Translations under genes and position numbers: made by a program
Shown here: positions 1-42,899 of the stretch, in pieces
Layout of the letters: each line of letters opens with the position of its first letter
Numbering within the stretch: position 1 is the stretch's first letter
Source: an uncultured Rubrobacteraceae bacterium
GTDB lineage: Bacteria; Actinomycetota; Rubrobacteria; Rubrobacterales; Rubrobacteraceae
Assembly (NCBI GenBank): GCA_902806055.1
Contig: CADCVD010000030.1
Coordinates: 1 to 42,899 of the forward strand
Direction: 5' to 3'
Length of the DNA: 42,899 bases
Notes under the pieces: model-generated
Database searches by the model: none
What the model saw: only the letters and a program-made list of their open reading frames with translations
Told to the model about the DNA's origin: nothing

Positions 1-899
1 ACGCCGCATCCCAGGTACTCATTCGACCGGGGACAGTGGGCGGCAGCGATGCCGGTCCGGGCCAGCACCTCTATGTCCTCCTCCGAGACGCCGGTGGCGA
101 GGTGGGCGGCTATAGTTCCCGGCCAGAGAAGCTCTATGCTCTCGGCATACCTGACAGGCGAGACGCCCTTACCCTTCCAGTCCGTCCGCACCAACCGGGC
201 ATAGATATCCGCCAAGAATCCGGTCCCCTCCGAGACGAACTCGTACTCCTCCGGGCTCTCGGAGAGGTGAATGGCGAGAAGCCCTCCCCTCCCCCGAACT
301 CTCTGCGCCGCGAGCCGCGCGGAGTCCGGATCGACCGTATAAGGCGCATGCACGCTTACCTCTACCCCTACCCGCGATGGTAACCCTCCGCGCAAGGAGC
401 GCACCTTCTCCTCGATAGAGTCCACCGCCTCCTCCGGCGAGCCGAACTCAAACGGCAGGAACTCCGCGTAGACCCTCCCGGCGAGCCCGGACTCCGCGAG
501 TTGAGGGAGACATTCCCCGTAGAGCGATGACTCAGCCATGAAAGTGGTACCGGTCTCTACCGCCTCTCGGGCAGAGTTTCTCGCGGCCTCGGGAGTCCAG
601 GTCGCTTTCTCGGGGAGTCTGGAGATAAGCTCCGTCATCCATCGCGAGAACGAGCCGCCCTCCGGCTCGTCGCCCCTGCGGAAACCGAGGTGCGCGTGAG
701 CGTTTACCGCGCCGGGGATGATCGTGTGGCGGGGAAAGGATCTAACCCCGACGTCGGGACTGTCGGACCTTAGCTCTTGAAGCGAACCGATAGAGGCTAT
801 TCGGCCGTCCCGGACGAGGAGGGCACCGTTCTTTATGGGCGGCGCGGAGACGGGCAGGACGAGGTCCGCCGCGAAGATCGCGGTCGCCTCCTGCGCCAA
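1..899 (-). CDS. mqnX: Amidohydrolase, probable aminodeoxyfutalosine deaminase (partial, cut by left edge)
   Basis: This reading frame runs off the left end of the window, so the C-terminus is missing. The only usable start after the preceding in-frame stop is TTG at 899, two bases past the mqnC stop, with GAGG about ten bases upstream. The protein shows amidohydrolase-family features: an N-terminal beta-rich segment, the metal-binding HAH in N-A-H-A-H-L-G, then H-A-P-Y-T, H-L-S-E-S and H-C-P-R-S-N, with a typical YLGCG further on. In the futalosine pathway such enzymes deaminate 6-amino-6-deoxyfutalosine to futalosine. Its place as last gene of an mqn operon supports that role. Other deaminases of this superfamily (SAH or guanine deaminase) look similar, so the substrate rests largely on context. 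Confidence 0.8.
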   Translation of the reverse strand, partial: MAQEATAIFAADLVLPVSAPPIKNGALLVRDGRIASIGSLQELRSDSPDVGVRSFPRHTIIPGAVNAHAHLGFRRGDEPEGGSFSRWMTELISRLPEKATWTPEAARNSAREAVETGTTFMAESSLYGECLPQLAESGLAGRVYAEFLPFEFGSPEEAVDSIEEKVRSLRGGLPSRVGVEVSVHAPYTVDPDSARLAAQRVRGRGGLLAIHLSESPEEYEFVSEGTGFLADIYARLVRTDWKGKGVSPVRYAESIELLWPGTIAAHLATGVSEEDIEVLARTGIAAAHCPRSNEYLGCG

Positions 900-900
900 A

Positions 901-2019
901 TTAGATGTCCTCTACAGAGATACCGGGCTCCAGCACCCGGTCATAGAGCGTGGTGCGCTTGGCGGGTCTAAAGCCGCTGCGCTCGATGACGCCGCGGAGG
1001 TCTTCCTCGGTGGTCGCGTAGCTCGCCCCCGCCTCCTTTACGACGTTCTCCTCGATCATAACCGACCCCATGTCGTTGCACCCGGCGTGCAGCGCTATGG
1101 AGGCCGTCTTCATCGGTTGCGTCACCCAGCTCGCCTGGATGTTCGCGACGTTGTCCAGGATGATGCGGCTGATAGCGGTGGTCTTCAGGTAGTCGAGCGA
1201 GGTCGCCTTCTCGAAGTCCGGGTGCTTCTTCAGGTAGGTCGTGTTGTCCGGCTGGAAGGTCCAGTCGATGAACGCCGTAAACCCGCCGGTCCTGGCCTGG
1301 AGAGCCCGGATCTGCAACAGGTGCTCGACCCGCTCCTCGTAGGACTCGTCGATCCCGAACATCATCGTCGCCGTGGACTTCATCCCGAGGTTGTGCCACG
1401 TCTCCATCACGTCGAGCCACGCGTTCGTCGAGTTCTTCGCCGGGGCGATGCGCCCGCGGGTCTCGTCCGTGAGGATCTCCGCCCCCCCGCCCGGGATGCT
1501 CATAAGCCCGGCCTTCTTCAGTTCCTTGAGGGTGTCCTCCAGCGAGAGCCCGCTCTTGTCTACGAGGTGCCAGATCTCCGCCGGAGAGAGCGCATGAACC
1601 TGAATCTCGGGGAACTCCTTGCGGATCGCGCGGAAGAGGTCGGTGGTGTACTCCATCCCGATATCTGGGTGGAGCCCGCCTTGCATCAGGATGCCGGTCC
1701 CGCCAAGATCGACGGTCTCCTGTATCTTCTGGAGTACCTGCTCGACGGAGAGCACGTAGCCGTCGCCGTTCTGGGCCTGGCGCTTCGTCCGGTAGAACGC
1801 GCAGAAGGAGCAGGCGACCCAGCAGACGTTCGTGTAGTTGATATTCCGGTCGACGATATAGGTGACGATATCGTTCGGGTGGAGCCGTTTGCGGATAGCA
1901 TCGGCCTCCGAGGCGAGTTCTAGAAAGTTCTTCTCAAAGAGCTTCGCGAGTTCCTTTTTGGCCTCGCGGTCCTCCATGCTCGCGTCCAGAATACCCTTCT
2001 CCAACAACGCATTCGTCAT
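901..2019 (-). CDS. mqnC: Cyclic dehypoxanthinyl futalosine synthase MqnC
   Basis: A radical SAM enzyme of 372 residues that cyclises dehypoxanthinyl futalosine in the futalosine route to menaquinone. The 4Fe-4S cluster motif CxxxCxxC lies at Cys66, Cys70 and Cys73 within C-W-V-A-C-S-F-C-A-F. It is followed by the glycine-rich MQGGLHPD segment and, near the middle, S-I-P-G-G-G-A-E-I-L, all typical of the MqnC/MqnE/CofH radical SAM group. It is told from MqnE by the F-Y-R-T segment after the cluster and the F-I-D-W-T-F-Q-P segment. The ATG start overlaps the mqnA stop by four bases, so the two are probably translationally coupled. Length is normal for the family. Confidence 0.95.
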   Translation of the reverse strand: MTNALLEKGILDASMEDREAKKELAKLFEKNFLELASEADAIRKRLHPNDIVTYIVDRNINYTNVCWVACSFCAFYRTKRQAQNGDGYVLSVEQVLQKIQETVDLGGTGILMQGGLHPDIGMEYTTDLFRAIRKEFPEIQVHALSPAEIWHLVDKSGLSLEDTLKELKKAGLMSIPGGGAEILTDETRGRIAPAKNSTNAWLDVMETWHNLGMKSTATMMFGIDESYEERVEHLLQIRALQARTGGFTAFIDWTFQPDNTTYLKKHPDFEKATSLDYLKTTAISRIILDNVANIQASWVTQPMKTASIALHAGCNDMGSVMIEENVVKEAGASYATTEEDLRGVIERSGFRPAKRTTLYDRVLEPGISVEDI

Positions 2020-2813
2020 GCGCTCACCTTCCCGTAGATACCGGAGGCGAGAAGTCCGCCCTCCGCCAAGTACCGTCTAAGTCCCTCTCCCTCGCGCACC
2101 CCGACTCGATAACCGAGATGTTCCGCGAAGTACTTCCGCAGGTCCCCGTCCGTCGCCGGAGCCCCGCGCCGCCGCGCCTCGGCGACGATCCTATCCAGGT
2201 TGCTCTCCGCCCACAAAACGGCCCGCGCTATCCGGTCGGCCCAGAACCCGTACAGCGCCGGGTCCCTCCGCGATGCCCATACCGCGTAGACCATCGGCAG
2301 CCCGGTGAGCTGACGCCACAGCTCCCCGAGATCGTATACCGTGATGCCGGCCATATGCCGCACCTCGAGCGCCGTGTCTCCTATGAACAGCCCCGCGTCG
2401 TACTCGGTTAGAGCCCTCTCCGGGCGCGTAGAGATCACCTCATAGGAGGGCGAAGCGCCGTAAACACGGTCCAACACGACCCGGGCGAGGACGTGGCTCG
2501 TCGCCGACTCGCTCGTCAGTGCGACCCTATGCGCCTCCTGCAGCGGCATGCCCTCGCGGGTAGCGAGCAGCACGCTCATCACCGGACCATCTGAGGTTAT
2601 GCCGTAGCCCGGTACGCGTCGCAGGCGGTCGCGGTTACGCGCCCAGCTCGCCGAGGAGACTAGGCCTAACTCGACCCTGCCCGAGAGGAGCGCGGCGTTG
2701 GTCTCCGCGGGCGTGCCGCCCACCAACTCCACCCCTTCGAGGCCGCCGTTCTCTTCAAGGCCGAGCCTCAAAGGCAGGCAGTTCAGGTAGTCTATGAACC
2801 CTACGCGGAGCAT
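2016..2813 (-). CDS. mqnA: Chorismate dehydratase MqnA
   Basis: A 265-residue cytosolic protein with the periplasmic-binding-protein-like fold of MqnA, which removes water from chorismate to give 3-enolpyruvylbenzoate, the entry step of the futalosine pathway. The N-terminus R-V-G-F-I-D-Y-L-N-C-L-P is a family hallmark, and V-E-L-G-L-V-S-S and L-F-I-G-D-T-A-L match the later conserved strands. It sits between mqnE and mqnC: its start abuts the mqnE stop and its end overlaps mqnC by four bases. MqnA and MqnD share a fold, but the N-terminal motif and the length favour MqnA. Confidence 0.93.
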   Translation of the reverse strand: MLRVGFIDYLNCLPLRLGLEENGGLEGVELVGGTPAETNAALLSGRVELGLVSSASWARNRDRLRRVPGYGITSDGPVMSVLLATREGMPLQEAHRVALTSESATSHVLARVVLDRVYGASPSYEVISTRPERALTEYDAGLFIGDTALEVRHMAGITVYDLGELWRQLTGLPMVYAVWASRRDPALYGFWADRIARAVLWAESNLDRIVAEARRRGAPATDGDLRKYFAEHLGYRVGVREGEGLRRYLAEGGLLASGIYGKVSA

Positions 2814-3914
2814 CTAGAACTCTCGTATTACATTGAACTCGGTGTCGCGTTCGAGAGGAACACGGCCGGCCTCCCGGATCATGGTGGTGAACCGGCTCTT
2901 GGTCATCGCACCCTCGACGTGCTTCCCGCCGGCTGCGTTGATGATCTCCTCGTCTATCATGATAGTGCCGTCCAGGTCATCCGCCCCAAACGAGAGCGCG
3001 ACCTGCGCTACCTCCGGAGTCTCCGTGACCCAGTACGCCATGATGTGCGGGAAGTTGTCGAGCAACAACCGCCCGACGGCGATGTGCTTGAGGTCGTCGG
3101 CCCCGGTCGAGCGTGGGAGGTGCTTGAGCCGCGTGTTATCCGGGTGGAACGCGAGCGGGATGAAGGTCCTGAAGCTCCCGGTCCGATCCTGCAAGTCTCG
3201 CAGGCGCAGCATATGGTCCACCTTGCTCTCGGGAGTCTCGACGTGGCCGTAGAGCATCGTGGCGTTAGTCTTCATGCCGAGATTATGGGCAGCCTCGTGT
3301 ACCTCCAGCCACCGCTCGCCTGTACACTTGGTCCGGCAGATAGTACGGCGAACCTCCCAGTCGAAGATCTCCGCCCCGCCGCCCGGCAGGCTCCCAAGCC
3401 CCGCCTCGCGCATCTCATTCAAGACCCACTCGGCACTCTTCCCGGTCTGGTGGGTAAAGTGGTCTATCTCAACCGCAGTCCAAGCCTTTATGTGTATGTC
3501 GGGATAGACCCGGTGCAGTTCGCGGACGATGTCCAGGTATACGTCGAAGCCCCACTCGGGGTGAATGCCGCCGACGATGTGAAACTCCGCCACACCGGTC
3601 AGGTCGACCTTCTCCAGCTCGTGCAGCGTCTTCTCCGCCGGCCACTCGTAGCCTCGCTCGTCGCCCTGGCTGACGCGGAAAGCGCAGAACCGGCAGCGGT
3701 AAACGCAGATGTTGGTCGGATAGAGGCGGTACTTGTGCGAGAAGTAGGCTCTATCGCCGTGGCGGTTTTCGCGTACGTAGTTGGCGAGGCGACCGATCTC
3801 CATCAGGTCGTTTGACTCGAAGAGCTTCAGCCCATCCTCGAAGGAGAGCCGTTCACCCGCATAGACTTTCTCCCGGATCTCTCGCAGATCCGCTGGCGTA
3901 CCGATCTTAAGCAT
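2814..3914 (-). CDS. mqnE: Aminofutalosine synthase MqnE
   Basis: A radical SAM enzyme of 366 residues that joins 3-enolpyruvylbenzoate to adenosine from SAM to form aminofutalosine. The cluster motif CxxxCxxC is at Cys70, Cys74 and Cys77 (C-V-Y-R-C-R-F-C-A-F). It is followed by E-F-H-I-V-G-G-I-H-P, the G-S-L-P-G-G-G-A-E-I-F motif and F-I-P-L-A-F-H-P-D-N, which distinguish it from mqnC downstream. The ATG start overlaps the end of the polyprenyl synthase gene by eight bases. With mqnA, mqnC and the mqnX-like gene it covers most of the early pathway; mqnB and mqnD are not in the window. Confidence 0.94.
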   Translation of the reverse strand: MLKIGTPADLREIREKVYAGERLSFEDGLKLFESNDLMEIGRLANYVRENRHGDRAYFSHKYRLYPTNICVYRCRFCAFRVSQGDERGYEWPAEKTLHELEKVDLTGVAEFHIVGGIHPEWGFDVYLDIVRELHRVYPDIHIKAWTAVEIDHFTHQTGKSAEWVLNEMREAGLGSLPGGGAEIFDWEVRRTICRTKCTGERWLEVHEAAHNLGMKTNATMLYGHVETPESKVDHMLRLRDLQDRTGSFRTFIPLAFHPDNTRLKHLPRSTGADDLKHIAVGRLLLDNFPHIMAYWVTETPEVAQVALSFGADDLDGTIMIDEEIINAAGGKHVEGAMTKSRFTTMIREAGRVPLERDTEFNVIREF

Positions 3915-4956
3915 CCCTACCCACCACCTCGCTCGCTATCGCCTCCAGAATGGCCCGCTCCGCCCCATCGGGCAGGAGATCAAGCCCCTCTATCGCGGCC
4001 TCGACCTCTCCAAGCGCCCAGGCCTCCGTCTTTTGTATTGCATCCGTCGCGAGGACCGCCTCGATCCCGGCCTCTAGCAAATTCGGCTCCGGCTGTGGCG
4101 TCTCTAGCACCTGCCGTATAACCGCCGCGTCGCCTTCCTTGATGGCGAAGATGACCGGCAACGTCACGGTCCCTTCGGCGAGGTCCGCGCCGATCCCTTT
4201 ACCCATAAGCCCCGGCTTGCCCACGAAGTCCATGACGTCGTCGGACATCTGGAACGCGAGCCCGAGAGCCTGCCCGTAGGTCGCCAGAGCGTCTATCTGC
4301 TTGAGAGAGAGGCCGCCCACGGTACCGCCCGCCACGCATGCTGCCCGAAAGAGCCCGGCGGTCTTCATGCGGATGTGCTCCATGTACGCCTCGACCTCCA
4401 CGGGCCCGCGCGAGGAGCGAAACTGCTCCAGCTCGCCCGCCGCCAACCCCATCGCAGCCTCCGAAAAGGCGCGCACGAGCCTCGGGTCCCCGATCTGGGC
4501 GAGCCCCAGGAACGCCTCTGCGAAGAGATAGTCCCCGGTCGCCACCGCAACCTCGCGCCCGTACGCCGCCACGGCCGTCGGTCTACTACGCCTCGACTCC
4601 GCCTTGTCCACTACGTCGTCATGAATAAGGGTCGCCGTGTGCAGCACCTCGATAGCCGTGGAGGCCGTAAGCAACTCGCCCGCGTCCGGCTCGCCCATCT
4701 GGGCGCTAAGAATGAGCAGGATCGGCCTGAGCCGCTTGCCCCCCGCCGTGAGCGCCTCCAGCGCCGGAGCCACCAACCTCTCGGGAGCCCGTCCCGCCAC
4801 CTCGGCGAGCGAGGTCTCGACCCTCTCCACCGCCTCCGAAGCTCCGCCGGGTAGCGCGGCGCGAAGGTTTCTGGCGCTCTCAGCCAGGTCTCGTCCCAAC
4901 GTGGAGCGTGATGATGCCGCCAGAGAGCCCGCGCCATGTAACGTTTTGTAATCCAT
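3907..4956 (-). CDS. Polyprenyl diphosphate synthase (menaquinone side chain)
   Basis: A trans-isoprenyl diphosphate synthase that elongates allylic diphosphates with isopentenyl diphosphate; here it probably makes the menaquinone tail. The first aspartate-rich motif D-D-V-V-D is at residues 113-117, following G-G-K-R-L-R-P at 72-78, and the second motif D-D-V-M-D is at 239-243. Both are intact, so it should be catalytic. The ATG at 4956 makes a 77-base overlap with menG, unusually long for this operon. An in-frame TTG at 4899 would cut the overlap to 20 bases and remove only a poorly conserved leader, so the true start may be there. Chain length cannot be read reliably from sequence alone. 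Confidence 0.9.
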   Translation of the reverse strand: MDYKTLHGAGSLAASSRSTLGRDLAESARNLRAALPGGASEAVERVETSLAEVAGRAPERLVAPALEALTAGGKRLRPILLILSAQMGEPDAGELLTASTAIEVLHTATLIHDDVVDKAESRRSRPTAVAAYGREVAVATGDYLFAEAFLGLAQIGDPRLVRAFSEAAMGLAAGELEQFRSSRGPVEVEAYMEHIRMKTAGLFRAACVAGGTVGGLSLKQIDALATYGQALGLAFQMSDDVMDFVGKPGLMGKGIGADLAEGTVTLPVIFAIKEGDAAVIRQVLETPQPEPNLLEAGIEAVLATDAIQKTEAWALGEVEAAIEGLDLLPDGAERAILEAIASEVVGRDA

Positions 4957-5614
4957 TACGCTCCATTATCTCAGCTAATTCGCCAGGTGCTACGAACTCT
5001 TTCACCGACTCGGGCAGATACGAGTACGCCCATGCATCCCCCGAAACCATCGCGCCCAGGCGCGGCACCACCCTATCGAACCACAGGCGGTAAAAGGTAG
5101 CAGATAATCGTCCCTTCGGCCGCGCTATCTCCAGGCATACTACTCTCCCGCCGGGTCTAACCACCCGCGCCATCTCCGAGAAGAGCGCATCGAGGTCCGG
5201 GATGTTGCGCGCCCCGTAAGCTATCGTCGCTGCGTCGAACGACCCATCCCCAACACCCGAAATGTTCGTCGCATCTCCGAGCCGGTACTCGGCGTTCGGG
5301 ATTGGGCGTGCCTGCGCCGCCAGTAGCATCTCGCGGGAGAAGTCCATCCCCAGCACGTATCCTCTCGGCCCGGCCTTCTTCGCCAGGTCGCGCGTAAGGC
5401 TGCCCGTGCCGCAGGCGAGGTCGAGGGCTCGGCCGCCTTCGCGCAGACCGCTCGCCTCAACCGCCTTGTTGTTCCAGACGCGGTGCAGGCCGGCGGTCAT
5501 GAGGGTGTTGAGGAGTTCGTAGCGATGTGCGATCCGGTCGAACATCTCCCGGACGAGCCGCGCCCGCTCCTCGCCGGTCGGGAGGCGTCTCTCTTGTGCG
5601 CTCTCTCTACCCAC
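4880..5614 (-). CDS. menG: Demethylmenaquinone methyltransferase (UbiE/MenG)
   Basis: A 244-residue SAM-dependent class I methyltransferase that carries out the final C-methylation of demethylmenaquinone. Motif I is A-L-D-L-A-C-G-T-G-S-L-T; before it lie the UbiE signatures V-R-E-M-F-D-R-I-A-H-R-Y and L-N-T-L-M-T-A-G-L-H, and after it comes G-A-R-N-I-P-D-L-D. Start is GTG at 5614, overlapping the ubiX-like gene by eight bases. The gene sits between the decarboxylation and prenylation genes and the mqn genes, so menaquinone rather than ubiquinone is the expected substrate. Confidence 0.92.
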   Translation of the reverse strand: MGRESAQERRLPTGEERARLVREMFDRIAHRYELLNTLMTAGLHRVWNNKAVEASGLREGGRALDLACGTGSLTRDLAKKAGPRGYVLGMDFSREMLLAAQARPIPNAEYRLGDATNISGVGDGSFDAATIAYGARNIPDLDALFSEMARVVRPGGRVVCLEIARPKGRLSATFYRLWFDRVVPRLGAMVSGDAWAYSYLPESVKEFVAPGELAEIMERNGLQNVTWRGLSGGIITLHVGTRPG

Positions 5615-6191
5615 GACGCTTGTGCCCCCATCTCTCGACTAACTCGTGACTCGCGAGGCCCATCGCGTCCAGAGTCTTGCCCACGACGAAGTCAACAACA
5701 TCTTCAAGCGTCTTCGGGTGATTGTAGAAACCGGGCGCCGCCGAGAGTACGAGGCCGCCGGCCTCAGTGATCGCCGACATGTTCCTCAGGTGGATGAGGC
5801 TGTAGGGCATCTCGCGCTCCAGGATCACGAGCCGTTTCCGCTCCTTCAGGGCCACGTCAGCGACGCGGTGAAGGAGATTCGTGCCCGTGCCGTTAGCGAT
5901 GTTGCCGATGGTAGAGACGCTAGCCGGAATGATAACGGTCGCGTCCGGCACGCTCGTCCCGCTCGCCGGAGGCGCGAAGAGATCGTCCGGGGCGTAGCGC
6001 TTCACGCCGTAGGTCCCGGCGAGCTTCTTCGTCGAGAGGCCGCCCATCTCGTAGGCTAGGACCTTCTCGCCCATCTCCGAAGCGCAAATCTCGACGAATA
6101 CGTCGTTCTCGACGAGGGCCTCTATAAGGCGCACCGCGTACGGCGCTCCGCTCGCCCCGGTAATGCCGACAAAGGCGCTCTGTAGGGCCAT
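5607..6191 (-). CDS. mqnM: Flavin prenyltransferase UbiX/MqnM
   Basis: A 194-residue UbiX-family flavoprotein that prenylates FMN to make the cofactor of UbiD-type decarboxylases. Family signs are the N-terminal G-I-T-G-A-S-G-A-P-Y-A flavin-binding loop, the central I-I-P-A-S-V-S-T-I-G-N-I-A-N-G segment and R-E-M-P-Y-S-L-I-H-L-R-N-M. The ATG overlaps the stop of the prenyltransferase gene by one base. It is adjacent to ubiA- and ubiD-type genes, the usual companions in futalosine-pathway genomes, where the trio is called MqnM, MqnP and MqnL. Confidence 0.93.
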   Translation of the reverse strand: MALQSAFVGITGASGAPYAVRLIEALVENDVFVEICASEMGEKVLAYEMGGLSTKKLAGTYGVKRYAPDDLFAPPASGTSVPDATVIIPASVSTIGNIANGTGTNLLHRVADVALKERKRLVILEREMPYSLIHLRNMSAITEAGGLVLSAAPGFYNHPKTLEDVVDFVVGKTLDAMGLASHELVERWGHKRRG

Positions 6192-7081
6192 CAGCCCATA
6201 ACCCGGTCGAGGAGCACGAAGACGAAGAAGATCACGCTAATAACCCCGTTCATCGTGAAGAAGGCCATATCGAGCTTCGAGAGGTCGTCCTTCCTGACGA
6301 GCGACTGCTCGTAGAACAACAGCCACGCCACCACAACGACCCCGAGGTAGTAGACGATCCCGAGCCCCGCCGCCGCGCCGAACGCAACGAGGAACGCCAC
6401 GGAGAGCGCGTGCCATAAACGTGAGACGACGAGCGCAGGACCGACCCCGAACCGCGCGGGCAGGGAGTTGACCCGGTTCTCGAGGTCGAAGTCACGATCG
6501 AGGAGAGCGTAGATAATGTCGAAGCCCCCGACCCAGAGGGCCGCAGCGGCCCAGATCAGGACCGGCGTCCACGACACGTCGTTCGTCACCGCGACCCACG
6601 CCGCTGCCGGGGCGAGGCCGTTGGCTATCCCCAGCGCGAGGTGGCAGAGCCAGGTGAAGCGTTTGGTATACGGGTAGATTACGAAGCCAAGCACCACGAG
6701 CGGCCAGAGTACGCGCGTTACCGGGGCGAGAAAGAGCGTCGCGAGTATCAGCAACCCGATAGCCGCTACGGTAAAGATCCACGCCTCTCTCAGCCCGATG
6801 AGTCCCCTGGGGATGGCGCGGTCGGCGGTGCGGGGGTTGCGTGCGTCTATGCTCGCGTCGATGATGCGGTTGAGGGTCATGCCCGCGGTGCGGGCGCCGA
6901 TCATGGCGACCGTGATCCAAACGAGGTTCGAGAGGCTGAACGGTACCGGCGCGGCGAGCATCCCGGCGTACGCGAACGGCAGGGCGAAGACTGTATGCTC
7001 CCACTTGACCATCTCCAGGAGCACGCGCAGCTTGCCCATGTTCGGGCCGGAAGCGGGGCTTCTAGTCGAGGGGGATGCCAT
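6191..7081 (-). CDS. mqnP: UbiA-family prenyltransferase MqnP
   Basis: An integral membrane prenyltransferase of 296 residues with about eight hydrophobic segments. It should attach the polyprenyl tail to the 1,4-dihydroxy-6-naphthoate-derived ring. The first catalytic motif N-R-I-I-D-A-S-I-D is followed by N-P-R-T-A-D-R-A-I-P, and the second is in D-I-I-Y-A-L-L-D-R-D-F-D, both typical of UbiA-type enzymes. The start at 7081 has GGGAGCGG just upstream and overlaps the ubiD-type gene by 20 bases. An internal ATG at 7039, just before the conserved G-K-L-R segment, is the alternative but has no clear ribosome site. Confidence 0.92.
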   Translation of the reverse strand: MASPSTRSPASGPNMGKLRVLLEMVKWEHTVFALPFAYAGMLAAPVPFSLSNLVWITVAMIGARTAGMTLNRIIDASIDARNPRTADRAIPRGLIGLREAWIFTVAAIGLLILATLFLAPVTRVLWPLVVLGFVIYPYTKRFTWLCHLALGIANGLAPAAAWVAVTNDVSWTPVLIWAAAALWVGGFDIIYALLDRDFDLENRVNSLPARFGVGPALVVSRLWHALSVAFLVAFGAAAGLGIVYYLGVVVVAWLLFYEQSLVRKDDLSKLDMAFFTMNGVISVIFFVFVLLDRVMG

Positions 7082-8528
7082 ACCGCTCCCACTTCTCGTC
7101 GACGAGCCTCTTAATCTCGTCGCTCATCTCGATCTTCTCCGGCCACTCGCGATTGAAGCCCTCCTCCGGCCACTTCTTCGTCGCGTCCACGATCATCTTC
7201 GACCCGTAGGAGAAGGCGCGGCTTGAGTGGTCGAGCACGTCTATCGGTCCGGGCATCATCCTTATGTCCCGCTCGGGGTCTATGTTGTTCAACGTCACCC
7301 ACCACGCCTCGCTTACGTCTTCTACGTTTACGTCCGAGTCGAGCACGACGATCATCTTCGAGAGGCTCATCAGCCCCATCCCGAGCATCCCGGCCCCTAC
7401 CTTGAAGGCGTGCCCCGGGTACTGCTTGTCGATGGAGACGAAGACGAGGTTGTGAAATATCCCCTCGGGCGGCAGGTGGTAGTTGACGATCTCCGGCATC
7501 GTGAGACGCGCGAGCGGCAAAAAGATACGCTCCGTCGCATACCCGAGCCACGCGTCCTCCATCGGCGGGCGTCCGACGATGGTCGAGGGGTAGATGGCGT
7601 TGCGGCGCATCGTCACCGCCGTGACGTGCATCGCCGGGTAGTAGTCGGCGAGCGAGTAGAAGCCCGTGTGGTCTCCGAATGGCCCCTCAAGCGTCAGCGG
7701 CTCCTCCGGGTCGGCGTAGCCCTCTATGACGATCTCCGCCTCCGCCGGGACCTCCAGGTCGTTCGTCAGGCACTTCACGAGCTTTACGGGCTCCTTGCGC
7801 AGGAAGCCCGCGAAGACGAACTCGCTGATACCGGGCGGGAGCGGCGCCGAGGCCGAGTAGATGGTCGCCGGGTCGCCGCCGAGCGTCACCGCCACGGGTA
7901 GCTTCTGGCCCATCTTCTTCGCCTTCTCGAAATGAGCCGCGCCGGTCTTGTGGCGCTGCCAGTGCAGGCCGGCGGTCTTTTTGTCGAAACGCTGGACACG
8001 ATACATCCCGGCGTTCTTCTCGCCGTTCTCGGGGTCCTGAGTGTGCACCATCGTGAGGGTCACGAAGGGTCCGCCGTCCTCGGGCCAGCAGGTCTGGACG
8101 GGGAGGCGTTCGAGGTCTATCTCGTCGCCACGGTAGACGACCTCCTGGCATGGGGCGCCGCGGGAGATCGTACGGGGCGGGAACTTGGAGACCTCGTAGA
8201 GGCGCGGGAGGAGCTGGAGCTTCGCCATCAGGCCCTTGCCGGGTCCCTTGGTCAGCCCGAGAAGCTCCTCTATACGCCCTCCGATCTCGTTCAAATCATC
8301 GACGCCTAAAGCGTTCGCCATACGCTTCTTCGAGCCGAAGGCATTGATGAGCAGGGGATGGTCGCTATCTCTTACGTTGTGGAAGAGGAGCGCGGGGCCG
8401 GTTCTCTTCATAACGCGGTCGGCGATCTCGGTGATCTCAAACTTCGCGCTCACCGGCTCTCGCACGTCGACCAACTCGCCTGCCTTCCGCAAGTTGCTCA
8501 CGAACTCTTGCAGGTTATTCGGCGCCAT
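7062..8528 (-). CDS. mqnL: UbiD-family decarboxylase MqnL
   Basis: A 488-residue prenylated-FMN-dependent decarboxylase of the UbiD family, normal in length. In futalosine organisms it removes the carboxyl group of the naphthoate intermediate around the prenylation step. Recognisable blocks are F-H-N-V near residue 50, Y-R-V-Q-R-F-D in the middle, and the family signature E-G-P-F-G-D-H-T-G-F-Y-S followed by Y-Y-P-A and later the G-R-P-P-M-E-D segment. The start overlaps the small gene upstream by 14 bases, and its cofactor enzyme mqnM is two genes downstream. Confidence 0.93.
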   Translation of the reverse strand: MAPNNLQEFVSNLRKAGELVDVREPVSAKFEITEIADRVMKRTGPALLFHNVRDSDHPLLINAFGSKKRMANALGVDDLNEIGGRIEELLGLTKGPGKGLMAKLQLLPRLYEVSKFPPRTISRGAPCQEVVYRGDEIDLERLPVQTCWPEDGGPFVTLTMVHTQDPENGEKNAGMYRVQRFDKKTAGLHWQRHKTGAAHFEKAKKMGQKLPVAVTLGGDPATIYSASAPLPPGISEFVFAGFLRKEPVKLVKCLTNDLEVPAEAEIVIEGYADPEEPLTLEGPFGDHTGFYSLADYYPAMHVTAVTMRRNAIYPSTIVGRPPMEDAWLGYATERIFLPLARLTMPEIVNYHLPPEGIFHNLVFVSIDKQYPGHAFKVGAGMLGMGLMSLSKMIVVLDSDVNVEDVSEAWWVTLNNIDPERDIRMMPGPIDVLDHSSRAFSYGSKMIVDATKKWPEEGFNREWPEKIEMSDEIKRLVDEKWERYGIPLD

Positions 8529-8949
8529 CCGTTACCTCCACTATTGCGGCGTTGATGCGTTCCCTGGAGCGTCCCTCGTTCTCGCCGGAGATTATGCCTA
8601 GGAGCTGGGCGAGATGCGGCGTCCACAGGGAGATAGAGACCATGCCGCCGCGTGAGATCTCTCCCGCCCCGTCCCGGATCATGCGGCTCGCCACCCCGAC
8701 GAAGCGCGGTTCGTCGAGCCTCGCGATCGTCTCGACCGCCAACGCGTACGCGTGGTCCCCGACGAGTATCGCGTCGTCGCTCGTCGCCTCGCTCGCGTAG
8801 TGTGCACCGAATCCCTCCTGCAAATGCCCCAAGGCCTCCGCGACGACCGCCCCCCGGTAGTCTCGTCCGGCCGCGCCCGGCAGACCTTCGGCGGCGCGCA
8901 GAAAAATCTCCCTCAGCGAGACCTCCGGCGCCCGGCGCTTGGTCTCCAC
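8515..8949 (-). CDS. Small protein resembling a fragment of a trans-prenyl diphosphate synthase
   Basis: A 144-residue soluble protein without a firm family call. Its middle (about residues 60-105) reads I-L-V-G-D-H-A-Y-A-L-A followed by a helix ending D-G-A-G-E-I. That resembles the G-D-Y-L-F-A and L-A-A-G-E-L region of polyprenyl synthases such as the one at 3907-4956. Both catalytic aspartate-rich motifs are absent, so it cannot be an active synthase alone. It may be a non-catalytic partner, loosely like component I of heptaprenyl diphosphate synthase, or simply an unrelated helical protein. It lies in the operon three bases after hemL and overlaps mqnL by 14 bases, so it is very probably translated. 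Confidence 0.65.
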   Translation of the reverse strand: METKRRAPEVSLREIFLRAAEGLPGAAGRDYRGAVVAEALGHLQEGFGAHYASEATSDDAILVGDHAYALAVETIARLDEPRFVGVASRMIRDGAGEISRGGMVSISLWTPHLAQLLGIISGENEGRSRERINAAIVEVTDGAE

Positions 8950-8952
8950 TCT

Positions 8953-10290
8953 CTAGCCTCGCCCTATAGGCGCTGTCGCAAACCACCCACGGGCCGCCTC
9001 GAAGGTCTTCTCCAGGTCAGCCTCGGAGTGTACGGAGGAGATAAACCCAGCCTCATACTGGCTGGGGGCGAGGTAGATTCCGTGCCCGAGCATGTGCCAG
9101 AAGAAGTCTTTGAACGCTTTCGTGTCAGAGGAAGCGGCAGAGCCGAAGTCCGTGACCGGTCCCTCCGTAAAGAAGATGCTTACCATCGAGCCAACCTGGT
9201 TTATGGTGTAGGGTAGATCTCCCTCGCTTGCTGCCTCGTCCATACCCCGCCGCCACCGCTCCCCAAGCTCTTCGAGTCTCCCGTAGAAGCCCGGTTCGCC
9301 CGCCGCTCGCAGGGTAGCGAGACCGGCGGCCATCGCGAGCGGGTTTCCGGAGAGGGTCCCGGCCTGGTAGATAGGACCGGAGGGAGCTACCTGTTCCATG
9401 ATCTCTCGCCGCCCCCCGAACGCCCCGACCGGAAGGCCGCCGCCGATGATCTTGCCGAGACACGTCATATCCGGGACGACCCCGTACCGCTCCTGCGCCC
9501 CGCCCCAAGCCAGCCTAAATCCGGTCATCACCTCGTCGAAGATCAGGACCGTACCGTACTGTCGCGTAATCTCGCGTAGCCCCTCCAGGTACCCTTCGGC
9601 GGGCGGGACGCAGCCCATGTTCCCGCACACTGGCTCCAGAATAACGGCGGCGAACTCCTCGCCCCGCTCCTCGAAGAGCTCACGCACCGCGTCGAGGTCG
9701 TTGTACGGCAGGACGGCAGTGTCCTTCGCAGCCCCTCTGGTTACTCCGGGACTATCGGGGAGACCCAAGGTAGCTACGCCCGAGCCGGCCGAGACGAGCA
9801 GCGCGTCGCCGTGACCGTGGTAGTTACCGTCGAACTTCAAGATGGCCTCACGCCCCGTGTACCCGCGCGCGACCCGGATAGCGCTCATCGTGGCCTCGGT
9901 GCCGGAGTTGGTCATCCGGACCATCTCCAATGAAGGAACGACCTCACATACCAGTTCCGCCATCTCGACCTCTAGCTCCGTCGGCGCGCCGAAGGTAGTC
10001 CCGCTGCGAACCATCTCCTCCAACGCCGTCACCACGTCCGGGTGGATGTGGCCGAGGACGAGCGGACCATAGCTCATGACGTAGTCGACGTAAGAGTTTC
10101 CGTCCGCGTCAAAGATGCGCGAACCATCGCCACGACGCATGAACAGCGGCTCGCCGCCTACAGAGCGGAAAGCCCGGACGGGGCTGTTGACGCCGCCGGG
10201 GAGTCGATGCATCGCGCGTTGCATAAGCCGGGCCGAGCGATCCATTGCCACTGTAGCCCTGGCGTTCGTGTTCTCGCTACTACCTTGCAA
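8953..10290 (-). CDS. hemL: Glutamate-1-semialdehyde 2,1-aminomutase HemL
   Basis: A PLP enzyme of 445 residues that turns glutamate-1-semialdehyde into 5-aminolevulinate, completing the C5 heme route begun by hemA at 37689-38987. It has the [13 protein letters not shown] start of the family, [15 protein letters not shown] and the PLP lysine at residue 280 in C-L-G-K-I-I-G-G-G. Start choice is open: TTG at 10290 has AAAGGGG at good spacing, while an ATG at 10245 matches the usual family N-terminus better. It is the first gene of the menaquinone operon and is separated from hemACDB by the hydrogenase and transporter blocks. Confidence 0.94.
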
Positions 10291-10546
10291 TAGGACGCGT
10301 CCCCTTTCGATGCCGCTGTATGAGTTTTATAGCTTACATCCGAGTCAGGGGTGGTAATAAAGCTTACCCGCCCGTTCATTTTCCACCCGGTAGTTTACAG
10401 AACCTCACGTTCAAACTCCGGCGCATAGAGACAGAGCGTCGAGGAGGACTGGCTTCTTTGTAAGGACTCATGCTACGCAAAATTCATAACGTTCCGCGCA
10501 GGAGCAGCCTATCCGAGTCGGTAAGAGGCATCTGGGTGCCGGCAAC
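10291..10546. other. Intergenic region upstream of hemL
   Basis: About 256 bases between the end of the SIS-domain gene and hemL, AT-richer than its surroundings. It should hold the promoter of the hemL-mqn operon. A minus-strand TATAAA (complement of 10326-10331) could be a -10 element, but no -35 hexamer at a standard distance is convincing. An inverted repeat GGTAA-6 nt-TTACC lies at 10353-10368 and could be an operator. I see no gene, RNA or clear terminator hairpin here. Confidence 0.4.
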
Positions 10547-11749
10547 TTACGACGCTCCCTCTGAGCGTCCCGCTCTCAACTCCTCTATGAGGCCGCGCAG
10601 CACATGATAGATGGAGGCCTGGACCTCCTGGATGCGCGGGATGTAATCTGAGCGCACGACCACGGCGTGATCCGCTATCCGCTCACTCACTACCTTACCG
10701 CCGTCATAACCCACGAGCGCTACCGTGAGCAGGCCCCGTCTGCGGGCCTCGGCGAGCGCCGAAAGGATGTTATCCGATCCTCCGCTCGTAGAGATCCCGA
10801 CCGCCACGTCCTCCCTCCGGGCGTGGGCGATGAGCTGGCGCGTGAAGATCGCCTCCGTCCCAATATCGTTCGCGATGGCCGTGATATTGGCCGGCTCCGC
10901 CGACAGAGAGACAGCCGGTATAGGTTCGAAGCCCGGCGGCGGGTCTACGCAATCCGCGGCGAGATCGTTAGCGTCGGTGGCAGATCCGCCGTTGCCGAAG
11001 AGCAGCAGCTTGCCTCCCTGTCGCAGCCGTTCGGTTATGGCCAGCGCTGTTCTCGCTATAGACTCCGCCTCTGTCCCGGCTGCGACCGCTCGCATCCTGT
11101 TCGTCTCCTCCATCTTCTGGAGCATCGAGCCCTGTACCTCTTCCATGACCTTATCGAGTTGCTGTTCACCTTTACCCAGGAAGGGGTAGAGAAAGGAGGA
11201 CGCCCCGACGTCATGCCCCTGTTCACGGTGCTCAAAGTACACGTGGACCGTCTCCCAGAGCACGTGGTAGAGGACCTCGAAGACCTCCTGAATCACGAAC
11301 GGATCCCCGTCCGGCGGCGCGAACGAGTACTCTCCCGCCTCTCCCGTCAGGGCGAACGTCAGCGCCCCCCGCGCCCGCGCTGCACGTAGCGTCCGCTCCA
11401 CCGCCTCGTCCGCCTCCGGGATCGCGAACCCCATCACCATGTCCTCCGGCCTCAGCACGACCGGCAGACGCCTCTCGAAGTCAGGGCCGAGGTCCAGCGC
11501 CGGCAGAGCGCGTTTACCCACGATAACCGGGTGCACGAACTCCACCGAGACGTGCTCAGCATCGGTGGCGGCGGAACCGTTGCCGAACGCCAGAAGCCGC
11601 CCACCTGCCAAAAAGCGGCGGGACATCTCGTGACAGGCTTCAGCCAGACGGGAGGCTTCGGCCTTGAAGAAAGACTCGAAGATCGCATTGCGTCGCAGTA
11701 ATTCCTCGCGGCTGCGGGTGGCGAAGGGATCTCCCTGTACCGGGCTCAC
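10547..11749 (-). CDS. Tandem SIS-domain protein (phosphoheptose isomerase-like)
   Basis: A 400-residue protein made of two GmhA-like sugar isomerase (SIS) domains. The first spans roughly residues 20-190, with F-G-N-G-S-A-A-T-D-A-E-H. The second covers about 195-390, with the classic F-G-N-G-G-S-A-T-D-A, I-T-A-I-A-N-D-I-G and S-T-S-G-G-S-D-N segments. The second copy looks complete; the first lacks a clear S-T-S-G-G loop and may have lost activity. I recall similar isomerase genes in actinobacterial uptake-hydrogenase clusters, where their role is unknown. Start is GTG at 11749. It is the last gene of the hydrogenase operon, but a foreign-looking gene separates it from hypE, so co-transcription is likely rather than certain. 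Confidence 0.85.
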   Translation of the reverse strand: MSPVQGDPFATRSREELLRRNAIFESFFKAEASRLAEACHEMSRRFLAGGRLLAFGNGSAATDAEHVSVEFVHPVIVGKRALPALDLGPDFERRLPVVLRPEDMVMGFAIPEADEAVERTLRAARARGALTFALTGEAGEYSFAPPDGDPFVIQEVFEVLYHVLWETVHVYFEHREQGHDVGASSFLYPFLGKGEQQLDKVMEEVQGSMLQKMEETNRMRAVAAGTEAESIARTALAITERLRQGGKLLLFGNGGSATDANDLAADCVDPPPGFEPIPAVSLSAEPANITAIANDIGTEAIFTRQLIAHARREDVAVGISTSGGSDNILSALAEARRRGLLTVALVGYDGGKVVSERIADHAVVVRSDYIPRIQEVQASIYHVLRGLIEELRAGRSEGAS

Positions 11750-11805
11750 GGATTATGCCTCAAGTGTCTAGGGGGTGCTTATCAGTCAGGCGCGCAGGCA
11801 AGCTG

Positions 11806-12279
11806 TCATTCGGACAAAGCGTTAGTGAGATCACGAACACCTTCCTGTTCTAATATGCTTCGGCGCAAATTGAGTATGTGGCCGTTCTGATACGCTCTAA
11901 AAACAGCCACCTCGCCCACTAAACTATGCGGTATTTGGGCAGCATACCGAATAGAGAAGTCCGGCTCGAAAATCACAGCGATTAGCCAATGAAAATCTCT
12001 GTTCGTGAGGTTACGGATGGTACTTAGAGTCGCTGACATCTGGGAAGTAGGGATACGACGACCTTTGATTTGATAGCGTGTCCCAGCAGAATCGGTCGCG
12101 TCGTAGCCGGAGTTAGAATTGCCCGTCAATTGCATACCAAGTTTAGTAGAAACCAACCATTCAGTGTAATCAGCAATAGGATTGTTTGTAGTTCGCACGA
12201 CGCCACGCTGTCGCAACTCCTCAATGATCGAAGCATGAGTGCGAAGCAATTCTAGGTTCGTAAGAGAGCTCAGTTCCAT
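11806..12279 (-). CDS. DUF6998-like protein, possible restriction-endonuclease fold
   Basis: A 157-residue protein with clearly lower GC than all neighbours. Its layout is an N-terminal helical piece, then N-P-I-A-D-Y-T-E-W-L, then G-Y-D-A-T-D followed by R-Y-Q-I-K-G-R-R. The D then Q-x-K spacing resembles the core of PD-(D/E)xK nucleases, and the overall pattern matches what I remember of the DUF6998 family. Function is unknown; defence- or mobility-related roles are possible but not shown. It interrupts the hydrogenase operon, with 31 bases to hypE and 56 to the SIS gene, and has no obvious ribosome site. A recent insertion is the simplest reading. Confidence 0.75.
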   Translation of the reverse strand: MELSSLTNLELLRTHASIIEELRQRGVVRTTNNPIADYTEWLVSTKLGMQLTGNSNSGYDATDSAGTRYQIKGRRIPTSQMSATLSTIRNLTNRDFHWLIAVIFEPDFSIRYAAQIPHSLVGEVAVFRAYQNGHILNLRRSILEQEGVRDLTNALSE

Positions 12280-12310
12280 CTAGTTCGGTGAGCTGCAGTA
12301 GAAACGCTCA

Positions 12311-13387
12311 TCAGCATATCCTCGGCAGCGGGTCCCCGACGAGCATGTCTATCATGCGGGTGCCGCCGAACTGCGTGTGCATGAGGACCATCCGCGCCGG
12401 CTCCTCGCGCACCTCCCCGATGATCTCGGCCTCCTCGCCTCCTTCGACGCTTCGGAGCGCCTCTAGCGCGCTATCCGCCGCCTTGGGAGAGACTACGGCG
12501 AGAAGCTTGCCCTCGTTGGCCACGTAGAGAGGGTCTATCCCTAAAATCTCGCACGCCCCGTTGACGACCTCGCGTACCGGAATCTTTTCCTCCGAAAGCA
12601 CGACTCCATAGCCTGAGTCGCGAGCAAGCTCGTTCAAGACAGTACCTACGCCGCCGCGTGTGGGATCACGCATGAAGCGCAAGCCCGCACCGGCTGCTTC
12701 TTTGAGCGCCTGCACCAGGGGCGTTAGCGGTTGGGTGTCCGAGAGCACCTCCGCTTCGAGTTCCAGGTCTCCGCGTGCGATCAGGATGGCGGCTCCGTGG
12801 TCTCCTAGAGTGCCGGAGCAGAGGATCTTATCTCCAGGACGAACGGAAGCGGAGGATAGGTTGAGGTCCGGGTCTGCGAGACCCACACCGGTCGTGACGA
12901 CGTAGAGCCCATCACCCTTCCCGCGCTCGACTACCTTAGTGTCACCGGTAGCTATGCAGACCCCGGCTCGTTCGGCAGACCTGGCCATGGCCTCAACCTC
13001 GTGGGCCAACACCTCTGTCTCCAACCCTTCCTCGATAATAAGGGCTGCGGAGAGACCTATAGGGGTGGCCCCCGACACCGCCAGGTCGTTCACCGTACCG
13101 TTGACCGCGAGCTCCCCGATAGACCCGCCGGGGAAGACAAGCGGACGCACCACGAAGGAGTCCGTAGTCAGGGCCAGCTGAACATCCCCGACCGATAGCA
13201 GCGCCGCGTCGGAGAGCGGAGAAAGTGCCGGGTTGTCAAGCGCCGGTACCAGGAGCCCTTCTATAAGCTTGTGGGTAGCTTTGCCCCCGGCTCCATGGCT
13301 CATGTCTATGCGCGAAGCGGTGAACTTGGGAGGACGGCGGCGGCCCTGCTCAAGCGCGTCGAGGACGCGTTGTTCTCTCTCGCTCAT
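12311..13387 (-). CDS. hypE: Hydrogenase maturation factor HypE
   Basis: A 358-residue ATP-dependent dehydratase of the PurM-like family. It receives a carbamoyl group from HypF on its C-terminal cysteine and converts it to the thiocyanate that supplies the cyanide ligands of the NiFe site. The protein ends in the essential P-R-I-C, and shows the N-terminal H-G-A-G-G-K, the T-D-S-F-V-V segment and G-D-T-K-V-V. The frame stays open for 159 codons upstream, but ATG at 13387 overlaps the hypD stop as ATGA and gives the normal length, so it is the start chosen. Partners are HypF, HypC and HypD, all encoded upstream. Confidence 0.95.
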   Translation of the reverse strand: MSEREQRVLDALEQGRRRPPKFTASRIDMSHGAGGKATHKLIEGLLVPALDNPALSPLSDAALLSVGDVQLALTTDSFVVRPLVFPGGSIGELAVNGTVNDLAVSGATPIGLSAALIIEEGLETEVLAHEVEAMARSAERAGVCIATGDTKVVERGKGDGLYVVTTGVGLADPDLNLSSASVRPGDKILCSGTLGDHGAAILIARGDLELEAEVLSDTQPLTPLVQALKEAAGAGLRFMRDPTRGGVGTVLNELARDSGYGVVLSEEKIPVREVVNGACEILGIDPLYVANEGKLLAVVSPKAADSALEALRSVEGGEEAEIIGEVREEPARMVLMHTQFGGTRMIDMLVGDPLPRIC

Positions 13388-14511
13388 CCTTTGGATCCGA
13401 TCTCTACCTTCTCGAACGACTTGCGTCCGAAGTTGTAGTAGGCGGCGCAGGCCCCCTCGGAGGAGACCATAAGCGCCCCTAAGGGCCGCTCCGGTGTACA
13501 GGCCGTACCGAAGACCTTGCACTCCGGAGGCTTGAGCACGCCTTTTAATACCTCCCCACACTGGCACGCCTTCGGGTCCGCCACCCGCACGCCCGGCGTG
13601 GAGTAGTGCACTTCGGCGTCGTAGTCCGCGTACGCTGCAGACAACTTCAACGCTGACTGGGCAATGAATCCCAGACCCCGCCACTCGAAGTACGGCCGTA
13701 GCTCGAAGACTTCGGCCATCGCCTTTAGAGCTTGCAGGTTTCCCTCCCAGGGGACGGCCCGACCGTACTGGTTCTCGACCTCGCACCGCCCCTCTTGAAG
13801 CTGGCGCATCAGCATCAGGACGGACTGCAGGAGGTCCAGCGGCTCGAACCCCGCCACCACGCACGGCTTACCGTAGTCCTTGGGCATGAACTCGTAGGGG
13901 CGGCAGCCGATGACCGTGGAGACGTGCCCCGGTCCGATGAAGGCGTCGAGGCGCAGGTCCGGCGAGTCCAATAGTGCCCGCACCGGCGGCACGATGGTTA
14001 CATGGTTGCAAAAGACTGAGAAGTTCTCGATACTCTCCTTCTTCGCGCGCTGCAGGGTCAGCGCCGTCGAGGGGGCCGTGGTCTCGAAGCCTATGGCGTA
14101 GAAAACGACTTCGCGATCCGGGTTCTCCCTGGCGATGCGTAAGGCGTCCAGCGGCGAGTAGACCATCCGGATGTCGGCGCCTTCGGCCTTTACCTCCAGC
14201 AGGTTACCCTTCGAGCCCGGCACCCGCATCATATCGCCGAAGCAGGTGAAGATGACCTCGGGGCGTTCGGCGATCTCTATACCCTCGTCTACCCTTCCCA
14301 TTGGGAGCACGCAGACCGGACAGCCCGGCCCGTGCACCAGCTCTACCTGATCCGGCAGCAGGTCCTTGATGCCGTGCCGGTAGATAGTATGTGTGTGACC
14401 TCCACAAACCTCCATGATCTTATAGTGCCGGTCCGGGTTTGTGATCGAGGCGATCTCGGCCGCCACAGCCCGCGCGAGATCCCCGTTCCTGAACTCATCT
14501 ACGTACTTCAC
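13384..14511 (-). CDS. hypD: Hydrogenase maturation factor HypD
   Basis: A 375-residue iron-sulfur protein that, with HypC, holds the iron while cyanide and CO ligands are added. It has the expected family motifs in order: M-E-V-C-G-G-H-T-H near residue 35, G-P-G-C-P-V-C-V-L-P, G-F-E-T-T-A-P-S-T-A, G-P-G-H-V-S-T-V-I-G, and the C-terminal cysteine set (C-Q-C-G then C-K-V-F-G-T-A-C) that binds the 4Fe-4S cluster. It overlaps hypE by four bases and the second hypC-like gene by 17. Confidence 0.96.
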   Translation of the reverse strand: MKYVDEFRNGDLARAVAAEIASITNPDRHYKIMEVCGGHTHTIYRHGIKDLLPDQVELVHGPGCPVCVLPMGRVDEGIEIAERPEVIFTCFGDMMRVPGSKGNLLEVKAEGADIRMVYSPLDALRIARENPDREVVFYAIGFETTAPSTALTLQRAKKESIENFSVFCNHVTIVPPVRALLDSPDLRLDAFIGPGHVSTVIGCRPYEFMPKDYGKPCVVAGFEPLDLLQSVLMLMRQLQEGRCEVENQYGRAVPWEGNLQALKAMAEVFELRPYFEWRGLGFIAQSALKLSAAYADYDAEVHYSTPGVRVADPKACQCGEVLKGVLKPPECKVFGTACTPERPLGALMVSSEGACAAYYNFGRKSFEKVEIGSKG

Positions 14512-14818
14512 AAGAATCCTCCTCCTGTGCAGCTACCCTCCCGATAGCCACCCCTCCGTGCGTCAGCAGGATCTCTTCCACCTGGACCGGAGCCACTAGC
14601 TCTACGGCTATCTGCGCGAGGTAACCCTCCGCATCCTCGCAGAGAGCGTCGTCTCCCTTCACGGAGAGCACTCGCACCGGGATACCGGCGTCGGAGCAGA
14701 CGACGCAGCCGTTGTGGTTCAGGGTCAAAATGGTCTCAGCGCCTCCATATTGGTCTTTTATTTCACGCGCTGAGACCATTTTGCCGTTGCCCGCCGACAT
14801 TGAATAGTCCATCATCAC
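14495..14818 (-). CDS. Second HypC/HupF-like chaperone
   Basis: A 107-residue protein that matches the HypC fold from about residue 38: N-G-C-V-V-C-S-D-A-G-I-P-V-R-V-L, a D-A-L-C-E-D-A segment, and V-E-E-I-L-L-T-H-G-G-V-A-I-G-R near the end, which corresponds to the V-H-V-G-F-A-I of HypC. It lacks the N-terminal Met-Cys that in HypC binds the iron precursor; instead a CxxC sits inside. An N-terminal extension of some 37 residues precedes it. The start overlaps the hypC stop as ATGA. Paired hypC-type genes are known in actinobacterial clusters. It may shuttle the Fe(CN)2CO unit or serve a different step. Confidence 0.78.
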   Translation of the reverse strand: MMMDYSMSAGNGKMVSAREIKDQYGGAETILTLNHNGCVVCSDAGIPVRVLSVKGDDALCEDAEGYLAQIAVELVAPVQVEEILLTHGGVAIGRVAAQEEDSCEVRR

Positions 14819-15093
14819 TCGATCCTCGATTCGCGCAGTTCCTCAAGCTCCTGCTCGTAAGCCTCGCCGAGCTCCTCCAGGAACCGCAGGGTGTACCGTG
14901 CCTCCTCCTCGTCGATCTTGGACATCGCGAAGCCGACGTGAATGAGGATCCAGTCCCCAACCTCCACCCTCTCCGCCTCGTGGTGGACCAGCCCGATGTT
15001 TACGTTCCTCCGGACCCCGCCCACGTCCGCCTTGGCCAGCATCAAATCCTCGTCCAGGATCTCGACTATACGACCCGGTATCCCCAAACACAT
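14815..15093 (-). CDS. hypC: Hydrogenase assembly chaperone HypC
   Basis: A 92-residue chaperone with the canonical start M-C-L-G-I-P-G, whose Cys2 coordinates the iron during cofactor assembly with HypD and which delivers it to the large subunit. V-G-D-W-I-L-I-H-V-G-F-A-M and the following K-I-D-E-E-E-A complete the family pattern, and the C-terminal third is an acidic helix. It lies three bases after hypF and overlaps the second hypC-like gene by four bases. Confidence 0.95.
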   Translation of the reverse strand: MCLGIPGRIVEILDEDLMLAKADVGGVRRNVNIGLVHHEAERVEVGDWILIHVGFAMSKIDEEEARYTLRFLEELGEAYEQELEELRESRIE

Positions 15094-15096
15094 CCG

Positions 15097-17424
15097 CTAT
15101 GCCTCCTTACCTTTGAAAACACTATGCGCCAGCACCACCTGTCCCAGAGCTAGCCCACCATCGTTCGTCGGCACTCGCCTGTGCCGGTAGACCGTGAAAC
15201 CTGCTGCCGCTAGCAGTTCCAACACCTGCCGCGTAAGCAACATATTCTGAAAAGTCCCCCCTGAGAGCGCGACGGCGCTCGTTCCGCTCTCCTCTCGCAC
15301 CCGCTCGCAACCAGCGGCGACCATCTCGGCTATCGTCCGATGGAACTTGGAAGATATCTCTCCGACTGCACGGCCGGAGAGCAGATCTTCGGCCACTCCG
15401 GCCACAGTCTCCCGGGTTTCCACCACCCACCCATGGTCTTCGGGCCGGAGCCGGAAAGAGTATCCCTGGCTCGCCGGTCCGTCTGCGGCCAACTCAAGCT
15501 CCACGGCGGCCTGCCCCTCGTAGGTGGTCCGTCGGGAGCCTGGTACCCCGACCAGCGCCGCAACGGCGTCGAAGAGCCGCCCTGCGCTGGAGGTCGGCGG
15601 GGTGTTCAGCTTGCGCTCCACGAGCCGGGCGATGAGCCGCACGTTCCGCTCTCCGGACCACCGTACCAGCGCGAGCGGGAGCTTCAGGATTTCCTCCTCG
15701 CTGAAGAGCGCAAGGAGCTGTCCGATCGCCATACGCCAGGGCTCCCGGATGGCCGCCGCTCCGCCGGGTATGGGAGCATACTGCAGGTGCGCCCGCCGCA
15801 CGAACCCCTCCTCTATACTCCCCTCGAAGAACTCTCCACCCCAGACGGTGCCGTCGGTCCCGTAACCGGTCCCGTCGAGCGCCACCCCGATGGCCCGCTC
15901 CTCAACCGGACGCTCGTTATCCGCCAAGCAACTCGCGACATGAGCGTGATGGTGCTGGACGCCTATAGTGAGCAGCCCCGCCTCATCAAGCTCGCTGGCG
16001 TACTTGGTGGAGAGGTACTCCGGATGCAGATCGTAGGCAACTAGCTCCGGCTGCACGTCGAAGAGCCGGCAGTAGTGCTCTACTCCCTCTCGGAAGGAGC
16101 GCAGCGTCTCGTAATTCTCCAAGTCCCCGATGTGGTGGCTGAGGAAGACGTGGTGCTCCTTGGCGACGCCAAAGGTGTTCTTGAGCTCCCCTCCACAGGC
16201 TAGAATATGCCTGGAGAATCTCCCGGCGACCCGCAGCGGTGCTGGAGCATAGCCTCGGGAGCGCCGGAGCGTATACGCTTCACCGTTTGTGACCCGTACC
16301 ACGCTGTCATCGCAGCGCATGTGGATAGGCCGGTCGTGGACCAGGAAAAAGTCGGCGATGTCCCAGAGCTGCTCGAAGGCTTCTTCGTCCCGGTAGGCTA
16401 TGGGCTCGTCGGAGTTGTTGCCGCTGGTCATGACCAGTGGCCTCCCCGCGTCGTGCAAGAGCAGGTGGTGCAGCGGCGTGTAGGCGAGCAGAACGCCTAA
16501 AGACTTCTGGCGCGGCGCCACCTCCTCGGCTACTCCGTTGCCCTCAAGGCGTTCCAGGAGCACTATCGGACGCGCGGGAGATATGAGCAGCCTCTCCTCC
16601 TCCGGCCCTACCCGACACAGTTCCCGGACCTGATCGAGGTCCCGGGCCATGAGCGCGAAGGGCTTGTCCTGGCGCACCTTGCGGCCCCGCAGGGTCCTCA
16701 CCGCTCTCTCGTCGAAAGGATCGCAGGCCAGATGGTAGCCGCCCAAGCCTTTGATGGCTACGATGGCGCGCCCGCGCAGCATCCGCGCCGTCTGGCGGAA
16801 AACATCCTCAAACCTGCTCCGCAGCTCATTTCCCGACCGGTCCAGGAGCCGCACTCGCGGTCCGCAGACAGGGCAGGCGTTGGGCTGAGCGTGGAAACGG
16901 CGATCCGAAGAGTCCTCGTACTCATGCCAGCACTTCGGGCACATCTCGAAATGCGCCATCGTGGTCATCGCCCGGTCGTAGGGAACCGCGCGGGTTATGG
17001 TGAACCGCGGACCACAGTTAGTACAGTTGATAAACGGGTACCTGTACCGACGGTCCGTGGGATCCAGGAGCTCCACCAGACAATCGTCGCAGGTGGCTAC
17101 GTCCGGTGAGATCAGGGCCCGCAACCGGACCCCCTCCCGGCTCTCCTCGATGCGGAACTCCCCTTCTTTCCGCACCGCAAGCGGCCGCCAGGCCACGGCC
17201 TCGACTACGGCCAGCGGCGGGGCTTCCTCCTCTACCCCGCGCAGGAAACTCTCCAGCTCCTCCGGAGAGCCCTCCGCCTCGATATGGACTCCCTCGGCGT
17301 CGTTGCGCACCAGACCCGCCAGCCCATGCCGTTGCGCCAGAGAGTAGATAAAAGGCCGGAACCCCACACCCTGCACGATACCCCGAACGGAGATCTCCCG
17401 TCGCTCCCGAGCCGGCGCCTTCAT
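15097..17424 (-). CDS. hypF: Carbamoyltransferase HypF
   Basis: A 775-residue enzyme that makes the carbamoyl group for the cyanide ligands from carbamoyl phosphate and ATP and passes it to HypE. Domains in order: acylphosphatase-like (G-I-V-Q-G-V-G-F-R-P-F, residues 15-25), two zinc-finger units (C-D-D-C with C-T-N-C, then C-P-K-C with C-P-V-C), a YrdC-like domain with K-G-L-G-G-Y-H-L-A-C, and a Kae1-like domain with H-H-H-A-H-V-A-S-C. The frame is open for 41 codons further upstream, but ATG at 17424 overlaps the protease stop by four bases and starts just before the acylphosphatase domain. Confidence 0.96.
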   Translation of the reverse strand: MKAPARERREISVRGIVQGVGFRPFIYSLAQRHGLAGLVRNDAEGVHIEAEGSPEELESFLRGVEEEAPPLAVVEAVAWRPLAVRKEGEFRIEESREGVRLRALISPDVATCDDCLVELLDPTDRRYRYPFINCTNCGPRFTITRAVPYDRAMTTMAHFEMCPKCWHEYEDSSDRRFHAQPNACPVCGPRVRLLDRSGNELRSRFEDVFRQTARMLRGRAIVAIKGLGGYHLACDPFDERAVRTLRGRKVRQDKPFALMARDLDQVRELCRVGPEEERLLISPARPIVLLERLEGNGVAEEVAPRQKSLGVLLAYTPLHHLLLHDAGRPLVMTSGNNSDEPIAYRDEEAFEQLWDIADFFLVHDRPIHMRCDDSVVRVTNGEAYTLRRSRGYAPAPLRVAGRFSRHILACGGELKNTFGVAKEHHVFLSHHIGDLENYETLRSFREGVEHYCRLFDVQPELVAYDLHPEYLSTKYASELDEAGLLTIGVQHHHAHVASCLADNERPVEERAIGVALDGTGYGTDGTVWGGEFFEGSIEEGFVRRAHLQYAPIPGGAAAIREPWRMAIGQLLALFSEEEILKLPLALVRWSGERNVRLIARLVERKLNTPPTSSAGRLFDAVAALVGVPGSRRTTYEGQAAVELELAADGPASQGYSFRLRPEDHGWVVETRETVAGVAEDLLSGRAVGEISSKFHRTIAEMVAAGCERVREESGTSAVALSGGTFQNMLLTRQVLELLAAAGFTVYRHRRVPTNDGGLALGQVVLAHSVFKGKEA

Positions 17425-17924
17425 GTGGCGGTCGGCTCTCTCACTAAACGAGTGGTCAGCTCGCGAAGACGTTCGATAGCTTCCGCAGCACCTTTCTCGG
17501 CCGGCTCGCTCAGACCCATCCCAAGCTCGCATTCCTTGGGCTGGCATCCGAGTATATACACCCGGGGAGGCAGGACCTCGATGGCACGCGCCAGGGTCAG
17601 AGCCTTCGAAGGCACCGTCAAATGCGTATCGGCTAGAAAATCCTGCCGGTCCTCCTCTGTCAGCTCATCCGGGTCGGGGACCTCCACCTCCAAAAGGTAG
17701 ACCGTGCCGGGCTCCTCCCCCCGGTCGGTGGCATCCACGACTACGAGAGCTTCGTAGCCGTCCATCAGCTCCTGGACCATCCTGATACCGGCGATCCCGG
17801 ACTCGAACACCTCGACCCCCTCCGGTACGCCATCCTCGGAGAACCGTCGGACGACCGCTATTCCGAAGCCGTCGTCCCCGAGCAGGTCGTTACCCACGCC
17901 TGCCACCAGCACCCGAGGCTTCAA
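17421..17924 (-). CDS. Hydrogenase maturation protease (M52 family)
   Basis: A 167-residue endopeptidase of the HupD/HyaD family that removes the C-terminal peptide of the large subunit after nickel insertion. The N-terminus V-A-G-V-G-N-D-L-L-G-D-D-G-F-G is canonical, with the acidic residue that senses nickel at positions 17-18; V-V-V-D-A-T follows near 62-67, and T-H-L-T-V-P-S supplies the later histidine region. It overlaps hypF and the NifU/Rieske-like gene by four bases each. Because a second, divergent M52 protein is encoded at 19223-19747, this canonical copy is the better candidate for cutting the large subunit at 19747-21636. Confidence 0.9.
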   Translation of the reverse strand: MKPRVLVAGVGNDLLGDDGFGIAVVRRFSEDGVPEGVEVFESGIAGIRMVQELMDGYEALVVVDATDRGEEPGTVYLLEVEVPDPDELTEEDRQDFLADTHLTVPSKALTLARAIEVLPPRVYILGCQPKECELGMGLSEPAEKGAAEAIERLRELTTRLVREPTAT

Positions 17925-18838
17925 TGCGGCTCTACCTCTTCCATCCCTACCGCGATCTCTATCTCCCCGTCCCGCACCGCTACCGGGAGTACCGCGAGCT
18001 TGCCTTCTTCATCGTCTTGACGCTTTCCGGTCCGCACGTCGTAGCGGCACCCGTGCCAGGGGCAGACCAGCGTCGAGTCTTCCAACCTCCCCAGGTGCAG
18101 CGCGAGGGCACTCCCCGGCGGACAACCGTTGCGGTAGGCATAGACCTCCCCGTCCAGGCGCACCAGAAGCAGGGCCGTACCCTCCGGCCGCAAGGCCCGG
18201 ATCTCCCCCGGTTCGAGGTCTTCCAAATAACCTACAGAGACCCAACGCGGACGGCGCAGCGGCTTTCTCCCAAGCTGTATAGGCTTATCGAGCGCAAGTG
18301 GAGGCGGCTCCTCCGCCACAAGCTCCCTGAAGCCCGGGAACCCCTCTCGCAGGGCCTCCTCGACCACCCGCGTTAGCGTCGTCGCCGTACCCGGACAACC
18401 CTCACAAGATCCCGAGAGCCGCACCCGGACCCGCCCCTCCTCCACCCCCAGGACCTCCAGCTTCCCCCCGTGGGACTTAAAATAGGGATAGACGCTCTCC
18501 AGCGCTCGCTCGACCTGCGTCCGTTCGTCCGCCTCCGGGAGGTCGTACATCTCGAGGAGTGTGCATACTACCGGGTCCTGCGATATCCGCTCGACGAGCC
18601 CGGAACCACCGAGGTCGGTGACGAGCTTCAGCAGTCGCCCCAGGGCCTGCCGGTGCAGGACGTCTATTCCCTCCAGGAGGGCCAGGACCTCCTCGCGCGT
18701 CCGCTCGTCCTCTATCCCCTCCATCCGTTCCAGACCGGTCCCCAACCACTCCAGCAGGTGCTGAAACTCGGGCGGGAGGCCCGAGGAGGCCGGCTGCGCG
18801 ACCTGCACCACCGGGATCTCTTTTTTCGAAGGAGCCAT
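17921..18838 (-). CDS. NifU C-domain plus Rieske-like protein of the hydrogenase operon
   Basis: A 305-residue two-domain protein. An N-terminal helical part (about 20-100) is followed by a NifU-type domain (about 107-172) with its C-E-G-C cluster cysteines at 145 and 148. A Rieske-like domain (about 200-300) follows. The latter has C239 and the second pair C259/H262 (C-P-W-H-G), but Pro replaces the first-pair histidine at 241, so a standard Rieske 2Fe-2S cluster is doubtful. Proteins of this type accompany actinobacterial-type (group 1h-like) hydrogenases and may act in electron transfer or cluster delivery. ATG at 18838 follows AAAGGTAG and the upstream stop; an extension to 18895 would overlap the previous gene. 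Confidence 0.85.
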   Translation of the reverse strand: MAPSKKEIPVVQVAQPASSGLPPEFQHLLEWLGTGLERMEGIEDERTREEVLALLEGIDVLHRQALGRLLKLVTDLGGSGLVERISQDPVVCTLLEMYDLPEADERTQVERALESVYPYFKSHGGKLEVLGVEEGRVRVRLSGSCEGCPGTATTLTRVVEEALREGFPGFRELVAEEPPPLALDKPIQLGRKPLRRPRWVSVGYLEDLEPGEIRALRPEGTALLLVRLDGEVYAYRNGCPPGSALALHLGRLEDSTLVCPWHGCRYDVRTGKRQDDEEGKLAVLPVAVRDGEIEIAVGMEEVEPH

Positions 18839-18842
18839 ACAG

Positions 18843-19226
18843 CTACCTTTCAACAACCTCGGGGGCGCAGTGGAGGCAGGCGTCACGCGGCACACCCTTG
18901 CAGGTTGGGCACTCCGGGCCGCAATCCCCGTGGGCCGTGCTCTGGAGGCCGGAGAACTCGTCGGCGAAGCGCCGGCCGCCCTCCTTTATGCCAAGCTCGC
19001 TCAACCGGTAGCGCCCGCCGGACTCTTCGAGGTAGCCATCTTCCACCAGAACCGCGAGCTGCTCCCGCAGAAGATCCTCATCCACGACCAGGAAGCTCTG
19101 TAGCATCTGGCCGTCGGTCTCCTCCCCAAAGCCCTCGCCTCGCATCCAGTACATCGCCTGCAGGATGTCGTCCCGGCAGCGCAGGGCGCTCAGCGGATCG
19201 GAGGTCCGCTCACCGTGCTCGCTCAT
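18843..19226 (-). CDS. Winged-helix-like protein with C-terminal cysteine cluster
   Basis: A 127-residue protein of unknown function. Residues 15-85 look like a winged helix: D-I-L-Q-A-M-Y-W-M, a second helix ending E-Q-L-A-V-L-V-E-D-G-Y-L-E, then a wing-like Y-R-L-S-E-L-G-I-K-E-G-G. The last 30 residues hold six cysteines, one in the linker (D-C-G) and then C-P-T-C and C-L-H-C with His nearby, suggesting a zinc or Fe-S site. It lies between the second protease and the NifU/Rieske-like gene with a four-base overlap upstream. A metal-sensing regulator or an assembly factor would fit, but neither is shown. It is not HypA, which begins M-H-E and has a different layout. Confidence 0.75.
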   Translation of the reverse strand: MSEHGERTSDPLSALRCRDDILQAMYWMRGEGFGEETDGQMLQSFLVVDEDLLREQLAVLVEDGYLEESGGRYRLSELGIKEGGRRFADEFSGLQSTAHGDCGPECPTCKGVPRDACLHCAPEVVER

Positions 19227-19747
19227 CCTTTGCGCACCTCCTTCCGGCCGTTACCAGAGTGCGGGGCGCCGGAGCGGACCTCGCGTTGTATCCACTCTAC
19301 GGCCTGCTTCAGCCGCTCCTCGCCCAAAACGCTCAGCTCCGTGTTCCACTCCTTCTCTACAGGCTCTAGTTCCACCACCGAGGTATCAGGAGGGAGAGCA
19401 CCGAAGTGCTGGGCGACGATGAGGAGGTTCTCCAGGCTTATGACCCCGGCTCCCGCCTCCAGGATGCGCTCTTGCACCAGGTCGAGGTCCAGTGTGTCAG
19501 AGATCCAGCCGTAAGTGGTTAGGGTCCCCGGCTCCCGCCCACGCTCGACGGCCCCAGCGAGGATGGCGCGCTCGAACCTCTTCCCCGGGCTCTCCTCGAA
19601 CCAGTCGAGGATGGCGAGGGGCCCGTAGCCGAAGTCCTCTACCCGGACCTCCTCCGGCCAGGTCATGCTCTGCAGCCGCTCCACAAGCTTCGGGCCGAAG
19701 GAGAGGTCGCCGAGGTATTGGTAGCCGACGCCGGCGATCAGAAGCAC
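19223..19747 (-). CDS. Second hydrogenase maturation protease-like protein (divergent M52)
   Basis: A 174-residue protein starting at GTG 19747, which overlaps the large-subunit stop (TAGTG). The N-terminus L-L-I-A-G-V-G-Y-Q-Y-L-G-D-L-S-F-G-P is clearly M52-like, and D-F-G-Y-G-P-L-A-I-L-D-W matches the second conserved region. However, the usual G-N after G-V-G is G-Y, and I do not see the normal metal histidine. It may be an inactive homologue acting as a chaperone, or a divergent active protease. Direct linkage to the large subunit gene suggests it works on that subunit. The frame is open a long way upstream, but only as an antisense-type shadow of the large-subunit gene. Confidence 0.8.
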   Translation of the reverse strand: MLLIAGVGYQYLGDLSFGPKLVERLQSMTWPEEVRVEDFGYGPLAILDWFEESPGKRFERAILAGAVERGREPGTLTTYGWISDTLDLDLVQERILEAGAGVISLENLLIVAQHFGALPPDTSVVELEPVEKEWNTELSVLGEERLKQAVEWIQREVRSGAPHSGNGRKEVRKG

Positions 19748-21636
19748 TAGTGCTCGGCCCCGCAGGCGCAGGTGTTGACCTCGCGCGTGACGACGCCCTC
19801 GTCTGTGTGGACGTGCGTAGTGCACGGCATGCAGGGGTCGAACGAGCGGATCGTCCGCTGGATATCTATCCCCTGGAAGCTCCCAGAGGGGCTGTTCTCC
19901 AGGATCGGGGTGTTCAGCACGGCCGTCTCGTACATCCCCGGCGTTCCCCAAGGGTCGCGCGGCGAGGCGTTGATAGTCGAGGGGGTGACGATCTGGTAGT
20001 TCGTGACCACCCCGTCCTCGATCATCATGTGGTGGCTGACGAAGCCGCGCCCGGCTCCCCAGAACCCAACCCCGAGCTGCTGGCCCTTCTGAGGGATCTT
20101 GAACGGGGTGCTTACCGCGTCCCGCCCTTGCTTCAAGAGCTCCATTCCCTGTCGCCAGACGTTCAGACCCACCAGCGCCGTGTAGGCCAGGCAGTAGGCC
20201 CGGCCCCGGTTGCGCTCGAAGGCGTTCCACACCTCGGGGACGTGCCACTCCAGCTCAAGCTCCGGCTCCTTGCCCTCGGGCAGGAGCATCTTGAGGCTGT
20301 GTCCTGTGGCCTCAATGTAGGGGTTCTCCGGCAGCAGCCGGGCCACGGCCGTGTTCCACATCCGGGCCGTGGCTTCGGCGTCCATCGGCATGCGATCCCA
20401 CCTCGGAGAGGTGGACCAGGTGTACTTCTCTCGCCAGTTCGGGGCCTGCGGCCGCGGCTTGGTCTCCTTGTTCCAGGGATGGTAGGGGCTCAAGGGAGCG
20501 CCCAGGGGATCCGTCTCGAACTTGTGGCCGTTCCAGCCCTCGTAGAAGGAGTGATCGATAAACTCCTCCATGCCGAGGTTGATGTTCTGGAGCTTCGTGG
20601 TTACAAGCTCCCCATTCACTATGACCCCCGGCGTGGCCCATCGCTTCTCGCCCCACTCGTTGCAGTTCTCGTAGGTCGCGTCGTAGGCCTCCGGGTCATC
20701 CCAGATTCCATTGTCTACAAGGTTCGCCGCCGTGCGCCCCACCTCCTTATAGCGAGGGTCGGCGTCGTAGAAGAAGTCGACGATATCATCGTAGATCGCC
20801 GCGGCCTTCTTGGAGTAGTCGAAAAACTGCTGCAGCCTCAGGTACATCTCGTTCATGGTCGAGATCGTCACCGTCGCGCTCACGCCCCCCGGCGCCAGGG
20901 TCTGCGGGTGGGGGAACTTGCCGCCTATTAGGACGTACGCCTCTTTGGAGACGCGGGTCATGTGCAGCGCCTCCAGGTACAGAGAGCCGGAGAGCGCGTT
21001 CATGTCGCGCATGATCCCGCCGAGGGTGGCGTAACCGTGGATGTTGGCGTGCGGCGCCTCGGTCCTCTCCGCCTGTTCCCACAGCTCGGGGTTGGTCTTG
21101 CGGATAACGTTCTCCGAGAAGTCCGGCCCCGTCAGCATAAACAGGTGCAACGGCAAGTCGAGAAGAAACTCGAAGACCGAGAGCAAGTTACGCAGAACGA
21201 TCCCCATCGGCGGCGGCTTTACGCCGATGGCCATCTCCGTGGCCAGCGACGAGGTCCCGGAGTGCGTGTTGCCGCACACTCCGCAGGCCCGGCTGGTAAT
21301 GTAGATTGCGTCGCGCGGGTCGCGGCCCATCATGATGATCTCGTACCCGCGAAACAGGGTAGCAACCGAGCGGCTCTCCAGGACCTTCCGCTCCTCTAAA
21401 TCCACGACGCTGTGGAACGCCAGAGCCCCGGCCACCCTCGTTATGGGGTCGAAGTTCTTCTGCTCGATGTGCCCGTTGCGGGCGAGAAGGTCCTCGATCT
21501 GATCCCGCGTCAGGGTACGTACCGCGCTACCGTTCAGGTCCGGGCTCCGCTCCGTGCTGTACGGGTCACGGACGTCCTCTCTCAGGTAGGCTCGACCCCC
21601 TTCGTCGAACTCTACCGGCAGATTCTTAAAGCACAC
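19747..21636 (-). CDS. hhyL: [NiFe]-hydrogenase large subunit (group 1h-like, HhyL)
   Basis: The 629-residue catalytic subunit of an uptake hydrogenase. The nickel ligands are C118/C121 in the L1 motif C-G-V-C-G-N-T-H and C602/C605 in the L2 motif D-P-C-M-P-C-T-T-H. Residues after His608 form a 21-residue tail that a maturation protease should remove; the tail holds C-A-C-G. Start is GTG at 21636 behind an excellent AGGAGGAG site. It pairs with the small subunit at 23197-24546, but five small genes lie between them. Overall length and motifs recall the high-affinity actinobacterial H2-scavenging enzymes. Exact HydDB group (1h or a sister group such as 1l) needs classification. Confidence 0.95.
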   Translation of the reverse strand: MCFKNLPVEFDEGGRAYLREDVRDPYSTERSPDLNGSAVRTLTRDQIEDLLARNGHIEQKNFDPITRVAGALAFHSVVDLEERKVLESRSVATLFRGYEIIMMGRDPRDAIYITSRACGVCGNTHSGTSSLATEMAIGVKPPPMGIVLRNLLSVFEFLLDLPLHLFMLTGPDFSENVIRKTNPELWEQAERTEAPHANIHGYATLGGIMRDMNALSGSLYLEALHMTRVSKEAYVLIGGKFPHPQTLAPGGVSATVTISTMNEMYLRLQQFFDYSKKAAAIYDDIVDFFYDADPRYKEVGRTAANLVDNGIWDDPEAYDATYENCNEWGEKRWATPGVIVNGELVTTKLQNINLGMEEFIDHSFYEGWNGHKFETDPLGAPLSPYHPWNKETKPRPQAPNWREKYTWSTSPRWDRMPMDAEATARMWNTAVARLLPENPYIEATGHSLKMLLPEGKEPELELEWHVPEVWNAFERNRGRAYCLAYTALVGLNVWRQGMELLKQGRDAVSTPFKIPQKGQQLGVGFWGAGRGFVSHHMMIEDGVVTNYQIVTPSTINASPRDPWGTPGMYETAVLNTPILENSPSGSFQGIDIQRTIRSFDPCMPCTTHVHTDEGVVTREVNTCACGAEH

Positions 21637-21650
21637 GCTTTAGTCTCCTC

Positions 21651-21920
21651 CTAATCCCGTTCCAGTACCCGGCCCACACCCTCCAGGTGCCGGTCGGTCC
21701 CCCGCAGATCGTCCCTTAGCGCGCGCAGCGCCCCGTTTATGGTGCTCAGGTGCTCCGGCAGCGGCCTCGCGTGCCCCTGGATGGCCTGCAAGCCTCCGGC
21801 GAGCTTCGCCAGGTGCCGGTTCGCCCGCCACAGGTACAACGCTATCCCCACGAGGTAGACCACCAGCACCAGCACTACCAGCGCGACCGCGACAAGCGTC
21901 AGGATCGTCAGAATGCTCAC
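21651..21920 (-). CDS. Small single-span membrane protein, type B (B2), between hydrogenase subunits
   Basis: An 89-residue protein with one strongly hydrophobic N-terminal helix (about residues 5-30, ending Y-L-W-R) and a charged helical tail likely to form a coiled coil. It matches the type B protein at 22229-22543 in the Y-L-V segment, P-x-x-x-x-L-x, and the D-x-H-L-x-G run near the C-terminus. Function is unknown. Its start overlaps the preceding gene as ATGA, and it ends 14 bases before the large subunit start, so it is made with the hydrogenase. The short non-membrane part suits an anchor or assembly role. Confidence 0.8.
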   Translation of the reverse strand: MSILTILTLVAVALVVLVLVVYLVGIALYLWRANRHLAKLAGGLQAIQGHARPLPEHLSTINGALRALRDDLRGTDRHLEGVGRVLERD

Positions 21921-22225
21921 TCCGTTCTCCTCCCCGCCCGGGCCGCCAACGCTCCCTCGATGGTGCCGGTATGCTCCTCAATGGCCCGCGCCGTCTCGAG
22001 TATCCCCGTCGCCGTGGTGATGGTCCCCTCCAGGGCCACGATGTTCTCCGTGTTTCCGGCTATCCCGAGGCCCGCCTCGAGCGCGCGCGCCGAGTAGCGC
22101 TCTATCTGGCGCGCGGCCATGAGGGTCCGATGCAAGAGATAGACGGCCAGAGGCAGGACGACGACCACCGCGACGATGAGGGTGGCCCACCAGATCACGT
22201 ACACAGCCGTAGGTATCTCTACCAT
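21917..22225 (-). CDS. Small single-span membrane protein, type A (A3)
   Basis: A 102-residue protein with an N-terminal transmembrane helix (about 8-32, opening Y-V-I-W-W) followed by a helical domain with A-A-R-Q-I-E-R, G-I-A-G-N-T and G-I-L-E-T-A-R-A-I-E-E. These blocks recur in the two other type A proteins at 22584-22886 and 22883-23194, so the three are tandem paralogues. The short N-terminus before the helix and the basic residues right after it suggest an N-out, C-in topology, placing the coiled coil in the cytoplasm. No cysteines. It overlaps the type B2 gene by four bases. Confidence 0.8.
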   Translation of the reverse strand: MVEIPTAVYVIWWATLIVAVVVVLPLAVYLLHRTLMAARQIERYSARALEAGLGIAGNTENIVALEGTITTATGILETARAIEEHTGTIEGALAARAGRRTE

Positions 22226-22228
22226 TAC

Positions 22229-22543
22229 CTACCCCCTCTCCTGCTGGCCGACGGCCTCGATAGTCCCTGCCAGATGACCGTCTATGCTCCGCAACCCCTC
22301 AGCCGCTCTACCGAGGCTCTCGTTGAGCCGGGTCACCTCCGGACCCAAATGGTCCGTCTGCCGCTCTATGGCCCTGACGCCGAAGGCTATCTTGGAGAGG
22401 TAGCTCGACCGGTTGCTGTATCCTCTCGGCGTCTCTCCCCCGATGCTGTCGAGGACCTCTATTATCTTGACCAGGTAGAAGACCAGCGCCCCGAAGAGTG
22501 TCACCACCGCGAGCGCAGAGAGCGCCGTCAAGAGCACGAACAT
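22229..22543 (-). CDS. Small single-span membrane protein, type B (B1)
   Basis: A 104-residue protein with an N-terminal membrane helix (about 4-26) and a long amphipathic tail: Y-L-S-K-I-A-F-G-V-R-A-I, L-G-P-E-V-T-R-L-N-E-S-L, then G-L-R-S-I-D-G-H-L-A-G-T. The tail aligns by eye with the 89-residue type B2 protein. A loop of about 18 residues after the helix (G-G-E-T-P-R-G-Y-S-N) is an insertion relative to B2. The ribosome site AAGGGGG stands before the ATG. Upstream lies the only sizeable gap in this gene series (40 bases), which contains a perfect hairpin. Function unknown; no enzyme motif is visible. Confidence 0.8.
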   Translation of the reverse strand: MFVLLTALSALAVVTLFGALVFYLVKIIEVLDSIGGETPRGYSNRSSYLSKIAFGVRAIERQTDHLGPEVTRLNESLGRAAEGLRSIDGHLAGTIEAVGQQERG

Positions 22544-22558
22544 TTCACATACCCCCTT

Positions 22559-22574
22559 GTCCTCGACCGAGGAC
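22559..22574 (-). other. Perfect hairpin after the A2 UGA codon; candidate SECIS
   Basis: On the transcript, GUCCUC pairs with GAGGAC around a GGUC loop, a perfect 6-bp stem. The loop starts 16 nt after the UGA at 22586-22584, the same spacing as in the CooC-like gene, and begins with G, as bacterial SECIS loops do. It is not followed by a U-run (AAGGGGGUA follows), so a Rho-independent terminator is unlikely. Alternatives are an RNA stability element between genes or a structure affecting translation of B1, whose ribosome site begins right after the stem. Confidence 0.45.
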
Positions 22575-22583
22575 GCAGCGCGG

Positions 22584-22886
22584 TCACCCGGGGCAGTCCA
22601 GGGCGTGCTCCTCGATCCGGGCCGTGGCCCCGTCGATACCCGAGGCGCTCTCCAGGATGCCGCCTACCAGCCGGTTCGTCCGGTTCAGGAGAGGAATGTG
22701 GACCGTATTGTTAGCTATCCTCTGCCCCACGGTCCAAATGTCCGCGGCTGCTCCCTCTATCTGCCGGGCGGTGCGCACGATGAGGGTGAGCAGTACCGCA
22801 ACGACCACTATCACTACCACCCCGATACCCAAAGAGATCCACCAGACCGTGTAGGCCGCCCCTTCGCTGACCAGTGCAAGATTCAT
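22584..22886 (-). CDS. Small single-span membrane protein, type A (A2); possible selenoprotein extension
   Basis: A 100-residue type A protein: membrane helix at about 12-36 after Y-T-V-W-W, then T-A-R-Q-I-E, R-I-A-N-N-T-V, N-R-T-N-R-L-V-G-G-I-L-E and an ending D-C-P-G. The stop codon is UGA. If it were read as selenocysteine the protein would continue for 13 residues as U-P-R-C-V-L-G and so on, to a second UGA at 22547-22545, giving C-P-G-U-P-R-C. A perfect hairpin lies 15 nt downstream (see 22559-22574). With two better-supported selenoproteins in the window this deserves testing, but ending at 22584 remains the default reading. The start overlaps A1 by four bases. Confidence 0.75.
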   Translation of the reverse strand: MNLALVSEGAAYTVWWISLGIGVVVIVVVAVLLTLIVRTARQIEGAAADIWTVGQRIANNTVHIPLLNRTNRLVGGILESASGIDGATARIEEHALDCPG

Positions 22887-23194
22887 GACCCTCTAACCTC
22901 CTGCGCTCGGCGCCCTCTCTCCGGCAGAGTTCCGGCTATATGTCCCCCGCGTTCCTCGATGCTCTCCGCGGTCGCGAGGATCTCCTCGGCCGTCCGGTTG
23001 GTCTCGTCCAGCTCCCAGATGACTTTTGTGTCTTCCGCTATAGCCTCCGCCGCTTCGAGCGCTTTCCGGGCGTTGCCCAGGATGCGCCGGGCCACGAGCA
23101 GGATGGCTATGAGCAGGGCCGCGGCGAGGAGCACCACGACCCCCGCCACCGCGAGGCTCCAGTACCAGATCGTGTACAGTTCCGTGTCCGGCAT
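22883..23194 (-). CDS. Small single-span membrane protein, type A (A1)
   Basis: A 103-residue protein with membrane helix at about 8-34 after Y-T-I-W-Y-W, then L-V-A-R-R-I-L, A-I-A-E-D-T-K-V, E-T-N-R-T-A-E-E-I-L-A-T-A-E-S-I-E-E. It is the first of the three type A paralogues. ATG at 23194 is preceded by GAGAGAAGG and lies two bases after the small subunit stop; the longer frame reaching 23317 would lie inside the small subunit gene and is rejected. The run of small membrane proteins thus begins immediately after the small subunit, suggesting stoichiometric synthesis with it. Function unknown. Confidence 0.8.
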   Translation of the reverse strand: MPDTELYTIWYWSLAVAGVVVLLAAALLIAILLVARRILGNARKALEAAEAIAEDTKVIWELDETNRTAEEILATAESIEERGGHIAGTLPERGRRAQEVRGS

Positions 23195-23196
23195 GC

Positions 23197-24546
23197 TTAC
23201 CTTCTCTCCCAGGTCTCGTCCACGTCCTCGCGAGCCCGCCCCTCGCTCTCGGCCGCGCCGCTGACGTCGTGGGGAGCCTGCATGTTTCGGGCCCGCGGCG
23301 GCATGTCCGTGTGCCACCTGTCCGAGTCGTCCCGCCCGGGCTTCTTCTTATCGCCGGAGAACTGCAGCTTCTGGTAGAAGAACTTGACCGCCTTCTTCAG
23401 GGGGCCGGGGTTCTCCGGCTCGCCCCATCCAGAAGGCACCTCCCCGCCGTAGAGCTCGTCCCAGCGGACCTCCCGGTTGGCGTTGTGGTTGCTCAGGGCC
23501 CGGAGACGCCGGATCCCGAACCCCACGGTACGCGAGGCGGCGCTTGAGACGGCGGAGCCAGGCGGGGCCTCATAGAACGGGGCGAACTTGTCCGGGAACC
23601 CCGGCATGGTGCATCCGATACACGGCCCGCCGGATGCCATGCAGCCGCCCATGTGAGACTGGAACCCTCGGGAGACGATGTTGCAGTTCACCACCGGACC
23701 CCAGCAGCCGATCTCTACCAGGCACTCCTTGTCGCCGTACTCCTTGGCGAAGACCCCCTCCTCGTAGTAACCGGCCCGCGTGCAGCCGCGGTGAACGGTC
23801 TCGGAGAACAGCCAGGCTGGACGCCCGAGCTCATCGAACTCCGGCAGCGGCCCCATACCCTGCAAGAAGAGCAGAATCGCCGCTACCGTCTCCGTAAAGT
23901 TGTCCCCTATAGGGGGGCAACCGGGGACGTTGATGACCGGCAGCCCCAGAGCGCTGCGGTAGTTCTTACCGAGGAAGTCCATCGTGCTCATCGATCCGGT
24001 CGGGTTCCCCGCCGCCGCCGGGATGCCGCCCCAGGTAGCGCAGGTGCCGATCGCGATGACCGCCGCCGCCCCCGGCGCCATCTGCGCCAGCCGGTCGGCG
24101 GTCGGCATAGGCTTCCCCGCCTCCCCGGTCTCTCCCTCGATGGCAGACAGACCCATAGCCGAGAAGTAGCCGTCGGTCTCGGCGGCAATGCGCTCGTCCG
24201 CGATCGAGCCCTCGTAAATGCACACGTATGGGGCGTCCAACTCGCCTCTGGCCGCCAGCTCGTAAGCGTGGGTGAAGTCCTCTCCCACCTCCATCGAGAG
24301 CACCGGGTGGTGCAGGATGACCTTTGGGAGCCCGGGTATGATCCCGGTCATCAGGTCCTCTACCTTGGGATTCGTGGCCCCGGTCGCGGCGATGCTGCAC
24401 CCGTCGCAACTCATCCCCGCCAGCCAGAAGGCGTGCACCACCTTGACCGGCCCCTCCGGGGCCCTGTTCCTCTTGGCCTCCGGCTCAAGGAGCCGCCCCG
24501 ACGCATCATCCACGATGCCAGTAGTAGGCGGTGCGTCAATCGTCAT
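23197..24546 (-). CDS. hhyS: [NiFe]-hydrogenase small subunit (group 1h-like, HhyS)
   Basis: A 449-residue electron-transfer subunit with three Fe-S sites. Proximal cluster cysteines are C47, C50, C169 and C210 (S-C-D-G-C-S, G-T-C-A-T-W-G-G, V-P-G-C-P-P). The distal and medial region has H252, C255, C281, C288, C302, C309 and C312. No twin-arginine signal is present, so the enzyme is expected to stay in the cytoplasm, as group 1h enzymes do. Unusual points are a hydrophilic N-terminal extension of about 30 residues, a C-terminal tail of roughly 60 charged residues, and Cys50 where I recall Asp in the described actinobacterial-type enzyme. The ATG follows the CooC-like gene by two bases. Confidence 0.95.
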   Translation of the reverse strand: MTIDAPPTTGIVDDASGRLLEPEAKRNRAPEGPVKVVHAFWLAGMSCDGCSIAATGATNPKVEDLMTGIIPGLPKVILHHPVLSMEVGEDFTHAYELAARGELDAPYVCIYEGSIADERIAAETDGYFSAMGLSAIEGETGEAGKPMPTADRLAQMAPGAAAVIAIGTCATWGGIPAAAGNPTGSMSTMDFLGKNYRSALGLPVINVPGCPPIGDNFTETVAAILLFLQGMGPLPEFDELGRPAWLFSETVHRGCTRAGYYEEGVFAKEYGDKECLVEIGCWGPVVNCNIVSRGFQSHMGGCMASGGPCIGCTMPGFPDKFAPFYEAPPGSAVSSAASRTVGFGIRRLRALSNHNANREVRWDELYGGEVPSGWGEPENPGPLKKAVKFFYQKLQFSGDKKKPGRDDSDRWHTDMPPRARNMQAPHDVSGAAESEGRAREDVDETWERR

Positions 24547-24548
24547 GT

Positions 24549-25370
24549 CTAGGCTCCTCTCCCGCTCCCGGAAGAACCGTTGCTCTCGGCCCCCGCCATC
24601 TCCCGCTCTAACAGATCGGCGATGTTCTCGACAGAGGCTACCGCCGGCGCCATGGGAGCGTAGTCCATCAACGCCTGAGCCTCCCTATCGGCTTCCTGAA
24701 TCGCCTCGTCCCACCAAACGATTCCGCCAACCTCTATCCCGTGATCCGCGCAGTAGGAGCGGATGATCTCTTCGTCTCTCTGGCTCCGCACCTTGTTGGC
24801 GACCGCCCAGACGTGCTCGATCCCGAGCTCCTGCGCGAGCGGCGCTATCCGCCCCACGGTCTCGAGCGACCGGAAGTAGGGCTCGGTCACGATCAGCATC
24901 CCTTCGACGTGCCGGACGGTGGCCCGGCTCATGTGCTCTATCGAGGCCTCCATGTCCGTGATGGTTACTTCTTCTCCGGCGTTACCCGTAGCCAGCTCAC
25001 CGAGCAGGCCGCGCACCCGAGCGTGCGCGCCGCACAGTCACCCGGCCCCGGCGTGGTCCACCCCCGTCATCACCATCAGGTTCACCCCGTCCGGCCCTTC
25101 GGTTGCGTACTCCGCCGTGATCTCTTCCACCGGGCGGGTCAAAACCAGAGATCGGCGTTCGCCTTCCTCCTTGACCTCCATGATCTCCTTGGGCACCCGG
25201 ACCAGCCTCTCCAACTGCTCCCGGCCCATCCCAAGCGCGACCCCGAGGTTCGGGTTGGGGTCCCCGTCTACCGCTGTCACCCGATGCCCCCGCCGCGCCA
25301 GAACCCGCGCCAACGTCGCCGAAATGGTCGTCTTACCCGAACCGCCCTTACCCGCAACAGCTATCTTCAT
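24549..25370 (-). CDS. CooC-like nickel-insertion ATPase containing selenocysteine (UGA at 25040-25038)
   Basis: Reading the in-frame UGA as selenocysteine gives one 273-residue P-loop ATPase of the CooC/MinD type. It has a deviant Walker A G-K-G-G-S-G-K-T-T at 7-15, V-D-G-D-P-N at 34-39, and the T-D-M-E-A-S-I-E-H-M-S-R Walker B region near 133. Sec111-Leu-Cys113 falls where Carboxydothermus CooC1 has its metal-binding, dimer-forming Cys112-x-Cys114. Both flanks continue the family sequence, so this is not two genes or a pseudogene. CooC proteins load nickel into CO dehydrogenase; here the partner is probably the hydrogenase, since no hypA or hypB is present. Start ATG has an AGGAG site; the next gene, hhyS, begins two bases after the stop. 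Confidence 0.85.
25010..25029 (-). other. Probable bacterial SECIS element in the CooC-like gene
   Basis: On the mRNA, CGCGCAC (25029-25023) pairs perfectly with GUGCGCG (25016-25010) around the six-base loop GCUCGG. The loop begins 16 nt after the UGA at 25040-25038 and its first base is G. Both points match the general rule for bacterial SECIS elements, which lie inside the coding region directly 3' of the UGA and bind SelB. An extra G-C closure below the stem is possible with one bulge. The assignment is by eye; no folding energy was computed. Confidence 0.75.
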
Positions 25371-25416
25371 GGCCTTATCTCCTGTTTTTTCTCACCTGCC
25401 AACCACCGGATGCCGT

Positions 25417-25950
25417 TTAGCAGCACCCGCACCGACACTTCTCACTCTCCCCAACATCCTGCAAGAACCGGTCGGCCCGGACCACCGGCAGACCGTTCGC
25501 CGTTACCCCCTCGACTGCGGCGGTGACGCACCCGCAGAACTCCCCTTCCCCACGCTCCGCGCAGCGGCATGTACCCTGTTCCCCGGCCGTCGCGACGCGC
25601 TCTCGGTACTCCAGGAGACTCTCCCGGAAATCCCGCAGCTCCTCCAGCCTCCGCTCGGTCTCCTCTAGCTTTTGTTCCAAAAGTACGTCCAGATGTCGGA
25701 GGACCCCGCTCGGCATCCCCTCCTCGGCGATCTCCACCAGGTTCCGGATCTGATCTAGCGCCAACCCCATTAGCTTCGCCCGCCGGATGAACTCTATCTG
25801 CTCCAGCTCGCGCCAGCCGTAGATCCGGTACCCGGCATCCGTCCTTCCCGCAGGCGAGATCAAACCTATGTCCTCGTAGTAGCGTAAGGTCTTGGCCGGC
25901 ACTCCCACCAACCTCGCCACCTCACCTATCTTTAGAGCTGTTTCACCCAT
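25417..25950 (-). CDS. MerR-family metal-responsive regulator, head of hydrogenase operon
   Basis: A 177-residue MerR-family activator. The N-terminal helix-turn-helix is typical (K-I-G-E-V-A-R-L-V-G-V-P-A-K-T-L-R-Y-Y-E), followed by I-R-R-A-K-L-M-G-L, a long dimerisation helix, and a C-terminal part with nine cysteines including C-R-C-A, C-G-C and a final C-R-C-G-C-C. Such endings suggest binding of a thiophilic or transition metal; nickel would fit the operon but is not shown. ATG at 25950 has AAAGGTG six bases upstream; a GTG at 25959 lies within that site and is less likely. The gene sits behind its own MerR-type promoter and 46 bases ahead of the CooC-like gene. Confidence 0.88.
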   Translation of the reverse strand: MGETALKIGEVARLVGVPAKTLRYYEDIGLISPAGRTDAGYRIYGWRELEQIEFIRRAKLMGLALDQIRNLVEIAEEGMPSGVLRHLDVLLEQKLEETERRLEELRDFRESLLEYRERVATAGEQGTCRCAERGEGEFCGCVTAAVEGVTANGLPVVRADRFLQDVGESEKCRCGCC

Positions 25951-25980
25951 AAAGATCACCTTTCCCGTAACACACGGTTC

Positions 25981-26011
25981 ATGATAAACCTTCCAGCCGC
26001 TGGAATGTACA
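25981..26011 (-). promoter_or_regulatory. MerR-type promoter and operator for merR and the hydrogenase operon
   Basis: On the minus strand a -35 element TGTACA (26011-26006) and a -10 element TATCAT (25986-25981) are separated by exactly 19 bases. The spacer contains a perfect 7-bp inverted repeat TTCCAGC-1 nt-GCTGGAA (25991-26005). An over-long 19-bp spacer with a centred dyad is the classic design of promoters that MerR proteins activate by DNA distortion. Transcription would start near 25974, giving a short leader before the merR ATG. Confidence 0.82.
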
Positions 26012-26228
26012 GATAGACGTCAAAAGTTCAGGAAATCTAGCCTCCTCTTACCTTAACGATTCGCTCGTTTCACTCTCCGTCGAGAGATACTGTCGAGCCG
26101 GAGGAGGGCCATAAGCGATGCTCCTCTCGCGGGGGCGCGTTCTCCTTACGTCGAGCAATGTTCGTGGCCGTTTGGTGAGAAAGGGCATGCAAAGTAGAAT
26201 CTCTCCAGAGAGCGCGGAAGGAGAAAGT

Positions 26229-26876
26229 ATGGCAGAGCAGAGAGGCGGAACCGGCATAGATTCTACGACCATAAAAGATATCGTGCGGTTTCACGGCCAC
26301 ATGTGTCCGGGGCTTGCTATGGGCATCCGAGCCGCCGAGGTGGCTCTAAGCGAGGTAGGACCGCATTCCTCTGACGAAGAGGTCGTCACGATCACAGAGA
26401 CGGACATGTGCGGGGTGGATGCGATCCAGTACCTCACCGGCTGCACTTTCGGCAAGGGTAACCTCATCCACTTAGACTACGGCAAGAACGCCTACACCTT
26501 CATCCGGCGCTCGGACAGCAAGGCGGTCCGGGTATCCACTCGCCCCGGAGCATTCGACCGGAGCCCGGAACACAACGAACTCTCCGCCAAAGTGCGCAAC
26601 GACAGCGCCACCGACGAGGAGCGGAGCCGCTACAAGGAGCTGCGCGCGAACCGCACCGAGGCGATCCTGCAAGCTTCCGTAGGCGAGCTTTACGCCGTGG
26701 AGAAGCTAGAGAGCGCGGATATACCGCCGATAGCCCGTATCCACGACTCTGTTGCCTGCGCCGGGTGCGGCGAGCTCACCATGGAGACTCGCGTAAAGCA
26801 GCTGGAGGGTAGGAGGCTCTGTCCAGCCTGTTTCGAGGCCGCTCTCTCCCGCCAAGGCAGCGTCGAGAGCAACTGA
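26229..26876 (+). CDS. FmdE-family protein with C-terminal zinc ribbon
   Basis: A 215-residue protein of the FmdE family (named after a formylmethanofuran dehydrogenase subunit, though bacterial members have other, mostly unknown roles). The family signature I-V-R-F-H-G-H-M-C-P-G-L-A-M-G is at about 18-32; T-D-M-C-G-V-D-A-I-Q and G-C-T-F-G-K-G-N follow. The C-terminus has C-A-G-C and C-P-A-C, forming a probable zinc ribbon. ATG at 26229 is chosen for its strong AAGGAG site; the frame extends to 26118 without one. It is divergent from merR and first of the plus-strand block. Metal handling is a guess from its cysteine and histidine content and position. Confidence 0.85.
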   Translation: MAEQRGGTGIDSTTIKDIVRFHGHMCPGLAMGIRAAEVALSEVGPHSSDEEVVTITETDMCGVDAIQYLTGCTFGKGNLIHLDYGKNAYTFIRRSDSKAVRVSTRPGAFDRSPEHNELSAKVRNDSATDEERSRYKELRANRTEAILQASVGELYAVEKLESADIPPIARIHDSVACAGCGELTMETRVKQLEGRRLCPACFEAALSRQGSVESN

Positions 26877-26912
26877 GCTAGAGTTCAGCTTGGATCTCCG
26901 GGAATTCTCAAG

Positions 26913-27857
26913 TTGAGCCGCGAAGACGACCTTTCGTTTCTAGCCCCGCCCGGTGAGGTAGCGGACTGGCGGATGGTCGCCACCTTCGATGCCGCAGCCG
27001 AGGCAGGACTCTTCGAGCAGCTTCCAGCCACTCCCGCGCAAGTAGCTAGCCGCCTCGGCCTCGACGAACGAGCCGTACGTATATTGCTCGGCGCCCTCTC
27101 CGTCTGGGGAGTAGTCGAGAAGCATGCCGGCAGGTACTCGATGCATCCGGACTGGTCCTGCGACCAAGGAGAGGCGGCGACGTTGCGCCACCACGCTCGC
27201 GTCCTCCGGACGTGGAGCACGCAACTCGGTGACCGTCTGCGGGGAACCCCTCCCTCTCCCTCCAAAATTCCCCCGGAGCGCCGCCGGCTCTGGCTCGAAG
27301 CGCTGGCCGCGAGCGCGCGCGAGCAGGCTCCGCTCGTCGTCGAGACCTGCCTCAAGCGTTTTCCGAACGTCCGCCGCGTCCTGGACCTCGGAGGAGGTCA
27401 CGGCGAACACGCCCGCGCCTTCGCCCGGCGGGGCCTCAGCGTGATGCTCCAGGATACAGAGCCGACCGTCGAGTTACTCAAAGAGAGCGAACTACCTAGC
27501 TCTGGAGTGGAACTGTTCGCGGGAGATTTCTTCGAGGTTCTGCCCAATGCGCAGTTCGACCTAGTCCTCTGCGCCGGCGTCACGCATACCTACGACGGCG
27601 AGCGTAACCGCCTACTCTACCGCCGAATCGCCTCGATCCTCGCCTCCGGTGGGGGCCTGGCTATCATCACCTTCCTGCCCGAGCAGGACCCGAGGGCTTC
27701 GATCTTCGCGGTACAGATGTTGGCGGTATCCGCGGGCGGCGACGCACACAAAGAGATTAAATACCGCGAGTGGCTAGAAGCCGAGGGCTACCGGGCGCCC
27801 GAGATTCGGCATCTCAGTAACACCGCCAACTTCCTCTTGCTCACCTCCCGCCGTTGA
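26913..27857 (+). CDS. SAM-dependent methyltransferase, O-methyltransferase-like
   Basis: A 314-residue protein with an N-terminal winged-helix dimerisation domain (about 15-85: A-A-E-A-G-L-F-E-Q-L, L-G-L-D-E-R-A-V-R-I-L-L) and a Rossmann methyltransferase domain with motif I V-L-D-L-G-G-G-H-G-E-H at about 156-166 and a G-D-F-F-E-V-L motif further on. This layout is that of COMT-like small-molecule methyltransferases. Start is TTG at 26913, 36 bases after fmdE and in the same frame. The substrate is unknown, and the link to hydrogenase or transporter is positional only. Confidence 0.82.
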   Translation: MSREDDLSFLAPPGEVADWRMVATFDAAAEAGLFEQLPATPAQVASRLGLDERAVRILLGALSVWGVVEKHAGRYSMHPDWSCDQGEAATLRHHARVLRTWSTQLGDRLRGTPPSPSKIPPERRRLWLEALAASAREQAPLVVETCLKRFPNVRRVLDLGGGHGEHARAFARRGLSVMLQDTEPTVELLKESELPSSGVELFAGDFFEVLPNAQFDLVLCAGVTHTYDGERNRLLYRRIASILASGGGLAIITFLPEQDPRASIFAVQMLAVSAGGDAHKEIKYREWLEAEGYRAPEIRHLSNTANFLLLTSRR

Positions 27858-27935
27858 CTCCTTTTTCAGCACGTCTCCCTGACCTAATCCTCAAACCAGC
27901 GGAATTTTTGCCACGAACCACACGCTTCCAGTAAG

Positions 27936-29591
27936 ATGGAAGGTGGAGGAGAGAATAGAAAGGGTTTAGGAGTTGTGGTTATCCATAAAGAGTCGAGACG
28001 GTCTTTGCGTCCCTTGCTGGTAGGTGTTTTGGGGCTTCTGATGCTGATCGTGTTGAGCCCGGCCGCGGGCGGCGCGCAGGAGGAATCCGAGCAACTGGAG
28101 AAGCTTACCATCGCGACCGAAGCCGACAAGGGCAATCTAACCCCTTACAGCTTCAGGCCCCCTCCGGGCCTTCACGCCGAGCTCACGAGCCTCGTCCACG
28201 ACACGCTCTTCTTGGACCCCTATACCGAAGAGCCAATCCCGTGGCTCGCGACGGAGGCCTCTGCGAGCTCGGACGCTAAAACCTGGACCGTGACGCTTCG
28301 CGATGACGTCACCTGGCACGATGGCGAGGAGTTCACGGCCGATGACGTCGCCTTTACCTACGAATACTACAAGGAGGGTCCCTCCAACCGCTACTCGCAT
28401 CACGCACATGAGTATCCGGTTATAGAGTCTGTTGAGACATTAGACGCGAGCACGGTGGAGTTCACCTGCGCCGATCCCTGTCCCACCCTGCAGCTCATTA
28501 CCCTGGCCGACCTTCCGATCCTGCCGGAGCATATCTGGGAGAACGTCGAGGACCCGCAGACGTACACGGAGTTGCCGGTGGGCACCGGACCGTACAAGCT
28601 CGTAGAGTACGTAGAGGATCAATCCTACCGTCTCGAGGCCAACGAGGATTACTTCCTCGGTCCACCGGCGGTACAGGAGATAGAGATGCCGATCGTCACG
28701 GATCCTTCGAGCATGTTCCTCGCCCTGGAGACCGGGCAGGTAGATACCGTAACACGCAACATCCCTCCCGAGATAGAGGAGCGTCTCGCCGAGACCGAAG
28801 ACATCGAGATGGTCGAAGGAGATCGGTTTTCGTCCGTCTTTCTCAGGTTCAACTCTGAAACTCCACCGCTCGACCAGCAAGAATTTCGAAGGGCTTTTGA
28901 TATGGCTATAGACCGGCAGGCCCTCGTGGACACGGTCTTGTTGGGTAGCGGGACACCGGGAAGTCCCTCGTTCCTGCACCCGGATTCCAGATGGTACGAG
29001 TCCCAAGAGGCAAGCTTCGATCCGGAGCAGGCCAACACGATTCTAGACGAAGCCGGAATTACGGATTCCGACGAGGACGGGGTTCGGGAGATCGACGGGG
29101 AGCCGGTCAACCTCTCGGTCCTCGTCCCGGCCAACGACCCTCAGCAGATTCGCACGGCCGAGCTGGTCGCTCAGCAGCTCGAAGAGGTAGGCGTTGGTCT
29201 AGAGGTTGAGTCACTAGACCCGGGTACGCTGAGCCAGAGGCAGAACTCGCAGGACTTCGAACTCTCCACCTTCCAGGGCGTGCCTCATCTGCTCGGGGAC
29301 CCCACCCAACTGATGGAGTCGCTAACATCTTTGCTGTTCTACGCTAACCCCGATTACGAAGAGCTAAAATCCGAGTGGTCTGAGGCTACCACTATCGAGG
29401 AGCAGAGTGAGAAGCTCTCCGAGATCCAAACACTCTTCTCCGAAGACCCGCCGGCTTTCACGCTCTACTACCCCGACACAAACTACGCCTATAACACGAG
29501 CGTCTACGACGGTTGGATACCGGTTAAAGGACACGGCATTCACCATAAGTGGTCACTTATACCGCAAGCAGCAGAGTTGTTGGATGAATAA
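27936..29591 (+). CDS. ABC transporter substrate-binding protein, family 5 (Opp/Dpp/Nik type)
   Basis: A 551-residue secreted binding protein. A Sec signal peptide spans about residues 18-48 (basic R-R-S-L-R, hydrophobic core, then S-P-A-A-G-G-A before the mature part); there is no lipobox cysteine, so membrane attachment is not by a standard lipoprotein anchor. The family 5 signatures W-T-V-T-L-R-D-D-V-T-W-H-D-G, A-D-D-V-A-F-T-Y and G-T-G-P-Y-K-L are present. The ligand could be a peptide, nickel or another small molecule; sequence alone does not tell. Start is uncertain: ATG at 27936 has no clear ribosome site, and GTG at 27975 is an alternative. It begins a five-gene importer operon. Confidence 0.88.
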   Translation: MEGGGENRKGLGVVVIHKESRRSLRPLLVGVLGLLMLIVLSPAAGGAQEESEQLEKLTIATEADKGNLTPYSFRPPPGLHAELTSLVHDTLFLDPYTEEPIPWLATEASASSDAKTWTVTLRDDVTWHDGEEFTADDVAFTYEYYKEGPSNRYSHHAHEYPVIESVETLDASTVEFTCADPCPTLQLITLADLPILPEHIWENVEDPQTYTELPVGTGPYKLVEYVEDQSYRLEANEDYFLGPPAVQEIEMPIVTDPSSMFLALETGQVDTVTRNIPPEIEERLAETEDIEMVEGDRFSSVFLRFNSETPPLDQQEFRRAFDMAIDRQALVDTVLLGSGTPGSPSFLHPDSRWYESQEASFDPEQANTILDEAGITDSDEDGVREIDGEPVNLSVLVPANDPQQIRTAELVAQQLEEVGVGLEVESLDPGTLSQRQNSQDFELSTFQGVPHLLGDPTQLMESLTSLLFYANPDYEELKSEWSEATTIEEQSEKLSEIQTLFSEDPPAFTLYYPDTNYAYNTSVYDGWIPVKGHGIHHKWSLIPQAAELLDE

Positions 29592-29605
29592 GAGGAGCAC
29601 GTAGA

Positions 29606-29743
29606 ATACCCTCGCGGAGAACACTGGCAACGTTAGGGCATCCCTGTACGGTCTCGGGGGCGATCGGGTCTATGGCCCTGATCGCGCTCGTCGGGCTTGT
29701 GAGCGGACCGATGCCAGAAGAAGACGGCGAGGACCGGATATAG
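29606..29743 (+). CDS. Possible very small membrane protein ahead of the permease gene
   Basis: An open frame ending at TAG 29741-29743, immediately before the permease TTG. It encodes a hydrophobic stretch (A-I-G-S-M-A-L-I-A-L-V-G-L-V-S-G) with one cysteine before it and an acidic end (P-E-E-D-G-E-D-R-I). No ATG, GTG or TTG start precedes the hydrophobic part. Rare starts would be ATA at 29606, eight bases after AGAGGAG, or CTG at 29624. The tight junction with the permease suggests translational coupling, but the gene is unproven and could be a decayed remnant. Confidence 0.3.
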   Translation: MPSRRTLATLGHPCTVSGAIGSMALIALVGLVSGPMPEEDGEDRI

Positions 29744-30748
29744 TTGCCGCTCCCTTCCGAAGCCGGATGGAGGCGCATCGTCGGACGGATAGCCCAGTAC
29801 GCTCTCGTCGTCCTGATCGCGCTATCGCTCAACTTCGCCATACCCAGGCTGGCACCAGGAAGTCCGATCGACTATCTGGTCCCGAGCGAACAAGTCACCA
29901 CCGTCACCCCCGAGCAACGAGAGCGGATACTGGCCCAGTTCGGGCTTGAGAGGCCGCTCGCCGAGCAGTATTGGAGTTATATAGCCGGGATCTTGCAGGG
30001 CGACCTTGGCGTCTCGGCCCAGCAAGGCCGACCCGTAGTAGATATGCTCCTGGAGAGGCTGCCCTGGACCCTCATATTGGTGGGTGGGGCGATCACGCTC
30101 TCCCTCATAGTCGGGGCCGGCGCCGGGTTTCTCGCGGCCGCTCGGCGGGGAGGCCGGATGGAGGTTGGAGGACTCGCCTTCTTCATGTTCCTCGACTCGA
30201 TGCCTCCGTTCTGGATCGGGATGCTCCTCCTCGTACTGTTCTCCGGGTACCTAAAGATTCTGCCGGTCTTCGGAGCCCTCCCGCTAACGGGGGCGGCAGG
30301 CGGTTTCGGCCTCACCCTTGAGGTCGCCGAGCGTCTTGTGCTCCCCCTGCTGACCCTGACCCTGGTGAGGGCTGGCTGGCTCTTCCTGGTGGCGAGATCC
30401 TCGCTCGCGGGCGAGCTCTCCGAGGACTACATACTCATGGCCGAGGCAAAAGGCCTCTCCCGGCGCAAGGTGGTGCTTGGGCATGGGGTGAGAAACGCCC
30501 TCCTCCCCCTCGTGACCGCCGTGGCGGTAGAGGCGGGGACAGTGGTAGGAGGAGCGACGGTGGTCGAGACCGTCTTCTCGTACCCTGGCTTGGGGCGTCT
30601 GGTCTATGAGAGCGTCCTGAGCCGTGACTACCCCGTGCTGCAGGGGGCGTTCCTGCTCCTGGCGGTAGGGGTTATCGCGGCCAACCTCCTCGCCGACCTG
30701 CTCTACCCGATAATAGACCCCCGGACGCGGACGGAGGGTGCCCGATGA
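29744..30748 (+). CDS. ABC transporter permease (DppB/NikB-like)
   Basis: A 334-residue inner-membrane permease with about six hydrophobic helices. The periplasmic loop after the first helix contains L-A-P-G-S-P and the L-G-L-E-R-P-like F-G-L-E-R-P-L-A-E-Q-Y segment common to DppB-type subunits. The ATPase-contact EAA loop is A-E-A-K-G-L-S-R-R-K-V-V-L-G-H-G. It starts with TTG right after the preceding small frame and overlaps the next permease as ATGA. It forms the channel with the protein at 30745-31629. Confidence 0.9.
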   Translation: MPLPSEAGWRRIVGRIAQYALVVLIALSLNFAIPRLAPGSPIDYLVPSEQVTTVTPEQRERILAQFGLERPLAEQYWSYIAGILQGDLGVSAQQGRPVVDMLLERLPWTLILVGGAITLSLIVGAGAGFLAAARRGGRMEVGGLAFFMFLDSMPPFWIGMLLLVLFSGYLKILPVFGALPLTGAAGGFGLTLEVAERLVLPLLTLTLVRAGWLFLVARSSLAGELSEDYILMAEAKGLSRRKVVLGHGVRNALLPLVTAVAVEAGTVVGGATVVETVFSYPGLGRLVYESVLSRDYPVLQGAFLLLAVGVIAANLLADLLYPIIDPRTRTEGAR

Positions 30749-31629
30749 GCGGGGCTCAGTTGGGGCGCATAGGAGCGGCGACCCTGGCGATTTTCGTGAT
30801 CGCCGCGATCTTTGCCCCGGTGCTCGCTCCCTACGACCCTACGGTACGCACCGCCGCGCCCTTCGCGGCCCCATCACTGGCTCACCCGTTAGGCGCTAAC
30901 GACGTAGGCCAGGACATCTTGAGCGAGCTCCTCTTTGCCAGCAGGATTTCGCTCACGGTCGGCATCGCCACCGCCTGCCTGGCGACGGTTCTGGGAACGA
31001 CTATCGGGGTTGTCAGCGGATACCTCAGAGGTCCCGTAGATAGCGTGCTGATGCGAGGGGTGGACGTGATCCTCTCTCTACCTTTCTTGCCGCTCATGAT
31101 CGTGCTGGCGGCGTTTCTCGGGCAGAACACCACCAACCTGATACTGGTTATAGGTTTGCTGATCTGGGCTCGCCCGGCCCGTCTGCTACGTTCTCAGGTG
31201 CTTTCGGTGCGAGAGAGCGGGCACGTACAGGCAGCTCGGACGATGGGCGCCACACACGGTTACATAATGGTGCGTCATATACTGCCCAGGATCACCCCTT
31301 TGATCGCGGCTCAGTTCGTCCGTGCCGCTAACGTCTCTATAATGCTCGAGGCCTCTCTGGCCTTTCTCGGTCTCAGCGACCCGTTCCAGAAGAGTTGGGG
31401 CGCCATTCTGTTTTACGCCAACGCCCGCTCGGCCTTTCTCACCGACGCGTGGCTCTGGTGGGTGCTGCCGCCGGGGCTGTGCATAGCAGCGGTAGTAGTC
31501 AGCTTCGCTTTTCTGGGCTACGCAATTGAGGAGCGCGTAGATCCCCGCCTACGCTCCAACCTGCCGGCGAGCGAGACCCTGAAAGATGCCGAGACGCCGA
31601 CGCCCGTCGGAGGAGGCGCTCTCCGGTGA
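30745..31629 (+). CDS. ABC transporter permease (DppC/NikC-like)
   Basis: A 294-residue second permease. It has the N-terminal helix followed by A-H-P-L-G-A-N-D-V-G-Q-D, the DppC-type motif (H-P-L-G-T-D-x-x-G-R-D), five further helices, and an EAA loop A-A-R-T-M-G-A-T-H-G-Y-I-M-V-R-H. The C-terminus ends R-V-D-P-R-L-R as usual. Four-base overlaps with both neighbours show tight coupling. It completes the heterodimeric channel. Confidence 0.9.
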   Translation: MSGAQLGRIGAATLAIFVIAAIFAPVLAPYDPTVRTAAPFAAPSLAHPLGANDVGQDILSELLFASRISLTVGIATACLATVLGTTIGVVSGYLRGPVDSVLMRGVDVILSLPFLPLMIVLAAFLGQNTTNLILVIGLLIWARPARLLRSQVLSVRESGHVQAARTMGATHGYIMVRHILPRITPLIAAQFVRAANVSIMLEASLAFLGLSDPFQKSWGAILFYANARSAFLTDAWLWWVLPPGLCIAAVVVSFAFLGYAIEERVDPRLRSNLPASETLKDAETPTPVGGGALR

Positions 31630-32612
31630 GCGCGCTCCTCGAGGTTCGCGGTTTGAGTACCGTATACGATGCTCCAGAGGGCCCGATCCGGGCCGTAGAC
31701 GGCGTGGATCTTACCGTAGGTCGTGGAGAGATCCTTGGCGTAGTCGGCGAGTCCGGCTCCGGCAAGACCACGCTGGTGATGTCCTTAATGCGCCTCGTAA
31801 AGCCTCCCGGCAAGATACTCAAGGGCGGCGAGATGCTGCTAGACGGCGAAGATCTCTTCGGTCTCCCCCGCTCGAAGATGCCGGCGCGGCGGGGCCGAGA
31901 CCTCGCCCTGATACCCCAGAGCGCCATGCACGCCCTGAACCCGGTGATCCCGGTCGACAAGCAGGTCGCAGAAGCGATCACCGTGCATAGAAAAGTTAAC
32001 AGCAAGGACGCCCTACTCGCCGCCCGCGAGAGGTTGGTGGAGGTCGGCATCCCGGCCGAACGCCACTCCGCCTACCCGCACGAGCTAAGCGGAGGAATGC
32101 GGCAACGGTGCGTCATAGCGATGGCCGTCGCCAACGAGCCTAAGCTGGTCATCGCCGACGAGCCGGTCTCCGGGCTTGACGTCGTCGTGCAGGCTCGCAT
32201 CCTGCGTCTCATCGCCGAGCTAAAAGAGAGCCGAGGCCTCTCCATGATCCTGGTCTCCCACGACCTCTCGACGGTGGCCAGAGTCTGCGACCGCATCGCT
32301 GTTATGTACGCCGGAAGGATCGTCGAGACGGGTGAGGCCCGCACCCTCTTCAAGAGCCCCCTGCATCCGTATACCAGGGCTCTGGTAGCAGCGATCCCCC
32401 AGGTGCAAGGTCCCAAACAAGCCCTGAGAGCCATCCCGGGCGATCCTCCGGACCTGAGCCAACTGCCGCCCGGCTGCGATTTCCAGCCGCGCTGCCCTTC
32501 GGCCTTCGCCGACTGCGAGACAGTGGACCCGTCGCTGGAGGAGGTGGAGCCCGGCAGGAAGGCAGCCTGTCTGCTCTATCATAAGAATGAACGAAGACAA
32601 CTTGACGAGTAG
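31626..32612 (+). CDS. ABC transporter ATP-binding protein (DppD/NikD-like)
   Basis: A 328-residue ATPase. Walker A is G-E-S-G-S-G-K-T-T near residues 41-49, the signature motif is L-S-G-G-M-R-Q-R, and Walker B is L-V-I-A-D-E-P. The C-terminal extension P-R-C-P-S-A-F-A-D-C with further C-x-x-x-x-x cysteines is the segment found in peptide-type ATPases, where it can carry a 4Fe-4S cluster. The start GTG at 31626 overlaps the permease stop by four bases, and the end overlaps the next ATPase gene by 26. Confidence 0.92.
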   Translation: MSALLEVRGLSTVYDAPEGPIRAVDGVDLTVGRGEILGVVGESGSGKTTLVMSLMRLVKPPGKILKGGEMLLDGEDLFGLPRSKMPARRGRDLALIPQSAMHALNPVIPVDKQVAEAITVHRKVNSKDALLAARERLVEVGIPAERHSAYPHELSGGMRQRCVIAMAVANEPKLVIADEPVSGLDVVVQARILRLIAELKESRGLSMILVSHDLSTVARVCDRIAVMYAGRIVETGEARTLFKSPLHPYTRALVAAIPQVQGPKQALRAIPGDPPDLSQLPPGCDFQPRCPSAFADCETVDPSLEEVEPGRKAACLLYHKNERRQLDE

Positions 32613-33582
32613 TATGGGCTCCGGCCCTCCATTGCTAGAGGTAAGCGATCTGAACGTCCGTTTCGGTGCTCGCGGAAGATTCGGAGAGATAGCAGCCGTG
32701 CGCGGCTTGAGCTTTAGCATTGCTCCGGGTGAGATCCTCGGCCTCATCGGCGAGAGTGGATCGGGCAAGACCACCGTAGCGCGCGCCATAATGGGACTGG
32801 TCCCGTCTGCTACAGGCAGTATCCGCTTCGAGGGCAGGGAGATGCTCGGGCTACCGGAGCGGGAGTTGCGAAAGGTGCGGCGCCGCCTCCACTTCATCTT
32901 CCAGGATCCCTACGACTCCCTCCATCCGGGTATGCGGACACGCGAGATCGTCGAGGAGGCGATGAAGATCCACGGCTTCGGAGACCGTGCTTATAGAGAG
33001 ACGGCAGTCTCGGCGGCGCTGGAGGAGGTTGGCCTCACCCCAAGCTCCCGTTTCATCAGACGCTATCCGCACCAACTCTCCGGGGGGCAGCGCCAGCGGG
33101 TCGCGATCGCACGGGCGATGGTGCTCGACCCAGCTTTGGTGCTGGCCGACGAGCCTACCTCGATGCTGGATCTCTCCCTACGCTCCGGGATACTGAAGAT
33201 TCTCGAGAAGCACCGGGATACGCACGGCACCGGCTACCTGTTCATCACACATGACTTGGCCCTGGCACGCTACCTCTGCGACCGCGTCGCGGTGATGTTC
33301 GGCGGCAGTCTGGTCGAGATGGGTCCTACTGAGAGCGTAGTCACAAACCCTCTTCACCCCTACTCACAGCTACTCCTGCAGGCGGTAGAGGAGCTCGCAC
33401 CGACCCAGGCAGCTCAGCCGGCGCGCGGCCCGGATCTCATCTCCCCCGACGACAACGCCATAGCAAAAGCAAGACATGCTACCATCGAACCTGAACTACA
33501 AGAGGTGACCCCGGGCCACTACGTCGCCCGTCCGCCGTCCGGACAATCCGAGCCGGACGAGGCAACAGAGAAGGAGGAGTAG
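32587..33582 (+). CDS. ABC transporter ATP-binding protein (DppF/NikE-like)
   Basis: A 331-residue second ATPase with Walker [10 protein letters not shown], signature L-S-G-G-Q-R-Q-R and Walker [13 protein letters not shown]. Unlike its partner it lacks the C-terminal cysteine-rich segment and ends in a hydrophilic tail. The ATG at 32587 gives a 26-base overlap with the preceding gene; the first recognisable domain residues begin about 18 codons later. The strong site AAGGAGGAG for the next gene lies at its very end, linking the transporter to the selenoprotein downstream. Confidence 0.92.
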
Positions 33583-33583
33583 A

Positions 33584-33955
33584 GTGCAACGCAAGAAGTT
33601 GGTCTTTTTCGCCGGTCTCGATCCGGCCATCAGTACACGCCCGGCTTTTATGGCCTACCACTTCGCCTCGGTGGCGCATAAGTCCGGCCTGGAGGCTGAG
33701 GTAAGGCTCGCCGGAGACGCGGTGGAGATCCTCAAAGACGGAGGAGTTCCCGACCCCGGCTATAACAAGCGTTTGCTCAACTACATGAACGAAGCTGTAG
33801 AGAGCGGCCTCTTCGTCTCGGTCTGACCGCGCTGCATGGACGCCCGTGCGGTGTCCGACGATGATATCCACCGGTGGGGAGCGGTTCGGCGGAACCTGGC
33901 CGACATCCTCACCGAGGTAGCCGAAGGCAGCTCCGAGCTGATCTATCTAGGCTAG
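33584..33955 (+). CDS. DsrE-like selenoprotein (UGA at 33824-33826)
   Basis: Reading UGA as selenocysteine gives a 123-residue DsrE/YchN-fold protein rather than an 80-residue fragment. The N-terminus K-K-L-V-F-F-A-G-L-D, a conserved loop and L-L-N-Y-M-N-E-A-V lead to the active-site region S-V-U81-P-R-C84-M-D-A-R, where DsrE relatives carry C-P-x-C. The frame then continues D-D-D-I-H-R-W-G-A-V-R-R-N-L to a TAG, as the family does. DsrE-type proteins bind sulfur or other chalcogens on a cysteine. GTG at 33584 has an ideal AAGGAGGAG site. It directly follows the ABC transporter and precedes a glutaredoxin, suggesting a shared redox or chalcogen task. Confidence 0.85.
33838..33856 (+). other. 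Probable bacterial SECIS element in the DsrE-like gene
   Basis: GGACGCC (33838-33844) pairs with GGUGUCC (33850-33856) as seven base pairs including one G-U, around a CGUGC loop. The loop starts 19 nt after the UGA and has G in its second position, matching the general bacterial SECIS pattern. It was found by eye and not folded computationally. Confidence 0.72.
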
Positions 33956-34016
33956 CTCTCGACCTTACTCCTTAGAGCGCTACGCAACCAGGGAAGCAGG
34001 TTTAGGAGGAGACGAC

Positions 34017-34247
34017 ATGCCCAAACCGGTGCACCTCTATACTACGGAGGGTTGCCATTACAGCGAGGCCGCCCGCGACGACCTGGAATGGCGCGGGGTG
34101 GACTTCGTGGAGTACGACGTCGAGCGGGACCGCGAAGCCTACGAGCGGATGCTAGAGCTTACCGGCGGCAACCGGACGGTCCCTGTAATCGTCGAGGAGG
34201 GCAAGCCAGCCCAGGTAGGCTGGATGGGGCGAGGATGCTATATCTAG
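34017..34247 (+). CDS. Uxx-star family glutaredoxin-like protein, cysteine form
   Basis: A 76-residue thioredoxin-fold protein. The glutaredoxin site is C13-H-Y-S16, a monothiol-like CxxS; N-R-T-V-P-V-I-V supplies the conserved cis-proline. The C-terminus ends G-W-M-G-R-G-C74-Y-I, that is a cysteine three residues before the stop. A named family of glutaredoxin-like (seleno)proteins is defined by Sec or Cys in exactly this place (U-x-x-stop); this is the cysteine version. The ATG follows GGAGGAGACGAC, 61 bases after the DsrE-like gene. It is a plausible redox partner for the neighbouring selenoprotein. It ends only four bases from the convergent hemB end, with no visible terminator. Confidence 0.85.
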   Translation: MPKPVHLYTTEGCHYSEAARDDLEWRGVDFVEYDVERDREAYERMLELTGGNRTVPVIVEEGKPAQVGWMGRGCYI

Positions 34248-34251
34248 AGCG

Positions 34252-35232
34252 CTACCGGGCCAGCCATCGCGCGGCGTCCGGGGCATGGTAGGAGATGATG
34301 ATATCCGCCCCGGCCCGCTTTATACCCGTGAGCGTCTCCAGGACCGCCCTCTCCTCGTCGAGCCAGCCGTTCTGCACGGCGGCCTTGAGCATCGAGTACT
34401 CGCCGCTCACGTTGTAGGCGGCGACGGGGAGGTTGGTGGCGTCGCGGACGCGACGGATCACGTCGAGGTACGGGAGCGCGGGCTTGACCATGACGATGTC
34501 CGCGCCCTCCTCTACGTCCAGGGCGACCTCGCGCAACGCCTCGCGAGCGTTGGCCGGGTCCATCTGGTAGCCGCGTCGGTCGCCGAACTGCGGGGCGCTG
34601 TCGGCAGCCTCACGGAACGGTCCGTAGAAGGCCGAGGCGTACTTCGCGGAGTAGGCCATGATCGGGGTCTCCGAAAATCCCTCGCGATCGAGCTCGCTCC
34701 TCAACGCCGCGACCCGCCCGTCCATCATGTCCGACGGCGCGATGATGTCCGCCCCGGCCTCGGCCTGGCTCGCGGCCGTCTGCGCCAAAAGCTCCAGGCT
34801 CGCGTCGTTTAGGACTACGCCGCGCTCCTTGTCCACGATCCCGCAATGTCCGTGGCTCGTGTACTCGCAGAGGCATACGTCCGCGACCACCAAAAGCTCC
34901 GGTACGGCATCTTTTATTGCGCGGATGGCGAGCTGCACCACGCCCTCCGGATCATAGGCCCCGCTCGCCGCCTCGTCCTTCTCGTCCGGGATGCCGAAGA
35001 GCAGGACGCCCGGGATGCCCAAAGAGTGGGCCTTCTTCGCCTCCTCGACGGCGTGATTTATAGAGAGCTGGAAGATACCGGGCATCGAGGCGATGGGGTT
35101 TTTTACATCCTCGCCTGCCGCCACGAAGATGGGGTAGATGAAGTCGTTCGGGGAGAGCTCCGTCTCGCGTACGATGCCGCGCAGCCCGGCCGTGCCGCGC
35201 GTGCGCCGGAGTCTCTGTGTTGGAAATGCCAT
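34252..35232 (-). CDS. hemB: Porphobilinogen synthase HemB
   Basis: A 326-residue enzyme joining two 5-aminolevulinate molecules into porphobilinogen. The zinc-type metal site is seen in [14 protein letters not shown], and the two Schiff-base lysines are in A-Y-S-A-K-Y-A-S and [11 protein letters not shown] at 35232 is chosen because it lies just after the previous gene's stop with AAAGGCGGG upstream; the frame continues to 35262 inside the cobA-hemD gene. It is the last gene of the hemA-C-D-B operon on this side of the hydrogenase and transporter blocks. Confidence 0.95.
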
Positions 35233-35236
35233 CGCG

Positions 35237-36769
35237 TTACCCGCCTTTCTTGGCCGCTTCACCGGCAGCGAAGAGGTTCGCCACCGCGTCTACCAGTCCG
35301 GGTATAGTGTACTCGGCGGCCTCGACGTCGACCCGTAATCCGTATCCGCGGGCGGTGTCGGCCGTGATCGGGCCTATACACGCTACCCGGGTCTTCGACA
35401 GTAACCGTGCCGCATCCTCGAAGGCCCGGACGAAGTTCTCGACCGTCGAGCTCGCGGTGAAGGTTACGCAGTCCACCTCGCCGTTCTCCAGAAGCTCTTT
35501 CAGCCTCTCCCTGCCCTCGTTCGACGGGACGGACTCGTAGGCCGGCGGAACGACGACCTCGGCTCCGGCCTCGCGCAGCTTCTCCGGCAGTATCTCGCGG
35601 GCGACCTTTGCGCGTGGGATCAGGACTCTCTTCCCTTCCAGAGAGCTACCTTCCAGAACCTCTATCAGAGCCTCCGCCCGATACTCCTCGGGCGTCACGT
35701 CTACCCGGAGCCCCGCCGCCTCTACCCTCTCCGCCGTCGCCGGGCCGATCGCCGCCACCCTCGTCCCCCGCGACACCGCCCGCAGGTCGAGGCCGTGATA
35801 CTTGAGGCGCTCCACGAACGCCTCCACGCCGTTGACGCTCGTGAACACGAGCCAGCCGAACGAGTCGAGGTCGCGTATGGCCCCGTCCAGCGGCCCGAAG
35901 TTCTCTGGCGGCTGTATCTCTATCGTCGGGAACTCCAGGACCTCCGCCCCTAAATACTCCAGCTCGCGGCTAAGCTCGCCGGCCTGGGCGCGCGCCCTCG
36001 TGACCACGACGCGACGCCCGAAGAGCAGCCTCCGCTCGAACCAGTCGAGCCCGTCCTCGCGCAGGGCCACGACATCACCGACCACCGTGATCGCCGGAGG
36101 CTTCAACCCCGCCTCCGCGACCCTCCCGGCGATGTTCTCCAGCGTACCGCTGACGGTCCTCTGGTCTGCGCGGGTGCCCCAGCGGATGCAGGCGACCGGG
36201 GTCTCGGGGTCGAGTCCTCCAGAGATGAGCTCCGAGGAGATCTGCGCGAGCCTCCCGATGCCCATGTACAACACGAGCGTCTCTGCCGCGTTTGCCAAAC
36301 GTCCCCAGTCCACGTCAGACTCGCCCTTCGTCGGGTCCTCGTGACCGGTTATGAAGGCCACGCTCGTGGAGATGCCGCGGTGTGTAACCGGGATACCGGC
36401 GTAGGCGGGGGCCGCTATGCCGCTCGTCACCCCGGGGACGACCTCGAACGGAATCCCGGCCTCGATCAGATCGAGCGCCTCCTCGCCGCCGCGGCCGAAG
36501 ACGTAGGGGTCGCCACCCTTCAGGCGTACAACCATCTTTCCCTCGCGGCCGAGCCGGACGAGGAGCGCGTTGATCTCCTCCTGCGACATCGAGTGCTGGC
36601 CCGGCTGCTTTCCGACGTAGTAGAGCTCCACGTCGGACCTAGTGTGGGAGAGTAAGGCCTCCGGCGCGAGCCGATCGTAGACGACCGCGTCCGCGCGCCT
36701 CATGTACTCGACGCCTTTTACGGTAAAGAGGCCGGGATCTCCGGGACCGCTTCCTACCAAGTAGATCAG
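35237..36769 (-). CDS. Uroporphyrinogen-III C-methyltransferase / uroporphyrinogen-III synthase fusion
   Basis: A bifunctional protein. The N-terminal half (about 1-245) is a CobA-type methyltransferase with [24 protein letters not shown] and G-I-P-V-T-H-R-G. The C-terminal half (about 250-500) is HemD, starting V-V-V-T-R-A-R-A-Q and with [10 protein letters not shown]. It makes uroporphyrinogen III and directs part of it to precorrin-2. The start is unusual: CTG at 36769 overlaps the hemC stop (CTGA), stands seven bases after GGGAGG and restores the usual I-Y-L-V-G beginning; TTG at 36760 is the conventional alternative. Confidence 0.92.
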
Positions 36770-37692
36770 GAGCGCACCTCCCGTATCTCTGCGAGCACTA
36801 CCCCCGCTCCCTGCTCCAGCAGGTCACGCGCGAGCCTCCCGCCGACCTCCTCCGGCTCCTCGCCCGTCACCTCGCCCGAATAGTGCAACGCTCCGTCCGG
36901 CGATGCTACGATCCCCTGCAACGACAACTCCGACCTGTTAGAGCTCTTCCCCAGCGCCCCGACCGGGACCCGGCAGCCTCCTTCGAGCGCGTTGAGCATC
37001 GTCCGCTCGGCCCGAACCTCCTTCTCCGTCGGCTCGTAGTTCAACGCCTCTCGGATAGCGCCCTGTTGAGGGTGCCCCTCCAACGTCGCCACGGCCAAGG
37101 CGCCTTGGCTCACGGCTGGGAGCATGATCTCCGGCGGTATCACGGTATGCGGCACGTCGAGTCCGAGACGCTCTAGCCCGGCGCGGGCGAGGACGAGCGC
37201 GTCGGCGGCCCCCTCGCGCATCTTACGGATGCGGGTATCCACGTTGCCCCGGATCTCCACTATCCGAAGGTCCGAACGGCGATGCAGGAGTTGCGCGCGG
37301 CGCCTCAGGCTGGAAGTAGCCACCACGGCCCCCTCCGGCAGACCATCCACGTCGTAACCTTCGCCGGAGACGAGTACGTCGGAAGGGTCGTGGCGTTCGG
37401 TAATTGCCGCGAGCGATATCCCCTGCGGAACCTCGGTCGGTACGTCCTTCGCGGAGTGTACGGCGAGGTCTATCTCGCCCCGCAGCAACGCCTCGTCGAG
37501 CTGGCGGGTGAAGACGTCGCGCTGGTCTATGACTGAGAGCGGAGTGTTCGGGCGATGCTCGCTGGTGGTTTTGATGACCCTGATCTCTACCGCAAGGCCC
37601 GATGTTCGCAGCCTCTCCGCGCAGGCATTGGCCTGCACCAGGGCAAGCTTCGAGCCTCGCGTCCCCAGGACCACGGGCTGCCTCACGCTCAC
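36766..37692 (-). CDS. hemC: Hydroxymethylbilane synthase HemC
   Basis: A 308-residue porphobilinogen deaminase. It has the N-terminal G-T-R-G-S-K-L-A-L-V-Q, the D-L-A-V-H-S-A-K-D-V-P-T motif with the catalytic aspartate, and the cofactor-binding cysteine in E-G-G-C-R-V-P-V-G. It polymerises four porphobilinogens into the linear tetrapyrrole used by the HemD half of the next protein. It overlaps both neighbours by four bases. Confidence 0.95.
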   Translation of the reverse strand: MSVRQPVVLGTRGSKLALVQANACAERLRTSGLAVEIRVIKTTSEHRPNTPLSVIDQRDVFTRQLDEALLRGEIDLAVHSAKDVPTEVPQGISLAAITERHDPSDVLVSGEGYDVDGLPEGAVVATSSLRRRAQLLHRRSDLRIVEIRGNVDTRIRKMREGAADALVLARAGLERLGLDVPHTVIPPEIMLPAVSQGALAVATLEGHPQQGAIREALNYEPTEKEVRAERTMLNALEGGCRVPVGALGKSSNRSELSLQGIVASPDGALHYSGEVTGEEPEEVGGRLARDLLEQGAGVVLAEIREVRS

Positions 37693-38987
37693 AGCGAGGT
37701 AGAGTGGTCTTCGGAGCGGTGCAGCTCCAGAGAGCCCGAGAGGGCCAGTATGTGGCGTCGAACCTCCGCGCTCTCCAGAGGAGCACCAGCCTCAGCGAGG
37801 GCTTTTATCTCCTGAATCGGGCCGTGCAACAGCTTGTTGACGAGCGTATGGCTAAGCCGCTCGACGGTCTCGGCCTCCTCCGGGGAGAGGTCAAGGCTCT
37901 TGAGAGCGCGAGCGAGCTCGTGGCGCCGTATCTTCTCAGCCCCGTCGCGCAGCTCCTTTATGAGCGGCACGGCATGAAGCGTCGAGAGCCAGCTCATATA
38001 CTCGACTACCGCCGGTCCTATCATCGCCTCCCCGGCCTCGGCCGCAGCACTCCTGCCGCCCGAGTTGCGTTCCACGACGGCCTGCAGATCGTCCACATCG
38101 TAGACGTAAGCGAGATCCAGGTTCTGCACGACCGGGTCCACGTCGCGCGGGACCGCGATGTCTATAAAGAACAACGGCTCCTCCCGCTGCGTGAGCGCCT
38201 CCGCGACCGTCTCGCTCCCGACGACCCACTCGCCGGCCCCGGTAGAGCTAACGACCACGTCGGCCTCTGGAAGCTCTCCGGCCAGAGCGTCGAAGTCGAC
38301 CGCGGTCCCCCCCATTCTCCTCGCGAGATCTACGGCCCGTCCGGCGGTACGGTTGGCGATCTTGAGTTCCCTGATCCCGCTACTCACGAGGTGCTTGACG
38401 ACCAGCTCGCTCATCTCGCCCGCCCCGAGCACCAGCGCACGTCTGCCTTCGAGCGTCCTGAAGACCTCTTCGGCCAGCTTCACCGCCACACGCGGCACGG
38501 AGAGAGAGCTGTCGCCAATACCCGTCTCCGAGCGTATCTTCTTGCCGACGCGCAGGGAGGTGTGGAAGAGGCGGTTGAGGATCGGACCGGCGCACAACTC
38601 CTCGGTCGCCGCCCGGTACGCCTCGCGCACCTGACCCAGGATCTGGCCCTCCCCGACGACCATCGAGTCGAGCGAAGAAGCGACCCGATACAGGTGTCGC
38701 ACCGCCTCGTCGTGCGTGAGCCAATACGAGTGCCGCTCCAGAAAATCGCGTTCGAGGTCTTTCTCGCTGGCAAGGGAGTCGAAGAGCCGCGCCTTCGCGC
38801 CCTCATCCTCGACGACTGCGTAGAGCTCCGTCCGGTTGCAGGTGGAGACGAGTACAGCCTCGGCAACCGCCCCTTCCTCTTTTAGACGCCGCAGGAAGGA
38901 ACGGGCGGCACACGGCGAGAAGGCGACCTTCTCACGCACCTCTATGGGCGCAGAGCGGTGGTTCATCCCCGCAACCGCGATAAGCAC
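37689..38987 (-). CDS. hemA: Glutamyl-tRNA reductase HemA
   Basis: A 432-residue NADPH enzyme that reduces glutamyl-tRNA to glutamate-1-semialdehyde. It begins G-M-N-H-R-S-A-P-I-E-V-R-E and carries the active-site cysteine in V-S-T-C-N-R-T-E-L-Y. G-E-x-Q-I-L-G-Q-V lies in the catalytic domain, followed by an NADPH-binding Rossmann segment and a helical dimerisation tail. The product is used by hemL, which lies 27 kb away on the other side of the accessory region. The ATG overlaps the siroheme-synthase gene by 25 bases. Confidence 0.95.
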   Translation of the reverse strand: MLIAVAGMNHRSAPIEVREKVAFSPCAARSFLRRLKEEGAVAEAVLVSTCNRTELYAVVEDEGAKARLFDSLASEKDLERDFLERHSYWLTHDEAVRHLYRVASSLDSMVVGEGQILGQVREAYRAATEELCAGPILNRLFHTSLRVGKKIRSETGIGDSSLSVPRVAVKLAEEVFRTLEGRRALVLGAGEMSELVVKHLVSSGIRELKIANRTAGRAVDLARRMGGTAVDFDALAGELPEADVVVSSTGAGEWVVGSETVAEALTQREEPLFFIDIAVPRDVDPVVQNLDLAYVYDVDDLQAVVERNSGGRSAAAEAGEAMIGPAVVEYMSWLSTLHAVPLIKELRDGAEKIRRHELARALKSLDLSPEEAETVERLSHTLVNKLLHGPIQEIKALAEAGAPLESAEVRRHILALSGSLELHRSEDHSTSL

Positions 38988-39493
38988 TCCTCGACCACCT
39001 CCTCCAACTCCTCTTCGGCCTTGTGTCCTTCTCTACGGGCTCTGCTCAACTCCTCTATGATACCCGCCCACTCAGGACCGAAAGCCCCTTCAAGCTCAAG
39101 CCGTATCCTGCGCGCCAGCGTCGGTGACGCCCCGCCGGTCGAGACCGCGACCTGCAACCGCCCGCGCCTCAGCGTCGAGGGTAGGGCAAAGTCTCCCTCG
39201 CCCGGCCTGTCCGCGACGTTCACCGGCACGTTCCTCTCGCGGCCCTCCCGCGCCACCGCCGCGTTCACCTCCCGGCGATCCGTCGTCGCGAACGCGAGGA
39301 AGGCTCCTTCGAGGTCACCCTCTCTGTACGGTCTCTTGTACACCTCGGCGGCCATACTCTCAAGCTCCGGCTCGACCTCGGGCGAGACTACCACTACCTC
39401 TGCCCTCGCCTGCAAGAGCTTCCTCGCCTTCCTGTTCGCCACCCCTCCGCCCCCGACGACCACGCAACGTTTGCCGGCGAGGTCAAAGAACAA
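38963..39493 (-). CDS. Precorrin-2 dehydrogenase / siroheme synthase N-terminal domain
   Basis: A 176-residue NAD-binding protein of the CysG N-domain (Met8/SirC) type, oxidising precorrin-2 to sirohydrochlorin. C-V-V-V-G-G-G-G-V-A-N-R-K is the Rossmann loop, N-V-A-D the mid motif, and V-S-T-G-G-A-S-P-T-L-A-R the catalytic-region signature. TTG at 39493 is the only ordinary start after an upstream stop; the family's usual Y-P-L just before it suggests that an unconventional start a few codons earlier is possible. It is the first gene of the heme operon. Confidence 0.92.
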   Translation of the reverse strand: MFFDLAGKRCVVVGGGGVANRKARKLLQARAEVVVVSPEVEPELESMAAEVYKRPYREGDLEGAFLAFATTDRREVNAAVAREGRERNVPVNVADRPGEGDFALPSTLRRGRLQVAVSTGGASPTLARRIRLELEGAFGPEWAGIIEELSRARREGHKAEEELEEVVEECLSRLRG

Positions 39494-39630
39494 AGGATAA
39501 AGAACGGCACCCTCGATCTCTGTCTCCTAAAAGCTCCGCGAGTGAGAGCACGAGTCTAGCACAACCGGTATATGAGTAGCATTCATCAACAAAGTGTTGC
39601 ATGGGCCGTCTTCGTGCGCCGTGTATGCCT

Positions 39631-40089
39631 TCACGAGGGGGCTTCTTCCTTCGTCTTCGCGAGAAGCCTGACCTCGGAGATCACCATCGCCTTATCGACC
39701 GCTTTGCACATATCGTAGATCGTCAGGGCCGCGACGCTCACCGCGGTGAGGGCCTCCATCTCCACCCCGGTGCGGTCGCTCGCGCGGGCGATAGCGGTGA
39801 TCCCTATCCCTCTCTCTCCCACCTCGAACTCCAGGTCTATCGAGGTGAGGTTCAGACCGTGACAGAGGGGGATCAGGTCCGGAGTACGTTTGGCGGCCAT
39901 GACCCCGGCTATCTTCGCCGTGTTTAACGCGTCCCCCTTGGGGAGCGCCTTCTCCCGCAGAAGCTCCACCGTTTTGGAAGACATCTCTACGCGCCCCGCG
40001 GCGGTGGCGGTCCGCCGGATAACGGCCTTCTCTCCCACATCTACCATGCGGGCCGCGCCCTTCTCGTCCAGGTGCGAAAACTGTGTCAT
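39631..40089 (-). CDS. moaC: Cyclic pyranopterin monophosphate synthase MoaC
   Basis: A 152-residue molybdenum-cofactor enzyme of normal length. It begins [15 protein letters not shown], with P-L-C-H-G-L and the G-V-E-M-E-A-L-T-A signature. It makes cyclic pyranopterin monophosphate from the MoaA product. GGGGG stands before the ATG. It lies alone between the tRNA-Sec gene and the heme operon. Its place beside the selenocysteine genes could reflect molybdenum-selenium enzymes such as formate dehydrogenase elsewhere in the genome. Confidence 0.94.
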
Positions 40090-40261
40090 ACGAACCCCCG
40101 TTTGTAGTTGTCAGTTTGCTTCAGGCGCTACCCACGCTCGCGACAGCCACGGTCCAAGCTCTCTCGGAGCCCCACATTATCTACAGCGTCCGGTAGCGTG
40201 CCCGTGTGTTATTCCCCGAGACCGGCCTCGTCTTTCACGTGGCTACTGGCAACTATCACAG

Positions 40262-40350
40262 CGGAATGCGGGGGAATCGAACCGCCACGGACGTCTTACG
40301 CCCGCAAACCGGTTTTGAAGACCGGCCGGGCCACCAGGCCCACGCATTCC
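40262..40350 (-). tRNA. selC: tRNA-Sec (anticodon UCA)
   Basis: Read on the minus strand, an 8-bp acceptor GGAATGCG/CGCATTCC closes the molecule. The D arm is GGGCC-TGGT-GGCCC, and the anticodon stem CCGGT/ACCGG encloses CTTCAAA with anticodon UCA at 40318-40316. A long variable arm (CGGGCGT/ACGTCCG, 40304-40288, three-base loop) and a TTCGATT T-loop complete the fold. The T stem has one C-C mismatch as I draw it, and the acceptor and T stems total 12 rather than 13 bp. Discriminator G at 40262; CCA is not encoded. UGA-reading anticodon, long variable arm and linkage to selA-selB make the call firm. Confidence 0.93.
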
Positions 40351-40378
40351 AGTGTACGCAAGGATTCTAATATATCGA

Positions 40379-42217
40379 CTAGCGATAGCGACGGGTGAGA
40401 ACGCGGGCGTCGCCTACCCTCTTGGTGACGCCGGCGGTATCAGCGTACTCCAGCCAGACCTGGGCGTACTTACGACTCGTGCCCATAAGGTCGCGGAAGG
40501 CTGCAAGCGAGATCTCCCCATCCTCCCGTGCCACGGTCGTTATCTCTTCCAGAATATTATTCGCCACCTCGCCTGACGCGAAGAGACCGTCGGCTAGCTG
40601 TACCGCCTCACCACGTTTGACCAGGAGACGAGCGGCGGGCGTCGCCTTCATCGCAGGCGGCTCCACCCCGGCCCGATGCAACGCTTCCAACAGCCCTTCA
40701 GCCTCGCTCTTCAGTTCGGGCGGCACCTCATCAGCGTCTGGAAGGCTAATCCCTGCGTCGCTGACTCGGACCTCTCCATCCGCCATCTCTTTGAGCAGCG
40801 CGTCCGCCAGCCGGGAGTCTAGGCCCGTGGCAGTCCGGGCCTCGGCCACGGAGATCTCCGGGCTCTCGGGCCTCTCTCCCGCCCGTTTCTTGAGCGATTT
40901 GAGGAGCCGTTTTCGCGCCGACTTTATCTCTCCGGCGGGGACGTAGAGGTCGCCGACCTTCGCGATCTCCGGGTTCTTCGCGACTGCCGTCAAGATCTCG
41001 GAGGGTCCGGCAGGCACTACGAGGGAGATCTCTCCGGCGCTCATGCCGCTCCCCGGAGCTCTGGCGAGGGCGAGCGGCACGACGCGCCCCCAGTCGCCGC
41101 CCTCCAGGGCTTCAAGCCAGCCGGGCTCGGGCCGCCGACCGGTCGGGGTGGGATCTAGGACCGTGCCGCCACCTATGGTGATTTGTGGGCTGGAGGAGCG
41201 CAGCACGAAACGGTCGCCCGGCAGCGCGACGAGACCCTCCTGAAGCATGAGCCGGGCAAGAGAGCTCTCGCCCGGGGAGAGCTCTCTCCGGTCTAAAAGA
41301 CGCACTCGAGCGTTGGTCGCCCGCGTGCCGTGATAAAGCCGGAGCCGTGCACCGTGCCTGAGGGGCGATGCACCCGCGAGGAGCTGTAGGCGCGCGTCGA
41401 GAGCGCGGGTCGGGGGCACAGGACTCGATAGGAGGACTTCACCCGGCTCGAGGTCCGCGGCCTCTATCCCGACGAGGTCCAGGGCCGTGCGCGCGCCGGC
41501 TCGCGCAACCTCGGCGGGACGGCCGTGGTTCTGGACGCCGCGCACCCGCGGACGGCGTCCGGCAGCGGTGTAGAGCGTGTCGCCGGGCCGGATCTCTCCG
41601 CTCCACAGGGTACCGGTCGCAACCAGTCCGATCCCCCTTAGCACGAAAGCCCGGTCTACCGGCAGGCGCGTCAGAGTCCCCGCCCGGCCGTTTTCGGAGC
41701 TACCGGCCAGCTCGTCGAGTGCTAGAAGTAGTTCCTCCAACCCCTCGCCCGTCACGCCGCTGACCGGGAGGATCGGAGCCTCCAAACCGGCCGATTCTAG
41801 AAGCTCGGCGGCGTCTAACTCCGCCAGCTCGACCATCTCTTCGTCCACCATATCTACCTTCGTGAGCGCCACTACGCCGCTTCCAACCCCCAATACGCGC
41901 AGAACGTCGAGGTGCTCCCGCGTCTGAGGCATGACCCCGTCGTCTGCGGCGACGACGAGCAGGAAGGCGTCCACCCCGGTCGCGCCCGCAACCATGTTTT
42001 TTACGAAGCGTTCGTGGCCCGGTACGTCCACGAGGCTCGCCCGGCGTCCGCTGGGCAACTCAAGCTCCGCGTAGCCCGGCACGATAGAGATGCCGCGCCG
42101 GTGCTCCTCTTCGAGCCGGTCGGTGTCCGTGCCGGTCATCCGGCGCACGAGCGTGGTCTTGCCGTGGTCGACGTGTCCGGCGGTCCCGATGGTGAGGGCT
42201 ATAGGCCGGTCATCCAT
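40379..42217 (-). CDS. selB: Selenocysteine-specific elongation factor SelB
   Basis: A 612-residue translational GTPase that carries Sec-tRNA to UGA codons by binding the SECIS hairpin. It has G1 [13 protein letters not shown]3 D-V-P-G-H-E-R-F and G4 T-K-V-D, then EF-Tu-like domains, then C-terminal winged helices (about 380-612) that bind RNA. ATG at 42217 overlaps the selA end by eight bases and starts just before the G domain; the longer frame to 42397 lies inside selA. The tRNA-Sec gene follows after 28 bases. Confidence 0.96.
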
Positions 42218-42899
42218 GCAGAACCTCCAAAGCTCCAAGTATCGCGTCTTCATCTCCATCCAGGAGCGTGCGGACGTCGAGCCAGAGCCTACTCTCGCCC
42301 ACGCGGCCCACCACGGGCGGGTCTCCCGAGCGCAGGCTCTCGGCCAGAATGTCGACGTCCTCGCTCTCCAGACGCACGGCGTAGGAGGGAATCTCATAGG
42401 TCGGCAGCGTCCCGCCGCCGCTCCGGGCGACCGAAGGGGCTACGTCCACTGCGAAACTCGGGACGACACGAGAGATTTCCGCGGCCAGGCGTTCGGCCTT
42501 GTGTTTCATCTCTTCGGCCGAGGCGTGGAGCATCTTGAGGGTCGGTAGCTCTTCGGGTGCGACGCCTTCGAGGTACGCGGCAAGGGTCGCTTCGAGGGCA
42601 GCGAGGCAGAGCTTGTCGGCGCGTAGGGCTCGTGCCAGAGGGTGGCGGCGCATCGTGGAGATCCACCGAGACTCCCCAACGGCGATGCCGGCCTGGGGTC
42701 CCCCGAGCAGCTTGTCTCCGGAGAAGATGGTGAGCGCCGCGCCCTCCCGGACCGCCGCCTGGACCTTCGGCTCGTCGCTGATCGGCAACAACGCCCCGCT
42801 GCCCACGTCGGCCACGACCGGCGGCCTCAGGGTAGAGAGCTCGGCGACCCCGACCGACTCGGTGAAGCCCTGTACCTCGAAGTTGGACGGGTGGACCCA
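42210..42899 (-). CDS. selA: L-seryl-tRNA(Sec) selenium transferase SelA (partial, cut by right edge)
   Basis: The C-terminal 229 residues of a PLP enzyme that converts seryl-tRNA-Sec to selenocysteinyl-tRNA using selenophosphate. Visible blocks are V-H-P-S-N-F-E-V-Q-G-F-T-E at the window edge, V-A-D-V-G-S-G-A-L-L, and the PLP lysine in F-S-G-D-K-L-L-G-G-P-Q-A-G. M-R-R-H-P-L-A-R-A-L-R-A-D-K follows. The frame is open to the last base, so the start lies outside. selD, which supplies selenophosphate, is not in the window. Confidence 0.95.
   Translation of the reverse strand, partial: WVHPSNFEVQGFTESVGVAELSTLRPPVVADVGSGALLPISDEPKVQAAVREGAALTIFSGDKLLGGPQAGIAVGESRWISTMRRHPLARALRADKLCLAALEATLAAYLEGVAPEELPTLKMLHASAEEMKHKAERLAAEISRVVPSFAVDVAPSVARSGGGTLPTYEIPSYAVRLESEDVDILAESLRSGDPPVVGRVGESRLWLDVRTLLDGDEDAILGALEVLHG

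Follow-up and report, generated by a model that had tools for sequence, protein, structure and literature searches.

Two adjacent open reading frames in the same frame, separated by a single TGA, lie within a [NiFe]-hydrogenase operon of an uncultured Rubrobacteraceae bacterium. The locus raises the question of whether they encode one CooC-type nickel ATPase with a selenocysteine in its metal-binding motif, as the original prediction had it, and what such a protein would do for a hydrogenase. The whole stretch of DNA analysed (42,899 nucleotides) is called here the window, and the features located in it are collected in Table 1.

A CooC-like ATPase with a U-x-C motif

The gene is a single open frame of 273 codons whose sole interruption is the TGA at codon 111. 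The two reading frames had been taken for one CooC homologue with UGA in place of the first cysteine of the CxC motif, and both points were borne out by the closest solved relative, CooC1 (PDB 3kje, E = 1.6e-30 in the sequence search). The 273-residue protein aligns straight through the TGA, and in its AGU111-L-C113 motif Sec111 and Cys113 match Cys112 and Cys114 of the CYC motif of CooC1. The metal motif is thus present as UxC, with Cys113 invariant in the group to which the protein belongs. The Walker A sequence GKGGSGKTT (residues 7–15) is of the deviant type (GKGGxGKT) and accompanies a MinD-like fold. Family matches place the protein among the MinD/NifH-class P-loop ATPases; those in NCBIfam are generic (MinD/ParA/NifH-type), and the HypB family TIGR00073 is not among the 25 families listed. 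The AlphaFold2 model is confident (mean pLDDT 89, pTM 0.89) and a Foldseek comparison of this predicted model with the PDB again returned 3kje at the top (E = 1.4e-16), with NifH among the fold relatives.

The hydrogenase-linked sequences form one clade of the tree (support 92) that excludes CooC1. Ni-CODH (CooS) is the classical client of CooC, and it was found in 0 of the 33 genomes searched. The description as a CooC-type ATPase therefore stands for the fold, the Walker A motif and the metal motif, but orthology with CooC is ruled out by the sister position of the clade and the lack of Ni-CODH in these genomes, and for the same reasons the protein is named CooC-like and not CooC. Since the stop codon splits such genes, ordinary annotation truncates them and the family is probably under-recognised.

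Table 1. Positions of the features located in the window (strand in brackets)
Feature	Positions	Strand	Basis or remark
HypE	12311..13864	(-)	true start probably inside ORF
HypD	13384..14511	(-)	
Second HypC-like protein	14495..14818	(-)	
HypC	14815..15093	(-)	
HypF	15097..17547	(-)	
HycI-type maturation protease	17421..17924	(-)	
NifU-domain/Rieske protein	17921..18895	(-)	
Companion protein	18843..19226	(-)	His/Cys metal-type motif HGDCGPECPTC
Hydrogenase maturation protease	19223..19750	(-)	TIGR00072
[NiFe]-hydrogenase large subunit	19747..21636	(-)	Cys ligands, no TGA
Three to four small proteins, probably membrane-anchored	21640..23317	(-)	between the hydrogenase subunits
[NiFe]-hydrogenase small subunit (HhyS-like)	23197..24546	(-)	directly downstream of the CooC-like gene
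CooC-like ATPase, predicted Sec-containing, 273 aa, U111-L-C113	24549..25370	(-)	ORF reading, homology, predicted structure
SECIS candidate hairpin 2, GGCCUGCUC GGU GAGCUGGC	24991..25010	(-)	GGU loop ~37 nt after UGA; codon constraint
SECIS candidate hairpin 1, CGCGCAC GCTCGG GTGCGCG	approx. 25008..25031	(-)	loop starts 16 nt after UGA; codon constraint
In-frame TGA, read as selenocysteine (Sec111)	25038..25040	(-)	frame and relatives
MerR-family regulator, Cys-rich C-terminus	25417..25959	(-)	directly upstream of the CooC-like gene
Divergent block: FmdE-like protein, methyltransferase, NikA/OppA-type binding protein, two permeases, two ABC ATPases	26118..33582	(+)	
tRNA-Sec	40261..40350	(-)	found in window
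SelB	40379..42397	(-)	found in window
SelA	42210..42899	(-)	found in window; cut by window edge

The hydrogenase operon and its missing nickel genes

The hydrogenase context originally proposed is confirmed by the two structural subunits, HypCDEF and the proteases, all in the same operon. The large subunit carries cysteine ligands and its gene contains no TGA, so the selenium would reside on the chaperone and not on the enzyme. Two kinds of gene are duplicated, there being two adjacent HypC-like genes (14495–15093) and two maturation proteases, and the tandem small membrane-type proteins between the small and large subunits recur in other loci. The MerR regulator may sense nickel or another metal, and the ABC transporter of the divergent block is probably a nickel uptake system. 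Similar neighbourhoods, with HhyS/L, HypCDEF, a protease and often a nickel transporter, occur in Acidobacteriota, Chloroflexota and many Actinomycetota. The plasmids searched gave no hydrogenase-linked relative of the ATPase; the single match was in Acetoanaerobium.

In the genome of the window HypA was not found and no HypB scored over the cut-off, TIGR00073 giving no match to the CooC-like locus. HypA and HypB queries match none of the CooC-like loci, yet they match the canonical ones. Of the ten Rubrobacteraceae genomes with the gene, three have HypA, against 11 of the 12 that lack the gene but bear a hydrogenase (p = 0.006). Over the 33 genomes searched, HypB exceeded the cut-off in five and HypA in eight, and these genes lie on contigs other than those of the CooC-like loci. 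Many of the genomes are drafts, which makes the absence of HypA and HypB a soft one; its strongest cases are G077 (99%, 3 contigs), G112 (97%) and G082 (95%, 6 contigs). Three f44 genomes have HypA with no HypB over the cut-off, a combination recorded for G141, G206 and G270. HypB-like GTPases below the cut-off occur and could substitute for HypB.

The small-subunit tree separates two clades with 100/100 support, canonical group 1h and CooC-linked. The former takes in Cupriavidus, Streptomyces, Methylocystis and the Rubrobacteraceae without the gene; HypA and HypB are present in the Streptomyces and Methylocystis operons and likewise at the canonical 1h loci of Rubrobacteraceae. Loci L010, L012, L128 and others in this tree carry the CooC-like gene. 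A diverged second small subunit (L198, genome G142) clusters with the Acidobacteriota members of the CooC-linked clade. Group 1l hydrogenases are reported to be associated with Actinobacteriota in desert soil (PMC7677003), and from taxonomy and tree position our guess is that the client hydrogenase belongs to this group. Given the absence of HypA and HypB at these loci, the split between the small-subunit clades and the presence of both genes in the canonical operons, we infer that the ATPase replaces them for the CooC-linked class of hydrogenase.

Paralogues and a companion protein

In other Actinomycetota these hydrogenase clusters contain additional paralogues, some with U/C-x-C or U/C-x-G motifs and others, the B group, with CxCC, CxUC or UxUC. 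B-group genes usually adjoin a motif-less ATPase. The UxUC form, two TGA codons with one sense codon between them, was seen in the B-group loci L019, L075, L118, L119, L125 (near 9180–8488) and L159, with CxUC in others, and is possibly a double-selenocysteine metal site. A hairpin, CCGAGC-AGUU-GCUCGG, is found in 13 of 13 TGA members of the B group; it is nearly invariant, its covariation in these 13 is no better than in shuffles, and it is only consistent with Sec insertion. The U-x-G paralogues L130 (near 7353–8084) and L132 (near 1762–2478) keep the Sec and have lost the second metal ligand.

Beside many of the A-type genes stands a small HGECxxDCWC protein, often with a His-rich C-terminal tail, whose version in the window is the companion protein of Table 1. 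Most relatives of the companion have the HGECxxDCWC form of the motif. Neither this uncharacterised protein nor its relatives gave a Pfam match over the cut-off. Tails rich in His are characteristic of nickel chaperones, and the companion is for that reason a candidate substitute for HypA and a putative nickel-binding partner of the ATPase.

Nickel, iron or redox chemistry

Hydrogenase operons without hypA and hypB point to nickel loading as the task of the ATPase, and we consider it likely that the Sec-containing UxC protein loads nickel into the hydrogenase in place of HypB and HypA. The metal could otherwise be iron, held between the two subunits in an Fe-S cluster as in NifH, or used in assembling the Fe-S or Fe(CN)2CO centres of the hydrogenase. 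Such a role would fit the likeness of the fold to NifH, the NifU-Rieske protein of the operon and the CxCC/UxUC paralogues with their motif-less partners, which suggest more than one job. It is unlikely, however, in an operon where HypCDEF for the iron group are all present and the nickel genes are the missing ones, which a nickel-type transporter adjoins, and for a protein whose nearest solved relative binds Ni (PMC6006190).

A redox role for Sec111, in protection from oxidation or its sensing in aerobic desert soil, with metal binding secondary or lost, is quite improbable. The invariance of Cys113 in the protein's own group and the alignment of the motif with the metal site of CooC1 both argue against it, even though redox proteins are frequent among known selenoproteins (PMC13188914) and the U-x-G paralogues lack the second ligand.

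Selenocysteine at codon 111

Nickel loading by a U-x-C protein supposes that UGA111 is a selenocysteine codon, which is nearly certain from the comparison of relatives, none of the tests made having spoken against it. The column of the UGA is occupied by TGA in 33 distinct relatives and by Cys in 115 rows of the alignment, with no third residue among the motif-bearing rows; other residues are confined to a motif-less paralogue clade. Relatives outside the hydrogenase-linked clade have an invariant Cys here, and within the clade the codon is TGA or TGC/TGT. TGA is present in 10 of the 10 Rubrobacteraceae genomes holding the gene and also in Pyrinomonadaceae/Acidobacteriota (L010–L012), Thermomicrobiaceae (L014) and several other Actinomycetota, the gene family with TGA members spanning three phyla. 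At least 10 changes between U and C are required on the tree of relatives, and such repeated changes are what Sec/Cys exchange commonly produces. The alternation that the original prediction proposed to look for is thus found in the motif-bearing relatives, always as Cys or U. In Rubrobacteraceae the frame is open on both sides of the TGA and the changes there are mostly synonymous. A divergent, long-branch CooC-like gene (L131, near 7921–7208) has TGA in a G-U-G-G-L context, its placement being unsure. L028, in which there is a stop, was left out of one alignment.

The machinery said to lie in the window is there: selA (incomplete at the edge), selB and tRNA-Sec were all located. SelB exceeded the cut-off in 23 of the 33 genomes searched. 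TGA genomes without SelB over the cut-off are G299, G302 and G303 (75–82% complete) and G310, G313 and G315 (of unknown completeness); G201 has SelB as a short strong piece below the cut-off, and G270 (93% complete), where none exceeded it, carries TGA only in a B paralogue.

RNA elements downstream of the TGA

Bacterial SECIS elements are described by a stem of 4–16 bp, a loop of 3–9 nt with G in its first two positions, a distance of 16–37 nt from the UGA and an energy of at most -7.5 kcal/mol (PMC13188914), and the predicted 7-bp hairpin 1 (-12.9 kcal/mol), its loop 16 nt past the UGA, falls within these ranges. The hairpin is present as proposed, but alone it is uninformative: the single sequence, folded over 60 nt, does no better than shuffles in this GC-rich DNA (z = -0.45), and single-sequence folding was discarded as evidence for Sec, so that the selenocysteine reading relies on comparison. 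Over the relatives, 27 of 33 TGA rows lie below the bSECIS energy threshold versus 16 of 115 Cys rows, some of these 16 carrying TGA two codons further on.

The search for conservation of the hairpin gave a clearer answer in the relatives, where a SECIS-like helix covaries. In the 16 non-Rubrobacter TGA sequences, a helix of five pairs encloses a five-base loop that starts 21 nt after the UGA, with 98.8% of the cells paired, 14 double-changed cells and three pairs changed on both sides. Its covariation score (0.487) was equalled by 0 of 500 shuffles, and sliding the partner abolishes the covariation. The same columns in 20 Cys-type members of the clade are 43% paired, with no excess over shuffles. 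Compensatory covariation in the TGA members and none in the Cys members indicates that the helix is maintained only with TGA. Its loops in non-Rubrobacteraceae, GGUCC and GGUUC, agree with the published G[G/U] rule (PMC13188914).

The element of Rubrobacteraceae differs from this helix and comprises two constrained hairpins, of which the one originally noted is the first. Stem codons 115–116 and 119–120 of hairpin 1 are codon-invariant, and loop codons 117–118 vary synonymously. Codons 119–126, which span the 3' arm of hairpin 1 together with hairpin 2, are the longest codon-invariant stretch of the gene when nine Rubrobacteraceae sequences are compared (shuffling gives about 0.001).

Were UGA111 a plain stop or a site of regulatory recoding, the gene would give mostly a 110-residue product and a separate one of 155 residues, for which a GTG start at 25016 lies shortly downstream. 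That would leave the ATPase in two pieces, and it is highly improbable beside the Sec/Cys alternation at a predicted metal ligand, a hairpin that covaries only with TGA, the conserved frame on both sides and the Sec genes nearby. Selenocysteine codons commonly allow a degree of termination, which may occur here as well. A sequencing error or pseudogene, for which nothing counted, has a negligible probability given an intact frame and a TGA shared by ten Rubrobacteraceae assemblies and by other phyla.

Proposed mechanism

In the proposed scheme, SelB and tRNA-Sec would decode UGA111 as selenocysteine in the cell, directed by the RNA hairpin just downstream, to give a MinD/SIMIBI-fold ATPase of the hydrogenase-linked clade sister to CooC. 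In CooC1 each dimer binds one Ni, with Cys112 and Cys114 of both subunits forming the site (PMC6006190). As in CooC1, two subunits of the ATPase would probably join at U-x-C, and a single nickel ion may be bound there by four ligands, the selenolate of Sec111 and the thiolate of Cys113 of both subunits. On binding or hydrolysis of ATP the metal would be released to the large subunit, at a stage when HypCDEF have completed the Fe(CN)2CO group and the protease has yet to act. The ATPase would thereby stand in for HypB and, with the HGECxxDCWC/His-rich companion, for HypA.

A wider reading, to which we give somewhat better than even chances, is that nickel reaches a large class of [NiFe]-hydrogenases from soils and deserts independently of HypA and HypB, by way of a set of CooC-like ATPases and the HGECxxDCWC His-rich protein, with Sec as a nickel ligand. 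The set would jointly comprise A (U/C-x-C), A-like (U/C-x-G), B (U/C-x-U/C-C, with up to two Sec) and C, the motif-less partner of B.

Selenocysteine is a nickel ligand inside [NiFeSe]-hydrogenases; to our knowledge no delivery protein has been described that handles nickel with it. If the proposal is true, some oxidisers of the atmospheric-hydrogen type need selenium to mature a selenium-free hydrogenase, and they provide a testable exception to the general requirement of [NiFe]-hydrogenases for HypA and HypB.

Comparison with known systems

The statement that no Sec form of CooC had been described agrees with a 2026 inventory of 119 prokaryotic selenoprotein families, which has no entry for a CooC/MinD-type ATPase; deep-Sep (PMC12013277) and two other surveys do not mention CooC. 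Titles and abstracts of papers naming both CooC and selenocysteine make no link between them, in a search directed mainly at literature outside subscription. The nearest known idea is the CobW-related selenoprotein with UxxC (NF041053; Table 1 of PMC13188914), also a predicted Sec relative of an NTPase metal-chaperone family; unlike the window protein, CobW belongs to the G3E GTPases and has the motif UxxC. The CxCC/UxUC paralogues resemble the CxCC metal motif of COG0523 proteins (PMC9164220), apparently by convergence.

CooC1 of Carboxydothermus hydrogenoformans (PDB 3kje–3kji), which serves ATP-dependent nickel insertion into Ni-CODH, is alike in fold, deviant Walker A, position of the CxC motif and length, with 32% identity in the structural match. 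The window protein differs from it in having Sec for the first Cys, in its separate clade and in its place in a hydrogenase operon of genomes without Ni-CODH. With HypB/HypA it has in common the presumed task, the operon context and its nature as an NTPase whose dimerisation is governed by a metal site, but it is a MinD/CooC-class ATPase with Sec and not a G3E GTPase, and HypA and HypB are absent from its loci. The canonical group 1h operons (Cupriavidus pHG1, Streptomyces and Methylocystis) have in common with the present one the large and small subunits, HypCDEF and a protease, the large subunit being 40–44% identical; they differ in their separate small-subunit clade and in having no CooC-like gene, the Streptomyces and Methylocystis loci carrying HypA and HypB instead.

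Follow-up and report, generated by a model that had tools for sequence, protein, structure and literature searches.

DsrE proteins are sulfur carriers or uncharacterised, and selenocysteine (Sec) has been described mainly at enzyme active sites and in redox motifs. We know of no DsrE protein that binds nickel, and a literature search for DsrE together with nickel found nothing relevant. A DsrE-like selenoprotein family with a U-x-x-C motif is known (PMC1088965; WP_014524487.1 in PMC9312934 and PMC13188914); it is present in a 2026 inventory of 119 prokaryotic selenoprotein families and subfamilies, from which CooC is absent (PMC13188914). In CooC, Cys112 and Cys114 bind metal at the dimer interface, zinc in the crystal, with nickel competing (Kd 0.4 uM; PMC6006190), and the overall architecture is common to CooC and HypB (PMC9164220). 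Group 1l hydrogenases are carried by many desert-soil Actinobacteria (PMC7677003).

The window, the whole stretch of 42,899 nucleotides analysed here from an uncultured Rubrobacteraceae bacterium, contains on its plus strand (33584-33955) a previously overlooked gene which, as read from the DNA, encodes a genuine DsrE-fold selenoprotein of 123 amino acids (DsrE-Sec), with an in-frame UGA (33824-33826) read as Sec81 of a U-P-R-C motif. Read directly, the frame opens with GTG and comprises 80 codons, the TGA as codon 81, 42 sense codons and a TAG, giving MQRKKLVFF...LFVSV-U-PRC-MDARAV...ELIYLG with the TGA as Sec. A single base separates the GTG from the stop of the preceding ATPase gene, an AGGAGG lies about 10 nt upstream of it, and the start position is shared with distant relatives (MTRRKLIFF). 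Pfam DsrE (PF02635) matches residues 7-107, spanning the UGA, with 39.8 bits against a cut-off of 22.7, and the Acidimicrobiia member L034 scores slightly under it (21.3). In the family alignment U81 and C84 occupy the C-x-x-C columns of Cys-type DsrE proteins, the U81 column being the first Cys of C-G-T-C. The AlphaFold2 model from a ten-sequence alignment (pLDDT 89.6) matches YchN, DsrE, TusBCD and other DsrE/DsrF proteins (Foldseek, VIA-align), with Z of 11-13 to DsrE, TusC and YchN and below 5 in the following rows; U81 is placed immediately after a strand. A PDB sequence search with the DsrE-Sec profile gave nothing useful, the fold search being informative instead, and NCBIfam gave no family match. 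The protein consists of the DsrE domain only, without the N-terminal SirA-like domain of YedF (TIGR03527). Both the DsrE assignment and the position of Sec81 at the conserved Cys of the family, as proposed by the sequence-only reading, are borne out. Since DsrE-like U-x-x-C selenoproteins form a known family, the window protein is one more DsrE-like member by Pfam, fold and motif, of a kind already known.

DsrE-Sec was searched in 396 genomes of the phylum, and a genome collection was scanned as well. The 396-genome search identified the gene with a single in-frame TGA in G000, G327, G130, G216 and G236, together with a copy in the draft MAG G394 that has lost one base ahead of the UGA; the scan added L032-L036, each with the UGA. 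The codon is kept in 11/11 genomes, from Rubrobacteraceae, other Actinobacteria and Acidimicrobiia, and no homologue terminating at residue 80 or carrying Cys instead was found among them. Sec/Cys alternation, which the sequence-only reading had proposed to check, holds between DsrE subfamilies but not within this one, where Cys-form orthologues were sought and none was found, Cys being limited to more distant DsrE proteins. An alignment of the ten intact sequences has no internal gaps, and their identity to the window protein is 43-94%. In Rubrobacteraceae most changes, before and after the UGA alike, are third-position ones, and for four of these sequences dN is 0.02-0.10 vs dS of 0.45-0.77 (NG86) in both parts; by these rates the gene is under purifying selection on both sides. 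The motif is U-P-x-C in seven of the ten and U-P-Y/H-S in the three Acidimicrobiia (L034-L036), where Sec is kept and the second Cys is Ser, an arrangement easier to reconcile with one reactive residue or ligand than with an obligatory selenenylsulfide. A second type of DsrE selenoprotein, with the motif U-G-G-C, was observed at L018/L028 (G317) and L047 (G236:C3).

The SECIS candidate (33838-33856, plus strand) is the hairpin GGACGCC-CGTGC-GGTGTCC, with a 7-bp stem, the loop CGTGC and 18 nt from UGA to loop. Over 11 sequences pairing in the stem is 96%, two of its 7 pairs having changed on both sides, and in a control with the stem partner slid it was 31-57%. For the window hairpin taken singly z = -1.0, and that one sequence folds better into an alternative 11-bp hairpin; single-sequence folding is uninformative as proof, and the SECIS support comes from covariation. 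The hairpin is as the sequence-only reading had described it, and neither of the findings which that reading had named as fatal to it, homologues ending at residue 80 or a lack of SECIS support, was encountered.

The genes for Sec insertion are in the same window (40261-42815, minus strand): tRNA-Sec (40261-40350), SelB (40379-42397, with the domain from residue 69 of the ORF) and the C-terminal part of SelA (42210-42815). Genome-wide recoding of UGA to another residue is ruled out, since neighbouring genes end in TGA and the window carries tRNA-Sec, selB and selA, and an assembly artefact is ruled out by the agreement of ten other assemblies. A search of plasmids gave no match. It is hardly credible that translation simply stops at the UGA, or that the gene has decayed, with a product of 80 residues only. 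The TGA at the end of neighbouring genes (e.g. those for the FmdE and methyltransferase proteins), the deletion in the G394 copy and the z of the window hairpin would agree with a stop, but protein-level conservation beyond the UGA reaches down to 43% identity across three lineages, dN being far below dS, no homologue found terminates there, and the last strand of the modelled fold is encoded after it. Conservation and dN/dS rule out a plain stop or pseudogene.

DsrE-Sec follows five plus-strand genes of an ABC importer: a substrate-binding protein of the SBP_bac_5 type (27936-29591), permeases of the NikB/DppB (29744-30748) and NikC/DppC (30745-31629) types and ATPases of the OppD/NikD (31626-32612) and OppF/NikE (32587-33582) types. 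The best NCBIfam model of the binding protein is NikA, and all five proteins are under the cut-offs of the NikABCDE equivalogs (NikA 167 vs 393, NikB 199 vs 447, NikC 175 vs 358, NikD 215 vs 319 and NikE 201 vs 333). The solved relatives of the binding protein are mixed, with peptide binders among them. No NCBIfam model of the Sao (selenoprotein-associated) operons matched DsrE-Sec, the binding protein or the permeases in the full lists, nor either ATPase among the matches listed. Downstream lies a glutaredoxin-like protein of the Uxx-star family in Cys form (C-H-Y-S; 34017-34247, plus strand; NF041212 above cut-off); another Cys form, C-Q-Y-S, was observed at L049 (2301-2516) near hydrogenase or importer genes. 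Upstream, on the same strand, are Pfam-assigned genes for an FmdE-domain protein with a C4 zinc finger (26118-26876) and a methyltransferase-domain protein (26913-27857). The FmdE-domain protein adjoins the importer likewise in G130, G327 and G111.

By tblastn of the window genes, the order binding protein, two permeases, two ATPases and DsrE-Sec is shared by G000, G327, G130, G394, G236 and L032-L035. L036, whose locus begins inside the operon, has the permeases, ATPases and DsrE-Sec, and the G216 contig starts just before DsrE-Sec. On every contig that extends to the upstream genes, DsrE-Sec stands directly after the second ATPase gene, so that the proposed coupling to an ABC importer is found as a tight and conserved linkage. 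In the window this operon diverges from a minus-strand [NiFe]-hydrogenase cluster, a neighbourhood also found in G130 and, within the limits of its contig, in G327, where the sequence ends in the CooC-type selenoprotein gene and the hydrogenase itself is not seen. In G394 the importer has HypE upstream, in L034 and L035 HypF is divergent from it, and in G111 and G081 (L089, L094) an importer relative adjoins hydrogenase genes, differently ordered. The importer is present in G026 without hydrogenase and without DsrE-Sec; G076 has hydrogenase and the CooC-type selenoprotein, with no DsrE-Sec and no importer beside them. In this small and related sample, then, DsrE-Sec accompanies importer plus hydrogenase.

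The hydrogenase cluster, all on the minus strand, comprises a MerR-family regulator with a Cys-rich tail (25417-25959), a CooC-type ATPase (24549-25370), the small (23197-24546) and large (19747-21636) hydrogenase subunits, maturation protease 2 (19223-20248, with the domain in the C-terminal half of the ORF and the start probably further in), a NifU/Rieske-like protein (17921-18895), maturation protease 1 (17421-17924), HypF (15097-17547), a HypC-like chaperone below cut-off (14495-14818), HypD (13384-14511) and HypE (12311-13864, with the domain from residue 185 of the ORF). The large subunit carries DPCMPC without Sec, which rules out a NiFeSe hydrogenase in the window. Elsewhere in the phylum, large subunits with one in-frame TGA were observed at G020:C62:16472-17941 and G005:C7:10501-11925, and these are possibly NiFeSe hydrogenases.

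The CooC-type ATPase (273 amino acids, deviant Walker A GKGGSGKTT) is broken only by a TGA at codon 111 (25040-25038), in GVDHAGAG-U-L-C-GAHARVRGLL, which places Sec111 at the CooC metal motif. By phmmer it matches CooC of Carboxydothermus hydrogenoformans (3kje) with E 1.6e-30, and U111/C113 fall on C112/C114 (C-Y-C). No NCBIfam family is above cut-off among the matches listed. The U-x-C form was identified in nine fully read Rubrobacteraceae, with the TGA in a tenth partial copy, and also in G017, G081, G111, G114 and G200; C-x-C in G140, G205, G236, G269, G289 and G381; U-x-U in L034-L036, G081 and G114; and C-x-U in G211 and G236. As aligned, Sec and Cys alternate at each of the two metal-site positions. 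L032 and L033 come from genomes that likewise have CooC-type genes whose first position is Sec, with L108 reading U-T-G, so that its second position is not Cys. In the Acidimicrobiia a pair of CooC-type genes follows DsrE-Sec (L034 10389-11878, L035 10429-11918 and L036 5420-6909), one without the motif and the other with two Sec (U-P-U-C). Seleno-CooC occurs in 10/10 DsrE-Sec genomes where a CooC-type gene was found, a count inflated by shared ancestry; G394 (79% complete) gave no CooC match. No report of a seleno-CooC was found in the literature, and apparently it is an undescribed selenoprotein family.

Ten genomes were searched for the usual nickel-insertion proteins. HypA and HypB were each above cut-off only in G216 and G394, and neither was in G000, G130, G076, G141, G236, G114, G081 or G111; these absences come from draft genomes, which can hide genes, G076 being 99% complete in 3 contigs. 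Ni-CODH (TIGR01702) had no match in any of the ten, no enzyme of this kind being found for CooC to serve. With no HypA/HypB above cut-off, the CooC-type ATPases are the sole recognised nickel-insertion candidates in those eight genomes.

The sequence-only reading had taken Sec81 for a chalcogen carrier or peroxidatic residue working with the importer, which is unsupported as stated, no sulfur-relay partner being recognised among the operon proteins examined. It had not mentioned that a [NiFe]-hydrogenase cluster lies next to importer and DsrE-Sec and includes another selenoprotein, with Sec at a nickel-binding motif, and this points to nickel handling. We give an even chance to the reading that Sec81 works in cytosolic nickel handling for [NiFe]-hydrogenase maturation, which gene linkage supports and in which Sec81 would bind nickel. 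Nickel or one of its chelates is probably, perhaps very probably, what the importer carries in for the adjacent hydrogenase, to judge by the linkage, and nickel or a nickel complex would be released into the cytosol. DsrE-Sec may then take up nickel, the selenolate of Sec81 either acting as a soft ligand or releasing the metal from a complex with thiolate. Next in line would be the CooC-type ATPase, which likewise has Sec at its metal site (U-x-C) and would insert the nickel into the large subunit in place of HypA/HypB. This reading is favoured because DsrE-Sec keeps its place after the second ATPase in an operon order shared by ten genomes; because Hyd/Hyp genes adjoin the importer in the window, G130, G394, L034 and L035, and its relative in another order in G111 and G081; because G026, bearing the importer without hydrogenase, is also without DsrE-Sec; because Sec occurs at the CooC metal pair, in four Cys/Sec forms, and seleno-CooC in all ten DsrE-Sec genomes with a CooC match; because HypA/HypB were not found above cut-off in eight genomes, nor Ni-CODH in any of the ten; and because the Acidimicrobiia lose the second Cys and keep Sec. 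Counting against it are the importer scores below all Nik cut-offs, the peptide binders among the solved relatives of the binding protein, the sulfur-carrier role of those DsrE proteins that are characterised, none of which is known to us to bind nickel, the draft state of the genomes in which HypA/HypB were not found, and G216, which holds HypAB together with the CooC-type selenoprotein. The co-occurrence counts of DsrE-Sec, importer and seleno-CooC are inflated by genome relatedness.

Two other functions have to be weighed against nickel handling, and the chalcogen carrier or peroxidatic residue of the sequence-only reading falls under these. DsrE-Sec may be a thiol/selenol redox helper, Sec81-x-x-Cys84 reducing a disulfide or oxidised thiolate, for example in the imported chelate, in CooC or among the cysteines of the hydrogenase; the Uxx-star protein would be its partner. 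A protein of that family comes after DsrE-Sec in the window, and in G076 one is found close to the hydrogenase cluster; U-P-x-C predominates among the intact sequences, and redox proteins make up most known selenoproteins (PMC13188914); the Ser of the Acidimicrobiia, with Sec kept, speaks against this function, which is rather unlikely. For a chalcogen carrier, with Sec81 holding a persulfide or perselenide as in DsrE/TusD and giving sulfur or selenium to a partner while the importer supplies a sulfur or selenium compound, one conserved chalcogen residue is enough, as in the U-P-x-S members, and the DsrE fold itself is in favour. However, its linkage is to hydrogenase and nickel-insertion genes, and neither TusA and rhodanese nor the DsrEFH/TusBCD relay partners (DsrF/DsrH, TusB/TusC) were recognised among the operon proteins examined (Pfam/NCBIfam); a chalcogen carrier is improbable.

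Tentatively, and at somewhat under an even chance, Actinobacteria with these hydrogenases would have a selenium-based nickel relay, in which importer-linked DsrE-Sec and seleno-CooC (U-x-C, C-x-U or U-x-U) replace HypA/HypB, and maturation needs selenium for a hydrogenase without Sec. The findings suggest that bacteria of this soil-type actinobacterial group handle nickel with selenium chemistry. One metal-handling neighbourhood has two proteins with Sec, and in one of the two it lies exactly at a known metal-ligand pair, where all four Cys/Sec combinations occur. If this is true, the 20-year-old DsrE-like selenoprotein family would gain a function and the list of selenoprotein families seleno-CooC, the nickel supply of hydrogenases without HypA/HypB would be explained, and H2 oxidation by such Actinobacteria would be tied to selenium supply.

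Compared with known systems, the window group shares with the DsrE-like U-x-x-C family the DsrE Pfam domain, Sec in U-x-x-C and a bacterial SECIS after the UGA, and differs in following a Nik/Opp-type importer, in its link to [NiFe] hydrogenase and in U-P-x-S in Acidimicrobiia, WP_014524487.1 being compared without its gene context. The CooC-type protein is, like CooC of C. hydrogenoformans (3kje-3kji), a MinD-type ATPase with a two-residue metal motif, but it has Sec in this motif and belongs to a [NiFe]-hydrogenase cluster in a genome without Ni-CODH match. With NikABCDE the importer shares five genes of the SBP_5 type, whereas its sixth gene is a DsrE selenoprotein. In comparison with HypA/HypB systems the expected task, nickel insertion, is the same and HypCDEF and protease are present, whereas a Sec-bearing CooC-type ATPase stands in the cluster instead of HypA and HypB. 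The Sao operons likewise link selenoproteins to an ABC transporter, but in them the transporter subunits are themselves selenoproteins (PMC13188914). The DsrE-like family itself is known; what is new here is its place in an importer operon, the U-P-x-S variant, its link to hydrogenase and the seleno-CooC that accompanies it.
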